Shown one piece after another: positions 1 to 64,000 of a DNA stretch of 64,000 nt. Made by a program: the position numbers and the translations under genes. Location: the NCBI GenBank assembly GCA_003220535.1, contig QHSU01000068.1, positions 62,001 through 126,000 of the forward strand, in the 5' to 3' direction. A model generated the notes under the pieces. The model was not told the DNA's origin. It saw only the letters and a program-made list of their open reading frames with translations, and did not search any database. Within the stretch, counting starts at the first letter, position 1. Every line of letters starts with the position of its first letter. The DNA comes from Candidatus Rokuibacteriota bacterium (GTDB lineage Bacteria; Methylomirabilota; Methylomirabilia; Rokubacteriales; CSP1-6).

Positions 1-52
1 CCACCACGACCGGCTTCTTGGTGTCGTACAGAACGGCCGCCGTCACACGCAT
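1..52 (-). CDS. Zn-dependent alcohol dehydrogenase, N-terminal fragment (runs off the window)
   Basis: The minus strand opens with an ATG at 52 preceded by a good ribosome binding site (AAAGGAAGG, six bases upstream). The 17 visible residues begin MRVTAAVLYDTKKPVVV, which matches the first beta strand of medium-chain zinc alcohol dehydrogenases (typically MKAAVLYE...KPL). The rest of the gene lies outside the window, so neither zinc sites nor the Rossmann fold can be checked. It is divergent from the methyltransferase gene starting at 198. The family call rests on this short segment only. Confidence 0.6.
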   Translation of the reverse strand, partial: MRVTAAVLYDTKKPVVV

Positions 53-197
53 AGTTGACCTTCCTTTGCCTGAGGTCGTCCCGGGTAGTCTGCGCGAGCG
101 CGCTCGTCTTCGCAAGGCCGCCTAACGTCGGGCGCGCCTATTTGCCTTGCCCGACGGGGTCGCGTACTGTTCTCAGCGCGGAGGCGTCGATGGCGAC

Positions 198-974
198 ATG
201 AACGACGAGGCGAGAAACCGCCACGACGCGGCGGGCACCAACACGGCGCCGCTTCCCGTTCTCAAGAAGTATTACGAGAGCGAGAGCGAGCGAAGGCCCT
301 TCGTCAGCGCCCTGTTCGACAACGCCGCGGAGCACTACGACTGGGTCTGCGGGATGGGCTCGCTCGGCTCCGGAGGGTTCTATCGACGCTGGGTGCTGAC
401 GCGGTCCGGCCTGCGAGTCGGCATGAAGTTCCTCGACGTCGCGACGGGCACGGGCATGATCGCCCGGGGCGCGACGCGGATTCTCCACGAGCCGGGGGCC
501 GTGGTCGGGCTCGATCCGAGCGGCGGCATGTTGCGCGAAGCTCGCAAGACGCTCGCGATTCCTCTGGTGCAGGGGACCGTCGAGGAGCTGCCGTTCGCGG
601 ACGGCCACTTCGACTTCCTGTGCATGGGCTATGCCCTGCGCCACATGGCCGACCTCGGCGTGGCGTTTCGGGAATGCCTGCGGGTCTTGAAGCCGGGAGG
701 ACGCGTCCTGATCCTCGAGATCACGCTGCCGCGCTCGCCCCTCGGCCGGCGGTTTTTCCGTGTCTACTTCGAGAAAGTCCTACCGCTCATCACGCGGATC
801 AGCACCAGGAGCGCCAATGCGGAGCTGCTGATGAAGTACTACTGGGACACGATCGCCCATTGCGTTCCGCCCGACATGATCCTGGGCGTGCTGAAGTCGA
901 GCGGCTTCGTCGGCATCGAGCGCCGCGTGCGCGGCGGGCTCCTCAGCGAATACCTGGGCCTGAAGCCCGCGTAG
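198..974 (+). CDS. UbiE/MenG-like SAM-dependent methyltransferase
   Basis: This 258-residue protein has the class I methyltransferase fold. Motif I is LDVATGTGM near residue 79, followed by an acidic turn (GLDPSGGML), the VEELPFADGHFDF segment and the RVLKPGGRVLILE motif, all typical of UbiE/COQ5 enzymes that methylate quinone rings. ATG 198 is chosen because it lies downstream of a GGAGG at 180-184; an in-frame TTG at 147 would add 17 poorly conserved residues. The gene converges on the halogenase with only nine bases between them, so it may act on the product of that cluster or be an independent quinone methyltransferase. The fold is clear but the substrate is not. Confidence 0.8.
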   Translation: MNDEARNRHDAAGTNTAPLPVLKKYYESESERRPFVSALFDNAAEHYDWVCGMGSLGSGGFYRRWVLTRSGLRVGMKFLDVATGTGMIARGATRILHEPGAVVGLDPSGGMLREARKTLAIPLVQGTVEELPFADGHFDFLCMGYALRHMADLGVAFRECLRVLKPGGRVLILEITLPRSPLGRRFFRVYFEKVLPLITRISTRSANAELLMKYYWDTIAHCVPPDMILGVLKSSGFVGIERRVRGGLLSEYLGLKPA

Positions 975-983
975 CGCCGGGAG

Positions 984-2264
984 CTACCGGATCGCCATCT
1001 CGGCCGGCTCGACCCCGCGCAGTCCGTAGCGCCCCATGAAGCGCAAGAGGCCCCGGCTGTAGCGCCGCATGGTGCCCGTCCCCGACGCCTGGAGCGCGAT
1101 GTGGCGCTCGATGTGGCTCTGGGCCGCGCTCTTGAGGACGCTGGACCCGGTCGCCATCCAGTCACGCCCGGCTCGGAAGAGAGCCGCCATCCTTCCGTCG
1201 TAGAACGTGGCCACGAGATCGAGCCAGGCGGCGAGCATGGCGGTCTGAGTCGTCGCGTACGGCCGCAGCGCTGCTTCGAGCTCGAGGGGCGATGGTGTCG
1301 CGCCTGTCTTCGAGAATGGCGCGAGGGCGTCCGCCACCAGCTCGGCCGAGCGGAGTGCCAGGAGGACGCCGGGCGAGAGCATCGGATCGACGAAGCCGAA
1401 GGCGTCCCCGACCATCACCCAGCCGGGGCCGACGCCGCGCTGCGAGATCAGCTGGTAGTTGGCGTAGGTGGCGACGGACGTGACACGCTTGCTGCCGCCG
1501 GCGATCGATGACAGCCAGGCGTCGTCCGCGATGGCGCGCTCGAGCCGCTCGGTCGGGCTCGCGCCGAGACGAGCGGCGTCCTCGCGGCCGAGCACGATGC
1601 CCACCGACAGCCGATCTTGAAGCGGGATGCACCAGCTCCAGCCGGCGTCCAGGCGCCGGATGAGCACCTGGCCCGGCTCGTCGTCCCAGCTGAAGTTCTC
1701 GAAGTGGGCGAAATGCGCCACGTCCTTGCGCGGCCCGAGGTGGGCGGAGATGTTCAGGGCGCGTGCGCTGAGCCGGGCGCGCCCGGTGGCGTCGACGACG
1801 AGGTCGGGCTGACGGCCGCCGAGCTCCGGCGCCGCGGCCAGCGTCTCGTGTGCGAGGTCGAGCTCGCGACCGTCTTCCGTGACCGACTCCAGATGCGCGT
1901 GGGCGACAACGCGCTCGACTCCGGACGCGACGGCTCGTGCGAGCAGGGCGTCGTCGAAGCGTGGGCGGGGGATGTTGTACGCATACGGGAACACGCCCGG
2001 CGCGAACCGGGCGAACCTGAAGCTGAAGCGGTCCTTCGGCGACCAGATGAAGGACACACCCGGCTTGACGCGGCTGAAGCTCGCGGTCTCCTCCTCGAAG
2101 CCCAGCCGCTGGAGGATCGGAACGACGGCGGGCACGAGCGACTCGCCGACCAGCAGCTCCGGGCGTCGGCCGTCGTCGAAGAGCGTGACACGGGCACCCT
2201 GGCGCGCCAGGAGGATGGCCAGCGCGGAACCAGCGGGACCGGCGCCGACGATGGCCACTCTCAT
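984..2264 (-). CDS. Flavin-dependent halogenase (PrnC/PltA/CmlS-like)
   Basis: The 426-residue protein starts with an FAD dinucleotide motif GAGPAG (residues 7-12). It carries both hallmarks that separate flavin halogenases from monooxygenases: WxWxIP (W209, W211, P214) and FxxPxxSxG (FVDPMLSPG, 291-299). Lys67 in the segment VKPGVSFIW sits where the chloramine-forming lysine is expected. Halogenases use FADH2, oxygen and chloride or bromide. Members of this branch commonly act on carrier-protein-bound substrates, which fits the carrier protein gene in the same operon. Its ATG overlaps the stop of the ligase gene (ATGA). Halide and substrate cannot be read from the sequence. Geranylgeranyl-reductase-like oxidoreductases are the main alternative, but they lack the WxWxIP motif. 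Confidence 0.8.
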   Translation of the reverse strand: MRVAIVGAGPAGSALAILLARQGARVTLFDDGRRPELLVGESLVPAVVPILQRLGFEEETASFSRVKPGVSFIWSPKDRFSFRFARFAPGVFPYAYNIPRPRFDDALLARAVASGVERVVAHAHLESVTEDGRELDLAHETLAAAPELGGRQPDLVVDATGRARLSARALNISAHLGPRKDVAHFAHFENFSWDDEPGQVLIRRLDAGWSWCIPLQDRLSVGIVLGREDAARLGASPTERLERAIADDAWLSSIAGGSKRVTSVATYANYQLISQRGVGPGWVMVGDAFGFVDPMLSPGVLLALRSAELVADALAPFSKTGATPSPLELEAALRPYATTQTAMLAAWLDLVATFYDGRMAALFRAGRDWMATGSSVLKSAAQSHIERHIALQASGTGTMRRYSRGLLRFMGRYGLRGVEPAEMAIR

Positions 2265-3688
2265 CGGCAAATCTTTCCGCTCGGCGTCCTGGGAACCGCG
2301 TCGACGACCGTGAACTCGAGCGGCACCTTGTAGGACGACAGGACGCGCGCGCAATGCGCCTTCAAGGCGTCGAGGTCGCAGCCGAGCGGGTCCACGACCA
2401 CTTCCGCGCAGGGCACCTCGCCCACGCGCGCGTGCGGCCGGCTGAACACCCGAGATTCCTTGATCCCGGGGAACTGGTTGATGCAGTCTTCCACTTCCTC
2501 GGGAAAGAACTTCAGCCCGGCGACGAAGATGACGGCTTTCTTCCGGCCCTTGAGGTGCAGCGCGCCCGTTCGATCGAGCCAGCCGAGATCGCCGGTAAGG
2601 AACCAACCGTCCCGGGCGATGTGCTCGCGAAGCTGCCACGGCGAGTAGTAGGCCGAGAAGAGGCCGTCGCCCCGCACGGCGATCTCACCCATCGTCTCCG
2701 CGGAAAGATGCGCCGCGTCGTCGGAGAGGACGGCGACGTCGTAGCCGGGAACGGGGCGACCCACCGAGGTAGGGGGAAGCCCCTCGGTGCCCAGGTTGAT
2801 GCAGGGCAGGCCGGCCTCGATGATGCCGTAGGCCTGGCCGACCGGAACGCCGTAGGCGGACTCGAAGCGCTCCATCACCGCGGGCGAGATCGGCGCGGCG
2901 GTCGAGAGGGTCACCCGAATGCTCGTGAGCGGCGCGCCGGGCCCGAGGTTGGCCATGCGCTCGAAGTGGAGCGGCGCCGCGTAGAGCACGCTCGGCCGGA
3001 GCCGCCGGGCCGCATCGACCATCGCGCGAGGGAGCGTGTCGGGGCACATGAGGATGTGGGCGCCCGCCCGTATGTAGGCGGAGATCGTGACGGCGAAGTG
3101 ATACGCGAGCGGAAGCACCCACAGGATCCGGTCCTCTTCGCTGAACTTGAGCACGCGGTCGGAGGCTTCCACGCGCGCGGCCGTGGCTTCGTGAGAGAGC
3201 ACCACGCCTTTGCTACGGGCGGTCGTCCCGGACGTGAACCGGATGAAGGCGGCGTTCAGCGAATGGAACTCCGCCGGGGCCTCGGCGCCGCGATCGAGCC
3301 ACTGAAACGTGAAGCCGTCGCACTCGCCGCCCTTCACGACCTCGCCCGCGAGCGCGTCGGCCTTCGGCCAGGCGAGACAGCCGTTCAGCCGGACCTCGCC
3401 GACGATCTGCGCGATCTCGGCGGGTGTGAGGTTGCTCGCGAGCGGGACGAAGCACGCCCCCGAGGCGAGCAGGCCGAACGCGGCTGGGATATACGCGAGG
3501 TCGTTCGGGGCCAGGAGCCCGATCCGCTGGCCGGGCTCGACGCCCGCGGTCTTCAAGAATGCGGTGACCCGCTGCGCCTCGCGAGCGAGCTGGCCATAGC
3601 TCACGGAGCGGCCCGACCGGACGTCGGTGACCGCGCGGCGAGGCGAGTGCCGCTCGGCCGATGCGTAGAGGAGGTCGGCGAGGTTCAT
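2261..3688 (-). CDS. AMP-forming acyl/aryl-acid ligase (ANL superfamily)
   Basis: This 475-residue adenylating enzyme has the core motifs of acyl-CoA synthetases and adenylation domains: the phosphate loop FTSGTTARSKG (151-161), YGIIEAG (the A5 motif), a TGDLGWLDRTG block with GRKKAVIF, and the C-terminal PRTPSGKICR with catalytic Lys472. It should activate a carboxylic acid as the acyl-adenylate and pass it to CoA or, more likely here, to the carrier protein encoded at 6212-6487. The gene is coupled on both sides by ATGA overlaps: its start overlaps the stop of the FAD oxidoreductase and its stop overlaps the start of the halogenase. It is slightly short for the family but the C-terminal lid is present. 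Confidence 0.88.
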   Translation of the reverse strand: MNLADLLYASAERHSPRRAVTDVRSGRSVSYGQLAREAQRVTAFLKTAGVEPGQRIGLLAPNDLAYIPAAFGLLASGACFVPLASNLTPAEIAQIVGEVRLNGCLAWPKADALAGEVVKGGECDGFTFQWLDRGAEAPAEFHSLNAAFIRFTSGTTARSKGVVLSHEATAARVEASDRVLKFSEEDRILWVLPLAYHFAVTISAYIRAGAHILMCPDTLPRAMVDAARRLRPSVLYAAPLHFERMANLGPGAPLTSIRVTLSTAAPISPAVMERFESAYGVPVGQAYGIIEAGLPCINLGTEGLPPTSVGRPVPGYDVAVLSDDAAHLSAETMGEIAVRGDGLFSAYYSPWQLREHIARDGWFLTGDLGWLDRTGALHLKGRKKAVIFVAGLKFFPEEVEDCINQFPGIKESRVFSRPHARVGEVPCAEVVVDPLGCDLDALKAHCARVLSSYKVPLEFTVVDAVPRTPSGKICR

Positions 3689-4908
3689 CGCGCCTCGGCG
3701 TGGCGAGCCGCCGCTCGCCCGACGGCCTCACCCGTGGCCAGGCAGGTCCCGATCACGCGCGCCGAGCCGAGCGCTTCGTGCGTCGCGCTCATGCAGCGGC
3801 CGGCGACGAAGAGGTTCTCGACGTCGCGGGCCTGCAGGCAGCGAAGCGGAATGTCGTAGTGGGTCCCGTCGTCGAGATACTCGTAGGTGGCCCCGAGTCG
3901 TCCTTCTTCCCACAGCTCGATCGGCCAGCTGGCGCGGGCGATGCCGTCGGCGAACTTCCGGCCGCTCAGGACGTCCTCGCGCGTCAGCTGATAGCGCCCG
4001 ATCGCGCGGCGGCTCTCTCGGACGCCGACCTGGGGGGCGGCGTGGGAGACGAAGGCCCGCGTGAACGCGGGCACGGTCTTCAGAAATTCCGTGACGGCGA
4101 GCGCGCGCTTTCGGCCTTCCTGCTCGGCGACCGTCAGGAAGTCGCGGCTCGCGGGTAGCTCCTCGGCGATCCCGCTGAGCGTGAGCTTGCAGACGACTTC
4201 GCCCGGCTGCGGTGACGGGCCCAGCGCCAGGTTCGCGGCCCCCTTGGGCAAGCGCCCCTCCTGCTCGGCGGTCACCAGAGATCTCAAGAGCGCCACGCGC
4301 GCGCCTGGCCCGAGGGCGTCGGTATCGACGTGCTGCAGGACGAAGACCAGAGACGGCAGCTGGCGCTCGGCGAGCGGCGCCGTCACCGTGGCGACGCCGG
4401 CGAGGTGCGCGACGACGGCGTCGCCGCTCGCGTCCACGACGGCTCGCGCGGTCAGCTCGACGACACGCTCCCACGTCGCGACGCGTAGCGCCTCGACGCG
4501 GCCGGCGCCGTTCTCGAGGCCCATGAGGAACGTATGGAGGTACACGTCGAGCGGCGAGGCCGAGCCGCTGAGCTCGTCGGCCAGGCAGGCGAACGCGAAC
4601 GGTGTGTAGGGCAGGACGTACGTTCGTCCTCGACGCACCGGCGCGCCGCAGCCGGGCATGGCCGTGAGCCGCCGGGCGACGGTGTCGGCGAAGCCCTCGT
4701 TGAGCGGCTCCGGCGGTCCAGACGACGCGGTCCGATAGAGACCGCAGATCGTGCTCACCATGCCGGCCGTCGCCATGCCGCCGAGAAAGCCGTAGCGCTC
4801 GACGAGCGCTGTGCGCGCCCCCGAGCGTGCGGCCGCCACGGCGGCGGCCAGGCCGGCGGCGCCGCCACCCACCACCACGACGTCGTAGCTCAGCGCGCTG
4901 TTTGCCAC
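3685..4908 (-). CDS. FAD-dependent oxidoreductase (FAD_oxidored family)
   Basis: The 407-residue protein has an N-terminal FAD-binding motif GGGAAG (14-19) followed by LVERYGFLGGMATAG, characteristic of the PF12831-type FAD_oxidored family. The C-terminal FAD contact is NLFVAGRCMSATHEALGSA. GTG at 4908 is the only start that removes the out-of-family upstream extension, and it overlaps the end of the acyltransferase gene by 19 bases. Family members oxidise or dehydrogenate varied small substrates, so an oxidation or aromatisation step on the carrier-bound intermediate is a reasonable inference. No second redox cofactor site was seen. Confidence 0.8.
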   Translation of the reverse strand: MANSALSYDVVVVGGGAAGLAAAVAAARSGARTALVERYGFLGGMATAGMVSTICGLYRTASSGPPEPLNEGFADTVARRLTAMPGCGAPVRRGRTYVLPYTPFAFACLADELSGSASPLDVYLHTFLMGLENGAGRVEALRVATWERVVELTARAVVDASGDAVVAHLAGVATVTAPLAERQLPSLVFVLQHVDTDALGPGARVALLRSLVTAEQEGRLPKGAANLALGPSPQPGEVVCKLTLSGIAEELPASRDFLTVAEQEGRKRALAVTEFLKTVPAFTRAFVSHAAPQVGVRESRRAIGRYQLTREDVLSGRKFADGIARASWPIELWEEGRLGATYEYLDDGTHYDIPLRCLQARDVENLFVAGRCMSATHEALGSARVIGTCLATGEAVGRAAARHAEAR

Positions 4909-6230
4909 CCCATGCCCTCGCGGATCGTCTCGACGATACGCGTCACCTCGCCCTCCGTCGCCGCGCCCTCGATCCAGGATACGACCAGGTTGTTCTTGAT
5001 CCCGCAACGGTTGAAGAATACGCCGATCCCGGGCCGGGGCAGCACGGAGGGGGCGTGGTACGCGTTGACGACTCGCCGCCCGAAGAGCTTCTCGAGCGCC
5101 ACGGGGAAATCCATGAGGTCCGCGCAATTGAAGGAAAAGGTTTCTCGGGTCGCCGTGCCGGGAAGATCGCGCAGCATCACCGAGAGCGGACGGTATTTCA
5201 GAAACTCCATCGCCGCCGCGTTGGCGTCGATCTGTCCGTCGCGGAGAGCGTCCGTCATCTGGCGGCGCAAGGCCCGCGTCAACCCGGCCACGTCGGCGGT
5301 CTCGGACGGCCTGAACCGAGCGAAGTGGAAGGCGAGCACGTTGCCGAAGGTCGGTCCCGGCTCGCCCTTGGGTCGCACGTCGACCGAGACCGGGACGAGA
5401 AAGGGCACGTCGGGCAACCCGCGCTGCCGCCAGAGCTCGGCCATGGTCCTGCCCACGAGCGCCAGGCGCCAGCAGATCTCGCGAGTCGAGCGGACGCCGT
5501 CGACGCCGCGATCGTCGCCGACGAAGCTCGCCTGCCTGAAGCGGGCCCGTCCCGGCGACGTCAGTCCCGTGCCGGGCGACACCGGTGGCACCGGCGTCAG
5601 CGTCCGCATGTAACGCTGGCTCCGACGCCCGAGCCGTCCGCGCTCTCTCAGCGGACGCGGATCGGGGTCATCGACGAACGCCGGTGGCGTGCCTCCCCAC
5701 GGCGCCCGACCGTCGACCTCATCCAGGTGCGCCAGATGCGCTAGTAGATTCTGTCCACCGCGCGGGTCCATGAGGGGATGGAACCACGTGACGACGAGGA
5801 CGCTTTGCGGCCCCGCCGTCTCCGGCGTGTAGTCGAGGATCGCGAGTCGAAGCGGCGGCTCGCGTCGGGGGTTGATCGCCGCGTTGAGCTCGGCTTCGAG
5901 CTCGGCCTGAAGCGCCTCGGGCGCGCGGAGGCGCTGGTGGCGCACGGCCGGTCCGATCAGTGCGGCCCGTGAACGGGCGGCCCAGTGGAGCTTCCCCCAC
6001 GGGAACGGACGACGCAGGCGCGCTGCCGGCCACGGGCAGACGTCGAGGAATCGGTCCAGACTTCGCCTGATGCGCTCGGGATCGAGCGGCCTGTCGCACT
6101 GGACGACCATGAGCGTGTTGTTGCTCACGCCGGCGTGCTTCCAGAGCGCTTGCATCGCGACGAGCACGAGATCGGCGCCGCGCAACGGCAGCCGACGAAG
6201 GCGTGGAGTCCTCACGCGCTCCGTCGGCAA
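4890..6230 (-). CDS. Condensation/WES-like acyltransferase
   Basis: The 446-residue protein resembles the two-lobed chloramphenicol-acetyltransferase-like fold of condensation domains and wax-ester-synthase acyltransferases. The expected HHxxxDG active site appears as WFHPLMDPRGG: the second His (151) and Asp155 are kept, but the first His is Phe and the Gly is Pro. The second lobe contains GNVLAFHFARF and NRCGIKNNLVVSW. It could transfer the halogenated acyl group from the carrier protein to an alcohol or amine acceptor. The start lies inside the end of the carrier gene (19-base overlap). The family assignment is by motif and architecture only, so it is less certain than its neighbours. Confidence 0.6.
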   Translation of the reverse strand: MPTERVRTPRLRRLPLRGADLVLVAMQALWKHAGVSNNTLMVVQCDRPLDPERIRRSLDRFLDVCPWPAARLRRPFPWGKLHWAARSRAALIGPAVRHQRLRAPEALQAELEAELNAAINPRREPPLRLAILDYTPETAGPQSVLVVTWFHPLMDPRGGQNLLAHLAHLDEVDGRAPWGGTPPAFVDDPDPRPLRERGRLGRRSQRYMRTLTPVPPVSPGTGLTSPGRARFRQASFVGDDRGVDGVRSTREICWRLALVGRTMAELWRQRGLPDVPFLVPVSVDVRPKGEPGPTFGNVLAFHFARFRPSETADVAGLTRALRRQMTDALRDGQIDANAAAMEFLKYRPLSVMLRDLPGTATRETFSFNCADLMDFPVALEKLFGRRVVNAYHAPSVLPRPGIGVFFNRCGIKNNLVVSWIEGAATEGEVTRIVETIREGMGWQTAR

Positions 6231-6487
6231 ATGTAGGTCGCGAAGGCGCGGGGGGTTCTGATGTTCTCGGCGACGAGGTCTTCGTCGGGCATCCAGAACC
6301 CGTACTGAGCCTCGATGAAGAGGAGGACCTTCAGGAGCGCCATCGAGTCGAGACCGGCCAGCTCGAGATCGTCATCGGGCTGAACCGGCCGGCTGCGCGC
6401 CATGATGGCGGAGTTGATGAACTCCGTCACGGCTTTGGCGACCGCTTCCGGATCGAGGCGGGAGAGGTTCCCGGTGGACATGGTCAT
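6212..6487 (-). CDS. Acyl/aryl carrier protein
   Basis: This is a 91-residue free-standing carrier protein. The phosphopantetheine attachment motif is LAGLDSMALL with Ser48, followed by the family helix (LLFIEAQYGFWMPDEDL). ATG 6487 is preferred because GAGGA lies eight bases upstream; a second ATG at 6481 is also possible. It is the first gene of the minus-strand cluster and tethers the intermediate for the ligase, oxidase and halogenase encoded downstream. Its promoter region contains three 11-bp direct repeats (6504-6542). No polyketide synthase or large NRPS module is nearby, so the chemistry appears to run on discrete proteins. Confidence 0.88.
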   Translation of the reverse strand: MTMSTGNLSRLDPEAVAKAVTEFINSAIMARSRPVQPDDDLELAGLDSMALLKVLLFIEAQYGFWMPDEDLVAENIRTPRAFATYICRRSA

Positions 6488-6503
6488 GTTCACTATCCTC
6501 GAT

Positions 6504-6552
6504 GCAGATCTTACTTTGCAAATCTTACGCAGCAAATCTTACCTGCATTTAC
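6504..6552 (-). promoter_or_regulatory. Tandem 11-bp direct repeats upstream of the carrier protein operon (candidate operator)
   Basis: On the minus strand the unit GTAAGATTTGC occurs at 6542-6532 and 6528-6518, and as GTAAGATCTGC at 6514-6504, giving an exact 14-bp period. A weaker fourth copy (GTAAATGCAG) covers 6552-6543. The tract is AT-richer than its surroundings and lies 17-65 bases upstream of the carrier protein ATG. Phased direct repeats in such a position are typical of activator or repressor binding sites. The protein that binds is unknown. Confidence 0.5.
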
Positions 6553-6568
6553 GCCCTCCTCGGACGGC

Positions 6569-6581
6569 TCTGCATTGCAGA
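6569..6581. promoter_or_regulatory. Short inverted repeat in the divergent intergenic region
   Basis: The sequence TCTGCATTGCAGA is two perfect six-base arms around one central base. It lies between the direct repeats upstream of the carrier protein and the start of the exported protein gene at 6628, where a dimeric repressor could act on either promoter. This is inferred from symmetry and position only. Confidence 0.3.
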
Positions 6582-6627
6582 CGAAATGTCGCCGGTCGCG
6601 CGCGCGTCTAACGGGCAGGAGGAGGTC

Positions 6628-7122
6628 ATGAGAATGAGGCTCCTTAGAGGTAAGTTCCTTCGGGTGTCTGCGCTGTGCGTGCTGACGGGATTGACCTTCG
6701 CCACCAGTGCAGAGGCTCAGTGGCGAGACGAGAGACACGCGCCCGTTCGGCGAGACGAGCGAGGCCGTGAATTCGAGCGGCACGATTTCGGCCGACGAGA
6801 GATCGTGCGTCACAACGACTGGCACTTCGATCGGGGTCGAGGCTGGCGATTCGAGCACCGACCCGGCGTCTGGTCGCCGTACCACGTTTGGTGGTGGACG
6901 GGTGGACGGGTGGTGATGCTCGCGGCGCCCACGGTCACGGTCGTCCCGTATCCCAACGGTCGATACGAACTCCGGGGTGACGGCATCACGGTGCCCTATT
7001 ACTGGGCATGGGTGCCGGTGGCGCAGGTGTACGTCGCACCGCCGCCGCCGCCCGCGGTACCCCAGGCCGTTCCGGACATGCCCCCGGTCGGCCCCCCGCC
7101 GCCGCCTCCGGTGGCCGGGTGA
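6628..7122 (+). CDS. Exported Arg/His-rich protein with proline-rich tail, unknown function
   Basis: The 164-residue product begins with a basic N-region, a hydrophobic stretch (ALCVLTGLTFATS) and a likely signal peptidase site after AEA. The start at 6628 is set by a strong GGAGGAGG five bases upstream. The mature part is rich in Arg, Asp and His (for example RREIVRHNDWHFDRG), then in aromatic residues (YHVWWWTGG), and ends in a proline-rich tail with PPPPP runs. No enzyme motif is visible. A periplasmic or surface structural role is possible. It is divergent from the carrier protein cluster and need not be related to it. Confidence 0.7.
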   Translation: MRMRLLRGKFLRVSALCVLTGLTFATSAEAQWRDERHAPVRRDERGREFERHDFGRREIVRHNDWHFDRGRGWRFEHRPGVWSPYHVWWWTGGRVVMLAAPTVTVVPYPNGRYELRGDGITVPYYWAWVPVAQVYVAPPPPPAVPQAVPDMPPVGPPPPPPVAG

Positions 7123-7212
7123 GTGGGTGGATCACGAACGAATGCTGACTGACTCGTGCGCGCCAGCCGGCGTCGCCCTCGCGAGGCCCGCGGCGTGAGG
7201 AGGCTTGAGACC

Positions 7213-7356
7213 ATGCTACGGTCGAGTACGCTTCGACGCCTGGGTGCCATGCTCTTGCTTGCGTGCGTCGTGACCATCAGCACGGCGGGGTGTCTGCTGG
7301 TGCCGTTCCCCGTGGGCGGCGGCGGTGGACACCATCATCACCGCGGCCGCTGGTAG
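7213..7356 (+). CDS. Small lipoprotein with Gly/His tail
   Basis: This predicted 47-residue protein starts at ATG 7213 behind AGGAGG. It has a basic N-terminus, a hydrophobic core (LGAMLLLACVVTIS) and a lipobox ending TAGC, so Cys29 should become the lipidated N-terminus. The mature peptide is only about 19 residues, with a run of five Gly followed by HHHHRGRW. The histidine cluster suggests metal or surface binding, but no function is established. Very short lipoproteins of this kind are easily missed by gene callers. Confidence 0.6.
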   Translation: MLRSSTLRRLGAMLLLACVVTISTAGCLLVPFPVGGGGGHHHHRGRW

Positions 7357-7479
7357 CGACACGCTCGAACGCCGCGTTGCGCGCAGCCTCCTGGCCGGCC
7401 GGGGGGCTGTCGCGTTTCATGCGCCGATGCGCTCCGCGACTTGACTCCCTCCGCTTCTCGGCGCTAAGGAAGGAGTGCC

Positions 7480-8748
7480 GTGAAGCGAGCTCGATCGCGC
7501 GCCGCGAAGCAGCAGGCCGGTCCCTTCGACGGCTATCATCGCCGCGACGTCCCGGCGCCCGACGCGGAGCTGACCCAGGTCGGCGCCGGGACACCGTGCG
7601 GCGAGTATTTGCGCCGGTTCTGGCACCCGGTGGCGTTCGCGCGAGATCTCGCCGCCGCGCCACTGAGGGTGCGAATGCTGGGCGAGGATCTCGTGGTCTT
7701 CCGCGACCGCGGTGGGCGCGTCGGCGTGCTGCACTTGCACTGCGCGCATCGCGGGACGTCGCTCGAGTTCGGGATCCCGCTCGAGCGAGGCATCCGCTGC
7801 TGCTATCACGGCTGGGTCTACGACGTCGACGGACGGTGCCTGGAAACTCCGGGAGAGCCGGCGGGCAGTCGGCTCAAGGAGCGCGTCTGGCAGGGCGCCT
7901 ATCCGACGCACGAGTTCGCGGGCCTCGTGTTCGTCTATCTGGGGCCGCCGGATCGACGTCCCGCATTCCCGATCTACGACAGCTACGACGTGCCGGGCTA
8001 CCGGCTGATGCCGGCGGCGAAGTTCGTGATGCCGTGCAACTGGCTCCAGGTGAAAGACAACAGCATGGACCCGGTGCACACGGCGTTTCTGCACGCGCTG
8101 AGCAGCGGATACCAGTTCACGGAGGCATTCGGGGCCGTCCCCGAGCTCGACTGGACGCTGACCGAAGCCGGCATGGTCTACGTGGCGACCCGGCGTGCGG
8201 GCGATCTCGTGTGGGTCCGCGTGTGCGACTTCATGCCGCCCAACGTCCACCAGTTCACGCGCGAGATCGAAGAAGCCAGCGAGCCCAAGCCGGCGAGCCG
8301 GCCGGTCATCATTCGCTGGGCCGTGCCCAACGACGACACGTGCACGACCAATTTCGAGCTCGCGCAGATCGATCCGGCCTGGGGCCTCACGGCCGAGCAG
8401 GTGGCCCAGCCGGGGTTCGGGCAGTCCGACGACCGCGCCTACGCCGAGCGGCAGCGACAGCCGGCGGATTTCGACGCGCAGTCGAGCCAGCGGACCATCG
8501 CGGTCCACGCGCTCGAGCATCTGGCGTCGACCGACCGCGGCGTGATCATGCTGCGACGCATCGTCCGCGACGGAATTCGCGCGGTCGCGCGCGGCGGCGA
8601 TCCCCTGGGCGCGCACCGGCCCGAGGGAAAGATCGTTCGAACCTTCACGCAGGACGTCGTGCTCCGCATCCCGCCGGCCTCGAGCCCGGAGCGGGATCGG
8701 AAACTCCTTCGCGCGACCGGGCGTACCGTGATCGGCGCCGACCCGTGA
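7480..8748 (+). CDS. Rieske non-heme iron oxygenase, phthalate dioxygenase-like alpha subunit
   Basis: The 422-residue protein has a Rieske [2Fe-2S] site (Cys88, His90, Cys107, His110, in CAHRG and CCYHGW). The catalytic iron motif NSMDPVHTAFLH follows a bridging NWLQVKD segment. This is the architecture of phthalate 4,5-dioxygenase-type oxygenases that hydroxylate or demethylate aromatics using electrons from a separate reductase. GTG 7480 follows AAGGAAGGAG by four bases. No reductase or ferredoxin gene is adjacent, so it must borrow electrons from elsewhere. The substrate is unknown. Confidence 0.9.
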   Translation: MKRARSRAAKQQAGPFDGYHRRDVPAPDAELTQVGAGTPCGEYLRRFWHPVAFARDLAAAPLRVRMLGEDLVVFRDRGGRVGVLHLHCAHRGTSLEFGIPLERGIRCCYHGWVYDVDGRCLETPGEPAGSRLKERVWQGAYPTHEFAGLVFVYLGPPDRRPAFPIYDSYDVPGYRLMPAAKFVMPCNWLQVKDNSMDPVHTAFLHALSSGYQFTEAFGAVPELDWTLTEAGMVYVATRRAGDLVWVRVCDFMPPNVHQFTREIEEASEPKPASRPVIIRWAVPNDDTCTTNFELAQIDPAWGLTAEQVAQPGFGQSDDRAYAERQRQPADFDAQSSQRTIAVHALEHLASTDRGVIMLRRIVRDGIRAVARGGDPLGAHRPEGKIVRTFTQDVVLRIPPASSPERDRKLLRATGRTVIGADP

Positions 8749-8849
8749 TGACTTGACAGGGGTGACGGGCAGCGTTCCAATCCAAGCAACACCTCGATCG
8801 GTCGACCTGAAGCCTCCGTCATCTCAAATCGCGCGAGAAAGCAGGCAAG

Positions 8850-9560
8850 ATGTACGCTGGATGGGTAGGCGCGAGTCTCTTCTTTGTGATTCTTCTCGCG
8901 GCGCCGCCGAGCGCGCTCGCGAACACTTCACCGCGCGCGCAGCTCGAAGACTTTTTCCGGAAGGCCACGACGGCGCTCAGCCAGGCCACCGATCGCAGTC
9001 AGGCGGAGGACGCGATCCGTCGGCTCGCGCGACCTCTGTTCGACATCTCGGGCGCGGCGCGGCGCGCGCTCGAACCCGAGTGGCGCACGCGCAGCTTGGC
9101 CGAGCGCGAGGAGTTCACCAGGCTCTTCGGTGATCACCTCCTCCGGACATACATCAGCATGGTCCGAGGCAGACTGCCCCGGGGTCAGCCTCCTACCATT
9201 CGCCTCGGCGCTGAAACGATCGACGCGGGTGGCCGAGTCGCGCTCGTCCGCACGATGGTTCGCGGCAAGGACGGAGCCGATGTCCGGTTCGACTACCTCA
9301 TGACCAGGGCGAAGGCGGACTGGAGCGTGAGCGATGTAATTGTTGATGGGGTGAGCCTGATTGCCAATTATCGCGCCCAGGTCGCCCAGGTACTGCGCAG
9401 GTCGTCGTATGGCGCGCTCGTGGCAAGGCTGCGGGCCGGACCCTCCGCCGACGGCCCTCCGTCGGTCCCGGTGCCAGCCGAGAGCGGGGCTACCGCAGGA
9501 AGGGTTGTTCCCTATCCGGCGGCTCAGCGCGCCGCTTCTCGACAAGTCGAAGTGCCGTGA
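8850..9560 (+). CDS. mlaC: MlaC/Ttg2D-family phospholipid-binding protein (orphan)
   Basis: The 236-residue protein has a signal peptide (hydrophobic FFVILLAAPPSALA, likely cleavage after ALA). The MlaC domain follows: LEDFFRKATTALS, the RPLFDISGAARRAL segment, RTYISMVRGRL, FDYLMTRAKADWSVSDV, GVSLIANYRAQ and a final ALVARLR helix. MlaC shuttles phospholipids or hopanoid-type lipids across the periplasm between an outer-membrane partner and the MlaFEDB transporter. None of those partners lies in this window, so it is an orphan copy. The last 40 residues are a low-complexity Pro/Ala tail. Confidence 0.8.
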   Translation: MYAGWVGASLFFVILLAAPPSALANTSPRAQLEDFFRKATTALSQATDRSQAEDAIRRLARPLFDISGAARRALEPEWRTRSLAEREEFTRLFGDHLLRTYISMVRGRLPRGQPPTIRLGAETIDAGGRVALVRTMVRGKDGADVRFDYLMTRAKADWSVSDVIVDGVSLIANYRAQVAQVLRRSSYGALVARLRAGPSADGPPSVPVPAESGATAGRVVPYPAAQRAASRQVEVP

Positions 9561-9592
9561 AAAACTTACACACGGTTCCCTCCGACAACCGC

Positions 9593-9620
9593 TTGACGCG
9601 TCGGTGACGTTCGATACGCT
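9593..9620 (+). promoter_or_regulatory. Candidate sigma70-type promoter for the 22-mer repeat protein
   Basis: TTGACG at 9593-9598 is followed after 16 bases by TACGCT at 9615-9620, in the 165-base gap before the gene at 9726. The -35 box is good and the -10 box matches weakly. No other promoter-like pair was seen in this gap. Confidence 0.35.
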
Positions 9621-9725
9621 GTAGTCCTCTGGTGCAGCTCGACCGGTTGCGCCGAGATCCCGAACTCAAATCGGATCCCGAAGCAAACTCAACATCGGAC
9701 CGAAGCGAAAGAGGGGGACCATCCA

Positions 9726-10304
9726 ATGCCGCAAGAGAAACGGATCGTGGAGACCGTCAAGACCGGAATCATCGACGGCATTCAAGGAACGGGCGAGGTG
9801 GTTGATGCGGCCATCAGCACCGTGAGCGGGACCCTGGTGAACACGATCAAGAGCACCGGCGCCGTCGGCGCGGCTCTCACCGGCACCGTGTCCGACGTGT
9901 TGCGCGGAGCGATCCTCGGAACGGCCCACGTCGGCGCGGACATCGGAGGAGCCGCCAAAGGGGGTGTCATCGGCGTGATCCGCGGCACCGCTGAGGTGGG
10001 CGTCGAAGCCACCGAGAGCATAGGCGCCGGGGCGCAGGCGGTCGTGAAGAGTGCGGCGGAGGTCGGCGGCGATCTCGGCTCGGCTGCGCGGAGCGCTGTG
10101 GAAGGCTCGATCGCTGGGGCCAAGGAGCTGGGCCTCCAGGCGGAGGAGGCGGCCTCCGCAGCGGCCAGCGGCGCGATCAAGGGCGCCGGCGAAGTCAGCG
10201 CGGCGGCGGTCGACGAGGTCCGCAGGGCGGTGACCGGCGTCATCGGCGGTGTGAAGGTCGTGGTGAAGCAGCCCTTCAAGTCGGAGAAACGGAAGGCGAG
10301 CTGA
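9726..10304 (+). CDS. Seven-copy 22-residue repeat protein (amphipathic-helix type)
   Basis: The 192-residue protein is Ala/Gly/Val-rich and built of an exact 22-residue repeat. Units begin at residues 21, 43, 65, 87, 109, 131 and 153, with heads GTGEV, STGAVG, GTAHVG, GTAEVG, SAAEVG, GAKELG and GAGEVS. Most units end in a hydrophobic pair plus a variable residue (NTIK, GAIL, GVIR, AVVK, GSIA, GAIK, GVIG). The tail is basic (KQPFKSEKRKAS). There is no signal peptide or enzyme motif. Period 22 (twice 11) is the spacing of lipid-surface amphipathic helices such as apolipoproteins and of LEA-like proteins, so binding to membranes or granules, or a stress role, is inferred. The start follows AGAGGGGGA. 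Confidence 0.75.
   Translation: MPQEKRIVETVKTGIIDGIQGTGEVVDAAISTVSGTLVNTIKSTGAVGAALTGTVSDVLRGAILGTAHVGADIGGAAKGGVIGVIRGTAEVGVEATESIGAGAQAVVKSAAEVGGDLGSAARSAVEGSIAGAKELGLQAEEAASAAASGAIKGAGEVSAAAVDEVRRAVTGVIGGVKVVVKQPFKSEKRKAS
9786..10247 (+). repeat. Seven tandem 66-nt coding repeats (22 residues each)
   Basis: The repeats occupy codons 21-174 of the gene at 9726 without any indel. They are recognisable mainly at protein level; the DNA copies have diverged, which implies an old duplication kept in register by selection on the helix period. Confidence 0.75.
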
Positions 10305-10336
10305 CGGGCACCGCCCGCGGAACGGCGGCGTCGGGA

Positions 10337-11497
10337 CTAGAGTCGCGCCTCGTCGATCTTCAGGCCGAGGCTGTAGCGGCCGACCAGTTCGTAGTGGGCG
10401 AGGCGCCCCTGCAAGTGCTGCGTGATCACGTGGATGTCCTGGAAGTGCCGCTGAAGCAGGTGGTCGTCGTAGGCGGCGGTCGCGCCGGCGGCATTGTACA
10501 CGCTGTCGATGATCTGGGCCGCGAGGCGAATTCCGTGCGTCGCCGCCAGGCGTAGATTCGCGCGGTGGTCCAGCGTGATCGCGCCGTTCACGCTCGCGGC
10601 CCAGATCTCGCGCACCGCCTCGAAGAGAAACGCCCGGCCGGAGCGCAGGTGGGCCTCCGCCTGGCCGACGCTCAGCTGGACCATGGGCTGATCGCGGAGC
10701 AGCGCCTGCATGGCGCGCGGGGTCTTGGCGCCGGCCAGCTCGCCGAACGTCTCCAGGCACGTGCGGGCCATCCCGAGCGCGACCGCGGCGTCGCCCGACG
10801 CGAACAGCAGCGTGCGCGGAATCCGGTAGAGCGGCGCGTTCTCGATCAGGGGCGCGGTCTGCGAGAGCACGGTGCGCTCGGTCGGCACGAACGCGTTGTT
10901 CACGGCGAAGTGGTGCGTGCCCGTGCCGCGCATGCCGCGCGTGTGCCAGGTGTCGAGCAGCTCGGCCTCGCCGACCGGCACGAACATGTAGCGCGCCTCC
11001 GGCTGATCACCCTCGAGGCGGACCTGGCCGTTCTCGATGATCTGCGCGTGGGCCGCGACCCACGCGGCGTGCCGGCAGCCCGTGCTGAAGCCCTGGCGGC
11101 CGGTGACCCGATAGCCGCCCGGCACCACGATCGCCTTGGCGGTCGCGGCCGGGGTGTTGGCCACGACGGCGCGCGGCGTGTCGATCCAGATCGTGCGCGC
11201 GACCTCGCGCGGCATCCGGGCCGCGTAGGTCCCGAAGATCGCGCCCTGGTTGAGACACCACCCGGTGCTGGCGTCGGCCTTGCCGATCTCCTCGATCACT
11301 TGCACGTACGTCGGCAGGTCGAGCTCGCCGCCGCCGATGGCGCGCGGGACCGCGAGGTGGAACAGCCCGGCGTCCGCCATCGCCTCGAAGAGCGGGCGCG
11401 GCAGCTCGCGCTTGGCCTCGATCTCGTCCGCGCACGAGCGGATCTGAGGGACGAGCTTCCGTGCAGCGTCGAGCGGCGAGCGGCCGTCGGTTTCCAG
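10337..11497 (-). CDS. HsaA/DszC-like flavin monooxygenase (acyl-CoA dehydrogenase fold)
   Basis: The protein has the acyl-CoA dehydrogenase fold. The central segment FSTGCRHAAWV matches the FSTG/SGCxHAxW pattern of two-component flavin monooxygenases (HsaA, DszC) rather than true dehydrogenases. The start is unclear. Homology should begin near SPLDAARKLVPQIR, but between that point and the upstream gene the frame has no ATG, GTG or TTG. A CTG at 11497 is the only near-start codon, and the open frame continues upstream antisense-free to a GTG at 11743 inside the TauD gene. Either an unusual start or a small upstream frameshift is likely. The neighbouring TauD-type dioxygenase suggests a shared catabolic route. 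Confidence 0.7.
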   Translation of the reverse strand: METDGRSPLDAARKLVPQIRSCADEIEAKRELPRPLFEAMADAGLFHLAVPRAIGGGELDLPTYVQVIEEIGKADASTGWCLNQGAIFGTYAARMPREVARTIWIDTPRAVVANTPAATAKAIVVPGGYRVTGRQGFSTGCRHAAWVAAHAQIIENGQVRLEGDQPEARYMFVPVGEAELLDTWHTRGMRGTGTHHFAVNNAFVPTERTVLSQTAPLIENAPLYRIPRTLLFASGDAAVALGMARTCLETFGELAGAKTPRAMQALLRDQPMVQLSVGQAEAHLRSGRAFLFEAVREIWAASVNGAITLDHRANLRLAATHGIRLAAQIIDSVYNAAGATAAYDDHLLQRHFQDIHVITQHLQGRLAHYELVGRYSLGLKIDEARL

Positions 11498-11514
11498 GGC
11501 GGGAGCTCGCGAGG

Positions 11515-12402
11515 CTAGGAGCTGCTCGCGACGAACGCGGGCTGCTCGATGTCGAGGGTCGTCACGCGGCGGAGCTCGCGGCGATACTTCGCGTCGTCGA
11601 ACGGCCGCGCGCGGTGCATCGTGGCGCGGTTGTCCCAGACCACGAGGTCGCCGACGCGCCAGGCGTGACGGTAGACGAACTCCGGCTGGGTCGCGTGCTC
11701 CATCAGGTCGCGGAGGAGAAGCCGCCCCTCCGGGATCGGCCACTCGACGATCCGCGACTGGTGCGACGCCAGGTAGAGCGAACGCCGGAGCGAGCGCGGG
11801 ATGGTGCGGACGACCGGGTGGATCGCGCCCTTCAGCTGATCTTGCTCGTGCGGGGAGAACTCGAACCCGAGAATCTGGCGCGAGTGCGCGATCGAGTGAT
11901 GGGCGCGGAGCCCCACGAGCCGGGCCTTGGTCTCGTCGGGCAGCGCGTCGTACGCGGCGCGCATATCGGCGAATTCCGTGTCGGCCGCGACGGGCGGCAC
12001 GACGCGCGCGTGCAGCATGGAATACCGCCCCGCCTGATCCTGGAACGAGGCGTCGGTGTGCCAGAGGCGATTACCGAGCCCGTACTGGCGCCGGCGGTCG
12101 TCGGCCTTCATGATCTCGCCGTCCGCGGCGAGATTCGAGATGTCGGAGAGCGCCTCGTTGCCGAGACGGCTCTTGGCGATCACCCGGCTCCCGGCGCTCT
12201 CGTGGAGTCGGCCGTCGAGTCGCTGGGCGAAGGCGAGCTGCTCGGCGTCGGCGAACGGCTGGCCGCGAAAGACGAGGACCGCGTATTCGTCCATCCCGGC
12301 GCGAATCTGGGCCAGCGTCTCCTCGTCGTGAACCGCGCGAAGCTCGACCGGGCTCACCTCGGCCGCGAAGTGCGGGTGGAGCTTCCGGAAGGCCAGGGCC
12401 AT
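11515..12402 (-). CDS. TauD/TfdA-family Fe(II)/2-oxoglutarate dioxygenase
   Basis: The 295-residue protein carries the iron ligands HTDASF (HxD) and a distal His in NRATMHRARPFD. The 2-oxoglutarate-binding Arg lies in RRELRRVTT. This pattern is shared by taurine and 2,4-D dioxygenases, which hydroxylate next to a heteroatom to release sulfite or split an ether. The start is ATG 12402. Its stop lies 17 bases before the putative start of the flavin monooxygenase, so the two are probably co-transcribed. The substrate is not predictable. Confidence 0.88.
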   Translation of the reverse strand: MALAFRKLHPHFAAEVSPVELRAVHDEETLAQIRAGMDEYAVLVFRGQPFADAEQLAFAQRLDGRLHESAGSRVIAKSRLGNEALSDISNLAADGEIMKADDRRRQYGLGNRLWHTDASFQDQAGRYSMLHARVVPPVAADTEFADMRAAYDALPDETKARLVGLRAHHSIAHSRQILGFEFSPHEQDQLKGAIHPVVRTIPRSLRRSLYLASHQSRIVEWPIPEGRLLLRDLMEHATQPEFVYRHAWRVGDLVVWDNRATMHRARPFDDAKYRRELRRVTTLDIEQPAFVASSS

Positions 12403-12678
12403 CGCTTATGAGACTAGGATGACCCGGGGCGGCTCGTCAAGCGCTGCCGGTCAGCGCGCTCGTTGGAATTCGCCGGGCCCGGCGCCCATTACTTCCTTGG
12501 CGATGGCCGCTTCGTCTCCATCCTTCTTTCTTTCAGCGCAGCAACCGCGTTTCTTCCGAGCAAACACCGAGAATCTGCTCATGCCAAGGTTGCGGGCAAG
12601 GAGCGTATAGACGAAGCGAATTGTGCCGTTCAAGCACGGCGATGGGCAGGAGACGCCTGTTGAGATCAGCCGCAGACG
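12403..12678. other. Intergenic region, nothing recognised
   Basis: The 276 bases between the GT-C gene and the TauD gene hold no convincing gene, hairpin or repeat. A 60-codon minus-strand frame at 12451-12633 lacks a ribosome binding site and family resemblance. The TauD promoter is presumably here, but no clear boxes were found. Confidence 0.4.
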
Positions 12679-14196
12679 TCAGCGGCGCGCGTCGGGGGGC
12701 AGAGTGTAGATCTCGATCCCCGCGATTCGCTGGTTCAAAACGTATCCGTTCTGGATGCTCAGCTGTCGGATCCAGTCGCTGCTGGTGCCGTAGGCCGTGA
12801 TCCAGTCGCCGAGAACGATCACATCGACCGTGTGCTGCTGGAGATGCCAGACCAGCGCCCGGTACGTCATCAACCTGAATTGCTCGGCCTCGCGTGGTGT
12901 GACCCTGCGGGAAAACATGAGCGCGAAGTGGTTTTCCAAGCCCGGGAGGATCGAGGCCTTCGTTTCCACGAGGTGCGCGGGCAAGAGACTGATCGCGAAC
13001 GGGCGTTCCGGCCGGACTTCCCGGTCGATCGCCCGCGACACGGCCCTGATCGTTGTGAGCCTCAAGGTGGACCACGGGTCGAGCTCGCGGCCAAGCGTGT
13101 AGCGGTACACGTCGAACGGCGAGACGAGGAGGTAGAGAACGGTGAGCGACGCGAGAACGTGCCGGAGTCGGGCGCTCGAACTCTCGTGGGCCAGCTTGGC
13201 CAGGAAGACAACTGCGGTCACGACGAGGAACGGCAGCGGTATGCAGAAGTACTGCGTGTAAACCGGGGTCGGCACGAGGCTGACGAGCATGAGGGAAACG
13301 GCGATGGTGGATGCGAGAGGAGGCCGTGCCCTCGACCGAGCGTCGGACACCCAGGACGCGAGATTCAGCAAGAAGAGGATGAGGAACTGGACACTGATGG
13401 CACCGTCCGCACTGTTGATCCCGAGCAGCTGCTCGACGGTGTTGATCTTCTGCTCGATCCCATCGCGGAACCCGAAGTCCGATCGGATCATCTGGTTCCC
13501 GACGATGTTGAACAGGAACGTGTTCGGCTCGATCAGGACGAAGAGCTCGTTGGGGATCAAGGCGAGCAAGAGACCGATGCCGAATCGCGCCAATTGCATG
13601 AGCCGGCGTTTCGGGTCCTCTCGTTCCGTCCGATAGAGCTCGAGCATGAACGCGGGAACGGCCGCGATCACGTAGAGACGGCAATCGGCGGCGAGACCGA
13701 TCAGGAGGCCGCTCGCGGCCCACCGCCACCGCGACGTGGTCGAGAGAACGGCGTACGCCGTGAAGAGCAAGAGCGTCGGCAGCACGAGTGTCTTGACGAG
13801 TGGGTACCAACCGAAGACGAGGCTGGTGAACGTGAAGAGCACGGCGGCGAGGACGCCCCACACCCGCGCGCCAGCGAGACCGACCACCTGGCGGGAGAGC
13901 AAAAGGCCCAAAACGATGGAGAAGATCACGGAGAGAAGGCGAGCGCCATACCAGGAGTAGCCAACGAGCTTCATCCAGGCGCCGTACACGTAAGGGAGGA
14001 GGAACATCTGCGGGTAGAAGAAGTCGTGGAACGGGATCTGACCGTGCATCACGAGCCGGGAAACGAGCAGGTACGTACCTTCGTCGTCGTCCGCGAGCCG
14101 GAAGAACGCCATCGGGACGAAGACGACCGCCATGAAGATGGCCAGCAGCCCGTAGACGACGACGGGGCGCGCCTGGTCCAGGTGAGTTGGCGTCAT
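12679..14196 (-). CDS. GT-C superfamily membrane glycosyltransferase (ArnT/PMT-like)
   Basis: The 505-residue protein has about ten hydrophobic segments. The first periplasmic loop carries the acidic motif ADDDEGTYLL typical of GT-C enzymes such as ArnT and protein O-mannosyltransferases, which use lipid-phosphate sugar donors. HDFFYPQMFLLPYVYG in the next loop also fits. The C-terminal 150 residues form a soluble domain (for example HTVDVIVLGDWITAYG). It stands alone on the minus strand, so the acceptor (lipid A, protein or glycan) is unknown. The start is ATG 14196. Confidence 0.75.
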   Translation of the reverse strand: MTPTHLDQARPVVVYGLLAIFMAVVFVPMAFFRLADDDEGTYLLVSRLVMHGQIPFHDFFYPQMFLLPYVYGAWMKLVGYSWYGARLLSVIFSIVLGLLLSRQVVGLAGARVWGVLAAVLFTFTSLVFGWYPLVKTLVLPTLLLFTAYAVLSTTSRWRWAASGLLIGLAADCRLYVIAAVPAFMLELYRTEREDPKRRLMQLARFGIGLLLALIPNELFVLIEPNTFLFNIVGNQMIRSDFGFRDGIEQKINTVEQLLGINSADGAISVQFLILFLLNLASWVSDARSRARPPLASTIAVSLMLVSLVPTPVYTQYFCIPLPFLVVTAVVFLAKLAHESSSARLRHVLASLTVLYLLVSPFDVYRYTLGRELDPWSTLRLTTIRAVSRAIDREVRPERPFAISLLPAHLVETKASILPGLENHFALMFSRRVTPREAEQFRLMTYRALVWHLQQHTVDVIVLGDWITAYGTSSDWIRQLSIQNGYVLNQRIAGIEIYTLPPDARR

Positions 14197-14241
14197 CAGA
14201 TAGATCCTCTCCCTGGCAAGTGTCTGGACCGAAGCTATTTC

Positions 14242-14499
14242 TCACGCGTGAGCGTGTGGACCGCCGCTGGGCGGCGCATGGCCCTCCGGAGCTGAGTTCG
14301 CCGGCGAGGCGAGCGGCTTTCCTTTCTCGACGACGTAGGTGGCGATCACCTTCGCCCCTTTATCGCCCGAGCGTGCGTCGTGGATCGCGCCGGGTGGAAC
14401 CTTGTAGGAATCGCCGGCCTTGAGCGGCAGGACTGTTTCGCCTGCCGGAAGGAATTTCAAGTTCCAGCCTTCCCGGCGAAAGGGCCAGCCGAACAGCAG
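14242..14499 (-). pseudogene. Cupin-domain protein, 3' remnant
   Basis: The readable frame (14499 to 14242) encodes only the second half of a small cupin: REGWNLKFLPAGETV, then LKAGDSYKVPPGAIHDA and VIATYVVEKGKPLASPA, ending in a His-rich GGPHAHA. The N-terminal half with the first metal-binding motif is absent. A TAG at 14502-14500 closes the frame immediately upstream, and no cupin-like residues were found in other frames up to 14768. A TTG at 14460 could start a 72-residue peptide, but a functional barrel is unlikely. This is best read as the stump of a deleted gene. Confidence 0.6.
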
Positions 14500-14502
14500 C
14501 TA

Positions 14503-14768
14503 CGTACTGCCTTGTTTGAATCTAATCCGAAATGGTCAAGCCCATCAGTGTCAGCAAATCGTCGTCGCCCTCTCGGACGGCAAGGAGCTCGTCATTGCCT
14601 TAAACTGGGTAACGATGAACTCAAGCAGAGTTTCTTGATCTCCGTGCCCGCGAGTCGCCATAGTGTGAAGAAGCGGATGCGCCAACCGATCATGAGAGAG
14701 GCCAATCCGCAGCCGGTGTTCCTCTACAACATCGATGACCGCGCCATCTGCCGCGCACCCGCGGCATC
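14503..14768. other. Intergenic region next to the cupin stump, nothing recognised
   Basis: These 266 bases are lower in G+C than the flanks and carry no recognised gene. Short frames exist on the plus strand but show no family resemblance. The region joins a truncated cupin to the discoidin/glycosidase gene and may be a deletion junction. Confidence 0.4.
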
Positions 14769-17700
14769 ATGAACGGCCCGACGCTCGACGACTTCACCGA
14801 GGTCTCCGGCTGGAGCACGGTGGCGTCTGGACAGGCGCGACTCGACATTTCCGGGGATCGAGGGCCCCGGGGGGGCGCCATGCGGCTCGACTTCGATTTC
14901 AAAGGTGGTGGCGGCTTCGTCGTCGCCCGCAAGCGCTTCTCGTTCCAGCTGCCGGACGCGTACGTCTTCACCTTTGACGTCCGTGGCGTGGCGCCTGCCA
15001 ACAAGCTCGAGTTCAAGCTCGTCGACCCTGGCGGCCACAACGTCTGGCGGTATCAAGAGGACGCCTTCAGCTTCCGGGCGGACTGGCGGTCTCTGCGGAT
15101 CCGGAGCAGCCAGATCGATTTCGCGTGGGGGCCCGCGGGCGGCGGCCCCATGCGCCAGGTCGGGGCGATCGAGCTCGCGATCGCCGCCCCTCCGGGCGGG
15201 AAGGGTACGGTATGGATCGCGAACCTCGGGCTCGAGGATCACAGCTTCCGGTCGATACCGGCTGTTCAGGCATCGAGCGCGCTGCCGGGGCACGAGGCGC
15301 GGTTTGCCGTCGATCGTCGCGCGGAGACGAGCTGGCGGAGCGCGTCCTCCGACGAGTCGCAGTGGTTCATGGTCGACTTCGGAGAGGCGCGCGAGTATGG
15401 AGGGCTCGTCATTCGCTGGGACCCGACGACGCCAGCGCGGCCGTTCGACCTCGACACCTCGGACGACGGCACGGCGTGGAAAACGGTCTACTCGGCCGAG
15501 CGACGTGACGCGGCTCGGAGCTACGTCTACCTGCCCGAGGGCACGTCGCAATGGCTCCGGCTTCGCCTGCACCGCGGCGGCGGCGACGGCAGGGGAATCG
15601 GCATCGCCGAGATCGACGTCCGGCCGTACGAGTTCTCGCGCTCGCTGAATGCATTCTTCCACGGCATCGCCGCGAGCGAGCCCAGGGGGAGCTTCCCGAG
15701 ATATCTCAGCGGCGAGCAGACCTACTGGACGCCGGTGAGTATCGCCCACGGGGGCGCCACGCAGGGGCTCCTCAACGAAGACGGCATGCTCGAGGTCGGT
15801 AGAGGCACGTTCTCGATCGAGCCCTTTCTGTACATCGACGAAGAGCTCGTTACCTGGGCCGACAGCGCCCCCACTCAGGAGCTCGAGCAGGGCTTCCTTC
15901 CCATCCCGTCGTCGCTGTGGCGGAAGGACGGGATCACCCTCCGGGCCACTGCCTTCGCGACGGGCGAGGCGGACCAGGCTGTCCTCTACGTGCGGTACCG
16001 GCTCGAAAACCTAAAGACCGAGCCGCGACGAGTGCGATTCTTCGCCGCGCTGCGCCCGTTCCAGGTGACGCCGCCCTGGCAGGCCTTCCTCGAGCTCGGC
16101 GGCGTCAGTCGCATCACGACGCTCGAGTACGTACGCGGAGTCGTATCGGTGAATCGTGGGAAGGTCCTGGTTCCGCTCACCGCTCCGAGCGGGTTCGGGG
16201 CGGCGGCCTTCGAGCGGGGTGCCGTGACCGACTACCTGCGGTCGGGCGACGTGCCGCCAGAGGAGGCGGTGCGCGACGGCTTCGGCTGTGCCTCCGGGGC
16301 CCTGCGGTACGATCTCGATCTTGCCCCGGGTTCTGCACGGGACGTTTTTCTGGCGACGCCCTTCGGAGCAGCGGACGCTGCGCTCGCCCTCCGGTCCCGA
16401 GATGTCGACGCTGAAGCGCAGCTCGACGCCGCCGCCCGCGAATGGAACGCGAAGCTGGGGCGCATCGAAATCCGCCTCCCACCGCCCGCTCGAGCCTTCG
16501 CCGATACCTTCAGGACGGCTGCGGCGCACATCCTGATCAATCGCGACGGACCCGCCCTGCAGCCTGGTCCCCGCCGTTACGCCCGATCGTGGATTCGGGA
16601 CGGCGCGACCATGGCGGCGGCCCTGCTGCGCGCGGGCTGTACCGAGGAGGTACGGGACTACGTCCGCTGGTACGCGCGCCATCAAGCCCCCGATGGCACC
16701 GTCCCGTGCTGTGTCGATCGTAACGGCCCCGACTGGCTCGCGGAATACGACAGCCAGGGCGAGCTCATCTACGCCGTCATGGAGCACTTTCGTTTCACCG
16801 GGGATCGCGCCTTCCTCGCCGAGATGTGGCCCGCCGTCACGAGCTCCGTCGATCGGATCGAAGCGCTACGCGGCCAGCGTCTCACGGCCGACTTCCAAAC
16901 GCCGGAAAAACGGGCCTGCTACGGGCTGCTGCCGGAGTCGGTCAGCCACGAAGGCTACCTGGCGCATCCTGTCCACGCGTACTGGGATGACTTCTGGGCG
17001 CTCCGCGGCCTCACCGATGCCGCTACCATGGCGAAGGTCCTCGCAGACGGGCCGCGGCACGCGCGTCTCGTCGCCCTCCGCGACTCCTTTCGTGAGACGC
17101 TCCATGCGTCCATCATAGCGACCATGACGGACCGCGGCCTCGACTACATCCCCGCCTCGGTGGAATGGGCCGACATCGATCCGGCCGCTACGGCCAACGC
17201 CATCGCGTTGCTCGACGAGGCGCAGGCATTGCCCGCTGCCGCCATCGAACGGACGTTCGACGAATACCTGTCGAACTTTCGGAAGCGGCGGAGAGGTGAG
17301 GTCGACTGGAGCAACTACTCGCCGTACGAGATCCGCATCGTCGGAGCGTTGGTCCGTCTCGGAAGGCGCGAGAGCGCCTTCGAGCTGGCGCAGTTCTTCC
17401 TGGGGGACCGACGCCCATTGGCGTGGAACCAGTGGTCGGAGATCGCGTGGCGGGATCCGAGGAGCCCGGCGCACATCGGCGACATGCCGCACACGTGGAT
17501 CGCCGCCGAATTCGCCCTCGCCTTCCGCAGCATGCTCGCATTCGAGCGAGAGGCGGACCAGGCCCTCGTCGTGGCCGCAGGTGTGCCGGCCGAGTGGCTG
17601 GAGGGCGATGATGGCGTGGGTGTGAACGACCTGCCGACCTGGTACGGAACGCTGAGCTTCTCCATGAGGCGCGCCGGTGATGGCATCGACATGGACCTCA

Positions 17701-17864
17701 CGCTCACGGAGGACGTCATGATGCCTGCAGGCGGGATCGTCGCTCGGCCGCCGGGCAATGCGCCGCTGCGCGCGGTCCTCGTGAACGGCAAGCCCATCAC
17801 GCGCTTCACCGACGCGCAGGCCACCATCGAGGAACTTCCTGCGAAGGTCCGATTGATTCGGTGA
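14769..17864 (+). CDS. Discoidin (F5/8) domain and (alpha/alpha)6 glycosidase-like protein
   Basis: The 1031-residue protein has no signal peptide. Residues about 1-155 form a beta-sandwich like a carbohydrate-binding module (MRLDFDFKGGGGFVVARK; LEFKLVDPGGHNVW). Residues about 160-290 are a discoidin/F5-8 domain (ASSALPGHEARFAVD; SQWFMVDFGEAREYG). The rest is a glycosidase-type barrel with RSWIRDGATMAAALLRAG, AEYDSQGELIYAVMEHFR and WNQWSEIAWRD. It probably hydrolyses or phosphorolyses a glucan-type polymer. No ribosome binding site precedes ATG 14769. Its stop overlaps the next start as GTGA, and it sits in a three-gene coupled set with a GH94 tail and an ABC transporter. Confidence 0.7.
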   Translation: MNGPTLDDFTEVSGWSTVASGQARLDISGDRGPRGGAMRLDFDFKGGGGFVVARKRFSFQLPDAYVFTFDVRGVAPANKLEFKLVDPGGHNVWRYQEDAFSFRADWRSLRIRSSQIDFAWGPAGGGPMRQVGAIELAIAAPPGGKGTVWIANLGLEDHSFRSIPAVQASSALPGHEARFAVDRRAETSWRSASSDESQWFMVDFGEAREYGGLVIRWDPTTPARPFDLDTSDDGTAWKTVYSAERRDAARSYVYLPEGTSQWLRLRLHRGGGDGRGIGIAEIDVRPYEFSRSLNAFFHGIAASEPRGSFPRYLSGEQTYWTPVSIAHGGATQGLLNEDGMLEVGRGTFSIEPFLYIDEELVTWADSAPTQELEQGFLPIPSSLWRKDGITLRATAFATGEADQAVLYVRYRLENLKTEPRRVRFFAALRPFQVTPPWQAFLELGGVSRITTLEYVRGVVSVNRGKVLVPLTAPSGFGAAAFERGAVTDYLRSGDVPPEEAVRDGFGCASGALRYDLDLAPGSARDVFLATPFGAADAALALRSRDVDAEAQLDAAAREWNAKLGRIEIRLPPPARAFADTFRTAAAHILINRDGPALQPGPRRYARSWIRDGATMAAALLRAGCTEEVRDYVRWYARHQAPDGTVPCCVDRNGPDWLAEYDSQGELIYAVMEHFRFTGDRAFLAEMWPAVTSSVDRIEALRGQRLTADFQTPEKRACYGLLPESVSHEGYLAHPVHAYWDDFWALRGLTDAATMAKVLADGPRHARLVALRDSFRETLHASIIATMTDRGLDYIPASVEWADIDPAATANAIALLDEAQALPAAAIERTFDEYLSNFRKRRRGEVDWSNYSPYEIRIVGALVRLGRRESAFELAQFFLGDRRPLAWNQWSEIAWRDPRSPAHIGDMPHTWIAAEFALAFRSMLAFEREADQALVVAAGVPAEWLEGDDGVGVNDLPTWYGTLSFSMRRAGDGIDMDLTLTEDVMMPAGGIVARPPGNAPLRAVLVNGKPITRFTDAQATIEELPAKVRLIR

Positions 17865-18235
17865 GCCTCACTGCTTGGAACGCGCCGGCTCCCGAGCCGC
17901 CGCACGAGGGCCGCGGGGGCTGGAGCTGGTACACGGGCTCCGCCGGATGGCTCTATCGTGTAGCGCTGGAGTCCATCCTCGGCTTCCCTGTCGAGAACGG
18001 CGACACGATCCTCCTGCGTCCTCGCGTGCCCAACGCGTGGCCGGGATATCGCATCATCTATCGCACTGGCACCGGCACGGTCTACGAAATCGAGGTGAAG
18101 AACCCGAATCGGCGCGCGGCCGGGGTCGTGGCCGTCGAGCTCGACGGGCGATTCGCCGGGTCCCGCGACGGGGAGGCGCGCATCGCGCTTGCGACGGACG
18201 GCCGCACGCATCGCGTGAGCGTCATAGTCGCATGA
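17861..18235 (+). CDS. GH94-type C-terminal tail (NdvB/cellobiose phosphorylase-like), probably a truncated gene
   Basis: The 124 residues match only the C-terminus of GH94 enzymes. HEGRGGWSWYTGSAGWLYRV is the diagnostic block of cyclic beta-1,2-glucan synthases and cellobiose phosphorylases, followed by ALESILGF, LRPRVPNAWPGYRI and a beta-sandwich end. A complete GH94 catalytic protein is about 800 residues or more, so most of the gene is missing. It nevertheless begins with GTG overlapping the previous stop (GTGA) and ends overlapping the next start (ATGA). It is either a deletion scar kept in frame or a small accessory domain. Its nature as a tail is clear; its function is doubtful. Confidence 0.65.
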   Translation: MSLTAWNAPAPEPPHEGRGGWSWYTGSAGWLYRVALESILGFPVENGDTILLRPRVPNAWPGYRIIYRTGTGTVYEIEVKNPNRRAAGVVAVELDGRFAGSRDGEARIALATDGRTHRVSVIVA

Positions 18236-19974
18236 CGGTGCCCGGTCCGAACCCGGACGCCCCGGCGGTGAGCGAGCAGCGGGTTCCCATCACGCGACCG
18301 ACCTGGTCTCGGTTGGGCCGCGCGGTCAAGGATTTCGCCAACTGCGAGGTCGGTTGGCGCGCGCGCGGGCTCTTCGCTCTGCTCATCACCCTGCTCGTCG
18401 TCTTCAACGCCTTGAACGTGTTGAACAGCTACGTGGGCCGGGACTTCATGACGGCCATCTCGAACCGCGACTCGGCCCGGTTCACCCGGCAAGCCATCGC
18501 ATACCTCGCGGTGTTCGGAGCCTCGACCCTCGTGGGTACCTTCATTTCCTTCAGCGAGCAGCGGCTGGGCCTGCTCTGGCGAGAATGGCTCACTCGCCAG
18601 TTCCTCGGCGCGTACCTCGATCGGAGAGCCTACTATCGCCTGAGCGCCGCGGGCGTGCTGACGAACCCCGACGAGCGCATCGCGGAGGACGTCAAGGCGT
18701 TCACGGCGACCACCCTGTCGTTCGTGCTCATGCTGTCCAACGCCACCGTGACGGCGGTGGCGTTTTCCGGGGTGCTGTGGTCGATCAGCCACACGCTGTT
18801 CGGGGTCGCTCTCCTGTACGCGGCATTAGGCTCTGCATTGACCGTGGTGTTCGGTCGCCCCCTCGTCTGGCTCAACTACAACCAGCTCGACAAGGAGGCC
18901 GACTTTCGCGCGAACCTCGTTCACGTTCAGGCGAACGCCGAGTCGATCGCGCTCCTGCATCGCGAGGGACGGCTCGGCACCCGGCTGCGGGGCCGGCTCG
19001 GCGACCTGACGGCCAACATGCGTCGGCTCATCGCCGTGAACCGGAACCTCGCTTTCTTCACCAACGGGTACAACTACCTGATCCAGATCATCCCGGCTCT
19101 GGTCGTGGCCCCCTTCTTCATCCGGGGCGAGGTCGAGTTCGGCGTGATCACTCAGTCGGCGATGGCCTTCTCAGTCCTGCTGGGTGCGCTCTCGCTCGTC
19201 GTCACCCAGTTCCAGTCGATCTCCTCGTTCGCCGCTGTGGTTGCGCGGCTCGGGTCGCTCGCGGACGCGCTGGAGGGCGTCCGGACACCGGCCGTAGCTC
19301 CCCTCGACGTGCACGAGGACGACACTCGCGTCGCTTACGAGCGGCTGACGCTCCGTTCGCCGGGGAACGACCACGTCCTGGTGAGAGACCTGTCCGTGTC
19401 GGTGCCGCGCGGAACGACGGCGTTGATCGTCGGCCCGAACGACGCCGCCAAGGTCGCGCTCCTCCGCGCAACTGCCGGGATCTGGGAAAACGGAAGCGGA
19501 CGTATCGTCCGGCCCGGGCTCGACGCCATCCTCTTCCTCCCCGAGCGGCCATACTTGCCTCCCGGAACGCTCCGGGATGTGATCCTGCCGACGGGACAGG
19601 AGGGCGCCATCGGGGACGAGCAGATCGCGACGTTGCTGCGGGGACTGGACTTGGAGGCCGTCCTGGAGCGAATGGGCGGCCTTGACATCGAGCGGGACTG
19701 GGACGACGTTCTCTCGCTCGGCGAGCAGCAGCTGCTCTCCGTCGCCCGGGTGGTCCTTGCCGCGCCTCGCTTCGTCTTCCTCGAGCGACCGGGCGCCACC
19801 CTGGGGGCCGCCCACGCCGATCGGGTCCTGAGCCTGCTCCGGGAGCGATCGATCACGTATCTCACGCTCGGGGACGGCGGCGATATGCTGGACAACCACG
19901 ATTTCGTTCTCGAACTCACCGTGGACGGCGGGTGGACCTGGACGGCGCGCCACCAAGCCATGGAGAGCGCGTGA
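18232..19974 (+). CDS. ABC_membrane_2 (SbmA/YddA-like) transporter with degenerate ATPase domain
   Basis: The 580-residue protein has a six-helix ABC_membrane_2 domain (residues about 25-330; starts FANCEVGWRARGL, includes ALNVLNSYVGRDF and LNYNQLDKEADFR). A C-terminal nucleotide-binding domain follows in which nearly every catalytic element is altered. Walker A reads GPNDAAKV (Lys407 kept, the Ser/Thr replaced by Val, two Gly lost). The Q-loop is LPERPY instead of LPQRPY, Walker B is FVFLERPG instead of FLDEA, and the switch His is Asp (TLGDG). Only the signature LSLGEQQ is normal. Family relatives export or import peptides and acyl compounds. This copy may be proton-driven, like SbmA, or inactive. 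Confidence 0.8.
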   Translation: MTVPGPNPDAPAVSEQRVPITRPTWSRLGRAVKDFANCEVGWRARGLFALLITLLVVFNALNVLNSYVGRDFMTAISNRDSARFTRQAIAYLAVFGASTLVGTFISFSEQRLGLLWREWLTRQFLGAYLDRRAYYRLSAAGVLTNPDERIAEDVKAFTATTLSFVLMLSNATVTAVAFSGVLWSISHTLFGVALLYAALGSALTVVFGRPLVWLNYNQLDKEADFRANLVHVQANAESIALLHREGRLGTRLRGRLGDLTANMRRLIAVNRNLAFFTNGYNYLIQIIPALVVAPFFIRGEVEFGVITQSAMAFSVLLGALSLVVTQFQSISSFAAVVARLGSLADALEGVRTPAVAPLDVHEDDTRVAYERLTLRSPGNDHVLVRDLSVSVPRGTTALIVGPNDAAKVALLRATAGIWENGSGRIVRPGLDAILFLPERPYLPPGTLRDVILPTGQEGAIGDEQIATLLRGLDLEAVLERMGGLDIERDWDDVLSLGEQQLLSVARVVLAAPRFVFLERPGATLGAAHADRVLSLLRERSITYLTLGDGGDMLDNHDFVLELTVDGGWTWTARHQAMESA

Positions 19975-20292
19975 AATTGAGGCGGCGGGCGTTACAGTCG
20001 TCGTATGGTTCACCGCCATGTTCTTGTGGATGCCTCACGGGATCGCGAGGCCGATCACGGCGCCTGGGCAGGTTCGTTCCCGAGCAGAATGTCCGCCTGG
20101 CGCCTGAGGGCTCATAACCCAAAGGTCATGGGTCAAATCCTGTCGATGAAGATTGCTACGAAGTCGGCTGCTACATGTTTTAGTCGCGTCGTCTTTCCCG
20201 GAACTAAACAAGCTACAACGTTCGAGTATTTTTGGCGAAAACGTGATCGCGACTCAAACACGGATTCGAACCTTGTTCTGGCGCCCCTCTCG
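19975..20292. other. Low-G+C intergenic region with tRNA-like relic
   Basis: This 318-base gap between convergent genes has no open gene. From about 20130 to 20290 the composition falls to roughly half G+C, far below its flanks. It contains a tRNA-Met-like 3' segment at 20106-20144. No terminator hairpin with a T-run was seen. Confidence 0.5.
20106..20144 (+). other. Degenerate tRNA-Met 3'-half relic (possible attachment-site scar)
   Basis: The segment contains CTCATAACCCAAAGGTC, the anticodon loop (CAT) and 3' anticodon arm of bacterial tRNA-Met. It is followed by GGGTCAAATCC, a T-arm missing one T, and TGTC. The lower part of the anticodon stem does not pair and no D-arm or acceptor stem could be assembled, so this is not a working tRNA gene. 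Integrases often duplicate exactly this 3' half of a tRNA gene, which makes an old attachment site plausible. Confidence 0.45.
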
Positions 20293-21027
20293 TTATCCTC
20301 CCAGGTAGTGCTGGCGCACCTCGGGGTTGTCGAGCAGCTCGCGCCCGGTACCCTCGAAGCGGTTGCGGCCGAGCTCCAGGACGAAGCCGCGGTGCGACAC
20401 GGACAGCGCCTTCTTCGCATTCTGCTCGACCATGAGGACCGTCGTGCCCTCGCGGTTGATGGCGAGCAGTGTGTCGAACACGATCTCGACCATGCGCGGG
20501 TCGAGCCCCAGAGACGGCTCGTCGACCATCAGCAGCCGGGGATGCAGCAGCAGCGCGATGGCCATTTCGAGGATCTGCTGCTGGCCCCCGGAGAGCGTGC
20601 CGGCCAGCTCGCGGCGCTTGGTCGCTAGCATCGGAAAGCGCGCGAGGAGCGCTTCGATGTCGCTGCGCACGCGGGGGTCGCGGCGCAGGTAGGCACCCAT
20701 CTCGAGATTCTCCTCGACGCTCATCGCCGCGAAGTTGCAGCGTCCCTGGGGGACGTAGCCGATGCCGCGCCGGAGCACCTCCATCGATGACCGGCTGGCG
20801 ATGTCCTCGCCGGCGAATCTGATGGCGCCCGCGCGCGGCTGCAGCATGCCGAACACGGTCCGGAGCAGCGTGGACTTGCCGGCGCCGTTGGCGCCGATGA
20901 TGCAAACGATCTCGCCGGCGCGCACGGCAAGCGACACGCCGCGCAGCACCTCGACCTCTTCGTAGCCGGCAACGACCTCGCGCAGGTCGAGGAGCGCGCC
21001 ACCGAGCGCCGAGCCGTCAGCGGCCAA
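20293..21027 (-). CDS. livF: Branched-chain-type ABC importer ATPase LivF
   Basis: The 244-residue ATPase has an intact Walker A (GANGAGKST), Q-loop (GYVPQGR), signature (LSGGQQQ), Walker B (LLMVDEPS) and the switch segment LMVEQNAKKAL characteristic of LivF. TTG at 21027 is the best start; it overlaps the end of livG by 11 bases, and the upstream residues are antisense-like. It pairs with LivG to energise the LivHM channel. It is the last gene of the minus-strand run from 29270. Confidence 0.9.
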   Translation of the reverse strand: MAADGSALGGALLDLREVVAGYEEVEVLRGVSLAVRAGEIVCIIGANGAGKSTLLRTVFGMLQPRAGAIRFAGEDIASRSSMEVLRRGIGYVPQGRCNFAAMSVEENLEMGAYLRRDPRVRSDIEALLARFPMLATKRRELAGTLSGGQQQILEMAIALLLHPRLLMVDEPSLGLDPRMVEIVFDTLLAINREGTTVLMVEQNAKKALSVSHRGFVLELGRNRFEGTGRELLDNPEVRQHYLGG

Positions 21028-21772
21028 AGTACGCCTCGATGACGCGCGAGTCCCGGCGGATCGCGTCGGGTGGGCCCTCGGCGATCTTCTGACCGTGGTC
21101 GAGCACGACAACGCGCTGGGAGATGTCCATGACCACCTCCATGTTGTGCTCGACGAGCAGCACGGTCTTGCCCTGTCGGTGCAGCGCGAGGATGTGACTC
21201 TTCATCTGATTGATCATCGTGGGATTCACCGCGGCGGCAGGCTCGTCGAGCAGGAGCAGGTCGGGATCGGGCATGAGCGCGGCGGCGAAGGCGAGGAGCT
21301 TGCGCTGCCCGTACGAGAGGCTGCCGGCGGCGGCGTCGGCCTTGTCGGTCAGGCCGACGAGCTCGAGCAGCCGGCGCGCGCGCTCGACGGCCTCGGCCTC
21401 GAGTCGCTGCAGCCGCGGGGTGCGAATCAGACGCGCGAGCAGGTGCTCCTCCTGGTGCTGTTGGAGGAAGACGAGCAGGTTCTCGAGCGCGCTGAGGCGG
21501 GGGAAGACGCTCACCTGCTGGAACGTGCGCGCAACGCCCAGGCGCGCCACGCGGTGGGGCGGAAGGGTGGTCAGGTCGTTGCCGCGGAAGAACGCTCGGC
21601 CGCCGTCCGCGGCGAGGTAGCCGGTGACGCAGTTGAAGAGCGTGGTCTTGCCCGAGCCGTTCGGGCCGATGAGGCTCACCAGCTCGCCGGGCTCGACGGC
21701 GAGATCGACCTGGTCGACGGCGGTGACGCCGAGGAAGCGCTTGACCAGCCCGCGAACCTCCAGGAGCGCCAT
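21017..21772 (-). CDS. livG: Branched-chain-type ABC importer ATPase LivG
   Basis: The 251-residue ATPase has Walker A GPNGSGKTT, the LivG-specific GVARTFQQVSVFP segment after the Q-loop, the signature LSYGQRK, Walker B LLLLDEPAAAVNP and the switch LLVEHNMEVVM. ATG 21772 shares one base with the livM stop (TGATG), so translation is coupled. It forms the ATPase pair with the downstream LivF. Confidence 0.92.
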   Translation of the reverse strand: MALLEVRGLVKRFLGVTAVDQVDLAVEPGELVSLIGPNGSGKTTLFNCVTGYLAADGGRAFFRGNDLTTLPPHRVARLGVARTFQQVSVFPRLSALENLLVFLQQHQEEHLLARLIRTPRLQRLEAEAVERARRLLELVGLTDKADAAAGSLSYGQRKLLAFAAALMPDPDLLLLDEPAAAVNPTMINQMKSHILALHRQGKTVLLVEHNMEVVMDISQRVVVLDHGQKIAEGPPDAIRRDSRVIEAYFGR

Positions 21773-22737
21773 CAGCGCGTCGCGCGCGCGCCGGTCGCCC
21801 GGCGTAGCAGGCTTTCGATCCCCTCGGGCGAGCGGACGACGACGACCAGCAGCAGGCCGCCATAGATCACGAGACGCCACGTCGGCGCCAGCCGCAGCAC
21901 CTCGGGGAGCGCGGTGAAGAGAACGGCGCCCACCAGGACGCCGCGCAGGCTGCCCACGCCGCCCAGGAAGACGATGACCAGCAAGTTCACCGTGAGAGCG
22001 ACGGTCATCTCCTCCGGGCACATGACGGAGAGGTAGTGGACGTACAGCGCGCCGACGCCGCCGGCGAGCGCGGCGCCGAGGGTGAAGGCGAGCATGCGGT
22101 ACTTGCGCGGGTCGATCCCGGCGGCGCCGGCCAGCGGCTCGTTGTCGCGCACGGCGTGAAACGCGCGCCCCAGCCGGAAGGTGGTCAGGCGCCGATAGAG
22201 CAGTACGACCGCGGCGAGCGCGGCCAGGGCGAGCCAGTAGTAGGTGGGCAGCGTCGTGACGGTGAGCGTCGGTCCGCCGGGCAGGCCGAGCATCGGTTTC
22301 GGGATGCCGGTGATGCAGAGCGGCCCGCGCGTGACCTCGACCCAGTTGTTCGCGACGATCCAGGCGACGAGCCCCAGGCCGAGCGTGCCCACGGCGAAGG
22401 CGTGCTCGGCCAGCCGGAAGAGCGGCACGCCGACGAGCGCCGCCACCAGCGCCGGCGCCAGCGCACCGGCGAGCAGGTCGGCGAGGAACGGCCACCCGGC
22501 CTGCGTGGCGAGGATCGCCGCCGCGTAAGCGCCCACGCCGAAGAAGGCGGGATGGGCGAGCGAGAGGCTGCCGACGTGGCCCACGACGAGGTCGTAGGAC
22601 AGCGCCAGCGCGGCGAAGAGCGCGGTGAAGATGAGGACGTGCAGGACGTAGCGCTGCTGGCGCGGGACCGCCGCCGCCACCAGCCAGGGTGCTGCCACGA
22701 CGAGGGCGCCGAGCGCGAGCCAGCCCGCGCGCCGCAC
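21772..22737 (-). CDS. livM: Branched-chain-type ABC importer permease LivM
   Basis: The 321-residue membrane protein has the LivM pattern: YDLVVGHVGSLSLAHPAFFGVGAYAAAIL, of which the GHxGxxSLxHxAF core is diagnostic, and the cytoplasmic loop FRLGRAFHAVRDNEPLAGA that contacts the ATPase. It starts at GTG 22737, one base after the livH stop. Confidence 0.9.
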   Translation of the reverse strand: MRRAGWLALGALVVAAPWLVAAAVPRQQRYVLHVLIFTALFAALALSYDLVVGHVGSLSLAHPAFFGVGAYAAAILATQAGWPFLADLLAGALAPALVAALVGVPLFRLAEHAFAVGTLGLGLVAWIVANNWVEVTRGPLCITGIPKPMLGLPGGPTLTVTTLPTYYWLALAALAAVVLLYRRLTTFRLGRAFHAVRDNEPLAGAAGIDPRKYRMLAFTLGAALAGGVGALYVHYLSVMCPEEMTVALTVNLLVIVFLGGVGSLRGVLVGAVLFTALPEVLRLAPTWRLVIYGGLLLVVVVRSPEGIESLLRRATGARATR

Positions 22738-22738
22738 G

Positions 22739-23587
22739 TCAGATCCCGATCCGGCGGCCGAAGAGGCCCTGCGGCCGCCAGAGGAGCACCGCGATCATGA
22801 TCAGGAAGGCGATGGCGTCCTTGTAGGCGTAGGAGACGTAGCTGCCGGCCAGCGCCTCCGTGAGACCGATCAGGAAGCTGGCGGCGATCGCACCGTTGAC
22901 GTAGCCGAAGCCGCCCGCCACCACCGCCGCGAACGCCTTGAGGGTCAGCGCGGTGCCCATGTCGGGAAAGATGTTGAAGAGCGGCGAGACGAGCGCGGCG
23001 GCGACTGCGGCCAGGGCCGCCGAGAGCGCGAAGGTCACGAGCGTCACCCGCTGGACGTCCACCCCCACCACGGCGCACGCCTCGCGGTTCTGCGACATCG
23101 CGCGCATCGCGCGGCCGGTGCGCGTGCGGGCCACGAAGCGGTGGAGACCCCAGAAGATCACCAGCGCGGCGACCAGCACGAGGAGCCGCTGCCACGCCAT
23201 GCGGAAGCCGCCCACGTCGAGGATGCGAGCGGAGAGCGCGGTCGGCACCTCCTTGGGCTGGGTGCCGAGCACGATGATGGCGAGGTTCGTCAGCACGATC
23301 GACGTGGCCAGCGTCGCGATCAGCTGCACGTGCCAGGAGCGTGACAAGATCGCGCGGATCACGGTGCGTTGGTAGGCCACCCCGAAGATCACCATGACCG
23401 CCGGCGCCAGGAGCACGGCGACGGGGTAGGGCAGGCCGAGCTCGCTGTAGCCGAACCAGAATGCGTAGGCGCCGAGCATGAAGAACTCGCCGTGGGCGAA
23501 GTTAATCAGGCGCGCCACGCCCAGCATGAGCGCCAGCCCCGCGGCCACCATGGCGTACATGGAGCCGAGGGTGAGGCCGTGCAGCAC
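22739..23587 (-). CDS. livH: Branched-chain-type ABC importer permease LivH
   Basis: The 282-residue permease shows the LivH signatures: LTLGSMYAMVAAGLALMLG, ARLINFAHGEFFMLGAY, the coupling loop TRTGRAMRAMSQNREAC and the terminal LWRPQGLFGRR. The start is GTG 23587, because the only in-frame alternative upstream is a CTG. It is 25 bases downstream of the binding-protein gene. Confidence 0.9.
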   Translation of the reverse strand: MLHGLTLGSMYAMVAAGLALMLGVARLINFAHGEFFMLGAYAFWFGYSELGLPYPVAVLLAPAVMVIFGVAYQRTVIRAILSRSWHVQLIATLATSIVLTNLAIIVLGTQPKEVPTALSARILDVGGFRMAWQRLLVLVAALVIFWGLHRFVARTRTGRAMRAMSQNREACAVVGVDVQRVTLVTFALSAALAAVAAALVSPLFNIFPDMGTALTLKAFAAVVAGGFGYVNGAIAASFLIGLTEALAGSYVSYAYKDAIAFLIMIAVLLWRPQGLFGRRIGI

Positions 23588-23612
23588 CTGCTCGAGGACG
23601 TCTGAGATCAGG

Positions 23613-24785
23613 TCAGTTCAGCAGCGCCGGGCTCGTCTGGAGCTTCTCCAGAATGCGAAGCTGGCCGTCACGCATCTCGAGCAGGATCATGTTAATCCAC
23701 GCCTGGTGGTTGTCATCGAACTTGATCGGCCCGAGCGGCGAGTCCTTGACGTCGACCTCCTTCAGCGCCGCGCGGATGGTCTGGCGATCGGCTCGGCCGT
23801 GCTTCTTCAGCGCGATCTTGATCGCGGGCACGACCGCCCACTTGAGCGTGATGGCGGACAGGCTGCCGTGGACGCGCGGAGGTATCTTGTGGCGCTCCGT
23901 CCACTTCTTGTCCCAATCCGGATCCAGGCCGACGACCCAGTAGCTGGCCTCGACGACGCCATCGCCGATCTTCGGGTTGTCGCGCACCTGGTGGAGGAAC
24001 TCGGCGGAGGCGAGGCTGCCGCGCGAGAAGATCTTCTGGCTCAGGCCCAGCTCGCGGAACTGCCGCATGAAGGGCGCGCCGTCGCTGGCCAGGATGACGG
24101 CAAGGATCGTCTCGGGGTTGGCGCGCTTGAGACGCGTGAGCACGGGCCGGTAGTCGGGCTGGCCGGGATCGAAGAACTCCGTGGAGAGGAGCCCGATGCC
24201 GGCCTTCTTGAAGGCGGCCTCGTAGGCGACGGCCGCACCGCGGCCGAAGTCGTTGTTCATCGCCAGCACCGAGGAGGTCTTCACGCCCTGGCGCGCCATG
24301 TAGCGGGCGAAGGTGTAGGCCATGATCTCGTCGTCGAGGGCGACGCGGAAGGTCCACTCGTTGCCGCCTTTGCCGCTGAGCTCGCGGATCTTCGGATGCG
24401 AGCAGGCCTCGATCACCATCGGGACGCCGATCTCCTTCACGACCGGCATGGCCCCGAGGCAGGCGCCGCTGTGGGTCTGGCCGATGATGACGTCCACCTG
24501 GTCCACATCCGCCAGCTTGCGCACCGCGCTCACCGCCTCGCCCGGCTGCGCCTTGTTGTCGGCGAAGTAGGCCTCGATCTTGTGGCCCATGATGCCGCCC
24601 TTCGCGTTGATCTCCTCGACGGCGAGCGTGGCGCCCCAGCGGACGCCCTCGCCGGTGATGGCGGCGGGGCCGCTCATCGCGGAGGCGAAGCCGATGCGGA
24701 TGGGCGGGACCTGCGCTCCGGCGGACAGCGCTCCGCCGGAGAGCGCTGCGAGCAGCAGCGTGACGAGCGCCAGTGCGAGTCGCAT
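23613..24785 (-). CDS. Branched-chain-type ABC importer substrate-binding protein (LivJ/K-like)
   Basis: The 390-residue protein has a signal peptide (LALALVTLLLAALSGGALSA) and a type I periplasmic binding fold. It begins IRIGFASAMSGPAA, then GATLAVEEINAKGGI and VDVIIGQTHSG, and later FKKAGIGLLSTEFFDPGQPDY. It captures the ligand for the LivHMGF importer encoded directly downstream. Homologues bind amino acids, amides, urea or aromatic acids, and the pocket cannot be read here. The adjacent peptidase and PLP genes favour an amino-acid-related or peptide-derived ligand. Confidence 0.9.
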   Translation of the reverse strand: MRLALALVTLLLAALSGGALSAGAQVPPIRIGFASAMSGPAAITGEGVRWGATLAVEEINAKGGIMGHKIEAYFADNKAQPGEAVSAVRKLADVDQVDVIIGQTHSGACLGAMPVVKEIGVPMVIEACSHPKIRELSGKGGNEWTFRVALDDEIMAYTFARYMARQGVKTSSVLAMNNDFGRGAAVAYEAAFKKAGIGLLSTEFFDPGQPDYRPVLTRLKRANPETILAVILASDGAPFMRQFRELGLSQKIFSRGSLASAEFLHQVRDNPKIGDGVVEASYWVVGLDPDWDKKWTERHKIPPRVHGSLSAITLKWAVVPAIKIALKKHGRADRQTIRAALKEVDVKDSPLGPIKFDDNHQAWINMILLEMRDGQLRILEKLQTSPALLN

Positions 24786-24812
24786 GCCTGCCTCCTGTTC
24801 AGCCGATGACGC

Positions 24813-25988
24813 TTATCCGATGACCATGAGCTCCTGGCTGGACCGGGTCAGCGTGCGCACCCCGGTCGGCGTCACCTCGACGGCGTCCTCGACCTGCACG
24901 CCGCCCCAGCCGTGCTCGTAATAGGGTGTTTCGACGCAGAACACCATGCCGGCCTCGAGCGCGGTGTTCGTCGTCGCGTTGATCGTCGGCGGGTCGTAGG
25001 GCTCGAGCCCGATCCCGTGGCCGACGTGGTGTCGCTGATAATGCGGCATGCCGTGCTCGCGCGTGACGCGGACGGCGAGGTCGAACACTTGGCTCACCGG
25101 CACGCCGGGCTTCATGGCGGCGATCGCGGCGCGCTCGCCGGCGAGGATGGCCGCGTAGTAGCGCGCCTGCTTGTCGGTGGGCGCGCCCAGCACGGCCGTG
25201 CGCGAGATGTCCGAGCGATAGGGGCCCCAGAGGCTGCCGAGGTCGAAGCGTACGAGGTCGCCCGGACGGAGCGCGCGGTCCGAGGGATAGACGTCGGCCA
25301 GCGCCGCGCGCTCGCCGATCGTGACCACGGTGAAGAACGGCTGGGCACCGCGCCGCAGGACTTCCTGGTCGTACACACGCGCGGCCTCGCGCTCGGTGAC
25401 GCCGGGCTTCAGCATCGCCAGCACCGCGGTGATGCCGTCCTCGGCGACGAGCGCCGCGCGCTCCAGCGCCGCCACCTCGTCCGGGCCCTTCACCATGCGC
25501 GCCTGCCGGAACATCTGATACGCGGGCACAAGCGTCGTCCCGGCCAGGCGGTCCTCGACGCGCTTCCACGTGGGCGCGAACAGGTTGCCCTCGTCGAGGC
25601 CCACGCGCCGGCCGAACACGCCGAGGTCGCCGAGCACGCCGGCCAACGCGTCGGCGGGGCTCGCGGCGGGTGCGCGCGTCCACTCGCGGATCTTCCGGCC
25701 GATCTCTCCGGGGTCGTCGGCGTACTCGAAGAAGAACTTGCCGTAGCAGGCGACGTGGTCGACCTCGATCCGATCGGCGGCCACGCCGGTCGTGTCGATG
25801 AAGGGGATGACCAGCGCGGTCCCGCGGCGCGTGAAAACGGCGTAGAGCTCGAGGCCGCGGAAGAGCGCGTGCGAGATCGAGCGGAGGCCGCTCACGTAGT
25901 AGACGTTCTCGGTCGTGGTGGCCACGAGCGCGTCGAGGCCCTCGGCCTCGAGCACGGCGCTCAGGCGCTGTCGTCGGTGTGCGTCCAT
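24813..25988 (-). CDS. M24-family peptidase (Xaa-Pro dipeptidase/creatinase-like)
   Basis: The 391-residue protein has an N-terminal creatinase domain (LVATTTENVYYVSGL) and a C-terminal pita-bread metallopeptidase domain. All five metal ligands are visible: the Asp pair in RFDLGSLWGPYRSDISRT, His in HHVGHGIGLEPYD, Glu in CVETPYY and Glu in QVEDAVEVT. It cleaves Xaa-Pro dipeptides or hydrolyses C-N bonds of creatine-like molecules. It lies 27 bases before the binding-protein gene, so it probably processes what the importer brings in. Confidence 0.88.
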   Translation of the reverse strand: MDAHRRQRLSAVLEAEGLDALVATTTENVYYVSGLRSISHALFRGLELYAVFTRRGTALVIPFIDTTGVAADRIEVDHVACYGKFFFEYADDPGEIGRKIREWTRAPAASPADALAGVLGDLGVFGRRVGLDEGNLFAPTWKRVEDRLAGTTLVPAYQMFRQARMVKGPDEVAALERAALVAEDGITAVLAMLKPGVTEREAARVYDQEVLRRGAQPFFTVVTIGERAALADVYPSDRALRPGDLVRFDLGSLWGPYRSDISRTAVLGAPTDKQARYYAAILAGERAAIAAMKPGVPVSQVFDLAVRVTREHGMPHYQRHHVGHGIGLEPYDPPTINATTNTALEAGMVFCVETPYYEHGWGGVQVEDAVEVTPTGVRTLTRSSQELMVIG

Positions 25989-26006
25989 GCTCTCACCTGA
26001 AGAGTC

Positions 26007-27017
26007 TCACCTGAAGTTGGGGATGACCTCGCGCCCGAAGAGGTCGATCGCCTCCTGCATCTCGGGCACGGTGTTCGCTACAAAGAGCAGGCCCGAGAGC
26101 GTGGTGACCCCCGCCTGCTGATAGACGCGGATCCGCTCGCAGACCTCCGCCGGGCTGCCGATGAGGTTGCGCTGCTCGAAGCCGCCCGTCTGCTCGCGCA
26201 GCGTGGAGCGCTTCAGCGACTCCAGGTGCTTGTAGAGCTGCGAGGCGTGGAAGCGCTTCACGGCCTCCTCGTGCGTACGGCCGATCGAGCAGGCGAACTG
26301 CGGCGCGATGTCGATCGCGGCGCCGTCGCGCCCGGCCTTGGCCGCCGCGCGGTGGACGTCCTCCACGCCCCGCGCGATCTCCTCCGGCGAGAGCACCGCC
26401 GGCATCCAGCCCTCGCCGTACTCGCCGGCGCGGCGCCGCACCTCGGGGTGGTTGCCTCCCGCGTACATCGGCAGCGGCGCCTGGCGCGGCTTGGGGAAGC
26501 ACTCCACGTCCTGAAAGCGCACGTGCTTGCCCCGAAACGTCGCCTTGCGCTCGGTGAAGAGCAGGCGCAGCGCGCGCATGCCCTCGTCAACGATCTCGCC
26601 CCGCCGCGCGTCGCGGGCGTCGGGGTGCAGGGCCTCGTACTCCTCGCGGTAGGCGCCGGTGCCCACGCCGAGGATCACGCGACCGCCGGAGAGCTGATCG
26701 AGCGTCGCCACCTGCTTGGCCAGGACGGGCATGGTGCGCATCGGCAGCACGATGATGCCAGTGGCCAGGCGGATCCGCTCGGTGCGCGCGGCCACATAGG
26801 TGAACGTGATGAGCGGCTCGTAGAAGTTCGGCGGCTCGGGCCACTCGCGCTGCACGTAGCGCTGGGTGGTCATGTGGTCGTTGCCCCACACGGAGTCGAA
26901 GCCGACGCGCTCGGCCAGGAGTGCGGTGGGCAGGATGTCCTGAGGCTTCGCGAACGGCACCGGGTACATCATGCCCTCGATGCAGGTCGGGATGTGGACG
27001 CCGAACCTCAGCGGCAT
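26007..27017 (-). CDS. LLM-class F420/FMN-dependent oxidoreductase (1)
   Basis: The 336-residue luciferase-like protein begins LRFGVHIPTC, with ALLAERVGFDSVWGNDH, VAARTERIRLATGIIVLPMRTMPVLAKQVATLDQLSGGR and GVGTGAYREEYEAL. This is the standard LLM barrel with its cofactor phosphate-binding loops. ATG 27017 follows GGAAGGAG and overlaps the end of the second LLM gene by ten bases. LLM enzymes oxygenate or reduce substrates with FMN or F420; the sequence does not say which cofactor is used. Two tandem LLM genes in one operon suggest sequential or paired steps. Confidence 0.88.
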   Translation of the reverse strand: MPLRFGVHIPTCIEGMMYPVPFAKPQDILPTALLAERVGFDSVWGNDHMTTQRYVQREWPEPPNFYEPLITFTYVAARTERIRLATGIIVLPMRTMPVLAKQVATLDQLSGGRVILGVGTGAYREEYEALHPDARDARRGEIVDEGMRALRLLFTERKATFRGKHVRFQDVECFPKPRQAPLPMYAGGNHPEVRRRAGEYGEGWMPAVLSPEEIARGVEDVHRAAAKAGRDGAAIDIAPQFACSIGRTHEEAVKRFHASQLYKHLESLKRSTLREQTGGFEQRNLIGSPAEVCERIRVYQQAGVTTLSGLLFVANTVPEMQEAIDLFGREVIPNFR

Positions 27018-28015
27018 CGCATCTCCTTCCAGGCGGGCGCGAGCTCGCGGCCCAGGTGCTCGAGCTGGCGCGCGAGGTCGGCCCTCTCGGGCACCACAGC
27101 GATCGCGGCATCGAGGCCGGCCTCCACCCAGCGGGCGAGGGCGGCGCGGCAGTCGGCCGGCGTCCCGGCGGCGGCGAAGGTGTCCACCAGGTCGTCGGTG
27201 ACGAGATCGGCGGCCGCGCGGCGGGCCATGAGCGCGTCGCGAAAGGGCTGCGTGCGCGCCGGCTCGAGCCCGGCGTCCGCGAGGATGGACTGGCCGTGGA
27301 GCACGCCGAGATAGTGTGCGATGAGCGGTCGCACCGAGGCGCGCGCCTGAGCGCGGTCGTCGGAGACGGCCACGAGCACGTAGGCGATGACGACGAAGTC
27401 GGCGCGAGACCGCGACGCCGTGGTGGCGCGGACTCGTCGCGCGTGAGCCGGCGAGGCGAGGACGGAGCAATGTACGCCGTCCGCCACCTCGGCGGCGAGC
27501 GCGAGCGCGCGCGGGCCCTTGACGCCGAGTAGGATGGGCACCGGCGCCCGCGGCGCGGCCTCGAGCGCCACGTCGTTCACGGCGAAGACCTCGCCCGTAT
27601 AAGTCACGCGCTGGCCGTCGAGCAGCCGGCGCACGATCTCGACGCCCTCACGCAAGCCACGCAGCGGCGTCTTGAACGGAATCGCCATCTGCTCCTCGAT
27701 CCACTTCCGGTTGCTGCTGCCCATCCCGAGGACGACGCGGCCCGGGGCGATTCCCGCCAGCGCCGCGGTCTCCATGGCGACGAGCGCCGGATGGCGCGTG
27801 TAGGGATTGACCACGCCTAGGCCGATCACGACGCGCTCGGTAACCGCGGCGGCCGCGGCGGCGATCGCGTACGCGCCGGGATCGAAGTAGTCCTCGATGA
27901 CCCAGAGGCTTCCGAGTCCCGCGCGCTCAGCGGCGCGCGCCAGGTCGGTGGCGCGGACGGGGAGGCCGCGCCCCCTGAGCGCGACGCCGAGGCTATCGGT
28001 CCAGCGCCAGTCCAT
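27008..28015 (-). CDS. LLM-class F420/FMN-dependent oxidoreductase (2)
   Basis: The 335-residue protein is a second LLM enzyme: DLARAAERAGLGSLWVIEDYFDPGAYA, ERVVIGLGVVNPYTRHPALVAMETAAL, LGMGSSNRKWIEEQM. This block resembles methylene-tetrahydromethanopterin reductase (Mer)-like F420 enzymes. ATG 28015 lies within the last codons of the threonine-synthase-like gene (23-base overlap). It is clearly different in sequence from the neighbouring LLM gene, so the two are not a recent duplication. Confidence 0.88.
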   Translation of the reverse strand: MDWRWTDSLGVALRGRGLPVRATDLARAAERAGLGSLWVIEDYFDPGAYAIAAAAAAVTERVVIGLGVVNPYTRHPALVAMETAALAGIAPGRVVLGMGSSNRKWIEEQMAIPFKTPLRGLREGVEIVRRLLDGQRVTYTGEVFAVNDVALEAAPRAPVPILLGVKGPRALALAAEVADGVHCSVLASPAHARRVRATTASRSRADFVVIAYVLVAVSDDRAQARASVRPLIAHYLGVLHGQSILADAGLEPARTQPFRDALMARRAAADLVTDDLVDTFAAAGTPADCRAALARWVEAGLDAAIAVVPERADLARQLEHLGRELAPAWKEMRCR

Positions 28016-29270
28016 AGGCCTCGCGCAGGACGGTGAGGAGACGATCGAAGTCGCCATCGGCGGCCGGCACCGGCGGCAGCCACGCGCGGCTGGCGCCCGG
28101 GTCCTTGAGCCCTCCGGACGTTAGGATGAGGACGATCGTCTGCTCCGCGTCGAGCGCGCCGCGCCCCGCGAGCTGCATGACGGCCGTCAGCGACGCTGCC
28201 GACGAGGGCTCGACGTACAAACCCTCTTCGCGCGCCAACGCGCGCTGCGCCTCCAGCACGCCCTCGTCCGTCAGTCGCACGCCGGCACCGCCGGACTCGC
28301 GCAGCGCGGCGAGTCCCTGCCAAGTGCCGTAGCGCGAGGCGATGGAGAAGGCGACGGACGGCGCCGGCGCCTCGACCGGCTCGGGCGCTTGCAGCCCTCG
28401 CTCCAGCGCATCGGCGAGGGGACCGAACGGCTCGGCGGCGATCATGCGCGGCGCGTGCTTCACGAGGCCGAGCGTCCGCAGCTCCGTCCATCCCTTCCAG
28501 ATCCCGTACAGCCCGTCGCTGTACGCGCTCGGCACGACGACGACGTCCGGCGCCGTCCAGCCGAGATCCTCGGCGACCTCGTAGGCGATCGTCTTGTAGC
28601 CCTCGACGCCCCAGGGATTGGATCCGCTGGGCGGCGTGACGAAGCCGCTCGTCGGATACCAGCCGAAGCGCTCGACGCCCTCGCGCATGAGGTCCCAGCG
28701 CGACTCCGACGTGGGGCAGGCGACGACGGCCGCGCCGTACGCCTGCATCAGCGTCTTCATCGTCTCGGGGACCGAGGCGAGGGTGAAGATGACGCACGGC
28801 AGCCCGGCGCGCGCGGCATAGGCCGCCGTGGAGGCGCCGTGATTGCCCGTGGACGAGATGGTGATCACGCGCGCGCCGGTCTCGACGGCGTGGGTGACCG
28901 CCATCGCGCACAGCCGATCCTTGTACGACCACGTCGGATTCTGGCTCTCGTCCTTCGCGTAGAGCCGCGGCAGTCCGAGCCGCCGGCCGAGGCGCTCGAG
29001 GGGGACGAGCGGCGTGGCGCCCTCGCCGAGCGAGATCGGATGTGCCGGCCGCGCCGGGAGCAGGTGGCGGAAGCGCCAAAGCCCACGCGCTGCGGTGCCG
29101 AATGTCTCGGGCGTCGCGCCGGCGAGCGGTACCAGATCGTATTCGACGGTGAGATTCACGGCGACGCCCTGCGCGCGACAGCGCGGGCAGCCCGCGAACA
29201 TTCGTGGCTCCTCGAAGCGGGCGTGGCAGCGGAGGCAGAGGAGTCCGAGGACGTGCGCCTCCGGGGCCAT
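27993..29270 (-). CDS. Threonine synthase-like PLP enzyme
   Basis: The 425-residue protein has an N-terminal zinc-ribbon-like segment (CLRCHARF ... CPRCRAQG) and a fold type II PLP domain. The PLP lysine is Lys117 in NPTWSYKDR, with SSTGNHGAS as the phosphate or substrate loop. This is the threonine synthase layout, but the gene is first in a catabolic transport operon away from other threonine genes, so a different beta-elimination or replacement reaction is possible. ATG 29270 is chosen over a TTG at 29309. No clear ribosome binding site precedes it. Confidence 0.82.
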   Translation of the reverse strand: MAPEAHVLGLLCLRCHARFEEPRMFAGCPRCRAQGVAVNLTVEYDLVPLAGATPETFGTAARGLWRFRHLLPARPAHPISLGEGATPLVPLERLGRRLGLPRLYAKDESQNPTWSYKDRLCAMAVTHAVETGARVITISSTGNHGASTAAYAARAGLPCVIFTLASVPETMKTLMQAYGAAVVACPTSESRWDLMREGVERFGWYPTSGFVTPPSGSNPWGVEGYKTIAYEVAEDLGWTAPDVVVVPSAYSDGLYGIWKGWTELRTLGLVKHAPRMIAAEPFGPLADALERGLQAPEPVEAPAPSVAFSIASRYGTWQGLAALRESGGAGVRLTDEGVLEAQRALAREEGLYVEPSSAASLTAVMQLAGRGALDAEQTIVLILTSGGLKDPGASRAWLPPVPAADGDFDRLLTVLREAYGLALDR

Positions 29271-29422
29271 GGCAGGCGCTAGTGTAGGAACGGCCCCCCA
29301 TCCTGTCAAACCGCGACGCCTCGAGCGCGAGCGGGGTCCTGTGTCGCGCGGACCCCGTCGGCACGAGCGCCCGACGACGGCGGTGATCCCGACCCAGCAG
29401 CTCCTCGAGCCGAGACGCGCTC

Positions 29423-29698
29423 GTGAAGGCGCGCCCGATCCGCGTGATCCCCGCCATCGACGCGGTCCGCCTCGATGTCCAGCTCGATCCGTGGCTCAAG
29501 CTCGCCGCCGTCGCGTCGTACACCTCGATCTCTCGTCATCGGCTCCTGGACCTCCTACGCGCGCACCCGATACCGACGTTCCGGCCGGGCGGCCGTGGGC
29601 CGTTCCTGGTTCGCCTCTCGGACGTCGATCGCTGGATGGAGCAATGGCGGGTGTCGACTGTCGACGTGGACGCGAGCGTCGACGCGTTCGCGAGATGA
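29423..29698 (+). CDS. Small helix-turn-helix protein (excisionase/AlpA-like)
   Basis: The 91-residue protein contains a MerR-type HTH of the excisionase kind. AAVASYTSISRHRLLDLLRA is the helix-turn-helix, followed by the wing IPTFRPGGRGPFLVR and the closing LSDVDRWMEQW helix. Such proteins are phage or plasmid excisionases or small regulators. No integrase is nearby. The GTG start at 29423 has only a weak ribosome binding site. It lies between the divergent threonine-synthase-like gene and the aminotransferase and may regulate one of them. Confidence 0.6.
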   Translation: MKARPIRVIPAIDAVRLDVQLDPWLKLAAVASYTSISRHRLLDLLRAHPIPTFRPGGRGPFLVRLSDVDRWMEQWRVSTVDVDASVDAFAR

Positions 29699-29730
29699 TA
29701 GCATCAGGCAAACGACGGGAGGCGCGACCC

Positions 29731-31074
29731 ATGGCCACAAGCGGCGACGCGATCAGGCACCTCTGGACGCACAAGACGCAAGATCACCCGTGGCTCCCCG
29801 ATGAGGAGCTCGTGATCGAGCGGGCCGAAGGCGTCTGGGTGTGGACCGAGCGCGGCAAGAAGCTGCTCGACGGCTTCGCGGGCCTGGCCGTCGTGAACGT
29901 CGGCCACGGACGGCGGGAGATCGCCGAGGCCATCGCCGAGCAGACGGTGCGCTTGGCCTACTACCCGACGACGCGGCAGTTCTCGAACCGTCCGGCGGCC
30001 GAGCTGGCGTCCAAGCTCGCCGCGCTGACGCCCGGCGATCTCGACTACTCGTTCTTCGCCGTGAGCGGGGCCGAGGCCAACGAGCGCGCGATGCAGATGG
30101 CCCGCCACTTCTGGCTCGCCTCCGGCAAGCCCAACAAGCACAAGGTCGTCTCCCTCCTGGGCGGCTATCACGGCGGGACGACGGGCACCTTCGCCGTCTG
30201 CGGGCTGCCACACCTGGTCGAGCCCTACACGGCGCTGCACGTGCCGGGCTTCGCCAAGATCGCGCCGCCGCACCCGTTCCGTGACCGGGGCACGGGCACC
30301 GACGAAGAGCTGGTCCAGCGGCGCGCGCGCGAGCTACGCGACGCGATCCTCGGCGAGGGGCCGCAGACCGTGTCCGCGGTGATCATGGAGCCGGTGATCT
30401 CCTCGGGCGGCTTCATCATGCCGCCGATCGGCTGGCTGCAAGCCGTCCGCGCCATCTGCGACGAGCTCGAGGTGCTGATGATCGCCGACGAGGTCATCAC
30501 CGGATTCGGTCGGACCGGTCGCTGGTTCGCCTGCGAGCACGACCGCGTCGTCCCCGACCTCATGACGGTCGCCAAGGGCATCACGTCCGGCTACATTCCG
30601 CTCTCGGCCGCCATCGCGCGACGCCGCCTCGCCGACGCCTTTCCCGACGACGCCAAGCAGGAGAACGTGCACCCCGGCACTTACGCGGCGCACCCGGTGG
30701 CCTGCGCGGCGGCGCTCGCCAACATCCGGATCATGGAGAAGGACAACCTCGTCGCGAACGCCGAGGCGATGGGCGGTCGACTCCTCGACGGGCTCCAGCA
30801 CGCGGTCGGCACGAAGCGCATCGTCGGCGAGGTGCGCGGCCGCGGGCTCATGGTATGCGCCGAGCTCGTCGAGCCCGACGGCTCGGGCCGGCCGCTCGAC
30901 AAGGAGAACGTCGCCAGGCTCGACCGGAAGGCGTGGGACCGCGGCGCGATCGTCTACGCGCGAGGTACGGTGCTGAGATTGGCGCCGCCCCTCTGCATCA
31001 CCCGCGAGGAGGTCGACCAGCTCGTCGACATCGTGGCGGCGAGCATCGACGAGCTCGAAGCCGAGCTGACCTGA
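29731..31074 (+). CDS. Class III (omega) aminotransferase
   Basis: The 447-residue protein is a fold type I PLP enzyme of the omega-aminotransferase group: LLDGFAGLAVVNVGHG, FFAVSGAEANERAMQMAR, GGYHGGTTGT, IADEVITGFGRTGRW and the PLP lysine Lys282 in TVAKGITSGYIPLSA. Relatives use pyruvate with taurine, beta-alanine, putrescine or similar amines. ATG 29731 follows GGGAGG. It converges on the DUF1326 gene with 13 bases between them. Confidence 0.92.
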   Translation: MATSGDAIRHLWTHKTQDHPWLPDEELVIERAEGVWVWTERGKKLLDGFAGLAVVNVGHGRREIAEAIAEQTVRLAYYPTTRQFSNRPAAELASKLAALTPGDLDYSFFAVSGAEANERAMQMARHFWLASGKPNKHKVVSLLGGYHGGTTGTFAVCGLPHLVEPYTALHVPGFAKIAPPHPFRDRGTGTDEELVQRRARELRDAILGEGPQTVSAVIMEPVISSGGFIMPPIGWLQAVRAICDELEVLMIADEVITGFGRTGRWFACEHDRVVPDLMTVAKGITSGYIPLSAAIARRRLADAFPDDAKQENVHPGTYAAHPVACAAALANIRIMEKDNLVANAEAMGGRLLDGLQHAVGTKRIVGEVRGRGLMVCAELVEPDGSGRPLDKENVARLDRKAWDRGAIVYARGTVLRLAPPLCITREEVDQLVDIVAASIDELEAELT

Positions 31075-31087
31075 TCGACTCGAAAGA

Positions 31088-31708
31088 TTAGCTCGAGCTC
31101 CAGGCGAACGGCGCGAAGTGGCCGTTGTTGCGTCCCGACGTGTCGTCCCAGTCGATGCCGAAGGCGTGCATGTGGCTGCGCGAGGCCTTCGCGAGCGCGA
31201 GCCGACTGGCCGCGGGGTGACCGACGTTGTCGAGATAGATCGGCTCGCTCTGCTTGGCGCCTGCGATGCCCTCGACGGCGAGGTCGAGCACGCCCGGGAT
31301 GGAGACCGACCGTCGCATCCCGTTCGTCTCGATCTTGATGGGCTTCGCCTCGGCGCCTTCGAAGTGGCTGATCAGCGGGCCCAGCGCGGCCATCGGCCCG
31401 CCGCCCTGGCCGCTCGCGATCGCCGTGAGCGCCTCGCGTTGCTCCTTCGACGCGCGTTCGTCGAGGATGAGCCCCACGGTCCAGTCGCCCTGGACCATCG
31501 GGCCCGGCGTACGCAGCAGGACGGCGAAGCTCAGGCCGTCGAGCTTGGTGTTCCCATGCTGGCCGTGCTCGACGCGAAACACGAGGCCCGCGGCACAGTA
31601 GCCTTTGGTCGGACGGGCCGCCAGGCCCGATGTCGGGCACGGGCACACGGAGTCACAGCTGCACGCCTCGAAGTACTCGCCGCTGATCCGCCACCGAACA
31701 TCCGCCAT
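31088..31708 (-). CDS. DUF1326 protein with N-terminal Cys cluster
   Basis: The 206-residue protein belongs to the DUF1326 family. It opens with ISGEYFEACSCDSVCPCP, giving Cys16, 18, 22 and 24, a probable metal or redox site. It also has GYCAAGLVFRVEHGQHG, a WTVGLILDERAS strand and the C-terminal NNGHFAPFAWSS. The gene follows a DUF2182 membrane protein gene by 18 bases. This pair recurs in many bacteria. No enzymatic function is established to my knowledge. Metal handling is an inference from the Cys cluster and its Met-rich partner. Confidence 0.85.
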   Translation of the reverse strand: MADVRWRISGEYFEACSCDSVCPCPTSGLAARPTKGYCAAGLVFRVEHGQHGNTKLDGLSFAVLLRTPGPMVQGDWTVGLILDERASKEQREALTAIASGQGGGPMAALGPLISHFEGAEAKPIKIETNGMRRSVSIPGVLDLAVEGIAGAKQSEPIYLDNVGHPAASRLALAKASRSHMHAFGIDWDDTSGRNNGHFAPFAWSSS

Positions 31709-31726
31709 GATGATCCTCCATTACCG

Positions 31727-32539
31727 TCACATCGAGTGGCCGCCGGCCCGCAGCGCGATCGCGAGACCCGGACGAATAGCGACGGCGACGCCCAGGGCCA
31801 CGAGCGCGACGCCGGTCACCCGCGCGATCCATTCTCCGCCCGGGAGGAGCTTCTCGGCCGCCACGACCGCCGCGACGAGCAGGACCCACGGAAGGCCCAT
31901 CGCGCCCGCCACGACCAGCACGGCCATGAGCGCCCAGCAGCACCCCAGACAGTATCGCGCGTGCGCCCAGCCCATCGCCAGGCCCCCGCGCCAGCCGGCA
32001 CGCCAGTGGCCGAGCAGGAACCCGAGCGGGCTGCGGCAGTGTCGCAGGCACACTTGCTTGAGCGGGGAGAGCTGGAAAATCCCGGCGACGACGAGCACCC
32101 CGGCGACGCCATAGGCCAGCGCCTTGGCGGTGATGGTGGTGAGCGCCACGCTCACCAAGTAGATCGGGACGCCCGTCACCGCCCAGAGCCCGAGATACAT
32201 CGACGTGAACAGCGCCACCAGCGCGGCCCTACCGGCCGGGCCCGCCGCGTTGCGCTGGGTCGCGGCGAAGAGCCCGATCATCGGCAAGGCGCTCGGCAGC
32301 ATCATCGCCGCCATCATGACGGCCCAGGCCGCGACGTAGGCGAGGCCGCCGACGAGCGTCGGCGTCATCGCCATGCTCATGCCGGCCATGTCGTCGTCCG
32401 ACATCGGCGAGGACAGGACGTGAGCCCACGCCGCGACCGTGATCACGAGGAGAAGCATCAACGTCAGGAGGGTGACGTGATCGCGGCCGCTGGCCGCGCC
32501 GGGGTCGGGCGCCGACTCGGAAGGGCCGCCGGCGAGCAT
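31727..32539 (-). CDS. DUF2182 membrane protein (predicted metal-binding)
   Basis: The 270-residue integral membrane protein has about six to seven helices. It has a Met/Asp-rich first loop (MSDDDMAGMSMAMTP), an AAWAVMMAAMMLPSALPM helix, a cytosolic CLRHCRSPLGFLLGHWR segment and a YCLGCCWALM helix, all typical of DUF2182. The Met, Cys and His content suggests handling of a soft metal such as copper, but this is unproven. It is probably co-transcribed with DUF1326 downstream and lies ten bases after the nucleotidyltransferase gene. Confidence 0.82.
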   Translation of the reverse strand: MLAGGPSESAPDPGAASGRDHVTLLTLMLLLVITVAAWAHVLSSPMSDDDMAGMSMAMTPTLVGGLAYVAAWAVMMAAMMLPSALPMIGLFAATQRNAAGPAGRAALVALFTSMYLGLWAVTGVPIYLVSVALTTITAKALAYGVAGVLVVAGIFQLSPLKQVCLRHCRSPLGFLLGHWRAGWRGGLAMGWAHARYCLGCCWALMAVLVVAGAMGLPWVLLVAAVVAAEKLLPGGEWIARVTGVALVALGVAVAIRPGLAIALRAGGHSM

Positions 32540-32549
32540 CGCGCGAGCG

Positions 32550-33341
32550 CTATCCCGCGCCCTCGAGCCGTGCGATCTTCGGGAAGACCTCCGACTGCGC
32601 CCGGCGCAGATCCTCGACGAAGTCCACCTCCGTCCAGGGCAAGCCGGTCACGTCGACGCCCCGGACAGGCCATCGGGTGACGAGGAGATGCAGCGCGTCC
32701 TCGTACTCGCAGAGCCCATGGCTCTCGTCGATCACCTGCTCGAGCAGGCGCACCAGCTCCGGGCCCGCTTCCGCTCCGCACTTGAAGAAGCCGATGCCCT
32801 CGCCGACGCGGTCCCATGCCGCCGGGACCACCTTCTTGCCGAGGGCGATGACCCGGTCTCTCTGCGTGTAGATCTTCACCTCTTCGCCCGTGTCGGCGAA
32901 GCCCCGATCGATCAGGAGCGCCTGGGCGGCCGCCGATCCCACGAGCCGGCGCAGGAACTCCCGCGGGAACACGACGTCCGCGTCCATGATGAGCGTCGGT
33001 TCCCGAACAATCAGGTCGCGCGCGCAGTAGAGCGAGAGCGACGAGCCCTTCTGGTAGGCCGGATTGTCGATGCACTGCACCGTCATCCCCGGCGGCGCGG
33101 ACGCCACGAGGGCTCTCACCTGATCGGCGTAGTGCCCGACCACGATCACGACGTGCCCCACGCCGACCGCATGGAGCGCCTCGAGCATCCACGCGAGGAT
33201 CGCGCGGCCTCCGACCGGCAGGAGCGATTTCTGCGTGTGGTCGGTCAGCGGCGCAAGCCGGCGCGCCACGCCCGCCGCCAGGATGATGGCCGAGGGAGAC
33301 ACCGGTCCCTCCCGTGGCTCCCAACGTGCTGGTTCGTTCAT
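32550..33341 (-). CDS. Sugar/choline-phosphate nucleotidyltransferase (LicC/PntC-like)
   Basis: The 263-residue protein has the nucleotidyltransferase signature LAAGVARRLAPLT with the catalytic lysine region KSLLPVGGRA. The segment NPAYQKGSSLSLYCA is typical of CTP:phosphocholine or aminoethylphosphonate cytidylyltransferases. The metal-binding acidic pair is in IMDADVVFP. It should make a CDP- or other NDP-activated head group. It is divergent from a PhyH dioxygenase, sharing an intergenic region with tandem repeats, and lies near a CDP-glycerol-type transferase. That makes envelope polymer decoration likely. Confidence 0.8.
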   Translation of the reverse strand: MNEPARWEPREGPVSPSAIILAAGVARRLAPLTDHTQKSLLPVGGRAILAWMLEALHAVGVGHVVIVVGHYADQVRALVASAPPGMTVQCIDNPAYQKGSSLSLYCARDLIVREPTLIMDADVVFPREFLRRLVGSAAAQALLIDRGFADTGEEVKIYTQRDRVIALGKKVVPAAWDRVGEGIGFFKCGAEAGPELVRLLEQVIDESHGLCEYEDALHLLVTRWPVRGVDVTGLPWTEVDFVEDLRRAQSEVFPKIARLEGAG

Positions 33342-33363
33342 GATTCTCAGAGCCTATAGTATC

Positions 33364-33402
33364 TTGGACGTGCTCGAGCGCATCTTTTGGACGTGCTCGA
33401 GC
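33364..33402. promoter_or_regulatory. Two 16-bp direct repeats, each with a palindromic core (candidate operator)
   Basis: TTGGACGTGCTCGAGC occurs at 33364-33379 and again, identical, at 33387-33402, a 23-bp period. Each copy contains the palindrome GCTCGAGC. They lie in the 96-base gap between the divergent nucleotidyltransferase and PhyH genes, 36-74 bases before the PhyH ATG. The identical copies suggest a dimeric regulator acting on one or both genes. Confidence 0.5.
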
Positions 33403-33437
33403 CCGACCGTATCTCGTGAACGGAGGTTCATCGACGG

Positions 33438-34238
33438 ATGGGCAAGACGACGACCCGGCGGTCCGAGACGGGATTGGCGCTCGATCCCCAGGCGGCGGCG
33501 CACGTCGAGACCGTGCGGCGTGACGGATTCGTGGTGGTCCCGGGCTTGTTCGACGACGACGAGATTCGGCGGATCTCGGCGTGGACCGACGAGCTAGAGG
33601 CTCAGCCCGAGGTGCCGGGGCGCTGCATGAAGTACTTCGAGCCGAGCTTGCTGCGCCCCGGCGAGCGCGTGCTCCAGCGGATCGAGAACTTCTGCCCGTT
33701 CCACGCCGGCTTCGCCGCGCTGTGCGACGGCGACAAGCTGCGCGGCTCCGCGTCCCGGCTCTTCGGCGAGCCAGCCGTGCTCTTCAAGGACAAGATCAAC
33801 TTCAAGCTGCCCGGGGGCGACGGCTTCAAGCCCCATCAAGACCAGCAGGCCGGGTGGAGCACCTACGCCGACCTGTTCATCACCGCCATGGTCAGTATCG
33901 ACTCCACCACCGCCGAGAACGGCTGCCTGGAGCTCTGCGCGGGACACCATACACGGGGACTTCTGGGGGAGGAGTGGACCCCCCTCACCGACGACGACAT
34001 GCGCCGCCTGGGCGCCCGTCCGGTGCCGACCCGAGCCGGCGATGCCGTGTTCTTCGATTCCTACACGCCGCACGCGTCGGGCCCGAATCTCACCGGCGAG
34101 CGCCGGCGCGTGCTCTACATCACCTACAACCGCCGATCGGCCGGGGATCATCGCGTGCGTTATTTCGCCGACAAGCGGGAAAGCTTCCCGCCCGATATCG
34201 AGCGCGACCCCACCCGGACCTACACGTTTCGGGTCTGA
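33438..34238 (+). CDS. PhyH-family Fe(II)/2-oxoglutarate dioxygenase
   Basis: The 266-residue protein has the PhyH layout: DGFVVVPGLFDDDEIRRI, the iron motif KPHQDQQAG (HxD), GCLELCAGHH, the distal His in FFDSYTPHASGPN and Arg in GERRRVLYITYN. Relatives hydroxylate acyl-CoAs, ectoine, or 2-aminoethylphosphonate (PhnY). The last fits the divergent LicC/PntC-like gene, but nothing in the sequence proves a phosphonate substrate. GGAGG lies 12 bases before ATG 33438. Confidence 0.85.
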   Translation: MGKTTTRRSETGLALDPQAAAHVETVRRDGFVVVPGLFDDDEIRRISAWTDELEAQPEVPGRCMKYFEPSLLRPGERVLQRIENFCPFHAGFAALCDGDKLRGSASRLFGEPAVLFKDKINFKLPGGDGFKPHQDQQAGWSTYADLFITAMVSIDSTTAENGCLELCAGHHTRGLLGEEWTPLTDDDMRRLGARPVPTRAGDAVFFDSYTPHASGPNLTGERRRVLYITYNRRSAGDHRVRYFADKRESFPPDIERDPTRTYTFRV

Positions 34239-34256
34239 GGCCACGCGGAGGGTACT

Positions 34257-34496
34257 ATGCCGGTCAGTCGGGCTCTTCGGGTCACGCTCCTTCTCGCGGC
34301 CTTCCTGTCGATCGCGTCGCCGGCGCACGCGTACCTCGATCCGGGAACCGGAAGCATGATTCTCTCGGCCCTGATCGGCGTGGTGGCGGCGGTGGCGCTC
34401 GCGCTCAAGATGTTCTGGTACCGGCTTGTCGGCTGGTTGCGCGGCAAGCGACGCGGGCCGGCAGCGGTGGAAGGCGCACCCGCAGCGGACGAGTAG
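34257..34496 (+). CDS. Small exported/membrane protein with YLDPGTGSM motif
   Basis: The 79-residue protein has an N-terminal signal-like helix ending SPAHA, then the conserved block YLDPGTGSMILSALIGVVAAV leading into a second helix and a basic LVGWLRGKRRG end. Proteins with this YLDPGTGS(M/Y) block occur next to sulfatase or glycan genes, and their role is unknown to me. The strong GGAGG six bases upstream fixes ATG 34257. It is the first gene of the run leading to yejM and yidC. Confidence 0.75.
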   Translation: MPVSRALRVTLLLAAFLSIASPAHAYLDPGTGSMILSALIGVVAAVALALKMFWYRLVGWLRGKRRGPAAVEGAPAADE

Positions 34497-34568
34497 CGCC
34501 GCATCGGTGGACCGCCGCGCGCGCCGTGCGGGCAGCGCCGACCGACGGCTCCGGCGTCGCGACGCCTC

Positions 34569-35762
34569 ATGAAGACGTGGGAGGACTGGAAGAGCTACCG
34601 GCGCTTCACGAAGCTGCCGCCGCGCGACCGCAACATCGTCTTCTACTCCGAAACCTACCAGGACTGGCATCATCTCCAACCGCTCATCGACTTCCTGATC
34701 GAGCGGCTGTCTCGCCCGGTCTGCCACGTCACCTCCGAGCCGACCGTCGCGCTGCCGTCCGTCGGCCGCGGCGGCCTGCACGCCTTCCGCATCCGCGCGG
34801 GCGCCGTGCGTACCTGGTTCTTCCAGATGCTCAAGGCCGACGTCCTGGTGTTGACGATGCTGGATCTGGGAAACTTCCACCTCAAGCGATCGATCCATCC
34901 CGTGCGCTACGTCTACGTGTTCCACAGCATGGGCAGCACGCACCTGGTAGACCACGAAGACTCGTACGACCACTACGACAGCCTGCTCTGCGTGGGGCCC
35001 CACCACATCGCGGAGATCCGCCGACGTGAGCAGCTGAAGGGCCTCACGCCCAAGCATCTGGTCGCCCACGGCTATCCTCGGCTCGAGCGTCTCATCGAGG
35101 TCGCTCGCGCCCACCCGCGGGAGCCGTCGGGCGGGACCACGGCGCTGCTGGCCCCGACCTGGGGCGAGCAGTCGATCCTGCACGTCTGCGGCGAGGCGTT
35201 GATCGCCGCGCTGCTGGCCGCCGACATCCGCGTGATCATGCGACCGCACTACCAGACCGCTCGGCTCGCGCCGCAGCTCGTTCAGCGGCTGATCACCCGA
35301 TTCGGCGGGGACCCGCGCTTCCGGCACGTGGACCGGATGGAGGACAGCGCCTCGCTGCTGGAGTCGGACCTGCTCGTCTGTGATTGGTCCGCCATGGCGA
35401 TCGAGTACGCTCTGGGGCTCGGCAAGCCCGTGCTCTTCGTCGACGTGCCGCCTCGCGTGCGAAATCCAAAATTCGCGGAGCTCGGTCTGGAGCCGATGGA
35501 GATGCGCATCCGTCGGGAGCTCGGGACCATCCTGCCGCTCGACCGCCTGGCGGACGCGCCGCGGCACGTGGCGGAGCTGCGACGCGGCGCGGAGGACTTT
35601 CGCAAACGCACCACGACGTTGCGGGACGAGTGGGTCTTCAACGTCGGCCGCAGCGTCGAGGTCGGGGCACGGGAGATCGCTCGCATCGCGGACGAGCGAG
35701 CCGGCGCCGGCGCATCCGGAGCGCCGCGGGGCGCGGGGCGCCGGCAGGTCGGATCGACGTGA
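34569..35762 (+). CDS. CDP-glycerol glycerophosphotransferase-like protein (TagB/TagF type)
   Basis: The 397-residue protein resembles the GT-B-like fold of teichoic-acid polymerases. It has VYVFHSMGSTHL, where TagF proteins carry a similar QxWHGT/H motif, then YDSLLCVGPHHIAEIRR, HGYPRLERL, LLAPTWGEQS, RPHYQ and the donor-binding end LLVCDWSAMAIEYALGLGKPVLF. It may transfer a glycerophosphate-like unit from a CDP donor to a membrane acceptor, but polymer length and substrate are unknown. The C-terminal 30 residues are low complexity. The next gene starts at the GTGA overlap, so it is coupled to yejM. Confidence 0.7.
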   Translation: MKTWEDWKSYRRFTKLPPRDRNIVFYSETYQDWHHLQPLIDFLIERLSRPVCHVTSEPTVALPSVGRGGLHAFRIRAGAVRTWFFQMLKADVLVLTMLDLGNFHLKRSIHPVRYVYVFHSMGSTHLVDHEDSYDHYDSLLCVGPHHIAEIRRREQLKGLTPKHLVAHGYPRLERLIEVARAHPREPSGGTTALLAPTWGEQSILHVCGEALIAALLAADIRVIMRPHYQTARLAPQLVQRLITRFGGDPRFRHVDRMEDSASLLESDLLVCDWSAMAIEYALGLGKPVLFVDVPPRVRNPKFAELGLEPMEMRIRRELGTILPLDRLADAPRHVAELRRGAEDFRKRTTTLRDEWVFNVGRSVEVGAREIARIADERAGAGASGAPRGAGRRQVGST

Positions 35763-37552
35763 GCGCCAGAAGACGACTGCTCCGCTGGGCGAACTGGTTC
35801 GCCGTCGCCAACGCGGTGCTCCTGGCCGTCGTCGGGTTGCGCTATCTGTGGTATTACTCCGCGCTCGGGCCCTCGGTCGCCTGGGTCTACGCGGCTCTCG
35901 CCTACGTGGGCCACCTGACCGCGCTCGCCTACCTTCCGCTCCTCCTGCTGCTGGGCCCATTGATCGTGCTGGTCCCGCGGCCGGGGGTGGTGCTGCCTCT
36001 CGGCGTCTCCCTGGCCAGCGCCGGCGTCAGCTTCGTGCTGCTCGACAGCCTGGTCTTCGCCGAGAACCGCTACCACCTGAGCGTCCTGACGTTCCGCTTG
36101 CTGGAGCCGCAGACCTTCGTGTTTCTCGCGCTCTATTTCTTCGTGGGCGTGGCCATCGAGTCGATGCTGGCGTCCTGGGTCTGGAAGCGCACCACGCGCC
36201 CGACGCCCCGGGTCGGGTGGTATCTTGCCCTGGTCCTCGGGAGCTGCTTCCTGGCCAGCCATCTCATCCACGCGTGGGCGGCGGCCCACTCCTACGTGCC
36301 GGTGACCGCGTTCACCCGATACCTGCCGCTCTATCACCCGCTCAGGAACGCAAGGCTGCTGACGAGACTGGGTCTCGTTGATCGGGTACGGGCGCGCGAG
36401 CAAGGCCTCGTCACGGCGCTCGGCCAACTGCCTGGCGGCGAGCTGAACTATCCGCTGGCCCCGCTGCGGTGCGAGCCTCGCGCGCCGATGCTCAACGTCC
36501 TGCTCGTCGTGATCGACGCCATGCGCCCGGATGCTTTGACGCCAGCCTTCGCGCCGAGACTCGCCAAATTCGCACCGGGCGCGATCCGATTCGACGGGCA
36601 CTACAGCGGCGGCAACTCGTCGCGGCCCGGAATGTTCTCCCTGTTCTACGGCCTCCCCGCGACCTACTGGGATGCCTTCGCCGGCCGCGCGCGGTCCCCC
36701 GTGCTGATGGACTCGTTCCGACAGTACGGCTACCAGCTCGGGCTGTTTGCCAGCTCACCCCTGTATCGCCTTGTCGAGCTCGATCGGACGGCTTTCGCCG
36801 GCGTCCCGAATCTTCGCCTCGAGACGTCCTCGAGCCTCCCCGGGTCCAGCGGCAGGGACCGGACCTTGACGGATGAGTGGCTCGAGTGGCTCGGCCGGCG
36901 AGACCCATCGCGTCCCTTCTTCGGGTTTCTCTACTACAACGCCTCGGTGGCCATCGAGCCGCCCGACAACTACCCCGAGGTGATCCAGGTTCCAGCGGAA
37001 GCGTCGACCCAGGCCCGCCGATACGCCCGGTACCTGACCGCCGTGCACTTCGTCGACTCGCTGGTCGGGCGAGTGCTCGACGATCTGGAGCGACGGAAGC
37101 TGCTGGAGCGCACCGTGATCATCATCACGTCCGATCACGGTATCGAGTTCGACGAGAACAGGCTGGGCTTCAAGGGACACGGCACGGCGTATAGCGACTA
37201 CCAGATGCGGACGCCGTTGGTGATGCGTTGGCCCGGGCGGCCACCGGGGCGCGTCGTTCGCCGAACCTCCCACAACGACCTGGCGCCGACCCTGCTCGCC
37301 CAGCTGTTCGGCTGTACGAATCCGCCATCCGACTACGCGAGCGGCCACGACCTTTTCTCCGACGCGCAGTGGGACTGGCTCATCGCCGCCAGCTACCGCG
37401 AATACGCCGTGATCGAACCCGAACGGGTGACCGTGATCTACCCGGCCAGCTACGAGATTCGCGACCGGAGCTATCGCCTCGTCCCCAACCCGACGGTCCC
37501 CCGCGACGTGCTGCGAGGGGCGCTGCAGGAGATGAGCCGGTTCTACCGATAG
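35759..37552 (+). CDS. yejM: YejM/PbgA-like inner-membrane protein (DUF3413 plus sulfatase-fold domain)
   Basis: The 597-residue protein follows E. coli YejM (about 586 residues) throughout. Five N-terminal helices begin LLRWANWFAVANAVLLAVVG, with a linker ASHLIHAWAAAHSYVPVTAF. A periplasmic sulfatase-fold domain follows (VVIDAMRPDALTP; SGGNSSRPGMFSLFYGLP; GYQLGLFASSPLYR). YejM regulates LPS synthesis through LapB/FtsH. Here the metal-binding segment reads ITSDHGIEFDE with a later KGHGT, whereas as I recall E. coli has a degenerate ITAGRGI, so this copy may be an active hydrolase or transferase. It starts at GTG 35759, overlapping the preceding stop. Confidence 0.85.
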   Translation: MSARRRLLRWANWFAVANAVLLAVVGLRYLWYYSALGPSVAWVYAALAYVGHLTALAYLPLLLLLGPLIVLVPRPGVVLPLGVSLASAGVSFVLLDSLVFAENRYHLSVLTFRLLEPQTFVFLALYFFVGVAIESMLASWVWKRTTRPTPRVGWYLALVLGSCFLASHLIHAWAAAHSYVPVTAFTRYLPLYHPLRNARLLTRLGLVDRVRAREQGLVTALGQLPGGELNYPLAPLRCEPRAPMLNVLLVVIDAMRPDALTPAFAPRLAKFAPGAIRFDGHYSGGNSSRPGMFSLFYGLPATYWDAFAGRARSPVLMDSFRQYGYQLGLFASSPLYRLVELDRTAFAGVPNLRLETSSSLPGSSGRDRTLTDEWLEWLGRRDPSRPFFGFLYYNASVAIEPPDNYPEVIQVPAEASTQARRYARYLTAVHFVDSLVGRVLDDLERRKLLERTVIIITSDHGIEFDENRLGFKGHGTAYSDYQMRTPLVMRWPGRPPGRVVRRTSHNDLAPTLLAQLFGCTNPPSDYASGHDLFSDAQWDWLIAASYREYAVIEPERVTVIYPASYEIRDRSYRLVPNPTVPRDVLRGALQEMSRFYR

Positions 37553-37572
37553 CGACGGGGCTGGCTCTCCTC

Positions 37573-39087
37573 GTGGGCGCGATCGTTCTTCCCGTCTCCG
37601 TCGACGCGGCGGGCGGTGACAGTGTCCGCGTCACGACCAATCGACTCGATCTCGTGTTCTCCCTCGACGGCGCCAGCCCCGTCGTGTGGCGGGCCTGCCA
37701 TCCTTCCTGCGCTCAGGCCGACATGGCGTCGGGGACGTCGGTCCGCTTCACCGGCGACGACGATCCGCCGCAGCCGCGGCTCTACTTCCGCGGCCCCGGT
37801 CAACCCGTGGATCTCCAGCGGCTGCGCTTCACGGCCGACCGCACGGAGGACGCGCGTGTACGGATCGTGACGTTCGAATCCGATCTGCCGGTCGAGGGCG
37901 TCCGCATCTCGAAAGCGTTCGAGATCTCCCGCGAGGACTACGAGGTCGTGCTGACGGTGCGTCTGCTCGGACCCAACGCGACCGCGTTCGCGGCAGGCCG
38001 GCGTCTCGAGCTCGAGCTGGGTGCGGGCCGGCGCCTGTTCCCGGCCCCGGCCGCCGGCTTCGCCGCAATGCTCGACCGCGTGAGCCGAGTGGTCGTCGCC
38101 GGAGGTGTCGCCCGCACCGTCGGCGACGACCGCCGGGACCCGATGCCGCTGCGCGCCGGCGACTGGGTGGGATTCCACAGCCGATTCTGGGCCCTTGTGC
38201 TGCATTCGGACGGAGCCAGCGCCGTCGAGCGGGGGCCGGGCGCCAGCGTCGTCCTGAGCCCGGCTCACGAGCCGGAACGGCTCTCGTGGCGCTACACGTT
38301 CTACTCGGGGCCGCTGGAGAATCGCGCCTTGACCCACGCAAGCCCCGAGCTCGAACGGATGCTCTTCTCCGGCCTCTGGTCCTGGCTGCGGGCGCTGAGC
38401 TTCGCGCTTCTCTTCCTCCTGCGCGGGCTGACCGCGGTCGTCGGCCATCCCGGCGTGGCGATCGTCGCCCTCGCGCTATCGGTCAAGCTTCTGCTCCTGC
38501 CTCTGACGACCGTGGCCGAGCGACTACAAGAACAGGTCAACGCCACTCAGGCGCGGCTCCAGCCGGGTATCGACGCCATCAAGGCAGCCCATCGAGGCGA
38601 GGAGCGCGCGCGGCGCACGCTGGCCGTGTACCGCGCGGAGGGCGTGCACCCGCTGTACACGCTGAAGAGCCTGCTCGGCGTCCTGATCCAGCTCCCCGTG
38701 TTCATCGCCGTGTTCGACATGCTGGCGGAGGACTTCGACCTTCATCGGGTATCGTTTCTCTGGATCCCGGATCTGTCGCGGCCGGACGAGCTGCTGCGGC
38801 TGCCGATGTGCGTGCCCTTCTTCGGGTGCCACCTGAACCTCTTGCCGTTCCTGATGAGCGGCATATCGCTGGCGGCCCTGTGGCGATTCCGCTCGCGCGT
38901 CCTCACGCCGACCCTCGCGCGCCGGCAACGCAGAAATCTCGCGGCTATGACCCTGCTGTTCTTCCTGCTCTTCTACACATTTCCCGCCGGCATGGTCCTC
39001 TACTGGACGTCGACGAACGCCGTCCAGCTCGCCCGCCAGGAGCTGGAGGGGCTCAGCCGACGCGCGCGCGCACGAAGTCGCCGATGA
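37573..39087 (+). CDS. yidC: YidC/Oxa1-family insertase paralogue with periplasmic domain
   Basis: The product has a YidC-type periplasmic beta-super-sandwich (residues about 10-260; LDLVFSLDGASPVVWRA, VRISKAFEISREDYEV) and the five-helix insertase core. The core includes VKLLLLPLTTVAERLQEQV, GVHPLYTLKSLLGVLIQLPVFIAV and LLFFLLFYTFPAGMVLYWTSTNAVQLA. The groove arginine (VRG...YPLT in E. coli) is replaced by Lys. The start is uncertain. GTG 37573 is the first normal start after yejM, but CTG 37561 would give a fuller signal anchor. The housekeeping yidC usually lies in rnpA-yidC-trmE, so this copy is probably a dedicated paralogue. The 3' end overlaps the convergent esterase by 35 bases. Confidence 0.82.
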   Translation: MGAIVLPVSVDAAGGDSVRVTTNRLDLVFSLDGASPVVWRACHPSCAQADMASGTSVRFTGDDDPPQPRLYFRGPGQPVDLQRLRFTADRTEDARVRIVTFESDLPVEGVRISKAFEISREDYEVVLTVRLLGPNATAFAAGRRLELELGAGRRLFPAPAAGFAAMLDRVSRVVVAGGVARTVGDDRRDPMPLRAGDWVGFHSRFWALVLHSDGASAVERGPGASVVLSPAHEPERLSWRYTFYSGPLENRALTHASPELERMLFSGLWSWLRALSFALLFLLRGLTAVVGHPGVAIVALALSVKLLLLPLTTVAERLQEQVNATQARLQPGIDAIKAAHRGEERARRTLAVYRAEGVHPLYTLKSLLGVLIQLPVFIAVFDMLAEDFDLHRVSFLWIPDLSRPDELLRLPMCVPFFGCHLNLLPFLMSGISLAALWRFRSRVLTPTLARRQRRNLAAMTLLFFLLFYTFPAGMVLYWTSTNAVQLARQELEGLSRRARARSRR

Positions 39088-39943
39088 CCGCGATCGCGCG
39101 CTCGGCCTCGTCCAGCATCGGCAGGAACCAGTGCCAGACGTGGATCATCGCCGGCCACTCCTCGACCGTGACGTCGACGCCGGCCGCGCGGGCCCGCCCG
39201 GCGAGGCCGCGCGCGTCGTCGAGCAGCACTTCTTCGCTCCCGACCTGGACGAGCAGCGGCGGCAGCTGTCGGAGATCGGCGTAGAGCGGCGAGGCGAGCG
39301 GCGTCTTCGGATCGCCGGCGCCCAGGTAGGCGTGCGCCAGCTCGGCCACGCCGTCACGGGTCACGATGGGATCCGTAGCGGCCTTGGTCGCGTAGCTGGC
39401 GCCGCTGCACGCGAGATCGACCCAGGGCGAGATGCATACCCCCGCGGCCGGCCGCGGGAGGCCGCGCTCGCGCAGCGCGATCAAGGCGGCCACGGTGAGC
39501 CCGCCGCCCGCCGAGTCGCCGGCCAGGACGACGCGCCCCGGCGTGACGCCCTGGCCGAGCAGCCACTGGTAGGCCGCGACCGCGTCGTCCAGCGCGGCGG
39601 GGAACGGGTGTTCGGGCGCCAACCGGTAGTCGAGACTGAGTGCCTGCGCGCTGGCCGCCCGCGCGATCGCGGCGGCGAGGTGACGGTGCGAGCGGGGCGA
39701 GCCGATCACATAGCCGCCGCCGTGGAGGTAGAGCACGACCGTGTCCGACCTGACCCGAGGCGGCCGGAGCCATTCGGCGGGCCGCTGCGGCGCTTTCACG
39801 GCCTCGATCGCGACGTCGGCCGGGGTGGGAAAGACGCGCTCCGCGCGGTCGTACTGCGCGCGACGCTGCTCGATGGTGAGCGAGCTCGATGGCGGCAGCT
39901 TCGCCAGGTGCTCACGGACGACGTGAATCCCGCGCTCGGTCAC
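39053..39943 (-). CDS. Alpha/beta hydrolase, HSL-family esterase
   Basis: The 296-residue protein has the hormone-sensitive-lipase oxyanion motif YLHGGGYVIGS, the nucleophile elbow GDSAGGG, ISPWVDLACSG, and the catalytic His region IHVWHWF. Such enzymes hydrolyse short-chain esters. GTG 39943 is chosen because AAAGGAG lies seven bases upstream. The 3' end overlaps that of the yidC paralogue on the other strand. No link to the envelope genes is evident. Confidence 0.9.
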   Translation of the reverse strand: MTERGIHVVREHLAKLPPSSSLTIEQRRAQYDRAERVFPTPADVAIEAVKAPQRPAEWLRPPRVRSDTVVLYLHGGGYVIGSPRSHRHLAAAIARAASAQALSLDYRLAPEHPFPAALDDAVAAYQWLLGQGVTPGRVVLAGDSAGGGLTVAALIALRERGLPRPAAGVCISPWVDLACSGASYATKAATDPIVTRDGVAELAHAYLGAGDPKTPLASPLYADLRQLPPLLVQVGSEEVLLDDARGLAGRARAAGVDVTVEEWPAMIHVWHWFLPMLDEAERAIAVIGDFVRARVG

Positions 39944-39986
39944 GATGATGCTCCTTTCGGTGTAGATACGATACCTTGAACGCAAC

Positions 39987-40698
39987 GTGGTCGTCACGAG
40001 AACACGAGTCCTCGCGTTGTTGATCGTCCACGCGCTGGGGCTTCGGGTTCCGGCGAGTGCGCAGAAGCCCGCGGCCGCCGCGCGGGAACGTGTGACGTTC
40101 AAGAGCGGCGACCTCACGCTCGTCGGATTTCTCTGCAAGCCCGACGGGACCGGCTCGCTTCCCGGGGTCATCTGGAATCACGGCAGCCAAAAGAATCCCG
40201 GAACGCAGCGGCAGTTCGACGCGGTCGCAGCGATCTTCGTGCCCGCGGGCTACGTCATCTTCGCGCCGATGCGGCGGGGCCACGGTGACTCGGAAGGGTC
40301 CTACATCATGGACCAGCTACGACGGGCGCAGGGCAGCCGGGCCGCTGCCGGACAGCTCCTCGTGCGCCTGATGGAAGGCGAACATCTCGACGACCAGCTC
40401 GCCGGCCAGGCCTATCTTCGGAGCCTGCCGTACGTCGACCCGAATCGTCTCGTGGTCGCCGGCTGCTCGTTCGGGGCATCCAGACCCTGCTCGCCGCCGA
40501 ACGCAGCGCGAGCTACAAGGCGGCGGCGCCCATCTCGCCTGCCGCGCTGAGCTGGAGCGGGAACCCGCCGTTGCGAGAGCGCCTCGTCAGCGCGGTGCGG
40601 AAGATCGAGATTCCCGTGTTCCTGATCCAGCCGCCGCGGGACGCATGCACGGATGGGCGCCGGACGTGCTGCCGTTCTTCGCCGGAGCCCTCCGCTGA
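39987..40698 (+). pseudogene. Exported dienelactone-hydrolase-like protein, frameshifted
   Basis: From GTG 39987 the frame gives a signal peptide (ALLIVHALGLRVPASAQ) and a dienelactone-hydrolase-like domain (SLPGVIWNHGSQKNPG; YVIFAPMRRGHGDSEG). Just after the nucleophile elbow GCSFG, near 40480, the frame shifts. Adding one G to the GGGG run restores GCSFGGIQTLLAAERSASY and the following PISPAALSWSGNP. A second break occurs after IPVFLIQPPRD near 40640, where the reading moves to HGWAPDVLPFFAGALR and most of the region between acid and His appears deleted. The combination of frameshift and deletion argues for decay rather than a single sequencing error. Confidence 0.7.
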
Positions 40699-40747
40699 GC
40701 AGCCGCCGACCGCCTCGAGGCGCCGCCCGTGGCGCGCTTCCGCCCGG

Positions 40748-41104
40748 CTAGGTCTTGATCTTCACGAGCTCCTCGGCACACGCACTCGCCACCCCGGCGT
40801 TCGGCGCCTTACCCCCGCGTGGAGTCGCCCAGCCGCCCTCTTCGACGAACTGCCGCTGCTTCCACGAGTCCACCTTCAGGAACTCTGCGAGCTTCGCCGC
40901 TGCATTGGGCTGCTGCATGAAGTTCGCGACGCAGGAGGGGGTGAGAGCGACGACCACCGCCAAGCCGGCGCGCTCCGTCGCCATCCGCTCGGCCGTGCTG
41001 CCGAGGACCCATCCCATCCATGAAAAGCCGACGATCATGGTTACGACGGCGCCACCGATCGCACCCCAGACCATTGGTTTGAGCCACGGTACTTGTAGTT
41101 GCAT
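40748..41104 (-). CDS. Single-pass membrane protein of unknown function
   Basis: The 118-residue protein has one N-terminal transmembrane helix (MVWGAIGGAVVTMIVGFSW). A soluble part follows with AERMATERAGLAVVVALTPSCVANFM, a helical QQPNAAAKLAEFLK region and a conserved-looking FVEEGGWAT end. AGGAGG precedes ATG 41104. The composition suggests a small helical domain after the anchor. No function is recognised. It is the first of several small genes in this region. Confidence 0.65.
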   Translation of the reverse strand: MQLQVPWLKPMVWGAIGGAVVTMIVGFSWMGWVLGSTAERMATERAGLAVVVALTPSCVANFMQQPNAAAKLAEFLKVDSWKQRQFVEEGGWATPRGGKAPNAGVASACAEELVKIKT

Positions 41105-41166
41105 GACACGCCTCCTGATTCTGGGGGAAAGCTACTTTCCTCCCAGTGCCGCATGAGCCAGGTGAC

Positions 41167-41481
41167 CTACCAGCGCCCTCCGCGTGAGGAGCCGCCGAAG
41201 CCCCGAGAGTTTCCCCCACCGCCGCCACGGGTGCCGCCGCTGGAGGCCTTCTCGACCCGGAGCTGACGGCCGTCGAGGTCCTTGCCGTTGAACTTCGCGA
41301 TCGCCTGATCGGCCTCTTCGGTCGTGGACATCTCCACGAAGCCGAAGCCCCGCGAGTGGCCGGTGTCACGGTCGGTCACGACTGCAGCCGATTCGACCTG
41401 GCCGGCCGTGGCGAACACCTCACGAAGCCGTTCCGTCGATGTGGAGAACGCGAGACCGCCGATGAAGAGTTTCTGCGCCAT
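41167..41481 (-). CDS. RRM RNA-binding protein (glycine-rich)
   Basis: The 104-residue protein is a single RNA recognition motif with RNP2 LFIGGL (residues 5-10) and RNP1 RGFGFVEM, ending in a Gly/Arg/Ser tail (SGGTRGGGGG...). It belongs to the bacterial/cyanobacterial Rbp type, often cold-induced RNA chaperones. ATG 41481 follows AAAGGAG. An unusually AT-rich tract at 41623-41657 upstream may hold its promoter. Confidence 0.9.
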   Translation of the reverse strand: MAQKLFIGGLAFSTSTERLREVFATAGQVESAAVVTDRDTGHSRGFGFVEMSTTEEADQAIAKFNGKDLDGRQLRVEKASSGGTRGGGGGNSRGFGGSSRGGRW

Positions 41482-41622
41482 GGGGCGTCTCCTTTGCTGA
41501 TTCCACGCTGTGAGTTCATGCACGCTCCAGAGAAACGCGGACCGACGCTGGAGTCGTGGCCTGACAGGGGCCACGGGTTCCAGTGAACCGACACCCCCGC
41601 GGTCAGGCGAAGGGAACAGTAC

Positions 41623-41657
41623 CATAAAATATATAAGAAATAAATAGTATATACTTA
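41623..41657. promoter_or_regulatory. AT-rich island between divergent genes (promoter region)
   Basis: These 35 bases are almost free of G and C (ATAAAATATATAAGAAATAA and following) inside a G+C-rich chromosome. On the plus strand a -10-like TATACT at 41650-41655 lies about 27 bases before the small ORF at 41682, but no good -35 was found. The same tract could also serve the minus-strand RRM gene. Confidence 0.45.
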
Positions 41658-41681
41658 GTCCAGCAAGGGAGTGCCGACGAC

Positions 41682-41789
41682 ATGGTCGAGAACGAAAGAC
41701 GCGGGCGGGAAAGCGAGCCGGCGAGAGCCCGGGCGAAGGGCCAGAGCGCCCTCGAGCGCTCGTCCGGCGTGGATGGGATCGACCCGTGA
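41682..41789 (+). CDS. Small Arg/Glu-rich ORF coupled to the MuF-motif gene
   Basis: A 35-codon frame starts at ATG 41682 behind AAGGGAG. It encodes a charged peptide (MVENERRGRESEPARARAKG onward). Its TGA overlaps the GTG of the next gene (GTGA), the same arrangement seen in confirmed gene pairs of this window. It may be a leader that delivers ribosomes to the next gene, which has no ribosome binding site of its own. No homology is recognised. Confidence 0.4.
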   Translation: MVENERRGRESEPARARAKGQSALERSSGVDGIDP

Positions 41790-42367
41790 GCAAGAGGCTC
41801 GACGCGGCGGCGCTCGCGCTGGACAGCATTCAGGGTTTCTCGGACGATGAGCGAGAGGCGGTCGTCGAGTTCCTCAAGGTCGGGCGCGCCCGTGTGGCGG
41901 CTGCCCGCGAGGGACCGGCGAGGGCCATGACCGCCCTCGCGGATCGCGTCTTCACCTGGCCCGAGTTCGATCGCTGGCAAGGCATCTTCGCCGCGCGCGG
42001 CGCGTTCCCCGCTCGGTGGGACGGTCTGCAGGTGGCCCCCGAGCCCCGGACGCCAGCGGCCGCGTGCGCGGCCTATCGGCTACGGAAGCTGGATCTGCTC
42101 TTCGAGTGGCTCGATACGCTCGCGCGCGGCGCGGCGGCGCTCGGCCACTACACCCGCCAGGGGATGCGAGTGCGAATCGTGCGGCAAGAAGACGGGCAGC
42201 GGTGTCCGGCGTGCGAGTCGTTCAACGGGCACGAGGTGCGGTACGGGAGGGACATCGTGCCACCGATTCACCCGGGCTGCCGCTGCGTGCTCATGGCGGT
42301 GACGGCGATCCCGCACGACGAGCGGACAGGGCCCCACGCACGCCATCGTCTCCGCGCGCCCTTCTGA
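41786..42367 (+). CDS. Small protein with phage MuF-type C-terminal zinc motif
   Basis: The 193-residue protein has a helical N-terminal part (FSDDEREAVVEFLKVG; YRLRKLDLLFEWLDTLARG). Its C-terminal block CPACESFNGHEVRYG, then PPIHPGCRCVLM, gives Cys140, Cys143, His162, Cys165 and Cys167. CxxC followed by HPxCRCxL is the ending of phage minor head proteins (Mu gpF, SPP1 gp7). Full MuF proteins are longer and sit among head genes, and none is present here, so this is a stand-alone or domesticated version. The GTG start depends on coupling to the small ORF upstream. Confidence 0.6.
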   Translation: MSKRLDAAALALDSIQGFSDDEREAVVEFLKVGRARVAAAREGPARAMTALADRVFTWPEFDRWQGIFAARGAFPARWDGLQVAPEPRTPAAACAAYRLRKLDLLFEWLDTLARGAAALGHYTRQGMRVRIVRQEDGQRCPACESFNGHEVRYGRDIVPPIHPGCRCVLMAVTAIPHDERTGPHARHRLRAPF

Positions 42368-42436
42368 AGCTCTCGACGGCTCGGCGACGGCCTGGGGCGT
42401 AGTGACGAAACGAATCTTCGTGAGAAGGGGCTGAAG

Positions 42437-42802
42437 ATGGAGCCGATCCGGCGTCTTTCCGGGCCCGTACCTGCCAGACAAAAACGGGATGAGTTCGTCT
42501 GGAGCATTCCTCTCAACGACAAGCCGACGGCCGACTGGATCCAGTTCTTTCGGAATTCTGGCGAGCGGCAAGGCGTCATCAGCTCGCAGCGTGTGGCGTT
42601 CCGGGACGCAGAACTTGGCTTCGAGAGTTCCGAGGCTCACGTCGCCGCGTGGATCCTGCACATCGACAAGTGGATCACGGCCGCCAACGACGCCACTCAG
42701 CGGGCGGAGGAGCAGCGCTGGGAGGACCGGCGGCGTGAGACCACAAAGGCCGAAGAGCAGGCGCAACGGCTACGGGATGCCGACAAATATCGTGAGCTAT
42801 AG
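42437..42802 (+). CDS. Hypothetical protein with C-terminal coiled coil
   Basis: The 121-residue protein starts at ATG 42437 behind GAGAAGGGG. It has a mixed N-terminal domain (DEFVWSIPLNDKPTADWIQF; HVAAWILHIDKWITAAND). The charged helix that follows, QRAEEQRWEDRRRETTKAEE, has coiled-coil character. No family is recognised. The tryptophan-rich N-terminal half looks like a folded domain rather than noise, and codon use matches its neighbours. Confidence 0.55.
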   Translation: MEPIRRLSGPVPARQKRDEFVWSIPLNDKPTADWIQFFRNSGERQGVISSQRVAFRDAELGFESSEAHVAAWILHIDKWITAANDATQRAEEQRWEDRRRETTKAEEQAQRLRDADKYREL

Positions 42803-42844
42803 GCGGCGGAACGGGCGCAGGCGCCTCGTCCCGCCGCGCGACGC

Positions 42845-43183
42845 TCAGAAGCCTTTTCGTCTCATGCAGCTGCGATAGGCGGCCTGATACGTGGCGTCCT
42901 TCGCCCCTTCCGCGTTCATGCCGTGGATTTGCGGATCGGACGACTCGATGAGCTTGCTCGCGAAGTCCATGGAGTTCGGCGCCAGGGTGCCGGCCCGTGC
43001 GCTCCCGGCCCGGAGGTGATCGCCCGAAATTGGTGAGGCAGCTCCGGCCTTGGCCGCTTTGGGCGCTTCGTCATTGCAGGCGGCGAAGTCGACGGCGGTG
43101 GGGACCTGGCCGTCGGCCGGCCGCGTGGCGGCGAGCGAGACGAGGAGGATCAGGGCGAGAGCCCCGACAACTTTATCGTGCAT
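42845..43183 (-). CDS. Small exported protein of unknown function
   Basis: The 112-residue product has a signal peptide (VVGALALILLVSLAATRPADG). The mature part contains two cysteines (FAACNDEAP and YRSCMRRKGF) that could form a disulfide, plus a DFASKLIESSDPQIHGM segment. ATG 43183 overlaps the end of the next upstream gene by 11 bases, so it is translated with the 43173-43400 gene. Confidence 0.6.
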   Translation of the reverse strand: MHDKVVGALALILLVSLAATRPADGQVPTAVDFAACNDEAPKAAKAGAASPISGDHLRAGSARAGTLAPNSMDFASKLIESSDPQIHGMNAEGAKDATYQAAYRSCMRRKGF

Positions 43184-43400
43184 GGCGGTTCTTGAGGTCC
43201 GCGATTCTGGCGCGACCTTCCGATTCCGCGGCCGCGGCCGAGCGAAACTGCGTCCTCGATTCCTCCACCAGGACGCCGGCGCTGTCTCGGATTACCCAGG
43301 TCCACCACATCGAACGCCCTCGGATCTCGACAATATGAAGTGTCACGATCGAGCTCTCCCGATTTTGGTCGATGACGGTACGATCGCCTCGGTCACTCAT
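43173..43400 (-). CDS. Small hypothetical protein
   Basis: The 75-residue frame starts at ATG 43400 (an in-frame ATG 15 bases upstream is also possible). Its strands include SIVTLHIVEIRGRSMWWTWV and the helix AAAAESEGRARIADLKNR. The pattern resembles a small antiparallel sheet plus helix. No family is recognised. It ends inside the start of the exported protein gene and lies just after the 43406-43693 gene. Confidence 0.5.
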   Translation of the reverse strand: MSDRGDRTVIDQNRESSIVTLHIVEIRGRSMWWTWVIRDSAGVLVEESRTQFRSAAAAESEGRARIADLKNRHAR

Positions 43401-43405
43401 GGCTC

Positions 43406-43693
43406 TTACTCCCATCGGGTCGGCGCCTCACGATCACAGCGAATGGCGTACGCGCGCGCGACGTTGTTCTCGTCGTCGTACTCGACGACGACCTCGAGGT
43501 ACGAGCCAAAGTCCGGCTCGGAGCGTCGGACTCGGAGTCGTGCGCCGGCCGGCTCGGGACCGATCGCGTGTCGCAAGAGGGCCATGTAACGCCCGCACTC
43601 CAGGGACGCCCGCTCCTCGTAGCCGATCTCGCCGACTTGGGCGGACGACTCCCGAGTCGGGACCGCCCCCAGCGGGATGACGCCCTGGGCCAT
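43406..43693 (-). CDS. Small hypothetical protein, first of a three-gene minus-strand set
   Basis: The 95-residue frame starts at ATG 43693, supported by AGGAG ten bases upstream. It contains ECGRYMALLRHAIGPEPAGA and a beta-hairpin segment FGSYLEVVVEYDDENNVARA. No family is recognised. The stop is five bases before the next gene. It is divergent from the desaturase operon promoter at 43776. Confidence 0.5.
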   Translation of the reverse strand: MAQGVIPLGAVPTRESSAQVGEIGYEERASLECGRYMALLRHAIGPEPAGARLRVRRSEPDFGSYLEVVVEYDDENNVARAYAIRCDREAPTRWE

Positions 43694-43775
43694 GGGTCGC
43701 TTGCTCCTACCTTTCCCGGAAGGGTGGTGGGCTCGCCACATAGCCGGTGTCGCCCCACGACGATATCCTGCTTGC

Positions 43776-43805
43776 TTGACAGATGATAACACTATAACAT
43801 ATATA
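43776..43805 (+). promoter_or_regulatory. Sigma70-type promoter for the desaturase operon
   Basis: A perfect TTGACA at 43776-43781 is followed after 18 bases by TATATA at 43800-43805, inside an AT-rich tract that continues to about 43820. It lies 89 bases before the ATG at 43895. This is the clearest promoter in the window. Confidence 0.6.
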
Positions 43806-43894
43806 ACAAGTTAAAATTATTCGGTGCGAAGACGGCGCCAGACACGCGCGGGCCGGCGCTCGCAGCCCCGAGCGGCAAGAACATGGAGGTGATG

Positions 43895-44212
43895 ATGCTC
43901 GAAAATCGGACCACGGTTCTGCTCATTCTCCCCCGAGACGTCCTGGACCGGGCTCGCGTCGTCGCGGGCAAGGCGACGATCAGTCTCAAGCTTCCGGTGA
44001 GCCTCCAGATCGTTCTCCGTGCCCTCATCGAGGAAGGGCTCAAGCGCGATGGCCACCCGGCCTTCCTCGCCAATGTGGAGGTGCAGGCCAAGACGGTTCG
44101 CCTCCGGCGGAGCATGGCGCGTCGGCAACGGGCTCAGGAGGAACGGACGAATCGACCGTCGGGAAGCTCGCGGGGACAGAGCGGCCGCGCGCCGCGGAGG
44201 CGCCAGGAGTGA
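43895..44212 (+). CDS. Small basic protein of unknown function upstream of the desaturase
   Basis: The 105-residue protein starts at ATG 43895, five bases after GGAGG (earlier ATGs at 43883 and 43892 are too close to that site). The segment TTVLLILPRDVLDRARVVAG followed by LPVSLQIVLRALIEEGLKRD resembles a strand-helix-helix DNA- or RNA-binding unit, and the C-terminus is very basic (RLRRSMARRQRAQEERT). No family is certain. Its stop overlaps the desaturase start (GTGA), so the two are coupled. Confidence 0.55.
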   Translation: MLENRTTVLLILPRDVLDRARVVAGKATISLKLPVSLQIVLRALIEEGLKRDGHPAFLANVEVQAKTVRLRRSMARRQRAQEERTNRPSGSSRGQSGRAPRRRQE

Positions 44213-44955
44213 GTGTCTGGATCGTTCCGCTGGTCGTCATCGCGCTGACGCAAACGGCTGTCATCGCGACGTCGGTGTACCTGCACCGCACCCTCGCGCA
44301 TCGAGCGCTGGCCGTGCACCCCCTCGCGGACCTGCTGTTCCGAATCGTGCTCTGGCTCACGACGGGTCAGCGACGCCAGGAGTGGGTCGCCGTTCATCGC
44401 AAGCATCACGCCTTCACCGACCGGGAAGGCGACCCCCACAGTCCACGCCTGCTCGGCCTGTGGCGGGTCCAGCTCTTGAACGCCTACTACTACCAACGCG
44501 AAGCGCGGAACCGCGACACGATCCGGAAGTTCGCGCCGGACCTCGCCGAGGACCGGCTGGATCGCGCGGTCTTCTCGAAGGGCATCGTCGGTCCCGGTCT
44601 GGGCACCGCGCTCTTGTGTCTGCTCCTGGGGATCGGTCCGGGTTTGATCGCGGCGCTGGCGCATGCCGTCCTCTACGTCGTCGTCCTCGCGCCGCTCATC
44701 AACGGCGTCGGGCATTGGCGAGGAGCTCAGAACTTCACGAACACGGCGTACAACTCGGCTGTGCTGGCCTGGGTGACGGGCGGCGAGAGTCTCCACAACA
44801 ATCACCACGCAGAGCCGCGAGCGCCGAAGTTCAGCGTGCGGCGAATCGAGTTCGATCCGTCGTGGCTGGTGATTCGTGCGCTGGCGGCCGTCAAGCTCGT
44901 CGTCGTCGTCGGCCCGCCCCTCCGCCTGTCCGCCGACAGCCGAGCCATACGATGA
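44209..44955 (+). CDS. Acyl-CoA desaturase-like membrane di-iron enzyme
   Basis: The 248-residue membrane protein carries all three histidine boxes of stearoyl-CoA-type desaturases: HRTLAH (26-31), HRKHH (63-67) and HNNHH (196-200), with NGVGHWRGAQNF between helices. It introduces a double bond into a fatty acyl chain using an external electron donor. It is shorter than typical desaturases because the ends are trimmed. The start overlaps the preceding gene (GTGA) and the stop overlaps the next (ATGA). An adjacent sigma70 promoter and RRM gene hint at cold or membrane-fluidity control. Confidence 0.88.
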   Translation: MSVWIVPLVVIALTQTAVIATSVYLHRTLAHRALAVHPLADLLFRIVLWLTTGQRRQEWVAVHRKHHAFTDREGDPHSPRLLGLWRVQLLNAYYYQREARNRDTIRKFAPDLAEDRLDRAVFSKGIVGPGLGTALLCLLLGIGPGLIAALAHAVLYVVVLAPLINGVGHWRGAQNFTNTAYNSAVLAWVTGGESLHNNHHAEPRAPKFSVRRIEFDPSWLVIRALAAVKLVVVVGPPLRLSADSRAIR

Positions 44956-45419
44956 ACGGTAAAGGGGGACGGCGCGCTGCCGCGGTGTTCCTCATCCTCG
45001 CGTGGGTGCTGTGGTTGCATGCCTGGGTTCCGGCGCTCCTCGTGGTTGGGCTCGTGTCGTGGGTCTTCGTGCACAAGCGGCTCGAAGGCGATCTCGGCAA
45101 AGCTCTCGTCCGCGTCTGGCGACGCGTGTGGCCGCCCGGCGCCCCGGTGCTGGTGCCGCTCGTGTTCGCCAGCGCGCTCGTGTTCTGGATCTCGGACGCG
45201 TCGATCACGGCGAAAGTGTTGCCGGTCGCGCTGTGCATTCTCGGGTTCTCGACCCTCCTGCTGGGCACGTCGCGGTGCGCGCTGCAGGCCGTCGCGGGGC
45301 CGGGGCCCCGCCGGCCGAGGCGCGACTCCAAACGAAGAACCCTCATCGCGCACGCGCAGCGGTTCTGGAGAGCCCGGAGAGAGCCGGCTCCCGCTGCGAG
45401 TCGAGGCGCTGACCATTGA
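44952..45419 (+). CDS. Four-helix membrane protein of unknown function
   Basis: The 155-residue protein has about four hydrophobic helices (VFLILAWVLWLHAWVPALLV; VLVPLVFASALVFWI; VLPVALCILGFSTLLLG) and a basic tail (RRPRRDSKRRTL). ATG 44952 overlaps the desaturase stop (ATGA), so it is co-translated and could be a desaturase partner. No family is recognised. Confidence 0.6.
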   Translation: MNGKGGRRAAAVFLILAWVLWLHAWVPALLVVGLVSWVFVHKRLEGDLGKALVRVWRRVWPPGAPVLVPLVFASALVFWISDASITAKVLPVALCILGFSTLLLGTSRCALQAVAGPGPRRPRRDSKRRTLIAHAQRFWRARREPAPAASRGADH

Positions 45420-45443
45420 GCGATAGGAGACGGAGGTTCTCGA

Positions 45444-45686
45444 TTGACTGATCTCTGCGTCGGCGACATCGTGATCCGGAGTCATCATCTGCTCAACACT
45501 CGTGGGACCGTCGTGCGGGTCGCGGTGCAGCACCGGGGAAGGGCCCGGCAGGTGTGGGTCAAGTGGAGTCACCCCAACACCCTTCCCAACCCGAGCCTCG
45601 AGAGCGTGGACGGCCTCGAGGCGGTCAAGGATCGTGCCAGCGACAGCGTGAGCGAGGGCCGAACTCGGAGTCCCGTCGCGCGTTGA
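45444..45686 (+). CDS. Small hypothetical protein with KOW/SH3-like sequence
   Basis: The 80-residue frame starts at TTG 45444 behind GGAGG. The N-terminal part VGDIVIRSHHLLNTRGTVVR, then GRARQVWVKWSHPN, looks like a small SH3-like barrel of the kind found in KOW or CarD-type proteins. The rest is charged. The assignment is tentative and there is no functional context beyond the desaturase operon upstream. Confidence 0.5.
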   Translation: MTDLCVGDIVIRSHHLLNTRGTVVRVAVQHRGRARQVWVKWSHPNTLPNPSLESVDGLEAVKDRASDSVSEGRTRSPVAR

Positions 45687-45718
45687 CACCGCGCAGTTGG
45701 CTCCTCTAACCTCGCGCC

Positions 45719-48028
45719 ATGGAGCCGGCTTCCGCGCAGTGCCGGGCCGAGGTCGCGCGGCTCCGTGAGGCTGTCGCCGATCTCGAGCGTCAGCTAGAAG
45801 CTGCCCGCGCGCGCGCCCGGGAGCTGGCGCGGGTCGCTCATCTCGTCAACGAGACCCTCGACCTGACCACCGTGAGCGAACGGATCGCCGATGGCGTGCT
45901 CGGCCTGCTGGGGGTCCACAGCTCGGCCATTCGCCTCCTCCAGCCTGACGGCGCGCTCAAGGCGATCGCGCTCGGAGGTCGGGCCAAGGAATACGCGGGA
46001 AGCCGCGACGTCGTGCCCAGCGGGGTCGGCCTCATCGGGCGCGCGGCCGTCGAGGGGCACCCGATGTGGACCGCGGACATCCGGACCGACGCGCGATTCG
46101 AGCTCAATCCGGAGATTTGCGATCGCAACGCCGAGGTCGGGATCGTCGCCGGTCTCGCCGTGCCCCTGCGCGTCGCGGGGACGGTGATCGGCGTCGTGTC
46201 GGTCGGAAGTCCCACGCCCCGCGCCTTCACCGATCCGGAGATCGCGCTCCTCCAGACCTTCGCCGACCAGGCCGCTGTCGCGATCAACAACGCCCAGGCC
46301 CAGGAGGCGCTGGCCAAGCAGGCTGAGCGCCTGAGGATCCTGCACGAGATCGATCGGGGGCTGATCGCCGAACAGTCACCCGACGCGATTGCAGCGGCCG
46401 CGCTCCGACCGCTTCGAGAACTGCTCGGGGTCCCGCGCGCCATCGTGAACCTGTTCGACCTGGCGGCGGGCGAGGTCGAGTGGCTGGCCGCGGCGGGCCG
46501 ACACCGGATCCGCGTCGGGCCGGGTGTCCGCTACTCGCTGCAGCTGATGGGCGACGTGGAGGCGCTCAAGCGCGGCGAGATGCAGGTGATCGATGTCGAG
46601 GCGCTGCCGCCGAGCCCCGAGGCCCAGGCGCTGCTCGCGTCCGGCGTGCACGTGTACATGGTGGTGCCGATGATCGCCGGCGGCGAGCTCATCGGCGCCC
46701 TCAGCTTCGGCGGCGCCCCCGGGCCGTTCCCGGCCGAGCAGGTGAGCATCGCGCAGGAGGCGGCGGCGCAGCTGGCGATCGCGATCGCGCAGGCCCGGCT
46801 CCACGAGCGCGTCAAGCGACAGGCCCAGGAGCTCGAGCACCGCGTGGAAGAGCGCACGCGCGAGCTGAGCGCGGCGACCGCCGAGGCCGACCGCGCCAAC
46901 CAGGCCAAGAGCGAGTTCCTGTCGCGCATGAGCCACGAGCTGCGCACACCCCTGAACGCGATCCTGGGCTTCGCGCAGCTGCTGGAGATAGACGCGGCGT
47001 CGCCGGAGCAGCAGGAGAGCGTCGATCAGATTCTTCGCGCGGGCCGGCACCTCTTGGGCCTCATCAACGAGATTCTCGACATCAGCCGGATCGAGGCCGG
47101 CCGGCTCCAGCTCTCCGTCGAGCCGGTCCCCGTCCGAGAAACGGTCCGGCAGGCGATCGAGCTGGTCCAGCCGTCGGCGGCCGAGCCACACGTGTCGGTG
47201 CGGGCCGAGGTGATCGACGAGAACCTGCACGTGCTGGCCGATCGACAGCGCCTGCAGCAAGTGCTCCTGAACCTCCTCTCGAACAGCATCAAGTACAACC
47301 GACCGGGCGGCACCGTGACCGTCTCGTGCGAGGCGGGCGCCGAGGGCCGTCTGCGCATCCACGTGACCGACACCGGCGACGGCATCGCGGCCGACAAGCT
47401 GCAGCGGCTCTTCACCCCCTTCGACCGCCTGGGCGCCGAAGCCAGCGCGGTCGAGGGCACCGGGCTCGGGCTCGCGCTCTCCAAGACGCTGGTCGAGGCG
47501 ATGGGGGGCACGCTGCGAGTCCAGAGCCGGCCGGGGACGGGCAGCACCTTCTCCGTGGAGTTGGCGGTCGCGTCGGCGCCCGGCGTCGCGGATGTCGTCA
47601 CGCCGGCGGCGATCGAGCCGACGGCGGACGATGGCACGGGAAGGGCGCCGCGAAAGATCCTCTACATCGAGGACAATCTCTCGAACCTTCGCCTCGTCCA
47701 GAGCGTCCTCGCGCGGCGGGCCGCCACCACTGTGCTCTCGGCGATGCAGGGCCGGGTCGGTATCGCTCTCGCGCGAGACCATCGACCGGATCTCATCCTG
47801 CTCGACCGTCACCTGCCCGACATGTCCGGCGATGAAGTATTCCGGCTGCTTCGCGACGATCCGCGCACGCGGGACATCCCCGTCATCGTGCTCAGCGCCG
47901 ACGCGATCCCGGCGCGGATGCAGCGGCTCCTCGAGGCCGGCGTGCGAGCGTATCTGACGAAGCCCCTGGACGTCCCGAGCCTGCTGGCGGCGGTGGACGA
48001 GAGTTTCCGACGAGAAGGGGCGCCTTGA
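45719..48028 (+). CDS. Hybrid sensor histidine kinase: GAF-GAF-HisKA-HATPase-REC
   Basis: The 769-residue protein starts with a short coiled coil, then two GAF domains (about 40-190 and 205-365). A dimerisation helix with phospho-acceptor His406 in MSHELRTPLNAILG follows, then the ATPase with NLLSNSIKYNRPGG, DTGDGIA and GTGLGLALSK. A C-terminal receiver follows, with Asp696 in LLDRHLPDMSG and the conserved Lys in LTKPLD. No transmembrane helix is present, so it senses a cytosolic signal, perhaps a small ligand or redox state through GAF. No separate response regulator is adjacent. It is followed by the S1 gene after 32 bases. Confidence 0.93.
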   Translation: MEPASAQCRAEVARLREAVADLERQLEAARARARELARVAHLVNETLDLTTVSERIADGVLGLLGVHSSAIRLLQPDGALKAIALGGRAKEYAGSRDVVPSGVGLIGRAAVEGHPMWTADIRTDARFELNPEICDRNAEVGIVAGLAVPLRVAGTVIGVVSVGSPTPRAFTDPEIALLQTFADQAAVAINNAQAQEALAKQAERLRILHEIDRGLIAEQSPDAIAAAALRPLRELLGVPRAIVNLFDLAAGEVEWLAAAGRHRIRVGPGVRYSLQLMGDVEALKRGEMQVIDVEALPPSPEAQALLASGVHVYMVVPMIAGGELIGALSFGGAPGPFPAEQVSIAQEAAAQLAIAIAQARLHERVKRQAQELEHRVEERTRELSAATAEADRANQAKSEFLSRMSHELRTPLNAILGFAQLLEIDAASPEQQESVDQILRAGRHLLGLINEILDISRIEAGRLQLSVEPVPVRETVRQAIELVQPSAAEPHVSVRAEVIDENLHVLADRQRLQQVLLNLLSNSIKYNRPGGTVTVSCEAGAEGRLRIHVTDTGDGIAADKLQRLFTPFDRLGAEASAVEGTGLGLALSKTLVEAMGGTLRVQSRPGTGSTFSVELAVASAPGVADVVTPAAIEPTADDGTGRAPRKILYIEDNLSNLRLVQSVLARRAATTVLSAMQGRVGIALARDHRPDLILLDRHLPDMSGDEVFRLLRDDPRTRDIPVIVLSADAIPARMQRLLEAGVRAYLTKPLDVPSLLAAVDESFRREGAP

Positions 48029-48060
48029 CCTCCTGAGTGCGGCCGCCTAGGGTGGAGAGC

Positions 48061-49479
48061 ATGAGTGACGCCGAAGATTTCGCGACGCTGTTCGCCCGAG
48101 AAGCCGCGCGGCCCACCCTGGAAGTCGGCCAGATCGTGAAGGGACGCGTCATCCAGATCGCGGCCGAGAGCGTCTTCGTCGACGTCGGGGGCAAGGGCGA
48201 GGCCTGGATCGAGCGCGCCGAGCTGACCGACGAGGAAGGCCGGCTGCGTGTCGCCGTCGGCGACGAGGTCGAGGCGACCGTGGTGTCGACCGGTGACGAG
48301 GTGCGTCTCTCACACAAGCTCCGGCAGGGGGCGCAGGCGCGTCAGGCCCTCGCCGTCGCGGCGCAGACCGGCATTCCGGTCGAGGGGAAGGTCGCAGCCG
48401 TGATCAAGGGCGGCTACGAGGTGACGGTCGGCGGCCTGCGGGGTTTCTGCCCGTTCTCGCAAATGGACCTGCGTCGCGTGGAGGCCCCGGACGAATACGT
48501 CGGCCGCGTCCTCGAGTTCCGCGTCGCGACCTACGCCGACAACGGTCGCAATCTCGTCCTCTCGCGGCGGCGTCTGCTCGAAGAGCGCGCCGCCGAGGCC
48601 GCCGAGGAGACGCGGAAGAAAATCGTCCCGGGCGCGGTGCTCGCCGGCACGGTGACCTCGCTGGCGGACTTCGGCGCCTTCGTCGACCTCGGCGGTCTGC
48701 AGGGGCTCGTGCCGCTGTCCGAGCTCTCACATTCGCGCGTCACCCGTCCGGCCGATCGGCTGCGGGTCGGCGAGGCGGTGACCGTCAAGGTGCTGCGGAT
48801 CGATCACGAGAAAGGCCGGATCTCGCTCAGCCTCAAGGCCCTCGAGGGCGACCCATGGGCGGCGGTGCCGGGACAGCTGCGCGAGCGCCAGGTCGTCCGC
48901 GGGCGAGCGGTTCGCGCCACGGAGTTCGGCGTCTTCGTGGAGCTGCTGCCCGGCGTGGACGGGCTCCTGCACAACACCGAGATTCCGCGTAGCCGGCAGG
49001 GCGCGTTGCGGGAGGCTGCGGCCGGCTCCGCCGAAGTTGCCGTACTGATCGTCAACATCGACGGGGACAAGCATCGCATCGCGCTCGCCCTGGCGCCCGA
49101 GGGCGCCGCACCCGGTCAGCAGATGGAGTCACGCGTCGCGGTCGGGGCGGTGCTGGCCGGCACCGTGGAGCGCCTGGAGTCATTCGGTGTCTTCGTCCGA
49201 CTCGGTCCCGGGCAGACCGGACTGATCCCGCTCGCCGAGCTCGGCACGGCCCGCGGCGCCGATCTTCGCAAGACCTTTCCCGTCGGGGCCGAGATCAAGG
49301 TGCTCGTGCTCGCGATCGAGGAAGGAGGCCGGCGCATCCGGCTCTCACACGCCAAGGCGCTCGCGCAGGAAGAGCAGGCCGAGACCCAGGCCTACCTTCG
49401 GGGGACCACGAAGCAGGGCGACGGCTTCCGGCTCACCCTCGGCGAGCGCATGAAGCAGGTTCCGAGGAGGCAGCCATGA
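48061..49479 (+). CDS. Multi-S1-domain RNA-binding protein (ribosomal protein S1-like)
   Basis: The 472-residue protein contains about five S1 OB-fold repeats: VGQIVKGRVIQIAAESVFVDV near residue 20, GKVAAVIKGGYEV near 107, AGTVTSLADFGAFVDLGGL near 198, GRAVRATEFGVFVEL near 285 and AGTVERLESFGVFVRLG near 365. Each is followed by basic RxSLS-type ends such as GRISLSLKAL. It resembles ribosomal protein S1 but is shorter and not next to cmk, so a paralogue is possible. ATG 48061 follows GGTGGAG. Its stop overlaps the crotonase start (ATGA). Confidence 0.88.
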   Translation: MSDAEDFATLFAREAARPTLEVGQIVKGRVIQIAAESVFVDVGGKGEAWIERAELTDEEGRLRVAVGDEVEATVVSTGDEVRLSHKLRQGAQARQALAVAAQTGIPVEGKVAAVIKGGYEVTVGGLRGFCPFSQMDLRRVEAPDEYVGRVLEFRVATYADNGRNLVLSRRRLLEERAAEAAEETRKKIVPGAVLAGTVTSLADFGAFVDLGGLQGLVPLSELSHSRVTRPADRLRVGEAVTVKVLRIDHEKGRISLSLKALEGDPWAAVPGQLRERQVVRGRAVRATEFGVFVELLPGVDGLLHNTEIPRSRQGALREAAAGSAEVAVLIVNIDGDKHRIALALAPEGAAPGQQMESRVAVGAVLAGTVERLESFGVFVRLGPGQTGLIPLAELGTARGADLRKTFPVGAEIKVLVLAIEEGGRRIRLSHAKALAQEEQAETQAYLRGTTKQGDGFRLTLGERMKQVPRRQP

Positions 49480-50246
49480 CCGCCGACGAATCCGCGGTGC
49501 TCATCGAGCGCAAGGGCTCCGTCGCCCTTCTGTCCTTCAACCGGCCCGAGCGATTGAACGCCTGGAGCCCGGACCTCGGCGCGGCCCTGCTCGCGCGATT
49601 GCACGAGGCGGAGCTGGATGACTCGGTGCGGGCGGTCGTCCTCACCGGGGTGGGGCGGGCGTTCTCCTCCGGCGCCGATCTCAATAATCCCAAGACCCAC
49701 ACCGTCGAGTCGCCCGAGCAGCACCTGGCGAATCTCAAGGGCAGCCCCGTGTTCGACGCCGTCGAGCGCTATCCCAAGCCGATCATCAGCGCGGTGAACG
49801 GATACGCGATCGGCATCGGCTGCCTCGTTCCGCTGTGCTGCGACTTCATCCTGGCCGGCCAGCAGGCGGTGTTCTGCCTGCCGCAGGTGAGCCTCGGAAT
49901 TCTGCCGGCGTACGGCGGGACGCTGCGGCTGGCGCGCTTCGTCGGGCGGGGCAACGCGCTCAACATCGCGCTCACGGGCCGCAAGGTCGGCGCCGACGAC
50001 GCGCTTCGCATGGGTATGGTCGTGGACGTCCTGCCGCAGGACACGCTGATCCCCGAAGCGATCCGGACGATGCAGGCGATCGGCGACATGCCCGTGTCCG
50101 CGGTGCGGCTCGCGCGCGAATCGCTGCGCTTGGGCTACGAGGGCGGCCTGGCCGCGACCGCGCAGGCCGATCTCTATCGTTTCATGGCGCTCTCCCAGAC
50201 GTCCGACCGCGCCGCGCGCCACGAGGCGTGGCGAAAGCGCAGGTGA
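49476..50246 (+). CDS. Crotonase-superfamily protein lacking both hydratase glutamates
   Basis: The 256-residue protein has the crotonase fold: FNRPERLNAWS, the oxyanion segment RAFSSGADL, VNGYAIGIGCLVPLCCD and LPQVSLGILPAYGG. In true enoyl-CoA hydratases two glutamates act in GGCEL and PE(x)LG. Here these positions are Leu117 and Gln137, so hydration is unlikely, and hydrolase, isomerase or decarboxylase chemistry should be considered. It is coupled to the S1-domain gene (ATGA) and to the following amidohydrolase. Confidence 0.85.
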   Translation: MTADESAVLIERKGSVALLSFNRPERLNAWSPDLGAALLARLHEAELDDSVRAVVLTGVGRAFSSGADLNNPKTHTVESPEQHLANLKGSPVFDAVERYPKPIISAVNGYAIGIGCLVPLCCDFILAGQQAVFCLPQVSLGILPAYGGTLRLARFVGRGNALNIALTGRKVGADDALRMGMVVDVLPQDTLIPEAIRTMQAIGDMPVSAVRLARESLRLGYEGGLAATAQADLYRFMALSQTSDRAARHEAWRKRR

Positions 50247-50251
50247 CCCCC

Positions 50252-51676
50252 ATGCGACAAGGCGTTCAGAGCGAAGTGCCGCTCCCGATGCAGCTCGTGT
50301 CCAACGAGGAGTTTCCGCCGCTGCCGCAGACACCCGCGCAGCGCCGGGTCGAAGATCGCATCCTCGCCGAGGCCGGGCGACTGGCGCCGAGGCTCGGGCT
50401 GAGCCGCCGCGAGTTCTTGAGGCGGAGCGGCGGGATGGCGGCCTCGCTCCTTGCCATGAATGCGGTCTTCGGCCACTTCTTCGACGTGCTTCCCCTCGAG
50501 GCCGCTGACGCGGCGGCCTTCCAGGAGCGCACGGGGGCGCCCCTCTTCATCTTCGACGTGCAGCTTCACTACGTGAGCGCGGGGTACGACCCGAGCAATG
50601 CGGAAGCGGGCCGCAAGGGCGCGGTCTCGAAGCAGGCGCTGCTCGGCCTGCGCCGGGCATCACGACGGCTGAACCCGAAGCTCGAGTCCGATCGCGGCAC
50701 GCTGGCCGATCTCTCGTGGGAGAACTTCGTCAAGGAAGTGTTCTTCGACAGCGAGACGTCGATCGGCCTCATCTCGACACCGCCCGGGCCCTATCCCCAG
50801 GACGCGGTGGTGCCGCCCAAGGAGATGACCCACATCCGCGACGAGATCAACCGCGTCACGCAATCGCGGCGGATGCTGGCCCACGGCCTGGTCTCGCCGC
50901 AGCTCGGCCAGGCCGATCTCGACTTCATGGATCAGCAGGCGGCCACGCTCAAGGTCGACGCCTGGAAGGCCTACACCGGCGCCGCCGCCAAGGGGTTCGA
51001 CCGCGGCTGGTTCCTCGACGACGAGAAGATCGCCTATCCCATGCTCGAGAAAGCGCGCAAGCTCGGGGTGCGGCGCTTCTGCGTGCACAAGGGGCTGCCG
51101 CTCGGCCCCGTCGCGGACTACAACCATCCGCGCGACCTGATCAAGGCGGCCAAGGATTTCCCGGAGATCGACTTCCTCGTCTATCATTCCGGGCTGCTCA
51201 GCGTGACGGCGCCCAAACCGACCGGGGAAGTGCCGTGGACGACCGAGTTCTGCCAGATGAAGAAGCAGGCGGGGCTCACGAACATCTACATGGAGCTCGG
51301 GTCCACCTTCGGGCAGCTCGTCACCACCAATCCCACCGCATGCGCCCACCTGCTGGGTCAGATGGTCGACGCCTTCGGCGTCGACCACGTGCTGTGGGGC
51401 ACGGACTCGATCTGGTACGGGACACCGCAGTGGCAGATCGAGGCGTTCCGTCGCTTCGAGATTCCGGTCGCGCTCATCGAGAAGCACGGCTACGCGCCGC
51501 TCACGCGCGGGGAGAAGGAGCAGATCTTCGGCCTGAACGCCTCACGGGTCTTCGGCGTCGACGTGACCGCCAGGCGCAACGAGATCCCGAAAGACTACCT
51601 GAGCCGGATGAAGATGACGTATCTCGACGACGGTGCCGCGCCCAGCCATCGGTGGTACGGCTGGGTCACGGGGTGA
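50252..51676 (+). CDS. Tat-exported amidohydrolase (ACMSD/amidohydrolase-2 family)
   Basis: The protein has a twin-arginine-type signal, SRREFLRRSGGMAASLLAM, about 48 residues in. A TIM-barrel amidohydrolase follows: FIFDVQLHYVSAG near the first metal site, VRRFCVHKGLPLG, IDFLVYHSG and the catalytic Asp in VLWGTDSIWYG. Relatives decarboxylate or hydrolyse cyclic and aromatic acids. ATG 50252 is given; a GTG at 50243 overlapping the crotonase stop (GTGA) would add three residues and is equally plausible. It may follow the crotonase in a short degradation route. Confidence 0.85.
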   Translation: MRQGVQSEVPLPMQLVSNEEFPPLPQTPAQRRVEDRILAEAGRLAPRLGLSRREFLRRSGGMAASLLAMNAVFGHFFDVLPLEAADAAAFQERTGAPLFIFDVQLHYVSAGYDPSNAEAGRKGAVSKQALLGLRRASRRLNPKLESDRGTLADLSWENFVKEVFFDSETSIGLISTPPGPYPQDAVVPPKEMTHIRDEINRVTQSRRMLAHGLVSPQLGQADLDFMDQQAATLKVDAWKAYTGAAAKGFDRGWFLDDEKIAYPMLEKARKLGVRRFCVHKGLPLGPVADYNHPRDLIKAAKDFPEIDFLVYHSGLLSVTAPKPTGEVPWTTEFCQMKKQAGLTNIYMELGSTFGQLVTTNPTACAHLLGQMVDAFGVDHVLWGTDSIWYGTPQWQIEAFRRFEIPVALIEKHGYAPLTRGEKEQIFGLNASRVFGVDVTARRNEIPKDYLSRMKMTYLDDGAAPSHRWYGWVTG

Positions 51677-51704
51677 GCGTGGAGGATCGGCCTCCCCGAC
51701 CGGC

Positions 51705-52409
51705 TCAGAGCCCCAGGTAGGCCTTCTTCACGCCTTCGTCCCGCAGGAGCTCGTCGGCCTTGCCCTGCATCACCAGCGTGCCGGTCTGCAGCACGTAGCC
51801 GTACTGCGCTAGCGTGAGGGCGAGCATCGCGTTCTGCTCCACCAGGATGATCGACACGTCCAGGGCATTGATCTGCCGGATGATCTTGCCGATCTCGGCC
51901 GTCATGATCGGTGAGAGGCCCATCGAGGGCTCGTCCAGCAGCAAGAGCTTCGGACGGTTCATGAGGGCGCGGGCGATGGCCAGCATCTGCTGCTCGCCGC
52001 CGGAGAGCGAGCCCGCGCGCTGTCGTCCGCGCTCTCTCAGGATCGGAAAATGCTGGTAGATCATCTCCAGGGTGGACGCAACGTCCGCCCGGCGTGTCTG
52101 CAGATAGGCGCCCATTCTGAGATTCTCGAGGACGGTCATCTTCGGGAACAACCGCCGCCCTTCGGGCACGAGGGCGATCCCGAGACGCACGATGTCGTGC
52201 GGGGCCAGACCGTTCAGGGACGCGTTCTCGAAGCGTACCTCGCCCCCGCTGGGTTTGACCAGACCGGTCAGCGCGCGGAGGCTCGTCGTCTTGCCGGCGC
52301 CGTTGGCGCCGATCAGGCTGACGATCGCGCCGGCGGACACCTGGAAGGACAGGCCCTTGACCGCTTCCACGGTGCCGTACCGGACGTACAGGTCCTTAAC
52401 CTCGAGCAT
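51705..52409 (-). CDS. livF: Branched-chain-type ABC importer ATPase LivF (second system)
   Basis: The 234-residue ATPase has Walker A GANGAGKTT, ALVPEGRRLFP (the LivF form of the Q-loop region), signature LSGGEQQ, Walker B LLLLDEPSMGLSP and ILVEQNAMLAL. Its ATG lies inside the end of livG (14-base overlap). It is the last gene of the second Liv operon and converges on the amidohydrolase gene. Confidence 0.92.
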   Translation of the reverse strand: MLEVKDLYVRYGTVEAVKGLSFQVSAGAIVSLIGANGAGKTTSLRALTGLVKPSGGEVRFENASLNGLAPHDIVRLGIALVPEGRRLFPKMTVLENLRMGAYLQTRRADVASTLEMIYQHFPILRERGRQRAGSLSGGEQQMLAIARALMNRPKLLLLDEPSMGLSPIMTAEIGKIIRQINALDVSIILVEQNAMLALTLAQYGYVLQTGTLVMQGKADELLRDEGVKKAYLGL

Positions 52410-53172
52410 GCTCGAGCCCCGCTCCCAGGTAGGCTTCGATCACCTTCGCGTTCGTGCTCACCGCGGCCGGCGAGCCCTCGGCGAGCGTCTGGCCGAAGTT
52501 CAGCACGACGATGCGCTCGCACGTCCCCATCACCGCCTTCATGTTGTGCTCGACGAGCAAGACCGTGACGCCGCGATCGCGGATGGTCTTGACCAGCGCC
52601 ATCACCCGACCACTTTCGTCGAGGTTCATGCCGGTGACCGGCTCGTCGAGCAGCAGCAGCCGTGGTCGAGCGGCGAGCGCCATGGCGATGCCGAGCACGC
52701 GCTGGTGGCCGTGGGGCAGATTCTTCGCGAGCTGGCCGGCCTGAGCCGCCAGGCCGGTGAACTCCAGCACCTCGCGGCTGCGGGCGACCTCGTCCGGCGG
52801 AAACGTCCGACGGCTGAACAGCGCGTGGGCCAGGCCTCGCCGACTGTGCAGATGTAAGCCGAGAAGGACGTTCTCCAGCGTCGTCATCTCCTGGAACAGC
52901 GTGGTGAGCTGGAACGTGCGAACCAGCCCACGCTCGACGACCTGATGCGGCCGGAGCCGGGTGATGTCTTCGCCGTCGAACCGGATGGTGCCGGCGGTGG
53001 GCCGGATGAAGCCCGACAGCAGGTTGAAGCAGGTCGTCTTGCCCGCGCCATTCGGGCCGATCAGGCCGACGATCTCGCCCTCCGCGACGGCGAGATCGAC
53101 ACGGTTGACGGCGGCCAGCCCGCCGAAGTGCCGGGTGAGGCCCCGCGTCTCGAGAAGGAGCGTCGAGCTCAC
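52396..53172 (-). CDS. livG: Branched-chain-type ABC importer ATPase LivG (second system)
   Basis: The 258-residue ATPase has Walker A GPNGAGKTT, the LivG-type GLVRTFQLTTLF segment, NLPHGHQRVLGIAMAL in place of a canonical LSGGQ signature, Walker B LLLLDEPVTGMN and LLVEHNMKAVM. GTG 53172 overlaps the livM stop (GTGA). The altered signature (PHGHQ) is common in LivG proteins. Confidence 0.92.
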   Translation of the reverse strand: MSSTLLLETRGLTRHFGGLAAVNRVDLAVAEGEIVGLIGPNGAGKTTCFNLLSGFIRPTAGTIRFDGEDITRLRPHQVVERGLVRTFQLTTLFQEMTTLENVLLGLHLHSRRGLAHALFSRRTFPPDEVARSREVLEFTGLAAQAGQLAKNLPHGHQRVLGIAMALAARPRLLLLDEPVTGMNLDESGRVMALVKTIRDRGVTVLLVEHNMKAVMGTCERIVVLNFGQTLAEGSPAAVSTNAKVIEAYLGAGLEHARG

Positions 53173-54131
53173 GCGGTGGCGCCCGGACTGAGGGCGGCGG
53201 GAGTCTTCCACCACCGGAGCCCGGCGAGCTTGCCGGGCAACGTGATGAGGCCGCCGGGCAGGAACAGGATCGTGAGCAGCATGGCGATCGAGAAGAAGAT
53301 GGTCTCGTAGGCATTGCCCCGGAACGGCTCGGACAACAGCGAGAGGAAGACGGCGCCGACGATCGGCCCGGCGAAGTGTCCACGGCCGCCGACGTAGTTG
53401 TAGACGAGGATGTTCGTCGCCATGAGGAAGCCGAACTCGGGCGGGAAGAGGAAGCGAATGAAGTGCGCGTAGAACGCGCCGGCCACGCCGGCGAAGAAGC
53501 AGCCGAGCATGAACGCGAGCAGCTTGTGATTGGCGATGTTCACGCCGAGCGACTGCGCGAGGTTGTCGGCCATGCCGATGCTCTTCCAGATGAGTCCGAG
53601 GCGGCTGGACTCGAGCTTCCAGAGAATCAGGAGCGTCAGCAACATCAGGGCGAGCGCCAGGTAGTACTGACTGGCCTTCGTGGCCAGTGTAACCCCAAGG
53701 AGATTGGGCTTGGGGATGCCGCTCAAGCCGCTCATGCCACGCGTCAGCGGAACCCAGAGCTGGGCGATGAGGCGGATCACCTCGACGAAGGCGACCGTTA
53801 CCATCGCGAAGTACACGCCCCGCAACCGGAGCGAGGGATAGCCGATGGCCAGACCGACGGCGGCCGCGAGAACGGCGCCGCACAGCATCGAGATCTCGAA
53901 CGGGACGGCGAGGTTCTTCGCCAGGAGCGCCGAGGCGTACGCTCCGATGGACATGAACGCCGAATGCCCGATATTGAGCTGGCCGCACGTCAGCGACGGG
54001 CGCAGGCTGGCGGCGAGAATGACGTTCGTGAAGACGAGCGCGAAGAGATGCACGTAGTAGTCGCCCCCGAGTGGCGGGATCAGGAGCGCGAGCAGGGCCA
54101 GGACGACGAGGACGCCGATCCTAAGGCGCAT
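53169..54131 (-). CDS. livM: Branched-chain-type ABC importer permease LivM (second system)
   Basis: The 320-residue permease contains the LivM core CGQLNIGHSAFMSIGAYASA, IGYPSLRLRGVYFAMVT and the coupling loop LGLIWKSIGMADNLAQSLG. It overlaps the end of livH by 11 bases and the start of livG by four. The gene order livHMGF after the binding protein is standard. Confidence 0.92.
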   Translation of the reverse strand: MRLRIGVLVVLALLALLIPPLGGDYYVHLFALVFTNVILAASLRPSLTCGQLNIGHSAFMSIGAYASALLAKNLAVPFEISMLCGAVLAAAVGLAIGYPSLRLRGVYFAMVTVAFVEVIRLIAQLWVPLTRGMSGLSGIPKPNLLGVTLATKASQYYLALALMLLTLLILWKLESSRLGLIWKSIGMADNLAQSLGVNIANHKLLAFMLGCFFAGVAGAFYAHFIRFLFPPEFGFLMATNILVYNYVGGRGHFAGPIVGAVFLSLLSEPFRGNAYETIFFSIAMLLTILFLPGGLITLPGKLAGLRWWKTPAALSPGATA

Positions 54132-54984
54132 AGCCGAAGAGGCCGGTCGGCTTGAAGAGCAGCACCAGAATGATGAACACGAAGCTCAGGAGGAACGCCG
54201 GCTCGGCGCCGAGGGCGGTGGCGACGATGGAATCGATGAGCCCCAGCATGAGCCCACCGAGGATGGCGCCCGGGATGCTGCCCAGGCCGCCGAGGATGAT
54301 GATGATGAACGCCTTGAGCAGCGGCTGCTCTCCCATCATCGGATCGAGCTTGAAGATCGGCGCCATGAGCGCGCCGCTCGCCGCGGCCAGCGCGAAGCCG
54401 ATCGCAAAGGCGAGGCCGTTCACCGCGTGCACGTCGACGCCCTGCAGGGCGGCGGCCTCCTTGTCCTGCTCGATGGCGCGCATGGCGGCGCCCATCTTCG
54501 TCTTGTTGATGAAGAGGTAGAGTCCGACGACCAGGGCGCCGGCCATCGGGATGATCATGAGCCGTTCGACGGAAACCATCACGCCGAGAACGTTCCGTGT
54601 GCCCTGGAACACCGGCGGCACGTGCTTGTCGAGCTGGCCGAAGATCGGGTAGCCGGCCGCCTGGAGAAACGTGGTGAGCGCGAGGAGCGCGACCAGCGTC
54701 GGCTCGATCCCACCCTTGATCGGCCGGTAGATCGAGCGCTCGATGAGATAGCCGAACGTTCCCAGGAGGATCATCGCCAGGACGAACGCCGCGAAGTACG
54801 GCACGCCCCCCTGAAAGAAGATGTAGTAGATGGCGAACGCACCCAGCATGTAGATCGCGCCGTGGGCGAAATTGATGATGTGCATCATGCCGAACATGAG
54901 CGTGAGTCCGAGGGCCATCAGGATGTAGATCGAGCCGATCGACAGCCCGATGATCGTGCTCTGGATCAGGAGGTCCGCCGTCAT
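54121..54984 (-). CDS. livH: Branched-chain-type ABC importer permease LivH (second system)
   Basis: The 287-residue permease has LSIGSIYILMALGLTLMFG, HIINFAHGAIYMLGAF, the coupling loop TKMGAAMRAIEQDKEAA and the terminal LFKPTGLFGYAP. No ribosome binding site precedes ATG 54984. Instead a strong G+C hairpin (54992-55015) ends seven bases upstream, so expression is likely lower than that of the binding protein. Confidence 0.92.
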   Translation of the reverse strand: MTADLLIQSTIIGLSIGSIYILMALGLTLMFGMMHIINFAHGAIYMLGAFAIYYIFFQGGVPYFAAFVLAMILLGTFGYLIERSIYRPIKGGIEPTLVALLALTTFLQAAGYPIFGQLDKHVPPVFQGTRNVLGVMVSVERLMIIPMAGALVVGLYLFINKTKMGAAMRAIEQDKEAAALQGVDVHAVNGLAFAIGFALAAASGALMAPIFKLDPMMGEQPLLKAFIIIILGGLGSIPGAILGGLMLGLIDSIVATALGAEPAFLLSFVFIILVLLFKPTGLFGYAP

Positions 54985-54991
54985 TTAGTCG

Positions 54992-55015
54992 TAGGGGGCC
55001 TCGACGGGCCCCCTA
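54992..55015 (-). repeat. G+C hairpin between the binding-protein gene and livH (GGCC-TCGA family)
   Basis: TAGGGGGCC and GGCCCCCTA pair over nine bases around the loop TCGACG. In the minus-strand transcript it lies between the binding-protein gene and livH. A stem here can stop exonuclease decay, leaving more binding-protein mRNA than permease mRNA. A similar stem with the TCGA core occurs at 57000-57021. Confidence 0.55.
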
Positions 55016-55079
55016 CACCCCCAGAGACTCGGTTGCGCCGGCGAAGCCGGCGCTCGGATGGCCTTCGATCGCGTGCGGC

Positions 55080-56252
55080 CTAGTTATGGGGCGGGCTCAG
55101 CTGCACGACGAGCGTCGCGACCCCATCTTTCACCTCGGAGAACGGCATGGGGTAGATGATCTGGTTCCCGACGCCGTAGTAGTCTTTCCCGCCGAAGTGC
55201 GCCTTGCCCCAAAGATTGTCGAACTCGACGGTGCGCATGGCCTCGCCGATCTTCTTGGGCTCGAGACTCTGGGCCTTCTTCACCGCCGCCACGAAGGCGA
55301 AGGCCGGATTGGCAAAGTCGATGCTGGTGGCGTTCCATTCGCCGTATTTCTTGGTGTAGCGTGCTTGCCAACTCTTGATCTTCTCGGGCAGGGGAGCCTG
55401 GACGTAGCCGTGGACCCACATGCCCTCGACGTTCGCTTTCCCCGCGATGTTGGCCACCACCGACGTGTCGACCTGTCCGGTGTGGATGAAGCGGCCCTTG
55501 AAGCCGAGCTCACGGGCCTGCTTGATGATCAGACCGACGCTGCCCGCCGGAGAGGCGAGCACGCTGATGATGTCCGGCTTCTGGGCCAGGATCCGCAGCA
55601 GAACCGGATTGAAGTCCGTCATGCCGCGCTCGAAGAACTCCTTCCCGGCGATCTGATACCCGAGCTTCTCGACGAATGCCGCCTCGACCTTGATCGACCA
55701 CCAGCCGGTGTCATCGTTCGGTGAAATGGCCGCCACGCGCTTGATCTGAGGATGGTGTTCCTTGATCCACTTCCAGAAGGTGGTGGTCTCCGGCGGAGAT
55801 GGGAAGCTGTGAAAGGTGAGCGGATTCTTCGGGCTTACCAGTCCGTCGGCGTAGGCCAGCGGAAGATTCAAAACGCCGTTTTCGTTGACCGGCTCCTCGT
55901 TGGCCTTGACCACGGCGCCGCCGAGAATCGAGATGTACTTCACACCGTCCTTGGCGATGAGCCGGTTGACGGTGGCGACACCCTCGGCGATCACGTACTT
56001 GTGGTCGTAGGCGACGACCTCGAGCTTGTACTTCTTACCGCCGATCTCCAGCCCGCCCTGGCTGTTGATCTCGTCGAAGATGAGCTCGGTTGCGTTCTTG
56101 TGCGGAATCCCCCAGGGCGCGGCCGGGCCCGAGAGGGGCGTCGAGATCCCGAACTTGACGACGTCGGCTGCGCCGGCGGTCCCCGGGCTCACTGCGAGCA
56201 GAACGGAAGCTGCGAGGAGAGTCGTCCAGGTCACGGAGCGGCATGGGGTCAT
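55080..56252 (-). CDS. Branched-chain-type ABC importer substrate-binding protein (second system)
   Basis: The 390-residue protein has a signal peptide (LLAASVLLAVSPGTAGAA) and a type I binding fold: VVKFGISTPLSGPAAPWG, ATELIFDEINSQGGLEI, ISILGGAVVKANEEPVN and FFERGMTDFNPVLLRIL. ATG 56252 has AGGAGG six bases upstream. It differs clearly from the binding protein at 23613, so the two importers take different ligands. The next operon upstream encodes aromatic oxygenases, which leaves an aromatic acid among the candidates. Confidence 0.9.
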   Translation of the reverse strand: MTPCRSVTWTTLLAASVLLAVSPGTAGAADVVKFGISTPLSGPAAPWGIPHKNATELIFDEINSQGGLEIGGKKYKLEVVAYDHKYVIAEGVATVNRLIAKDGVKYISILGGAVVKANEEPVNENGVLNLPLAYADGLVSPKNPLTFHSFPSPPETTTFWKWIKEHHPQIKRVAAISPNDDTGWWSIKVEAAFVEKLGYQIAGKEFFERGMTDFNPVLLRILAQKPDIISVLASPAGSVGLIIKQARELGFKGRFIHTGQVDTSVVANIAGKANVEGMWVHGYVQAPLPEKIKSWQARYTKKYGEWNATSIDFANPAFAFVAAVKKAQSLEPKKIGEAMRTVEFDNLWGKAHFGGKDYYGVGNQIIYPMPFSEVKDGVATLVVQLSPPHN

Positions 56253-56450
56253 CGCCATCCTCCTGGGTGGTGTCTGAGCGATCCGGGCACGCGAACTATA
56301 GAGACGCGGGTCGTGGGTTGTCAATCACGCTCGCAGACCCGGTCGCGAGCGTGGCGCGAGCCCGCGAAACTCCGATATGATGGCCGGGCGATCGCGCGCC
56401 GACCGCGGCTCCTTCGGAGCGCGCCCGCGGCGATATCAAGGAGAACGCTC

Positions 56451-56993
56451 ATGGCCAAGCTGCCCGATCCGCTCAGCACACTGGCGCCCGACGCCAAGCG
56501 CGTCTACGACAAGATCACCGCCAAGCGCGGCCAGATGCGCGGCGGCCCGTTCGCCTCGCTCATGCATCACCCGGCGCTGGCGGAGAAAGTCGGCGACCTC
56601 GGCGAATATCTCCGCTTCGGCGGAACGCTGCCCGGTGACATCCGCGAGATGGCCATCCTGATCACCGCCCGCTCGGTCAATCAAGCCTACGAGTGGATCG
56701 CCCACGCGCGCATCGCGCGCACGGAGAAGCTTCCCGACGACGTCATCGAACGCGTGCGGACTCGGGGCGACCTCGCGGCGCTTCCGCCCCGTCTGCGGCG
56801 TCCGGCGCGCGTCGTCCAGCACGTGCTGGCCTACGAGTCGATTCCACAGGGACTGCAAGACGAAGTGCAGCGCGAGCTCGGGATGACCGGGCTCATGGAG
56901 CTGGTCGCTCTGGCCGGCCAGTATCGGCTGATTGCCGGCGTGCTCTTCGCCTTCGACACGCCGCTGCCGGAGGGCACGCCGGCGCCGTTCTGA
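56451..56993 (+). CDS. Carboxymuconolactone decarboxylase (CMD/AhpD) family protein
   Basis: The 180-residue all-helical protein matches the CMD family: GPFASLMHHPALAEKVGDLG, REMAILITARSVNQAYEWI and AHARIARTEKLPDDVI. The AhpD CxxC redox pair is absent, so a decarboxylase or lactonase-type role is more likely than peroxidase reduction. CMD enzymes act in protocatechuate breakdown, which suits the aromatic oxygenase genes nearby. ATG 56451 follows AAGGAG. Confidence 0.88.
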   Translation: MAKLPDPLSTLAPDAKRVYDKITAKRGQMRGGPFASLMHHPALAEKVGDLGEYLRFGGTLPGDIREMAILITARSVNQAYEWIAHARIARTEKLPDDVIERVRTRGDLAALPPRLRRPARVVQHVLAYESIPQGLQDEVQRELGMTGLMELVALAGQYRLIAGVLFAFDTPLPEGTPAPF

Positions 56994-56999
56994 CTAGAT

Positions 57000-57021
57000 G
57001 GGGGGCCTCGAAGGGCCCCCC
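57000..57021. repeat. G+C hairpin after the CMD gene (GGCC-TCGA family), likely terminator-like
   Basis: GGGGGGCC and GGCCCCCC pair over eight bases around the loop TCGAAG, starting seven bases after the CMD stop and followed by C-rich sequence instead of a T-run. It closely resembles the stem at 54992-55015. Position and shape suggest a 3'-end processing or termination element. Confidence 0.5.
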
Positions 57022-57096
57022 AAGCCCCCCGACCCCCCGACGCTCGGAAGCGCCCCGGCAGAGCCGTGGCGCTCCTCGAATTCTCAAGAGTCCAGG

Positions 57097-57110
57097 GGCC
57101 TCGAAGGGCC
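57097..57110. repeat. Shorter copy of the GGCC-TCGAAG stem
   Basis: GGCC, loop TCGAAG, GGCC repeats the core of the two larger stems, within GGGGCCTCGAAGGGCC. The gap 57022-57250 otherwise contains no recognised gene. Confidence 0.35.
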
Positions 57111-57250
57111 GCTCTCACCCGAGAGTGTACGGCTGACCGTCTCAGCATCACACGTGCGCCGCTCGCGTCAGAGGCGTAGCAGGCGGGGGGCCCACGGGCG
57201 CGGGCCCGGCCCGAGCCTCTGCCGGATCATGTCGTCGGCTGCGTGTCGGA

Positions 57251-57589
57251 CTAGCCTCCGTGAGAAGCATCGGGCAGGCTCAGCCGCCGCCATGCGGTCA
57301 GCCCCCGGTACTTGTTTGCCGCCGTGAACTCGATCGTGAGATCGGTGAGGGCGCGAGTCTGGCACGAGAGGAACCACCCGTACACCTTCTCTTCCTCCAG
57401 GAGAACGGCGGCCGAGCAACGGCCGTGTTCGACCTGGCCGGAGATCAGGCGCATCTTGCACGTGCCGCAGCCGCCCCCTCGGCAGCCGAAGACGACGCTC
57501 GCCCCCGACTTGAGGATCGCGGCCAGCACGCTCTCCTCGCGCTCACACGCGACGGCATCGCCGACCGGGCTCAGCGTGATCGTGTACAC
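57251..57589 (-). CDS. Plant-type [2Fe-2S] ferredoxin
   Basis: The 112-residue protein binds a [2Fe-2S] cluster with Cys36, Cys41, Cys44 and Cys76 in FGCRGGGCGTCKMRL and WFLSCQ, the spacing of plant-type and oxygenase-associated ferredoxins. It probably supplies electrons to the Rieske oxygenase encoded two genes upstream. It starts at GTG 57589, 54 bases after the extradiol dioxygenase gene. Confidence 0.9.
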   Translation of the reverse strand: MYTITLSPVGDAVACEREESVLAAILKSGASVVFGCRGGGCGTCKMRLISGQVEHGRCSAAVLLEEEKVYGWFLSCQTRALTDLTIEFTAANKYRGLTAWRRLSLPDASHGG

Positions 57590-57643
57590 TCCCGCCCCCG
57601 CCAGACGGCCTCCCGTCCCTGGTCAGCTATCGCAAACGACGGT

Positions 57644-58558
57644 CTAGGTGTAGACGCTCAAGAATGTCTCGTTCAGTTCCTGCGAATAGTAGAAGACCGC
57701 GGGCCCGATCTGGTCCATTGTCCACTTGATCGCGCGGCAGTCCGGGTCCATCTGATACGAGGTGTAGCCGCCGAATGTCTCGAGCCGGTTGCCGGACGGA
57801 TCGAAGAAGTAGATCGTGGCGCCCCGGGTGATGCCGTGCCGGCCCGGCCCGTAGTCGATCCGCGCCTTGTGCATCGTCAGGATGTCCGCCGCTCGGAACA
57901 GCGCGTCGGCAGAGTCCACGACGAAGGCGGCGTGGTGAAACCCTCCGGCCCGCCCAGGGACGATCGCGATGTCATGCGGTGCCGGCCGCTGCCAGAGCCA
58001 CGCGGCGACGGGGACTCCCTCCGGGTTGACGAGCATCTCGCTCACTCGGAATTCCAGGACTTCCTGAAAGAACTGAATGGCCTTCGGCGGCTCTGGCGCC
58101 GTCACCAGGGTGTGGTCCAATCTCGGCGGAGCGATGCCCTTGAGGCCTTCCGGCCACGGGGCCGGGTTGACCGTGGGCAGCAGATTCCCCGTGTAGTCCA
58201 TCTCGTTGTAGAGCTCCACGGTGTGCCCGGAAGGCACGATGAACCGGAGGGCGCGGCCTCGACGGTAGTCCTCCGAGATCACGTCATACTTGACGCTGAA
58301 CTGTCGGAGGCGGCGCTCATAGTAGTCGAGGTCTTCAGGGTCCACCGTCCGGAACGCGAGCCGAACCATGCCCGCCCGCTCGGCTTCGGTCAGCGCGACG
58401 GAGTACGCATGGCGCTCGTCCCACCCCTTGAGGTAGGCGGTCTTCCCTTCGCGGGCCGTCAACTGCAGGCCCAGGACATTGAGGTAGTAGTCGAGGTCGC
58501 GATCGAGATCGAGGCTCCGGATCTCCACGATTCCCAGCCGAGAGATTCTGTACGGCAT
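57644..58558 (-). CDS. Extradiol (catechol 2,3-) dioxygenase, vicinal oxygen chelate type
   Basis: The 304-residue protein has two VOC modules. The metal ligands in the second are His149 (LDHTLVTA), His209 (GFHHAAFVV) and Glu260 (RLETFGGY), and FFDPSGNRLE is characteristic of catechol 2,3-dioxygenases. It opens aromatic diols next to the hydroxyls. ATG 58558 follows AGGAGG. It lies downstream of a Rieske alpha subunit and a beta-subunit remnant, so the operon would hydroxylate and then cleave an aromatic ring. Confidence 0.9.
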   Translation of the reverse strand: MPYRISRLGIVEIRSLDLDRDLDYYLNVLGLQLTAREGKTAYLKGWDERHAYSVALTEAERAGMVRLAFRTVDPEDLDYYERRLRQFSVKYDVISEDYRRGRALRFIVPSGHTVELYNEMDYTGNLLPTVNPAPWPEGLKGIAPPRLDHTLVTAPEPPKAIQFFQEVLEFRVSEMLVNPEGVPVAAWLWQRPAPHDIAIVPGRAGGFHHAAFVVDSADALFRAADILTMHKARIDYGPGRHGITRGATIYFFDPSGNRLETFGGYTSYQMDPDCRAIKWTMDQIGPAVFYYSQELNETFLSVYT

Positions 58559-58602
58559 CACGTCCTCCTGTCCCGCATGGCATCGCCACGCGCGACCGCT
58601 GC

Positions 58603-58686
58603 TCACGCCCCTCGATGTCCCGATAGCTGCGTGAAGCTCGGCCTCGCTGTAGAGGAAGTCTTCGACCTGGCGGACTCGTCGCTCAC
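58603..58686 (-). pseudogene. Remnant of a Rieske oxygenase beta-subunit gene
   Basis: GTG 58686 overlaps the alpha-subunit stop (GTGA) and begins with the residues VSDESAR. One base away in frame the sequence continues VEDFLYSEAELHA, which is the beginning of ring-hydroxylating dioxygenase beta subunits (typically a QVEDFLYREAELLDER pattern). Homology then stops, and the frame closes at a TGA at 58603-58605. A frameshift plus loss of the remaining roughly 130 codons explains this. Confidence 0.55.
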
Positions 58687-60035
58687 GGCACCATCAGCTC
58701 CGCCCAGCTCTCGGCCCCCATGAACTGGCGCCAGCGCCCGTAGAAGCCGCGCTGGTTGCTCTCGCTGGCGTTGGCCTCCGTCACGTCGCAGATCGTGCCG
58801 GGAAGCTTGAGCCCGTGGTCCTCGAACGCGCGCGTGGCGCGGCCGAGCCCCATCTCGTAGTTGTAGGGATACTGGCGGGCGGTGGTGCCGCGGCTCGCCT
58901 TGTGGGCGTAGTTCCAGTTCTCCATGTCGTCCTGCTCGGTGAGTCCGGACGGACCGGAGTAGCGAATGTAATAGTGGCGCAGGACGTCCTTCACCTCCGC
59001 CGGCGCATCGGCGTCGACGAAGTACCAGCGCCAGACCTCGGTCTGGTGCGGCCCGCGCGGGTGCCACACCGCGAGCGTGCGCGGCTGTCGCGCCAGTGGC
59101 GACACGTTGGGGAACATCGTTCCAGGGCCGCCGAACAGCCGCCAGTACTCGCCCCGACGGCGCTTCCGCTCCTCCTCGCAGTGCCGGAAATAGTCGGCGA
59201 CCAGGGGCGTGTCCTGGTACGCGGGGGCCAGCGGCGAATCGTGCTTTCGGAGGAACGTGATCATCGAGTGGCCGAGCTCGGGGAACGACACGTCGAGCCA
59301 GCGCGCCTCGTTCCGCTCCTGCACGTCGCGGCGACCTTTGCCGCTCGGCCCGATGCCGACCATGTCCACCGAGCGATGGCTCACGCCGTGGTAGCGGTCG
59401 CCGGAGAAGTTCTCGGCGGGGAACTTCCAGTTGCAGGGGATGAGCCACTTGTGGATCCCGGCGATGACCTCGGTCCCACCCTCGCGCCCGTCCCACGCGT
59501 CGAGCAGCAGGTCGAGGTAGAGCTTGTAGCCGCCCAGGTATTCGAGGAACGTGGGCGCCGAGGCGTCCCACGTGGCCCAGATCGTGCCCTTGTAGTTCTC
59601 CATCCGGGCGACCTCGATGAGCCCCCACTGACTACGGTCGAGCTGCGCGCCGTAGGCGTCCTTGCCGAACGGCACCCCGACCAGCGCCCCGTCGGTCCCG
59701 TAGCTCCAGCCGTGGTAGGGGCAGGTGAACTCGACCGTGTTGCCTTCGTCGTAGCGGCACACCTTCATGCCGCGGTGCCGGCAGGAATTGAGGAAGACGC
59801 GGGCCCGTCCGGCGCGGTCGCGGCACAGGATGACCGATTCCTCGCCCATGCAGGACGTGAGGTAGTCGCCCGGGCGCGGGATCTGGCTCTCGTGGCCGAC
59901 GAAAAGCCAGGCGCGCGCGAAGACCCGCTCCAGCTCCTGCCGGTAGATCTCCTCGCTGACGAAGATCTCCCGGCTGATGATCCCGCGCTCGACGTCGACC
60001 AGACTCTTGAGGCCCCCGGGCTCTCCACTGGTCAT
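58683..60035 (-). CDS. Rieske aromatic-ring-hydroxylating dioxygenase, alpha subunit
   Basis: The 450-residue protein has a Rieske site (Cys85, His87, Cys105, His108; CRHRG and CPYHGW) and a catalytic domain with CNWKFPAENFSGDRYHGVSH providing the two histidines of the iron site. The long C-terminal part (residues 250-450) is typical of the naphthalene/biphenyl-type alpha subunits that need a beta subunit. Only a remnant of that partner survives downstream. ATG 60035 follows CGAGGAGG. A ferredoxin and ring-cleavage enzyme are encoded in the same operon. Confidence 0.92.
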   Translation of the reverse strand: MTSGEPGGLKSLVDVERGIISREIFVSEEIYRQELERVFARAWLFVGHESQIPRPGDYLTSCMGEESVILCRDRAGRARVFLNSCRHRGMKVCRYDEGNTVEFTCPYHGWSYGTDGALVGVPFGKDAYGAQLDRSQWGLIEVARMENYKGTIWATWDASAPTFLEYLGGYKLYLDLLLDAWDGREGGTEVIAGIHKWLIPCNWKFPAENFSGDRYHGVSHRSVDMVGIGPSGKGRRDVQERNEARWLDVSFPELGHSMITFLRKHDSPLAPAYQDTPLVADYFRHCEEERKRRRGEYWRLFGGPGTMFPNVSPLARQPRTLAVWHPRGPHQTEVWRWYFVDADAPAEVKDVLRHYYIRYSGPSGLTEQDDMENWNYAHKASRGTTARQYPYNYEMGLGRATRAFEDHGLKLPGTICDVTEANASESNQRGFYGRWRQFMGAESWAELMVP

Positions 60036-60173
60036 GCTCGTCCTCCTCGAGATTGGAGCTGGCGCGCCGCCCCCGGCGCCAGGTCGGGCGCCGAGGCGCG
60101 GCTCTAAGCGATGGTAGGCCAAGATCCTCTCGCGCGGTAGCCGCAGCGAGACCACGGCCAGGATCTGCCAGCG

Positions 60174-61388
60174 ATGATAGACTCCCCCTCCATGACCGAG
60201 TCGCGCCTGCCGCTGGACGGCATCCGGGTGCTCGAGCTCGCCCAGGTGGTCGCCGGCCCGTTCTGTGGCGCGCTGATGGCCGAGTTCGGGGCCGAGGTGA
60301 TCAAGACCGAGATGCCCGGCCGCGGCGACGACCTCCGGCGCCTCGGCCCGACGGAGGACGGCTGCACCTACTGGTTCGCCGTCGACAACCGCAACAAGAA
60401 GCTCATGACCCTCGACCTCCACACGCCCAAAGGGCAGGACATCGTCCGGCGACTGGCCCCCCAGTGCGACGTGGTCCTCGAGAACTTCCGGCCCGGCGTC
60501 CTCGAGCGGTGGGGTCTCGGCTGGGAAGCGCTGCACGCGATCAACCCGCGTCTGATCATGGCGCGGATCACCGCGTTCGGTCAGACCGGCCCCTTGAATC
60601 AAGGGCCCGGCTACGCCGCGATCGGCTCGGCGTTCGGCGGGACGTGGTACGTGAACGGTCCGGCCGATCGGCCACCGGCGCGTCCGACGCCGGTGTACCC
60701 CGACTACATGACCGGGCTCTTCACGGCGTTCGGCGTGCTCGCGGCACTCCGCCACCGCGACGCGACCGGCGAGGGACAGTGGATCGACGCCGCGCTCTAT
60801 GAGTCGGCCTTCCGTGTCATGGAGTTCACGACGACGCTCTTCGGCCGGCAGCGCGTCGTGCGCGAGCGCGGCGGCCTGCAGCACGCGGGCTGGCCGGGGG
60901 GCGCCTTCGCCACCCAGGACGGCAAGTGGATCGTCTTCACGGCGCCGGCGCAGCACCTCTTCGAGCGGCTCTGCGCGATGATCGGCCGGCCCGAGCTCCC
61001 GCGCGACCCGCGGTTCGCCAGCGCCGCGGAGCGGCCGACGCATATTTCCGTCATCCTGGACCTCATGACGGAATGGTTCGCCGCGCGACCCTTCGAGAAG
61101 GCGCTGGCCGAGCTCAAGGGCCACGACATCCCTCACTCGCCGATCATGAGCATAGCCGACATCTTCGCCGATCCGCACTACCGCGCGCGGCAGATGATCA
61201 TCGACGTGCCCGCCGAGGGGCTCGGCGCGCTGCCCCAGCCGGGCGTCGTGCCCAAGCTCTCGCTGACGCCCGGCCGCGTCACGCACGCCGGCGGGGCGCT
61301 CGGCCGCCACACCGACGAGATCCTGTCGGGGCTGCTCGGCATGAGCGCCGACGAGATCGCCGGGCTGCGCGCCGACGGCGTCGTCTAG
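60174..61388 (+). CDS. CaiB/BaiF family CoA-transferase
   Basis: The product has the family III CoA-transferase signature: LPLDGIRVLELAQVVAGPF, AEFGAEVIKTEMPGRGDD, LENFRPGVLERWGLG, ITAFGQTGP and the catalytic Asp in PVYPDYMTGL. From ATG 60174 the Asp is residue 177; from the second ATG at 60192 it is 171, closer to the Asp169 of formyl-CoA transferase, so 60192 may be the true start. Neither has a clear ribosome binding site. It activates a carboxylic acid by moving CoA from a donor thioester. Confidence 0.9.
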   Translation: MIDSPSMTESRLPLDGIRVLELAQVVAGPFCGALMAEFGAEVIKTEMPGRGDDLRRLGPTEDGCTYWFAVDNRNKKLMTLDLHTPKGQDIVRRLAPQCDVVLENFRPGVLERWGLGWEALHAINPRLIMARITAFGQTGPLNQGPGYAAIGSAFGGTWYVNGPADRPPARPTPVYPDYMTGLFTAFGVLAALRHRDATGEGQWIDAALYESAFRVMEFTTTLFGRQRVVRERGGLQHAGWPGGAFATQDGKWIVFTAPAQHLFERLCAMIGRPELPRDPRFASAAERPTHISVILDLMTEWFAARPFEKALAELKGHDIPHSPIMSIADIFADPHYRARQMIIDVPAEGLGALPQPGVVPKLSLTPGRVTHAGGALGRHTDEILSGLLGMSADEIAGLRADGVV

Positions 61389-61481
61389 CGGCGCGCCGGC
61401 GGACCGCGTCACAGAGACTTCCGAAGATCGTCACACTCCCATCATCTTTCCCTGCGATAAGGGCCGCGTCGATGACCCCAC

Positions 61482-61495
61482 CCTCCTCGAGGAGG
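61482..61495 (+). promoter_or_regulatory. Palindrome that buries the ribosome binding site of the PhoX-like gene
   Basis: CCTCCTCGAGGAGG is a perfect palindrome that folds as CCTCC, loop TCGA, GGAGG. The GGAGG arm (61491-61495) is the ribosome binding site, five bases before ATG 61501. The hairpin would hide it, as in RNA thermometers or protein-melted switches. Confidence 0.4.
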
Positions 61496-61500
61496 CTCGT

Positions 61501-62202
61501 ATGAAGCGTGGATCGAAGCGGCACCTGGGCCGACACAACTTCGGCGACGTCGCCGGTCTCGACGCGCTGGCACTCGAGCAGGCGTCCATCGCCGCCGGCG
61601 TCACGCGCTTTCAGCGGCCCGGGGACGGTGCGTGGGATCCTCGGACGAGACACCGTGACGACTTCTACTTCGTGTCCACGGCGAGCCTGACGCTCAACTG
61701 TCGGCTCTGGCGTCTGTGCTTCGACGACGTCGAGCATCCCGAGCACGGGGGCACCATCGAGATCCTCCTGAAGGGCACCGAGGGCCACGGCATGCTCGAC
61801 AACGTGACGATCGATCGGCTCGGACGCATTGTCATGGACGAAGACCCCGGCAACAACGCCCGCGTGTCCAAGGTCTGGGTCTATCAGATCGCGACCGGAG
61901 AGTTCCTCGAGGTGGCGCACCACAACCCGACGTTCTTTGATTCCAGCCTGTCGAACAACCCGGCGTTCATCACGGCGGACGAAGAGTCGTCGGGGATCAT
62001 CGATGCCGCCCACATCTTCGGGCCCGGCTGGTTCCTGCTCGACGTTCAGGCTCACAAGGTGAGCACCGATCCCGAGCTGGTCGAAGGCGGCCAGCTTCTC
62101 GCCCTGTTCATCGATCCGGACATTGCCGCGCCGGACGAGGCCGAGCAGGGTCGCGGCCACGGGCACGAGGACGACGACGATTTCGACAACGACGAAATCT
62201 AG
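61501..62202 (+). CDS. PhoX/DUF839-like beta-propeller, C-terminal part only
   Basis: The 233 residues match the C-terminal portion of PhoX-type (DUF839) proteins: TRFQRPGDGAWDPR, RHRDDFYFVSTAS, HGMLDNVTIDRLGRIVMDEDPG, SSGIIDAAHIFGPGWFLLDVQAH. Family members are usually 450 residues or more with an N-terminal export signal, and here there is neither. The first 30 residues (MKRGSKRHLGRHNFGDVAG...) look unrelated or truncated. A good GGAGG precedes ATG 61501, so the short form may still be made. The acidic tail (HEDDDDFDNDE) is unusual. Confidence 0.65.
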   Translation: MKRGSKRHLGRHNFGDVAGLDALALEQASIAAGVTRFQRPGDGAWDPRTRHRDDFYFVSTASLTLNCRLWRLCFDDVEHPEHGGTIEILLKGTEGHGMLDNVTIDRLGRIVMDEDPGNNARVSKVWVYQIATGEFLEVAHHNPTFFDSSLSNNPAFITADEESSGIIDAAHIFGPGWFLLDVQAHKVSTDPELVEGGQLLALFIDPDIAAPDEAEQGRGHGHEDDDDFDNDEI

Positions 62203-62222
62203 GAAGGCCGCGAAGAGCTTGC

Positions 62223-63488
62223 CTAGCTCTGCGGAGTCGACGGCGAGGCTAGCGCCGGCCGGCGCAGCAACGTGGCGGCCAGCGGTCCGAGCACCAGCGC
62301 GGCGCCCAGCGTGTTGAGGACGGTGAATCCCCACACGCCCAGGATCATGCCGCCGGCAGCCGATCCGAACGCGCCCATCAAGCCCATGACCAGGTCGGCG
62401 AGGCCTTGCGTCGACGCGCGCTCGGCCGGCGACAGCGCGTCGGTCAGGAGCGCGCTGCCGGCCACGAAGGCGAAGTTCCAGCCCACGCCGTTGAGAAACA
62501 ACCCGAGGATGACCAGCCCGCGATCGCTGCCGGGCGCGAACCCCGCCACGATCACCGCGCCGATCAGCACCAGCGCGCCGAGGGCGATGATCGAGAGCCG
62601 CCCGAAGCGGTCGCAGAGCCAGCCCGACAGTGGCGAAGCCACGTACATCCCGGCGAGGTGCAGGGACACCGCGAGGCCGATGGTCTGCACGTGGTAACCC
62701 TGGTCGTGCAGGTACACGGGCGACGTCGAGGTCGTGCTGATCATCACGAACTGGCTGATCGTGAGTGTCGCGAGTGCCAGCTGCACCCGGAGGTCTCCCA
62801 GGATCACGCCGAGCGGACGGGCCCGCTCGACCGGTCGTCTCGGCTCGATGAGCTCGTGAAGCTGTCGTGCGACCGTCAGGGGGTCGGGCCGAAGGAGGAG
62901 CTCGACCAGGAGTGCCGCAAGCGCGTAGCCTCCGACGCTGATCAGGAACGCGCTCGCCGCCGGTGAGACGCCGACGGCGCCGCCGGCGCGCAGCGCCGGC
63001 TCCATCAAGTTGGGCCCGATGATCGAGCCGGCGGTCGAGCCCCAGACGATCAGCCCCATGGCCCGGCCGCGCTGCGCCCCGGGGCTCACGTCGGCGGCGG
63101 CGTAGCGGCTCAGCAAGTTCGAGGTCTGGGCGATTCCGAAGAGCGCCATTCCGCCGAGCAGCAGCGCAAAGCTGCTGACCACCACGCCCACCATACCGAG
63201 GAGAGAGCCGAGCACGGCGAGCGCGTAGCCGAGAGCGAGCCCCGGCCGGCGTCCCGAGCGCTGCATCAGGCGCGAGAGCGGCCAGCTGGCGAGCGCCGTT
63301 CCGAGCGCGCCGACCGCGACCGGCAGCCCCGACCAGGTGTTCGTCCCGGTGATGCCGGCCGCCATGATGCTCCCGACCGCCATCCCGATCGAGTGCCCCG
63401 TGCTGCCGCAGACCTGCGCCGCGAACAACGCCGCCATCAGCCGGCCACGGCTCGATGCGACGCGAGGCAGCGTTGCCTCCATGCTCAT
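62223..63488 (-). CDS. MFS transporter
   Basis: The 421-residue protein has about 12 transmembrane helices. MFS loop motifs are visible: PLSRLMQRSGRRPGLALGYA between helices 2 and 3, and SGWLCDRFGRLSIIALGALV between helices 8 and 9. A long cytoplasmic loop (RQLHELIEPRRPVERARP) divides the halves. ATG 63488 is chosen, with another ATG six bases downstream. No neighbouring gene identifies the substrate. It converges on the PhoX-like gene. Confidence 0.88.
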   Translation of the reverse strand: MSMEATLPRVASSRGRLMAALFAAQVCGSTGHSIGMAVGSIMAAGITGTNTWSGLPVAVGALGTALASWPLSRLMQRSGRRPGLALGYALAVLGSLLGMVGVVVSSFALLLGGMALFGIAQTSNLLSRYAAADVSPGAQRGRAMGLIVWGSTAGSIIGPNLMEPALRAGGAVGVSPAASAFLISVGGYALAALLVELLLRPDPLTVARQLHELIEPRRPVERARPLGVILGDLRVQLALATLTISQFVMISTTSTSPVYLHDQGYHVQTIGLAVSLHLAGMYVASPLSGWLCDRFGRLSIIALGALVLIGAVIVAGFAPGSDRGLVILGLFLNGVGWNFAFVAGSALLTDALSPAERASTQGLADLVMGLMGAFGSAAGGMILGVWGFTVLNTLGAALVLGPLAATLLRRPALASPSTPQS

Positions 63489-63590
63489 TGGATCGTCAGT
63501 GTAGGGGCCGGGCACGACACGGTAAACGGCCAATCGGGTGAAAGCGATGATTTGATTGGCTGGCTGCGCGCGAGTAGCACTTGACGCAAG

Positions 63591-63998
63591 ATGCGCCGAA
63601 CGCTAGATGTGGTCGGGATCCAAACCGTGAGCCCGGTGACGCTGGTCAGCTTCGACATCGATGGGACCCTCGAGGTGGGCGAGCCTCCGGGCATCGTGCC
63701 CGTCACGCTGGTGAGGACGGCCAAGCGCCTGGGCTATATCGTCGGAAGCTGCTCGGACCGGCCGATCAGCTATCAGCGAGAGCTGTGGGAGCGACTGCGT
63801 ATCGCCGTCGACTTCACGGTGCTGAAGCATCAGCTCGCAGACGTGAAGGGCCGCTTTTCGGCGGCGGTGTATTACCACATCGGCGACACCGACACCGACG
63901 ACTTCTACGCGACGGGCGCCGGCTTCAGCTTCCTCAAAGCCGCCACCCCGGCGCGACGGTACTGGCCCTCGGAGCTCTTCGCGGAGCCCTCCGGCTGA
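63591..63998 (+). CDS. Small HAD-superfamily phosphatase-like protein
   Basis: The 135-residue protein has HAD motif I as LVSFDIDGTLEVGEPPG, with the two catalytic aspartates in DIDGT. It also has GYIVGSCSDRPISYQ near motif II, a Lys in TVLKHQLADVKGRF as possible motif III, and YHIGDTDTDDFYATGAGF as the acidic motif IV. No separate cap domain is apparent, so it is a minimal HAD, probably acting on a small or macromolecular phosphate. It ends two bases before the window edge. Confidence 0.75.
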   Translation: MRRTLDVVGIQTVSPVTLVSFDIDGTLEVGEPPGIVPVTLVRTAKRLGYIVGSCSDRPISYQRELWERLRIAVDFTVLKHQLADVKGRFSAAVYYHIGDTDTDDFYATGAGFSFLKAATPARRYWPSELFAEPSG

Positions 63999-64000
63999 TG

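Follow-up and report, generated by a model that had tools for sequence, protein, structure and literature searches.

A four-enzyme core of threonine-synthase-like, luciferase-like and M24 proteins shared by Rokubacteria and Actinobacteria

The genome of a Rokubacterium contains a tightly packed run of genes that raises the question of what its products do together. The run lies on the minus strand of a 64,000-nucleotide stretch of DNA, the whole of which is referred to as the window, and it joins a threonine-synthase-like protein (TSL), two luciferase-like oxidoreductases (LLM1 and LLM2) and an M24 hydrolase to an ABC importer. A preliminary description of the window knew of no described pathway with this gene set, and none was found in the literature either, where a search by gene names returned no publication on the set of four enzymes.

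Gene order and transcription

The nine-gene coupled run given in the preliminary description, at positions 20293-29270, was confirmed as nine tightly packed ORFs, and Pfam agrees on the families of all nine. The features are listed in the order of transcription.

29281..29309, minus strand: promoter-like box TTGACA-N17-TACACT, sigma-70-like, 10 nt 5' of the TSL ATG
27993..29270, minus strand: TSL (ThrS-like), 425 aa, threonine-synthase-like PLP fold-type-II enzyme with N-terminal CxxC pairs
27008..28015, minus strand: LLM1, 335 aa, luciferase-like oxidoreductase, nearest to F420-dependent Mer
26007..27017, minus strand: LLM2, 336 aa, oxidoreductase of TIGR03619, a family named F420-dependent LLM
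24813..25988, minus strand: M24 hydrolase, 391 aa, with five metal ligands and a Tyr at the position of the PepQ VHE His
23613..24785, minus strand: Liv-type periplasmic substrate-binding protein (SBP), 390 aa
22739..23587, minus strand: LivH-type permease
21772..22737, minus strand: LivM-type permease
21017..21772, minus strand: LivG-type ATPase
20293..about 21027, minus strand: LivF-type ATPase, start codon uncertain

The first two junctions are overlaps of 23 nt (TSL/LLM1) and 10 nt (LLM1/LLM2). They are followed by gaps of 18 nt (LLM2/M24), 27 nt (M24/SBP), 25 nt (SBP/LivH) and 1 nt (LivH/LivM), a 1-nt overlap (LivM/LivG) and, with the LivF start uncertain, an overlap of about 11 nt (LivG/LivF). 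The single terminator-like hit, inside LivH, compares with a mean of 2.0 hits in shuffled sequence and so is fewer than expected, and a second, weaker sigma-70-like box lies inside the SBP gene. The short gaps and overlaps and the box just 5' of the first gene indicate that the nine genes are likely to form one transcript, as had been proposed. This transcript probably starts near-leaderless at the TTGACA-N17-TACACT box. The box is kept 8-10 nt 5' of the ATG in five relatives (L031, L032, L033, L069 and L073); no such box was detected in L047 (= L068) and L072, and visual inspection showed none in L036 or L070.

The SBP, two permeases and two ATPases together place the transport genes, at the family level, among the Liv (HAAT) ABC importers. 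All scores of the importer proteins against substrate-specific models fell below cut-off, and the SBP ligand is not readable from the sequence.

Conservation of the enzymes and exchange of the importer

TSL, LLM1, LLM2 and M24 occur together in all 15 assessable Rokubacterial loci; three further loci, which end at a contig edge, were set aside. The complete core is also present, with a changed gene order, in 10 of 14 actinobacterial loci, and a search of 394 actinomycete genomes recovered it in nine of the ten that bear TSL. In the Firmicute Oscillibacter, three of the four enzymes are found together, and a class-wide search around this genome yielded one hit in 391, the centre genome itself. 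A core-type M24 was not found near TSL in L041, L045, L079, L082, L085 and L090, and the search for LLM2 on plasmids gave no match at E <= 1e-60. At E <= 1e-10 the host genome contains 112 LLM-family matches but only five M24 matches. Because M24 matches are so few there, and because linkage persists across phyla despite rearranged order, the clustering of the core goes beyond chance. The operon synteny survey suggested earlier thus found the gene set conserved in relatives, with the core enzymes linked in Rokubacteria and Actinobacteria and partly in Oscillibacter.

This conservation covers the four enzymes but not the Liv importer, which the preliminary description had included in the unit. 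Opp, NCS1, TRAP or TTT systems are found at other loci, with Liv, Opp, NCS1 and TRAP types in the vicinity of the core, so that the importer is the variable part and lies outside the conserved core. Further neighbors are of a catabolic kind and favor such a role: the NCS1 permease and PucR-type regulator of one actinobacterial lineage, the xanthine-dehydrogenase-type subunits and IclR-type regulator of L068, all taken up again below, and RidA-family genes in Oscillibacter (L040) and Lachnospiraceae (L045). Homologues of the AceE-type 2-oxo-acid dehydrogenase E1 lie near TSL in L084 and L085 (below cut-off) and, by annotation, in L086. They provide the clue to the 2-oxo-acid product proposed below, but the loci are those of Rhodococcus and proteobacteria and have no LLMs, the distance to TSL is 2-7 kb, and the L085 gene is on the opposite strand. 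A literature search on Rhodococcus JS3073 was fruitless. The recurrence of the four enzymes with differing importers suggests an undescribed pathway for the breakdown of a nitrogen compound.

Signature residues of the core enzymes

Threonine synthases are the best sequence and fold matches of TSL, which shares their fold and the PLP lysine motif KDR, although most superpositions of the TSL model on threonine synthases have a high rmsd. TSL is below cut-off for all 25 NCBIfam models shown, with 148.2 of 167.1 bits for TIGR00260 (ThrC) and 255.7 of 303 bits for NF006050. In the Thermus thermophilus enzyme (1uim), Arg-160 stands at the substrate-phosphate site of threonine synthase; a literature search on this site was fruitless. 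The residue is Gly in the window TSL and in 29 of 29 TSL rows. Of 13 other homologues, 12 have Arg, and the thirteenth (L030) also adjoins an M24 with the Tyr. In addition, the GNAGN loop is replaced by [YV]xD, and the Gly of LTGHG by Ser or Ala. The TSL family is not definable by identity alone, because L077 (= L018) retains the Arg at 42-45% identity to TSL. The earlier threonine-synthase-like label holds for fold and best match but not for the conserved Arg, and a role in threonine biosynthesis is judged unlikely from these residues.

Both sequence and fold comparisons place M24 closest to prolidases, and it has the same fold and the same five metal ligands (D, D, H, E, E) as the Xaa-Pro dipeptidase PepQ (1wy2). 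In contrast to PepQ, the second active-site His, in the VHE motif, is a Tyr (Tyr331) in the window M24. Of the 30 M24 rows in the alignment, 28 have Tyr here, and the remaining two are distant homologues. The score against the PepQ model is 151.5 bits, with a cut-off of 630. A plain prolidase is judged unlikely because of the Tyr, which also weakens the earlier suggestion of a proline-containing ligand. In the predicted M24 structure the active-site loop of residues 322-334 has a pLDDT under 50, and the predicted structures are taken to confirm folds, not active sites.

A plain scavenging route for Xaa-Pro or other dipeptides, with M24 as the prolidase, TSL as a threonine synthase or deaminase and the LLMs as passengers, would agree with these nearest matches and with the Opp-type genes near some cores. 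The Tyr shared by the M24 rows, the absence of the phosphate-site Arg from every TSL row and the linkage of the LLM pair across phyla argue against it, and we consider it unlikely. Judged from the residues, the family labels of the core enzymes are misleading, as the altered signatures of TSL and M24 recur across the family. This suggests that the annotations "threonine synthase" and "Xaa-Pro peptidase" may both be wrong for a gene pair that recurs, on rhizobial plasmids among other places.

LLM2 falls inside TIGR03619, with 213 bits against a cut-off of 166.9. For LLM1, Mer is the nearest model, but the score lies below the Mer cut-off and below every F420 cut-off shown. CofD was found in 19 of 21 LLM-bearing genomes; G030 has no CofD, and in Oscillibacter, where LLM2 is present, neither CofD nor CofH was found. 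CofD counts weakly for F420 use, because these phyla would be expected to carry F420 genes in any case. Hydride transfer with F420 seems a likelier activity for both proteins than oxygenation, and the two flavoenzymes of the preliminary description are retained as luciferase-like. A 2021 review reports F420 biosynthesis genes in Rokubacteria and describes the role of the cofactor in bacteria beyond Actinobacteria as so far without experimental study (PMC8498797). The conserved core with its swapped importers offers a concrete enzyme set for assays.

A candidate pathway and its relation to known systems

With confidence and doubt about equal, we read the locus as an accessory operon that breaks down a small nitrogen-containing compound. 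This is probably an amino-acid derivative, either N-substituted or cyclic (amide or amidine). It would be imported by the Liv system, and one or both LLM enzymes would transfer hydride between it and F420. M24 may then hydrolyze a C-N bond to release an amino acid, from which TSL would remove a beta- or gamma-substituent other than phosphate by PLP chemistry. The resulting enamine would give a 2-oxo acid and ammonia. The earlier logic of import, C-N cleavage, redox and PLP elimination is supported as a reading, within which catabolism, the use of F420, the order of the steps and the 2-oxo-acid product are our inferences. There is a small chance of something broader: a new F420-dependent pathway in which a common N-heterocycle or cyclic amidine, resembling a nucleobase or hydroxyectoine, is reduced and opened. 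It would be built on two enzyme subfamilies not yet described, a threonine-synthase-like lyase independent of phosphate and an M24 hydrolase in which Tyr replaces His, and would be common to Rokubacteria, Actinobacteria and, via salvaged F420, Oscillibacter.

In a reductive route like that for urate, F420H2-dependent LLMs would dearomatize a heterocycle, hydrolases would open the ring and TSL would act as YgeX. One lineage of seven closely related actinobacterial loci carries an NCS1 permease, accompanied in six by a PucR-type regulator. Xanthine-dehydrogenase-type neighbors occur in L068, as subunits, and in L075. In Chloroflexota, SsnA loci are reported in which YgfK/UacX is replaced by a putative F420 luciferase-family reductase (PMC12507026). 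However, 24 of 25 genomes lack SsnA above cut-off, and the SsnA of Oscillibacter is on another contig. The host genome (G000) gave matches below cut-off only, none of them on the contig of the window (C116). Neither the operon nor its immediate flanks contain a recognizable xanthine-dehydrogenase-type gene, and in the actinobacterial lineage the amidohydrolase is separated from the core by another gene on the opposite strand. A plain urate cluster was rejected, as SsnA was not found beside the core, and the wider urate-like route is improbable.

A hydroxyectoine-like route would follow the EutB-EutC-EutD logic proposed in PMC5924519, with dehydration by TSL, reduction by an LLM and ring opening by M24 in the manner of EutD/DoeA. 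The M24 model does superpose on EutD (19% identity, TM about 0.8), and on rhizobial plasmids related TSL genes lie near M24, deacetylase and genes annotated EhuB, the L086 deacetylase having DoeB as its best model (288 of 402.7 bits). Against this, the window M24 is far under the DoeA cut-offs (73 of 575 and 54.9 of 613 bits), and the core is without a deacetylase. For the rhizobial M24s, too, the DoeA scores are low (57-61, or 48, of 575 bits) and do not exceed those for PepQ. The name "DoeA-like" was therefore dropped for them in favor of a second M24 subtype, which reduces the probability of this route to a very low level. The use of creatine or guanidino compounds, with M24 acting like a creatinase, is the least probable alternative: in L041 an arginase-family protein separates TSL from a Liv-type importer, and creatinases are among the M24 fold matches, but the sequence match is weak (39.7 bits) and the creatinase active site is metal-free, so that the five intact ligands argue against a creatinase and weaken the earlier idea of a creatine-like ligand.

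The best reading of the core would still be by analogy with hydroxyectoine or reductive urate catabolism. With hydroxyectoine/ectoine utilization (EutABCDE, DoeAB) it has in common an M24-family hydrolase, a PLP fold-II enzyme and an importer; it differs in an M24 that is not DoeA by score, in LLMs at the place of EutC and in the absence of DoeB. With reductive urate degradation (XdhD, YgfK, SsnA, HyuA, YgeY, YgeX) it shares a redox step, a hydrolase and a PLP lyase, and the F420-LLM variant of Chloroflexota is a further likeness, whereas the core lacks an adjacent SsnA and has M24 for M20 and TSL for YgeX.

Operon layout and promoter-like boxes

Nine genes on the minus strand span 29270 to 20293, with four gaps of 1–27 nt and four overlaps, the same layout as the tightly coupled run of the preliminary description. 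The Pfam matches of these genes are PALP (one), Bac_luciferase (two), Peptidase_M24 with Creatinase_N (one), Peripla_BP_6 (one), BPD_transp_2 (two), and ABC_tran (two).

27993–29270 (−): threonine-synthase-like PLP enzyme (TSL), 425 aa, first gene of the operon
27008–28015 (−): luciferase-like oxidoreductase LLM1
26007–27017 (−): luciferase-like oxidoreductase LLM2
24813–25988 (−): M24-family hydrolase (M24)
20293–24785 (−): importer genes (Liv), encoding a substrate-binding protein (SBP), LivH, LivM, LivG, and LivF

The 3′ end of a TTGACA-N17-TACACT box lies 10 nt upstream of the operon's first ATG. A like box is found 8–10 nt 5′ of the ATG in five compared loci (L031, L032, L033, L069, and L073) amid differing surrounding bases; no such box was found in L072 or L047 (whose gene is also L068) or, by eye, in L036 and L070. 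Genome-wide, the pattern TTGACA-N16..18-TANACT-N6..11-ATG has three matches versus none for the reversed control pattern. These results make it likely that the operon transcript begins nearly at the ATG. A second TTGACA/TA-box is situated immediately 5′ of an ATG at 45683–45721 (+), where a 769-aa ORF begins at 45719. The box-ATG pattern has two matches in the window and none in 100 shuffles, and the two boxes hint at leaderless promoters in this lineage.

Distribution and conservation of the core

The named relatives, at 89–95% identity, are Candidatus Rokuibacteriota metagenome assemblies. A search of the order found the TSL gene in 17 of 60 genomes, the host's own included (16 at 68–100% identity and G030 at 48%); genome G059 was left out of the count, as its 45% homologue (L018, identical to L077) retains the threonine synthase Arg. 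None of the eight other genomes of the same genus gave a match in this search, and thus the operon is accessory or patchily inherited. Because the host assembly is 8.15% contaminated, wrong binning of the operon's contig is possible. The host genome as a whole has 112 luciferase-family (PF00296) matches at E ≤ 1e-10, a very high number.

The Rokubacterial comparison comprised 18 loci including the window, of which L038, L039, and L078 were set aside for a contig edge in or just past TSL. In all 15 remaining loci, LLM1, LLM2, and M24 lie no more than ~5.5 kb from TSL, measured between gene centres, with the LLM pair divergent in L074. The preliminary description had proposed an operon synteny survey; conservation extends to the four enzymes (the core) and not to the Liv genes, which are near the core in 8 of the 15 assessable loci. 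L034 has the SBP alone before its contig ends, and L035 stops inside M24 and is not scorable for Liv. Two loci, L075 and L076, carry a more distant core (TSL 48% and 45%, M24 34% and 40% identity), and L076 is also distant in LLM1 (35%) and LLM2 (46%). At L075:1–12568, a single Rokubacterial genome thus has four elements next to one another: a distant M24-LLM set, the close LLM1-LLM2-Liv set, a TctA permease, and genes of the xanthine-dehydrogenase type, whose FAD subunit Pfam confirms.

Among 394 actinomycete genomes, 10 have a TSL match (E ≤ 1e-100; up to four candidates scored per genome). The other three enzymes are at most 2.5 kb away in nine, and the tenth (L065) has M24 only. Seven of these loci (L059–L064 and L066) are close relatives and so are not independent. 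The full core is present in 10 of the 14 actinobacterial loci examined; L065, L084, and L046 have M24 (5.5 kb off in L046) without LLM, and L079 has neither near TSL. The gene order is TSL-LLM1-LLM2-M24 in Rokubacteria versus LLM2-M24-TSL-LLM1 in actinomycetes. LLM2-M24-TSL occurs in Oscillibacter, one of three Firmicutes loci.

A plasmid search at E ≤ 1e-50 gave 27 records with a TSL match. None of the 11 proteobacterial loci read has a core-type LLM. Four (L080, L081, L089, and L091) have an M24 with Tyr at the position of the His in PepQ's VHE motif (M24-Tyr), four (L083, L086, L087, and L088) have a second subtype with Thr there, and in three (L082, L085, and L090) no M24 was recognised. 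By annotation, 'kinase' and 'cysteine synthase family' genes are near TSL in the rhizobial plasmids L080, L081, L082, L085, and L090, and LuxR and acyl-homoserine-lactone synthase genes also in the last three; the best model for the L085 'cysteine synthase family' gene is SbnA, below cut-off. By annotation, the genes next to M24 relatives on Shinella and Aminobacter plasmids (L094 and L095) encode a PLP enzyme of the class-V aminotransferase fold together with an ABC importer. A single run on a Paraburkholderia sabiae plasmid (L093) holds an M24 relative, a PLP enzyme scoring best, below cut-off, for threonine synthase models, and a member of the tyramine oxidase subunit B family (ornithine-cyclodeaminase type) that exceeds its cut-off.

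The neighbouring importers vary. Liv genes occur in the window and other loci, and TRAP subunits adjoin TSL in Oscillibacter (L040). SBP_bac_5 or Opp-type permeases are found in L044, L067, L068, L071, and L074 (~6–9 kb from M24 in L068 and L071), a TTT system in L075 and, from record annotation, in L080 and L081, and a sugar-type ABC system, by eye, in L065. NCS1 lies immediately upstream of LLM2 in the actinobacterial L059, and clustering assigns it to six further loci of this lineage. In L059, NCS1 and a PucR-type regulator are divergently oriented; clustering places such a regulator in six of the seven loci of the lineage and in L044, L065, and L067. The amidohydrolase common to these seven loci is on the opposite strand past another gene, so it may be unrelated to the core. 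In Lachnospiraceae, an arginase-family protein (L041:8977–9972) separates TSL from a Liv-type importer, and no core-type M24 is nearby.

Active-site residues and the proposed F420 cofactor

The TSL alignment holds 29 rows including the window; L034 and L035 (partial) were dropped and L077, which keeps Arg, was set aside. The position of Arg160 in Thermus thermophilus threonine synthase (1uim), which we take to bind the substrate phosphate (a literature search on this role returned no useful paper), is Gly in 29/29 rows. At the GNAGN loop the rows have Tyr (28) or Val (1), then any residue, then Asp (29), and the Gly of LTGHG is replaced by Ser (27) or Ala (2). Among 13 further homologues in the order, 12 retain Arg; the exception, L030, adjoins an M24-Tyr. 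The 13 plasmid rows have Gly (12) or Ala (1) in place of Arg160, and in three of them Arg replaces the loop Tyr. The AlphaFold model of TSL (mean pLDDT 88.8) has threonine synthases as top fold matches. In a quick TSL tree, a sketch with long branches, the window and 11 Rokubacterial core rows form one group (support 100). The label 'LLM + M24-Tyr' is clustered (6 changes versus a shuffled mean of 18.8).

Among 30 M24 rows (the L030 neighbour included, the partial L035 dropped), 28 have the Tyr; the other two are L041 and, in L033, an upstream M24. Metal ligands are intact in 29, the exception being L041, a 24% homologue ~9 kb from its TSL. Nine plasmid rows have Tyr (5) or Thr (4). Prolidases are the top fold matches of the M24 model (mean pLDDT 83.4).

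LLM2 scores 213 bits against TIGR03619 (cut-off 166.9), and the best model for LLM1 is Mer, below cut-off (168.6 of 276 bits). CofD is above cut-off in 21 of 25 genomes: by our own sorting, 19 of 21 with core LLM genes (the exceptions are G030 and Oscillibacter G061) and two of four without. A CofH match was obtained for 11 of the 25; the ten TSL-bearing actinomycetes and G063 gave none, perhaps because these have the fused FbiC. The Oscillibacter genome has no CofD or CofH match. At L040:3673–5936 (Oscillibacter sp. PC13), within ~4 kb upstream of LLM2, are a CofE-type F420 glutamate ligase that exceeds its NCBIfam cut-off, together with an ECF S component and a protein of the nitroreductase family. 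This combination suggests that the anaerobe may salvage F420 or a precursor.

Proposed chain and comparison with known pathways

The core of the nine-gene operon is a real, conserved, putatively catabolic module of known enzyme families, and apparently an undescribed one. The preliminary description knew of no pathway with this set; likewise, we found no published description in the open-access library searched, nor one among the best 20 of 39 matches for Rokubacteria with F420 or luciferase-like. The module is a good target for ligand screening.

The most economical chain would import a compound, carry out an F420-linked redox step, hydrolyse a C–N bond with the M24 enzyme, and end in a PLP-dependent elimination. 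Outside Rokubacteria, RidA-family genes that share a run with TSL (L040) or directly precede it (L045) would fit an enamine product, and AceE-type E1 homologues near TSL in L084 and L085 (below cut-off) and one annotated in L086 would fit a 2-oxo acid, e.g. 2-oxobutyrate.

That the core carries out a new F420-dependent reduction and opening of an N-heterocycle or cyclic amidine is a tentative and rather unlikely reading. Reductive urate breakdown combines dearomatisation by a redox step with hydrolases and YgeX, a PLP lyase; for Chloroflexota, the same paper reports a putative F420 luciferase-family dehydrogenase (PMC12507026). The operon resembles this pathway in working logic but fails the SsnA test. 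A hydroxyectoine-like route is highly improbable: the EutA-EutB-EutC-EutD route proposed in PMC5924519 couples EutD, a hydrolase, to a PLP enzyme of the threonine-dehydratase type. The EutD structure is one of the fold matches of the window's M24 model, and the working logic is again similar, but this M24 fails the DoeA score test.

Follow-up and report, generated by a model that had tools for sequence, protein, structure and literature searches.

The window, a 64,000-nucleotide stretch of a Candidatus Rokuibacteriota genome, contains a cassette of six genes at positions 32550–39087. A gene for a nucleotidyltransferase resembling LicC, PntC and IPCT (32550–33341, minus strand; start at ATG 33341 or GTG 33302) diverges from five co-directional genes on the plus strand. 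These encode a PhyH family Fe(II)/2-oxoglutarate oxygenase (33438–34238), a 79-aa protein with the motif YLDPGTGSM (34257–34496), a soluble protein resembling CDP-polyol phosphotransferases of the TagB/TagF fold (34569–35762), a homologue of YejM/PbgA/LapC (35759–37552) and a second YidC, hereafter YidC2 (37573–39087). The order, coordinates and strands of the genes agree with the original prediction made for this locus, and the GTGA overlap that it described between the end of the transferase gene (35762) and the start of yejM (35759) is real; a four-base overlap at this junction recurs in three other loci (L011, L012 and L013). The yidC2 gene follows yejM directly, as had been proposed, at a distance of about 20 bases given GTG 37573 as its start, which is the probable start codon since the ATG used by its relatives is ATA in the window. 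Pfam and NCBIfam models assign every protein of the cassette except the 79-aa peptide. Neither an integrase nor a transposase was seen in the cassette, which also contains no carrier-lipid gene or product gene, no flippase and no licD, tagO or tagA; no Rfam elements were found in the window. An Abhydrolase_3 esterase gene (39053–39943) and yidC2 share 35 bases at their 3′ ends. Elsewhere in the window, a row of minus-strand genes (984–6487) encodes a Trp-halogenase-like flavoprotein, an AMP-ligase, an FAD oxidoreductase-like protein, an unassigned 431-aa protein and a phosphopantetheine carrier and looks like a small natural-product cluster, and the region 14769–19974 encodes a large protein with an F5/8 type C domain and, after it, an SbmA/BacA-type ABC transporter.

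The divergent intergenic region carries a conserved promoter-like element, CTATAGTATC (33354–33363), which may serve both divergent units as a shared promoter element. At the matching place of the spacer, six of the seven modules identified in this work have TATAGTAT or ATAGTAT and the seventh has CATAATAT; ATAGTATC recurs there in the six and CATAATATT in the seventh. The remainder of the spacer is dissimilar among modules, as judged by eye. A consensus scan found no sigma-70 site. In the window, a perfect 16-base direct repeat, TTGGACGTGCTCGAGC, occupies 33364–33379 and 33387–33402, with a start-to-start spacing of 23 bases; this repeat is absent from the spacers of the other modules.

The nucleotidyltransferase matches the Pfam model NTP_transf_3 at 61.5 bits (cut-off 27) and has the N-terminal nucleotide-binding motif of the LicC/PntC/IPCT group. 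The best NCBIfam match, to a bifunctional enzyme of the IPCT type, reaches 90.7 bits and is under the cut-off of that model; the nearest solved relatives are PntC (6pd1), the inositol-phosphate cytidylyltransferase IPCT (2xme) and LicC (1jyk). Both the family and the solved relatives thus bear out the earlier assignment of the divergent gene to the LicC/PntC type. PntC, inositol-phosphate cytidylyltransferase and LicC all use CTP to activate small phospho- or phosphono-compounds, and the product of the cassette enzyme is likely to be a CDP-activated phospho-donor. The neighbouring oxygenase scores 97.3 bits with PhyH (cut-off 22), and an HxD motif (HQD) with a distal histidine can be read in its translation.

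The transferase passes the cut-off of Glyphos_transf (PF04464; 30.5 bits, cut-off 22.1). No match to it was found in the PDB by sequence, but the 11 best PDB matches of its AF2 model (pLDDT 68.5) in a Foldseek search are all TagF (E 3e-10), at a TM-score of about 0.45 and 14% identity. The model therefore points to a TagF fold remote from the characterised enzymes and is in accord with the TagB/F-like nature ascribed to this protein at the outset. Residues H119, H227 and DWS 272–274 are invariant and, from their order in the sequence, are candidates for the active-site histidines and the acidic/serine motif of TagB/TagF. The 79-aa peptide, whose topology was read from its sequence and not obtained with a prediction program, comprises an arginine in the n-region, a hydrophobic core, an A-x-A site followed by YLDPGTGSM, one membrane span and a basic tail; the motif is invariant in the six copies aligned. 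A known family was sought for the peptide, and no Pfam or NCBIfam match was obtained. Sec-independent substrates, including those of procoat-type assays, have been used to define YidC (PMC8920935). The peptide is likely to be a YidC client, as it has the layout of such substrates: a cleavable signal peptide, a short N-out segment, a single span and a basic C-in tail.

In YejM of E. coli, the metal site is partly degenerate and enzyme activity is disputed. The YejM of the cassette consists of a DUF3413 part (163.3 bits, cut-off 27.1) followed by a Sulfatase domain (128.2 bits, cut-off 25) and can be aligned over its full length with E. coli YejM (5i5h, E 2.9e-68). Since it scores 279.2 bits with LapC_YejM_PbgA (NF038282), below the curated cut-off of 825, it is treated here as a homologue and is not named LapC. 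The D-X9-H dyad defined in DUF3413 (PMC7018646) is present as D96/H106 and is invariant in seven sequences. In place of Asp268, Thr302 and Arg451 of the E. coli protein (PMC7576196), the module proteins have D253, S288 and DHG, followed by GHG (GHA in one copy), and every copy of sufficient length, a standalone one included, shows the full set. The E. coli protein has AGRG at the place of DHG, whereas the homologue of P. aeruginosa also has DHG, which makes the enterobacterial protein the odd one of those compared. Judged by these residues, the module YejM is a protein that keeps the full alkaline-phosphatase-type metal site, partly lost in E. coli, and the intact catalytic site argues for an enzyme over a pure sensor.

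YidC2 is recognised by 60KD_IMP (96.0 bits, cut-off 35) and TIGR03592 (102.1 bits, cut-off 84.3), and its best solved relative is E. coli YidC. Its predicted architecture comprises a signal peptide, a periplasmic domain, which is included in the profile alignment to the housekeeping YidC, and a five-TM core. K314 aligns with R366 of E. coli and with a lysine of the housekeeping protein and is kept in all copies covering the position; Y486–W487 stand in place of Y516/Y517 of E. coli (residues from PMC8920935). Thus, YidC2 appears to keep the hallmarks of an insertase, namely the groove lysine, the aromatic pair and the periplasmic domain. This reading of the groove rests on sequence because the AF2 model has a pLDDT of 36. 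At the N-terminus, the copies of G014 and G018 have, by eye, a cleavable signal peptide with an AxA-like site as against the usual anchor helix.

The genome of the window (G000; 7.18 Mb, 162 contigs) is 93.8% complete with 8.2% contamination, which is of no concern for the locus because it is flanked by sequence typical of the genus; the near relatives of this genome are Candidatus Rokuibacteriota MAGs. It encodes two YidC proteins. The canonical gene lies on contig C112 in the order rnpA–yidD–yidC–mnmE, beside dnaA, so the cassette gene is not the only copy, and the idea of a dedicated YidC is upheld by a second YidC that is tied to the cassette. The two proteins share 29–31% identity (by profile comparison, 29% across 424 columns at a probability of 99.6%), and YidC2 is therefore not a recent duplicate. 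LpxC is present, in keeping with the Gram-negative host that had been assumed. A LapB-like protein with TPR-like repeats and a C-terminal zinc ribbon is also encoded (L064:1489–2436), though YejM is rare in the order.

The distribution of the cassette was assessed in 95 genomes of the phylum, among which the carriers are seven draft metagenome genomes from one family and three genera. The TagF-like protein occurs in exactly seven of the 95 (G000, G014, G018, G021, G023, G025 and G028), and a coding pattern for YLDPGTG, with the threonine codon sixth, occurs in the same seven, with one additional match in G023 outside such a gene. All seven modules include the PhyH and nucleotidyltransferase genes. 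Within the order, DUF3413 was detected in 7 of 60 genomes, or YejM in 8 of 60 once G018 is added by contig inspection, and a second YidC in 6 of 60; YidC2 accompanies the 79-aa peptide in every case. Contig ends affect three of the modules: in G018 the C-terminal part of YejM directly precedes YidC2 at such an end, the first 47 residues of YidC2 lie at one in G028, and the module of G021 is split across two. Direct adjacency of yejM and yidC on one contig, the recurrence of which had been set as a check, was found in five genomes (G000, G014, G018, G023 and G025). It is not obligatory, since G028 has yejM at the opposite end of the module and yidC behind the transferase gene. Standalone yejM genes that share the family features of the module gene exist in two genomes. 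That of G021 (L016:2691–4364) is a second copy and lacks about 40 residues towards the end of its transmembrane part; that of G019 (L018:1–1032) lies at the end of a contig. Taken together, the co-occurrence and the standalone genes indicate that the cassette is a unit, as the original prediction had it, and that YejM also has a life of its own. A contig scan with strict patterns of the transferase, which extended to other phyla, matched four Rokubacteria MAGs only, and carriers may exist in other phyla; no relatives of the transferase or the peptide were found on plasmids. Plasmid YidC matches were rejected as relatives of the module, as they look like ordinary YidC, and so were the yejM genes carried on plasmids of P. 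aeruginosa and E. asburiae, next to which no yidC or peptide gene is annotated.

The same order and polarity of the six genes recur in different flanks, and this recurrence is far beyond chance. The flanks of G000, G014 and G018 differ from those of G021 and G025, and both differ from those of G023 and of G028. In the genus of the window, an empty site with the order DUF1326 gene (w27)–w28–esterase (w35)–w46 was found in G015, G017 and G019, the esterase of G017 and G019 being recognised by a DNA match and not by a clean gene call; G020 has w27–w28–w35 near a contig end. The module lies between w28 and w35 in G000, lies between w35 and w36 in G014 and adjoins w35 in G018. It therefore entered twice at neighbouring points or was rearranged there, and the Abhydrolase_3 esterase, found on either side of the module within the genus, marks the region of insertion. 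A comparable pair is formed by G023 and G024, the flanks of which have 90–93% nucleotide identity and the housekeeping YidC proteins of which are 95.7% identical; where G023 has the module, G024 carries about 3.3 kb of different sequence.

Between genera, the cassette proteins are 73–87% identical, whereas the housekeeping YidC proteins are about 55–65% identical. For genera g1 and g7, the values are 74–87% for the nucleotidyltransferase, the PhyH protein and the TagF-like protein and 55–57% for the housekeeping YidC. Compared with the TagF-like protein of the window, that of G023, which belongs to a different genus, is 82% identical, and that of the congener G014 is 72% identical. In a tree of four joined module proteins, the copy of G028 (genus g9) is nested among the g1 copies of G014 and G018; this group is fully supported and excludes the copy of the window. 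The excess of cassette identity over housekeeping identity and the placement of G028 among g1 copies show that the cassette moves horizontally between genera of the Rokubacteria, an uncultured group with members in soil. The dN/dS values of all six genes are 0.10–0.46; therefore, every gene is maintained by purifying selection.

From the gene identities, the linkage and conservation of the set, its mobility, the selection on its genes and the intact catalytic motifs, a scheme can be proposed in which the substrates, the direction of flow, the lipid or glycan acceptor, the role of YejM and the client of YidC2 would be as follows. The nucleotidyltransferase would activate a small phospho-alcohol as a CDP derivative, and the PhyH oxygenase would hydroxylate this donor or its precursor. 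The TagF-fold enzyme would then transfer the phospho-group of the CDP derivative to a lipid or glycolipid of the envelope, on the cytosolic side of the membrane. At the periplasmic face, YejM, with its metal site and serine nucleophile, might hydrolyse the phosphodiester or pass it on, and YidC2 would act as a dedicated insertase or chaperone for the membrane parts of the module, above all the 79-aa peptide and possibly YejM. This is the simplest order of events that gives each of the six parts a use. The cassette is thus tentatively read, with somewhat less than an even chance of being correct, as a mobile envelope-modification system that transfers a CDP-activated phospho-group onto an envelope lipid or glycan and has its own insertase; this is the best explanation, and a maker of a CDP donor next to a TagF fold is functionally coherent. 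It retains from the original prediction, which had envisaged a system for making or sensing an envelope polymer, the module and its second YidC and departs from the option of a pure sensor, against which the intact site of YejM argues.

The chief rival to the client-insertase reading is that YidC2 moves lipids. Lipid scrambling, both in vitro and in simulation, is known for purified E. coli YidC and for other insertases of the Oxa1 family (PMC10491306), and the cassette lacks a flippase, though donor synthesis would be cytosolic and YejM periplasmic. YidC2 could then be a scramblase that carries the phospho-decorated lipid to the periplasmic face for YejM, the peptide being a subunit of the machine. 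The strong divergence from the housekeeping YidC and the change of the NPxGGC stretch to HPLYTLKSL fit this proposal; the retention of the groove lysine, aromatic pair and periplasmic domain, and the presence of a likely client encoded beside YidC2, do not. Moreover, scrambling is general to insertases and needs no dedicated copy. On balance, a scramblase is considered unlikely. Its more specific form, in which a YidC paralogue was recruited from protein biogenesis as a dedicated or peptide-gated scramblase that delivers a CDP-derived phospho-lipid to a live YejM, is slightly less likely again.

A module of LPS homeostasis, in which YejM would act like E. coli LapC, sensing lipid A and governing LapB–FtsH turnover of LpxC, with the other proteins modifying lipid A, is improbable. 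The host does have LpxC and a LapB-like TPR/zinc-ribbon protein, and the conserved dyad of DUF3413 (PMC7018646) would suit this role. However, a protein with so sparse an occurrence in the order is not a core regulator there, its metal site is intact where that of the E. coli sensor is degenerate, and it travels with biosynthetic enzymes. Still less probable is phosphonate tailoring, the branch of the original PntC idea that has lost ground, in which a PntC-type enzyme would make CMP-phosphonate, the PhyH protein would act on the phosphonate and the transferase would place it on the surface. PntC is the best solved relative of the nucleotidyltransferase, and the closest NCBIfam model of the PhyH protein is methylphosphonate hydroxylase, but that match is far under its cut-off (177.7 against 500 bits). 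The phosphonate donor is further weakened because PEP mutase reaches its curated cut-off (320) in 6 of 59 genomes of the order and in none of the seven module genomes; the best match in G000 has 118 bits, and G014 has one partial match of 189 bits. That the six genes form no functional unit and are carried along together fortuitously, as on a single transferred fragment, is very improbable, for the changed order in G028 and the standalone yejM genes of G021 and G019 are outweighed by the recurrence of the set in several contexts with unchanged gene content at its boundaries, the kept four-base overlap and the purifying selection on every gene.

In the open-licence papers searched, no yejM–yidC pair, no Gram-negative YidC dedicated to one cassette and no biosynthetic module with a YejM were found, and the peptide motif was not mentioned; for the yejM–yidC pair, this agrees with the expectation stated at the start. 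Apart from the peptide, the proteins belong to known families; their combination, the mobility of the set and the pairing of the peptide with a private YidC were not found described. As a small separable system, the cassette lends itself to asking what the periplasmic domain of YejM/PbgA does as an enzyme and whether YidC-family insertases serve lipid transport in cells. YidC2 and the 79-aa peptide are also a natural candidate pair for the study of client recognition by YidC.

YidC2 shares with the YidC/Oxa1 insertases, including the YidC2 paralogues of Gram-positive bacteria, the fold as recognised by profile, the groove lysine and the five-TM core. Unlike those paralogues, it is of the Gram-negative type with a periplasmic domain and is tied to one cassette; in the literature searched, known paralogue pairs, such as YidC1/YidC2 of Streptococcus mutans (PMC8595059), were not found as part of an envelope-modification cassette. 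The module YejM has in common with YejM/PbgA/LapC of enterobacteria the five-TM DUF3413 part with its D-X9-H dyad and the periplasmic domain of the sulfatase fold. It differs in its complete DHG/GHG motifs, in the serine that replaces Thr302 and in its location inside a mobile biosynthetic cassette, the annotated gammaproteobacterial copies inspected having no yidC beside them. With the Lic, Pnt and teichoic acid pathways (LicC, PntC, IPCT and TagF), the cassette would share the activation of a small phospho-alcohol by a nucleotidyltransferase, together with a transferase that has the CDP-glycerol glycerophosphotransferase fold. In contrast to these pathways, it has no licD and no tagO or tagA, its genome has no PEP mutase at the cut-off, and it adds a PhyH oxygenase, a YejM and a YidC.
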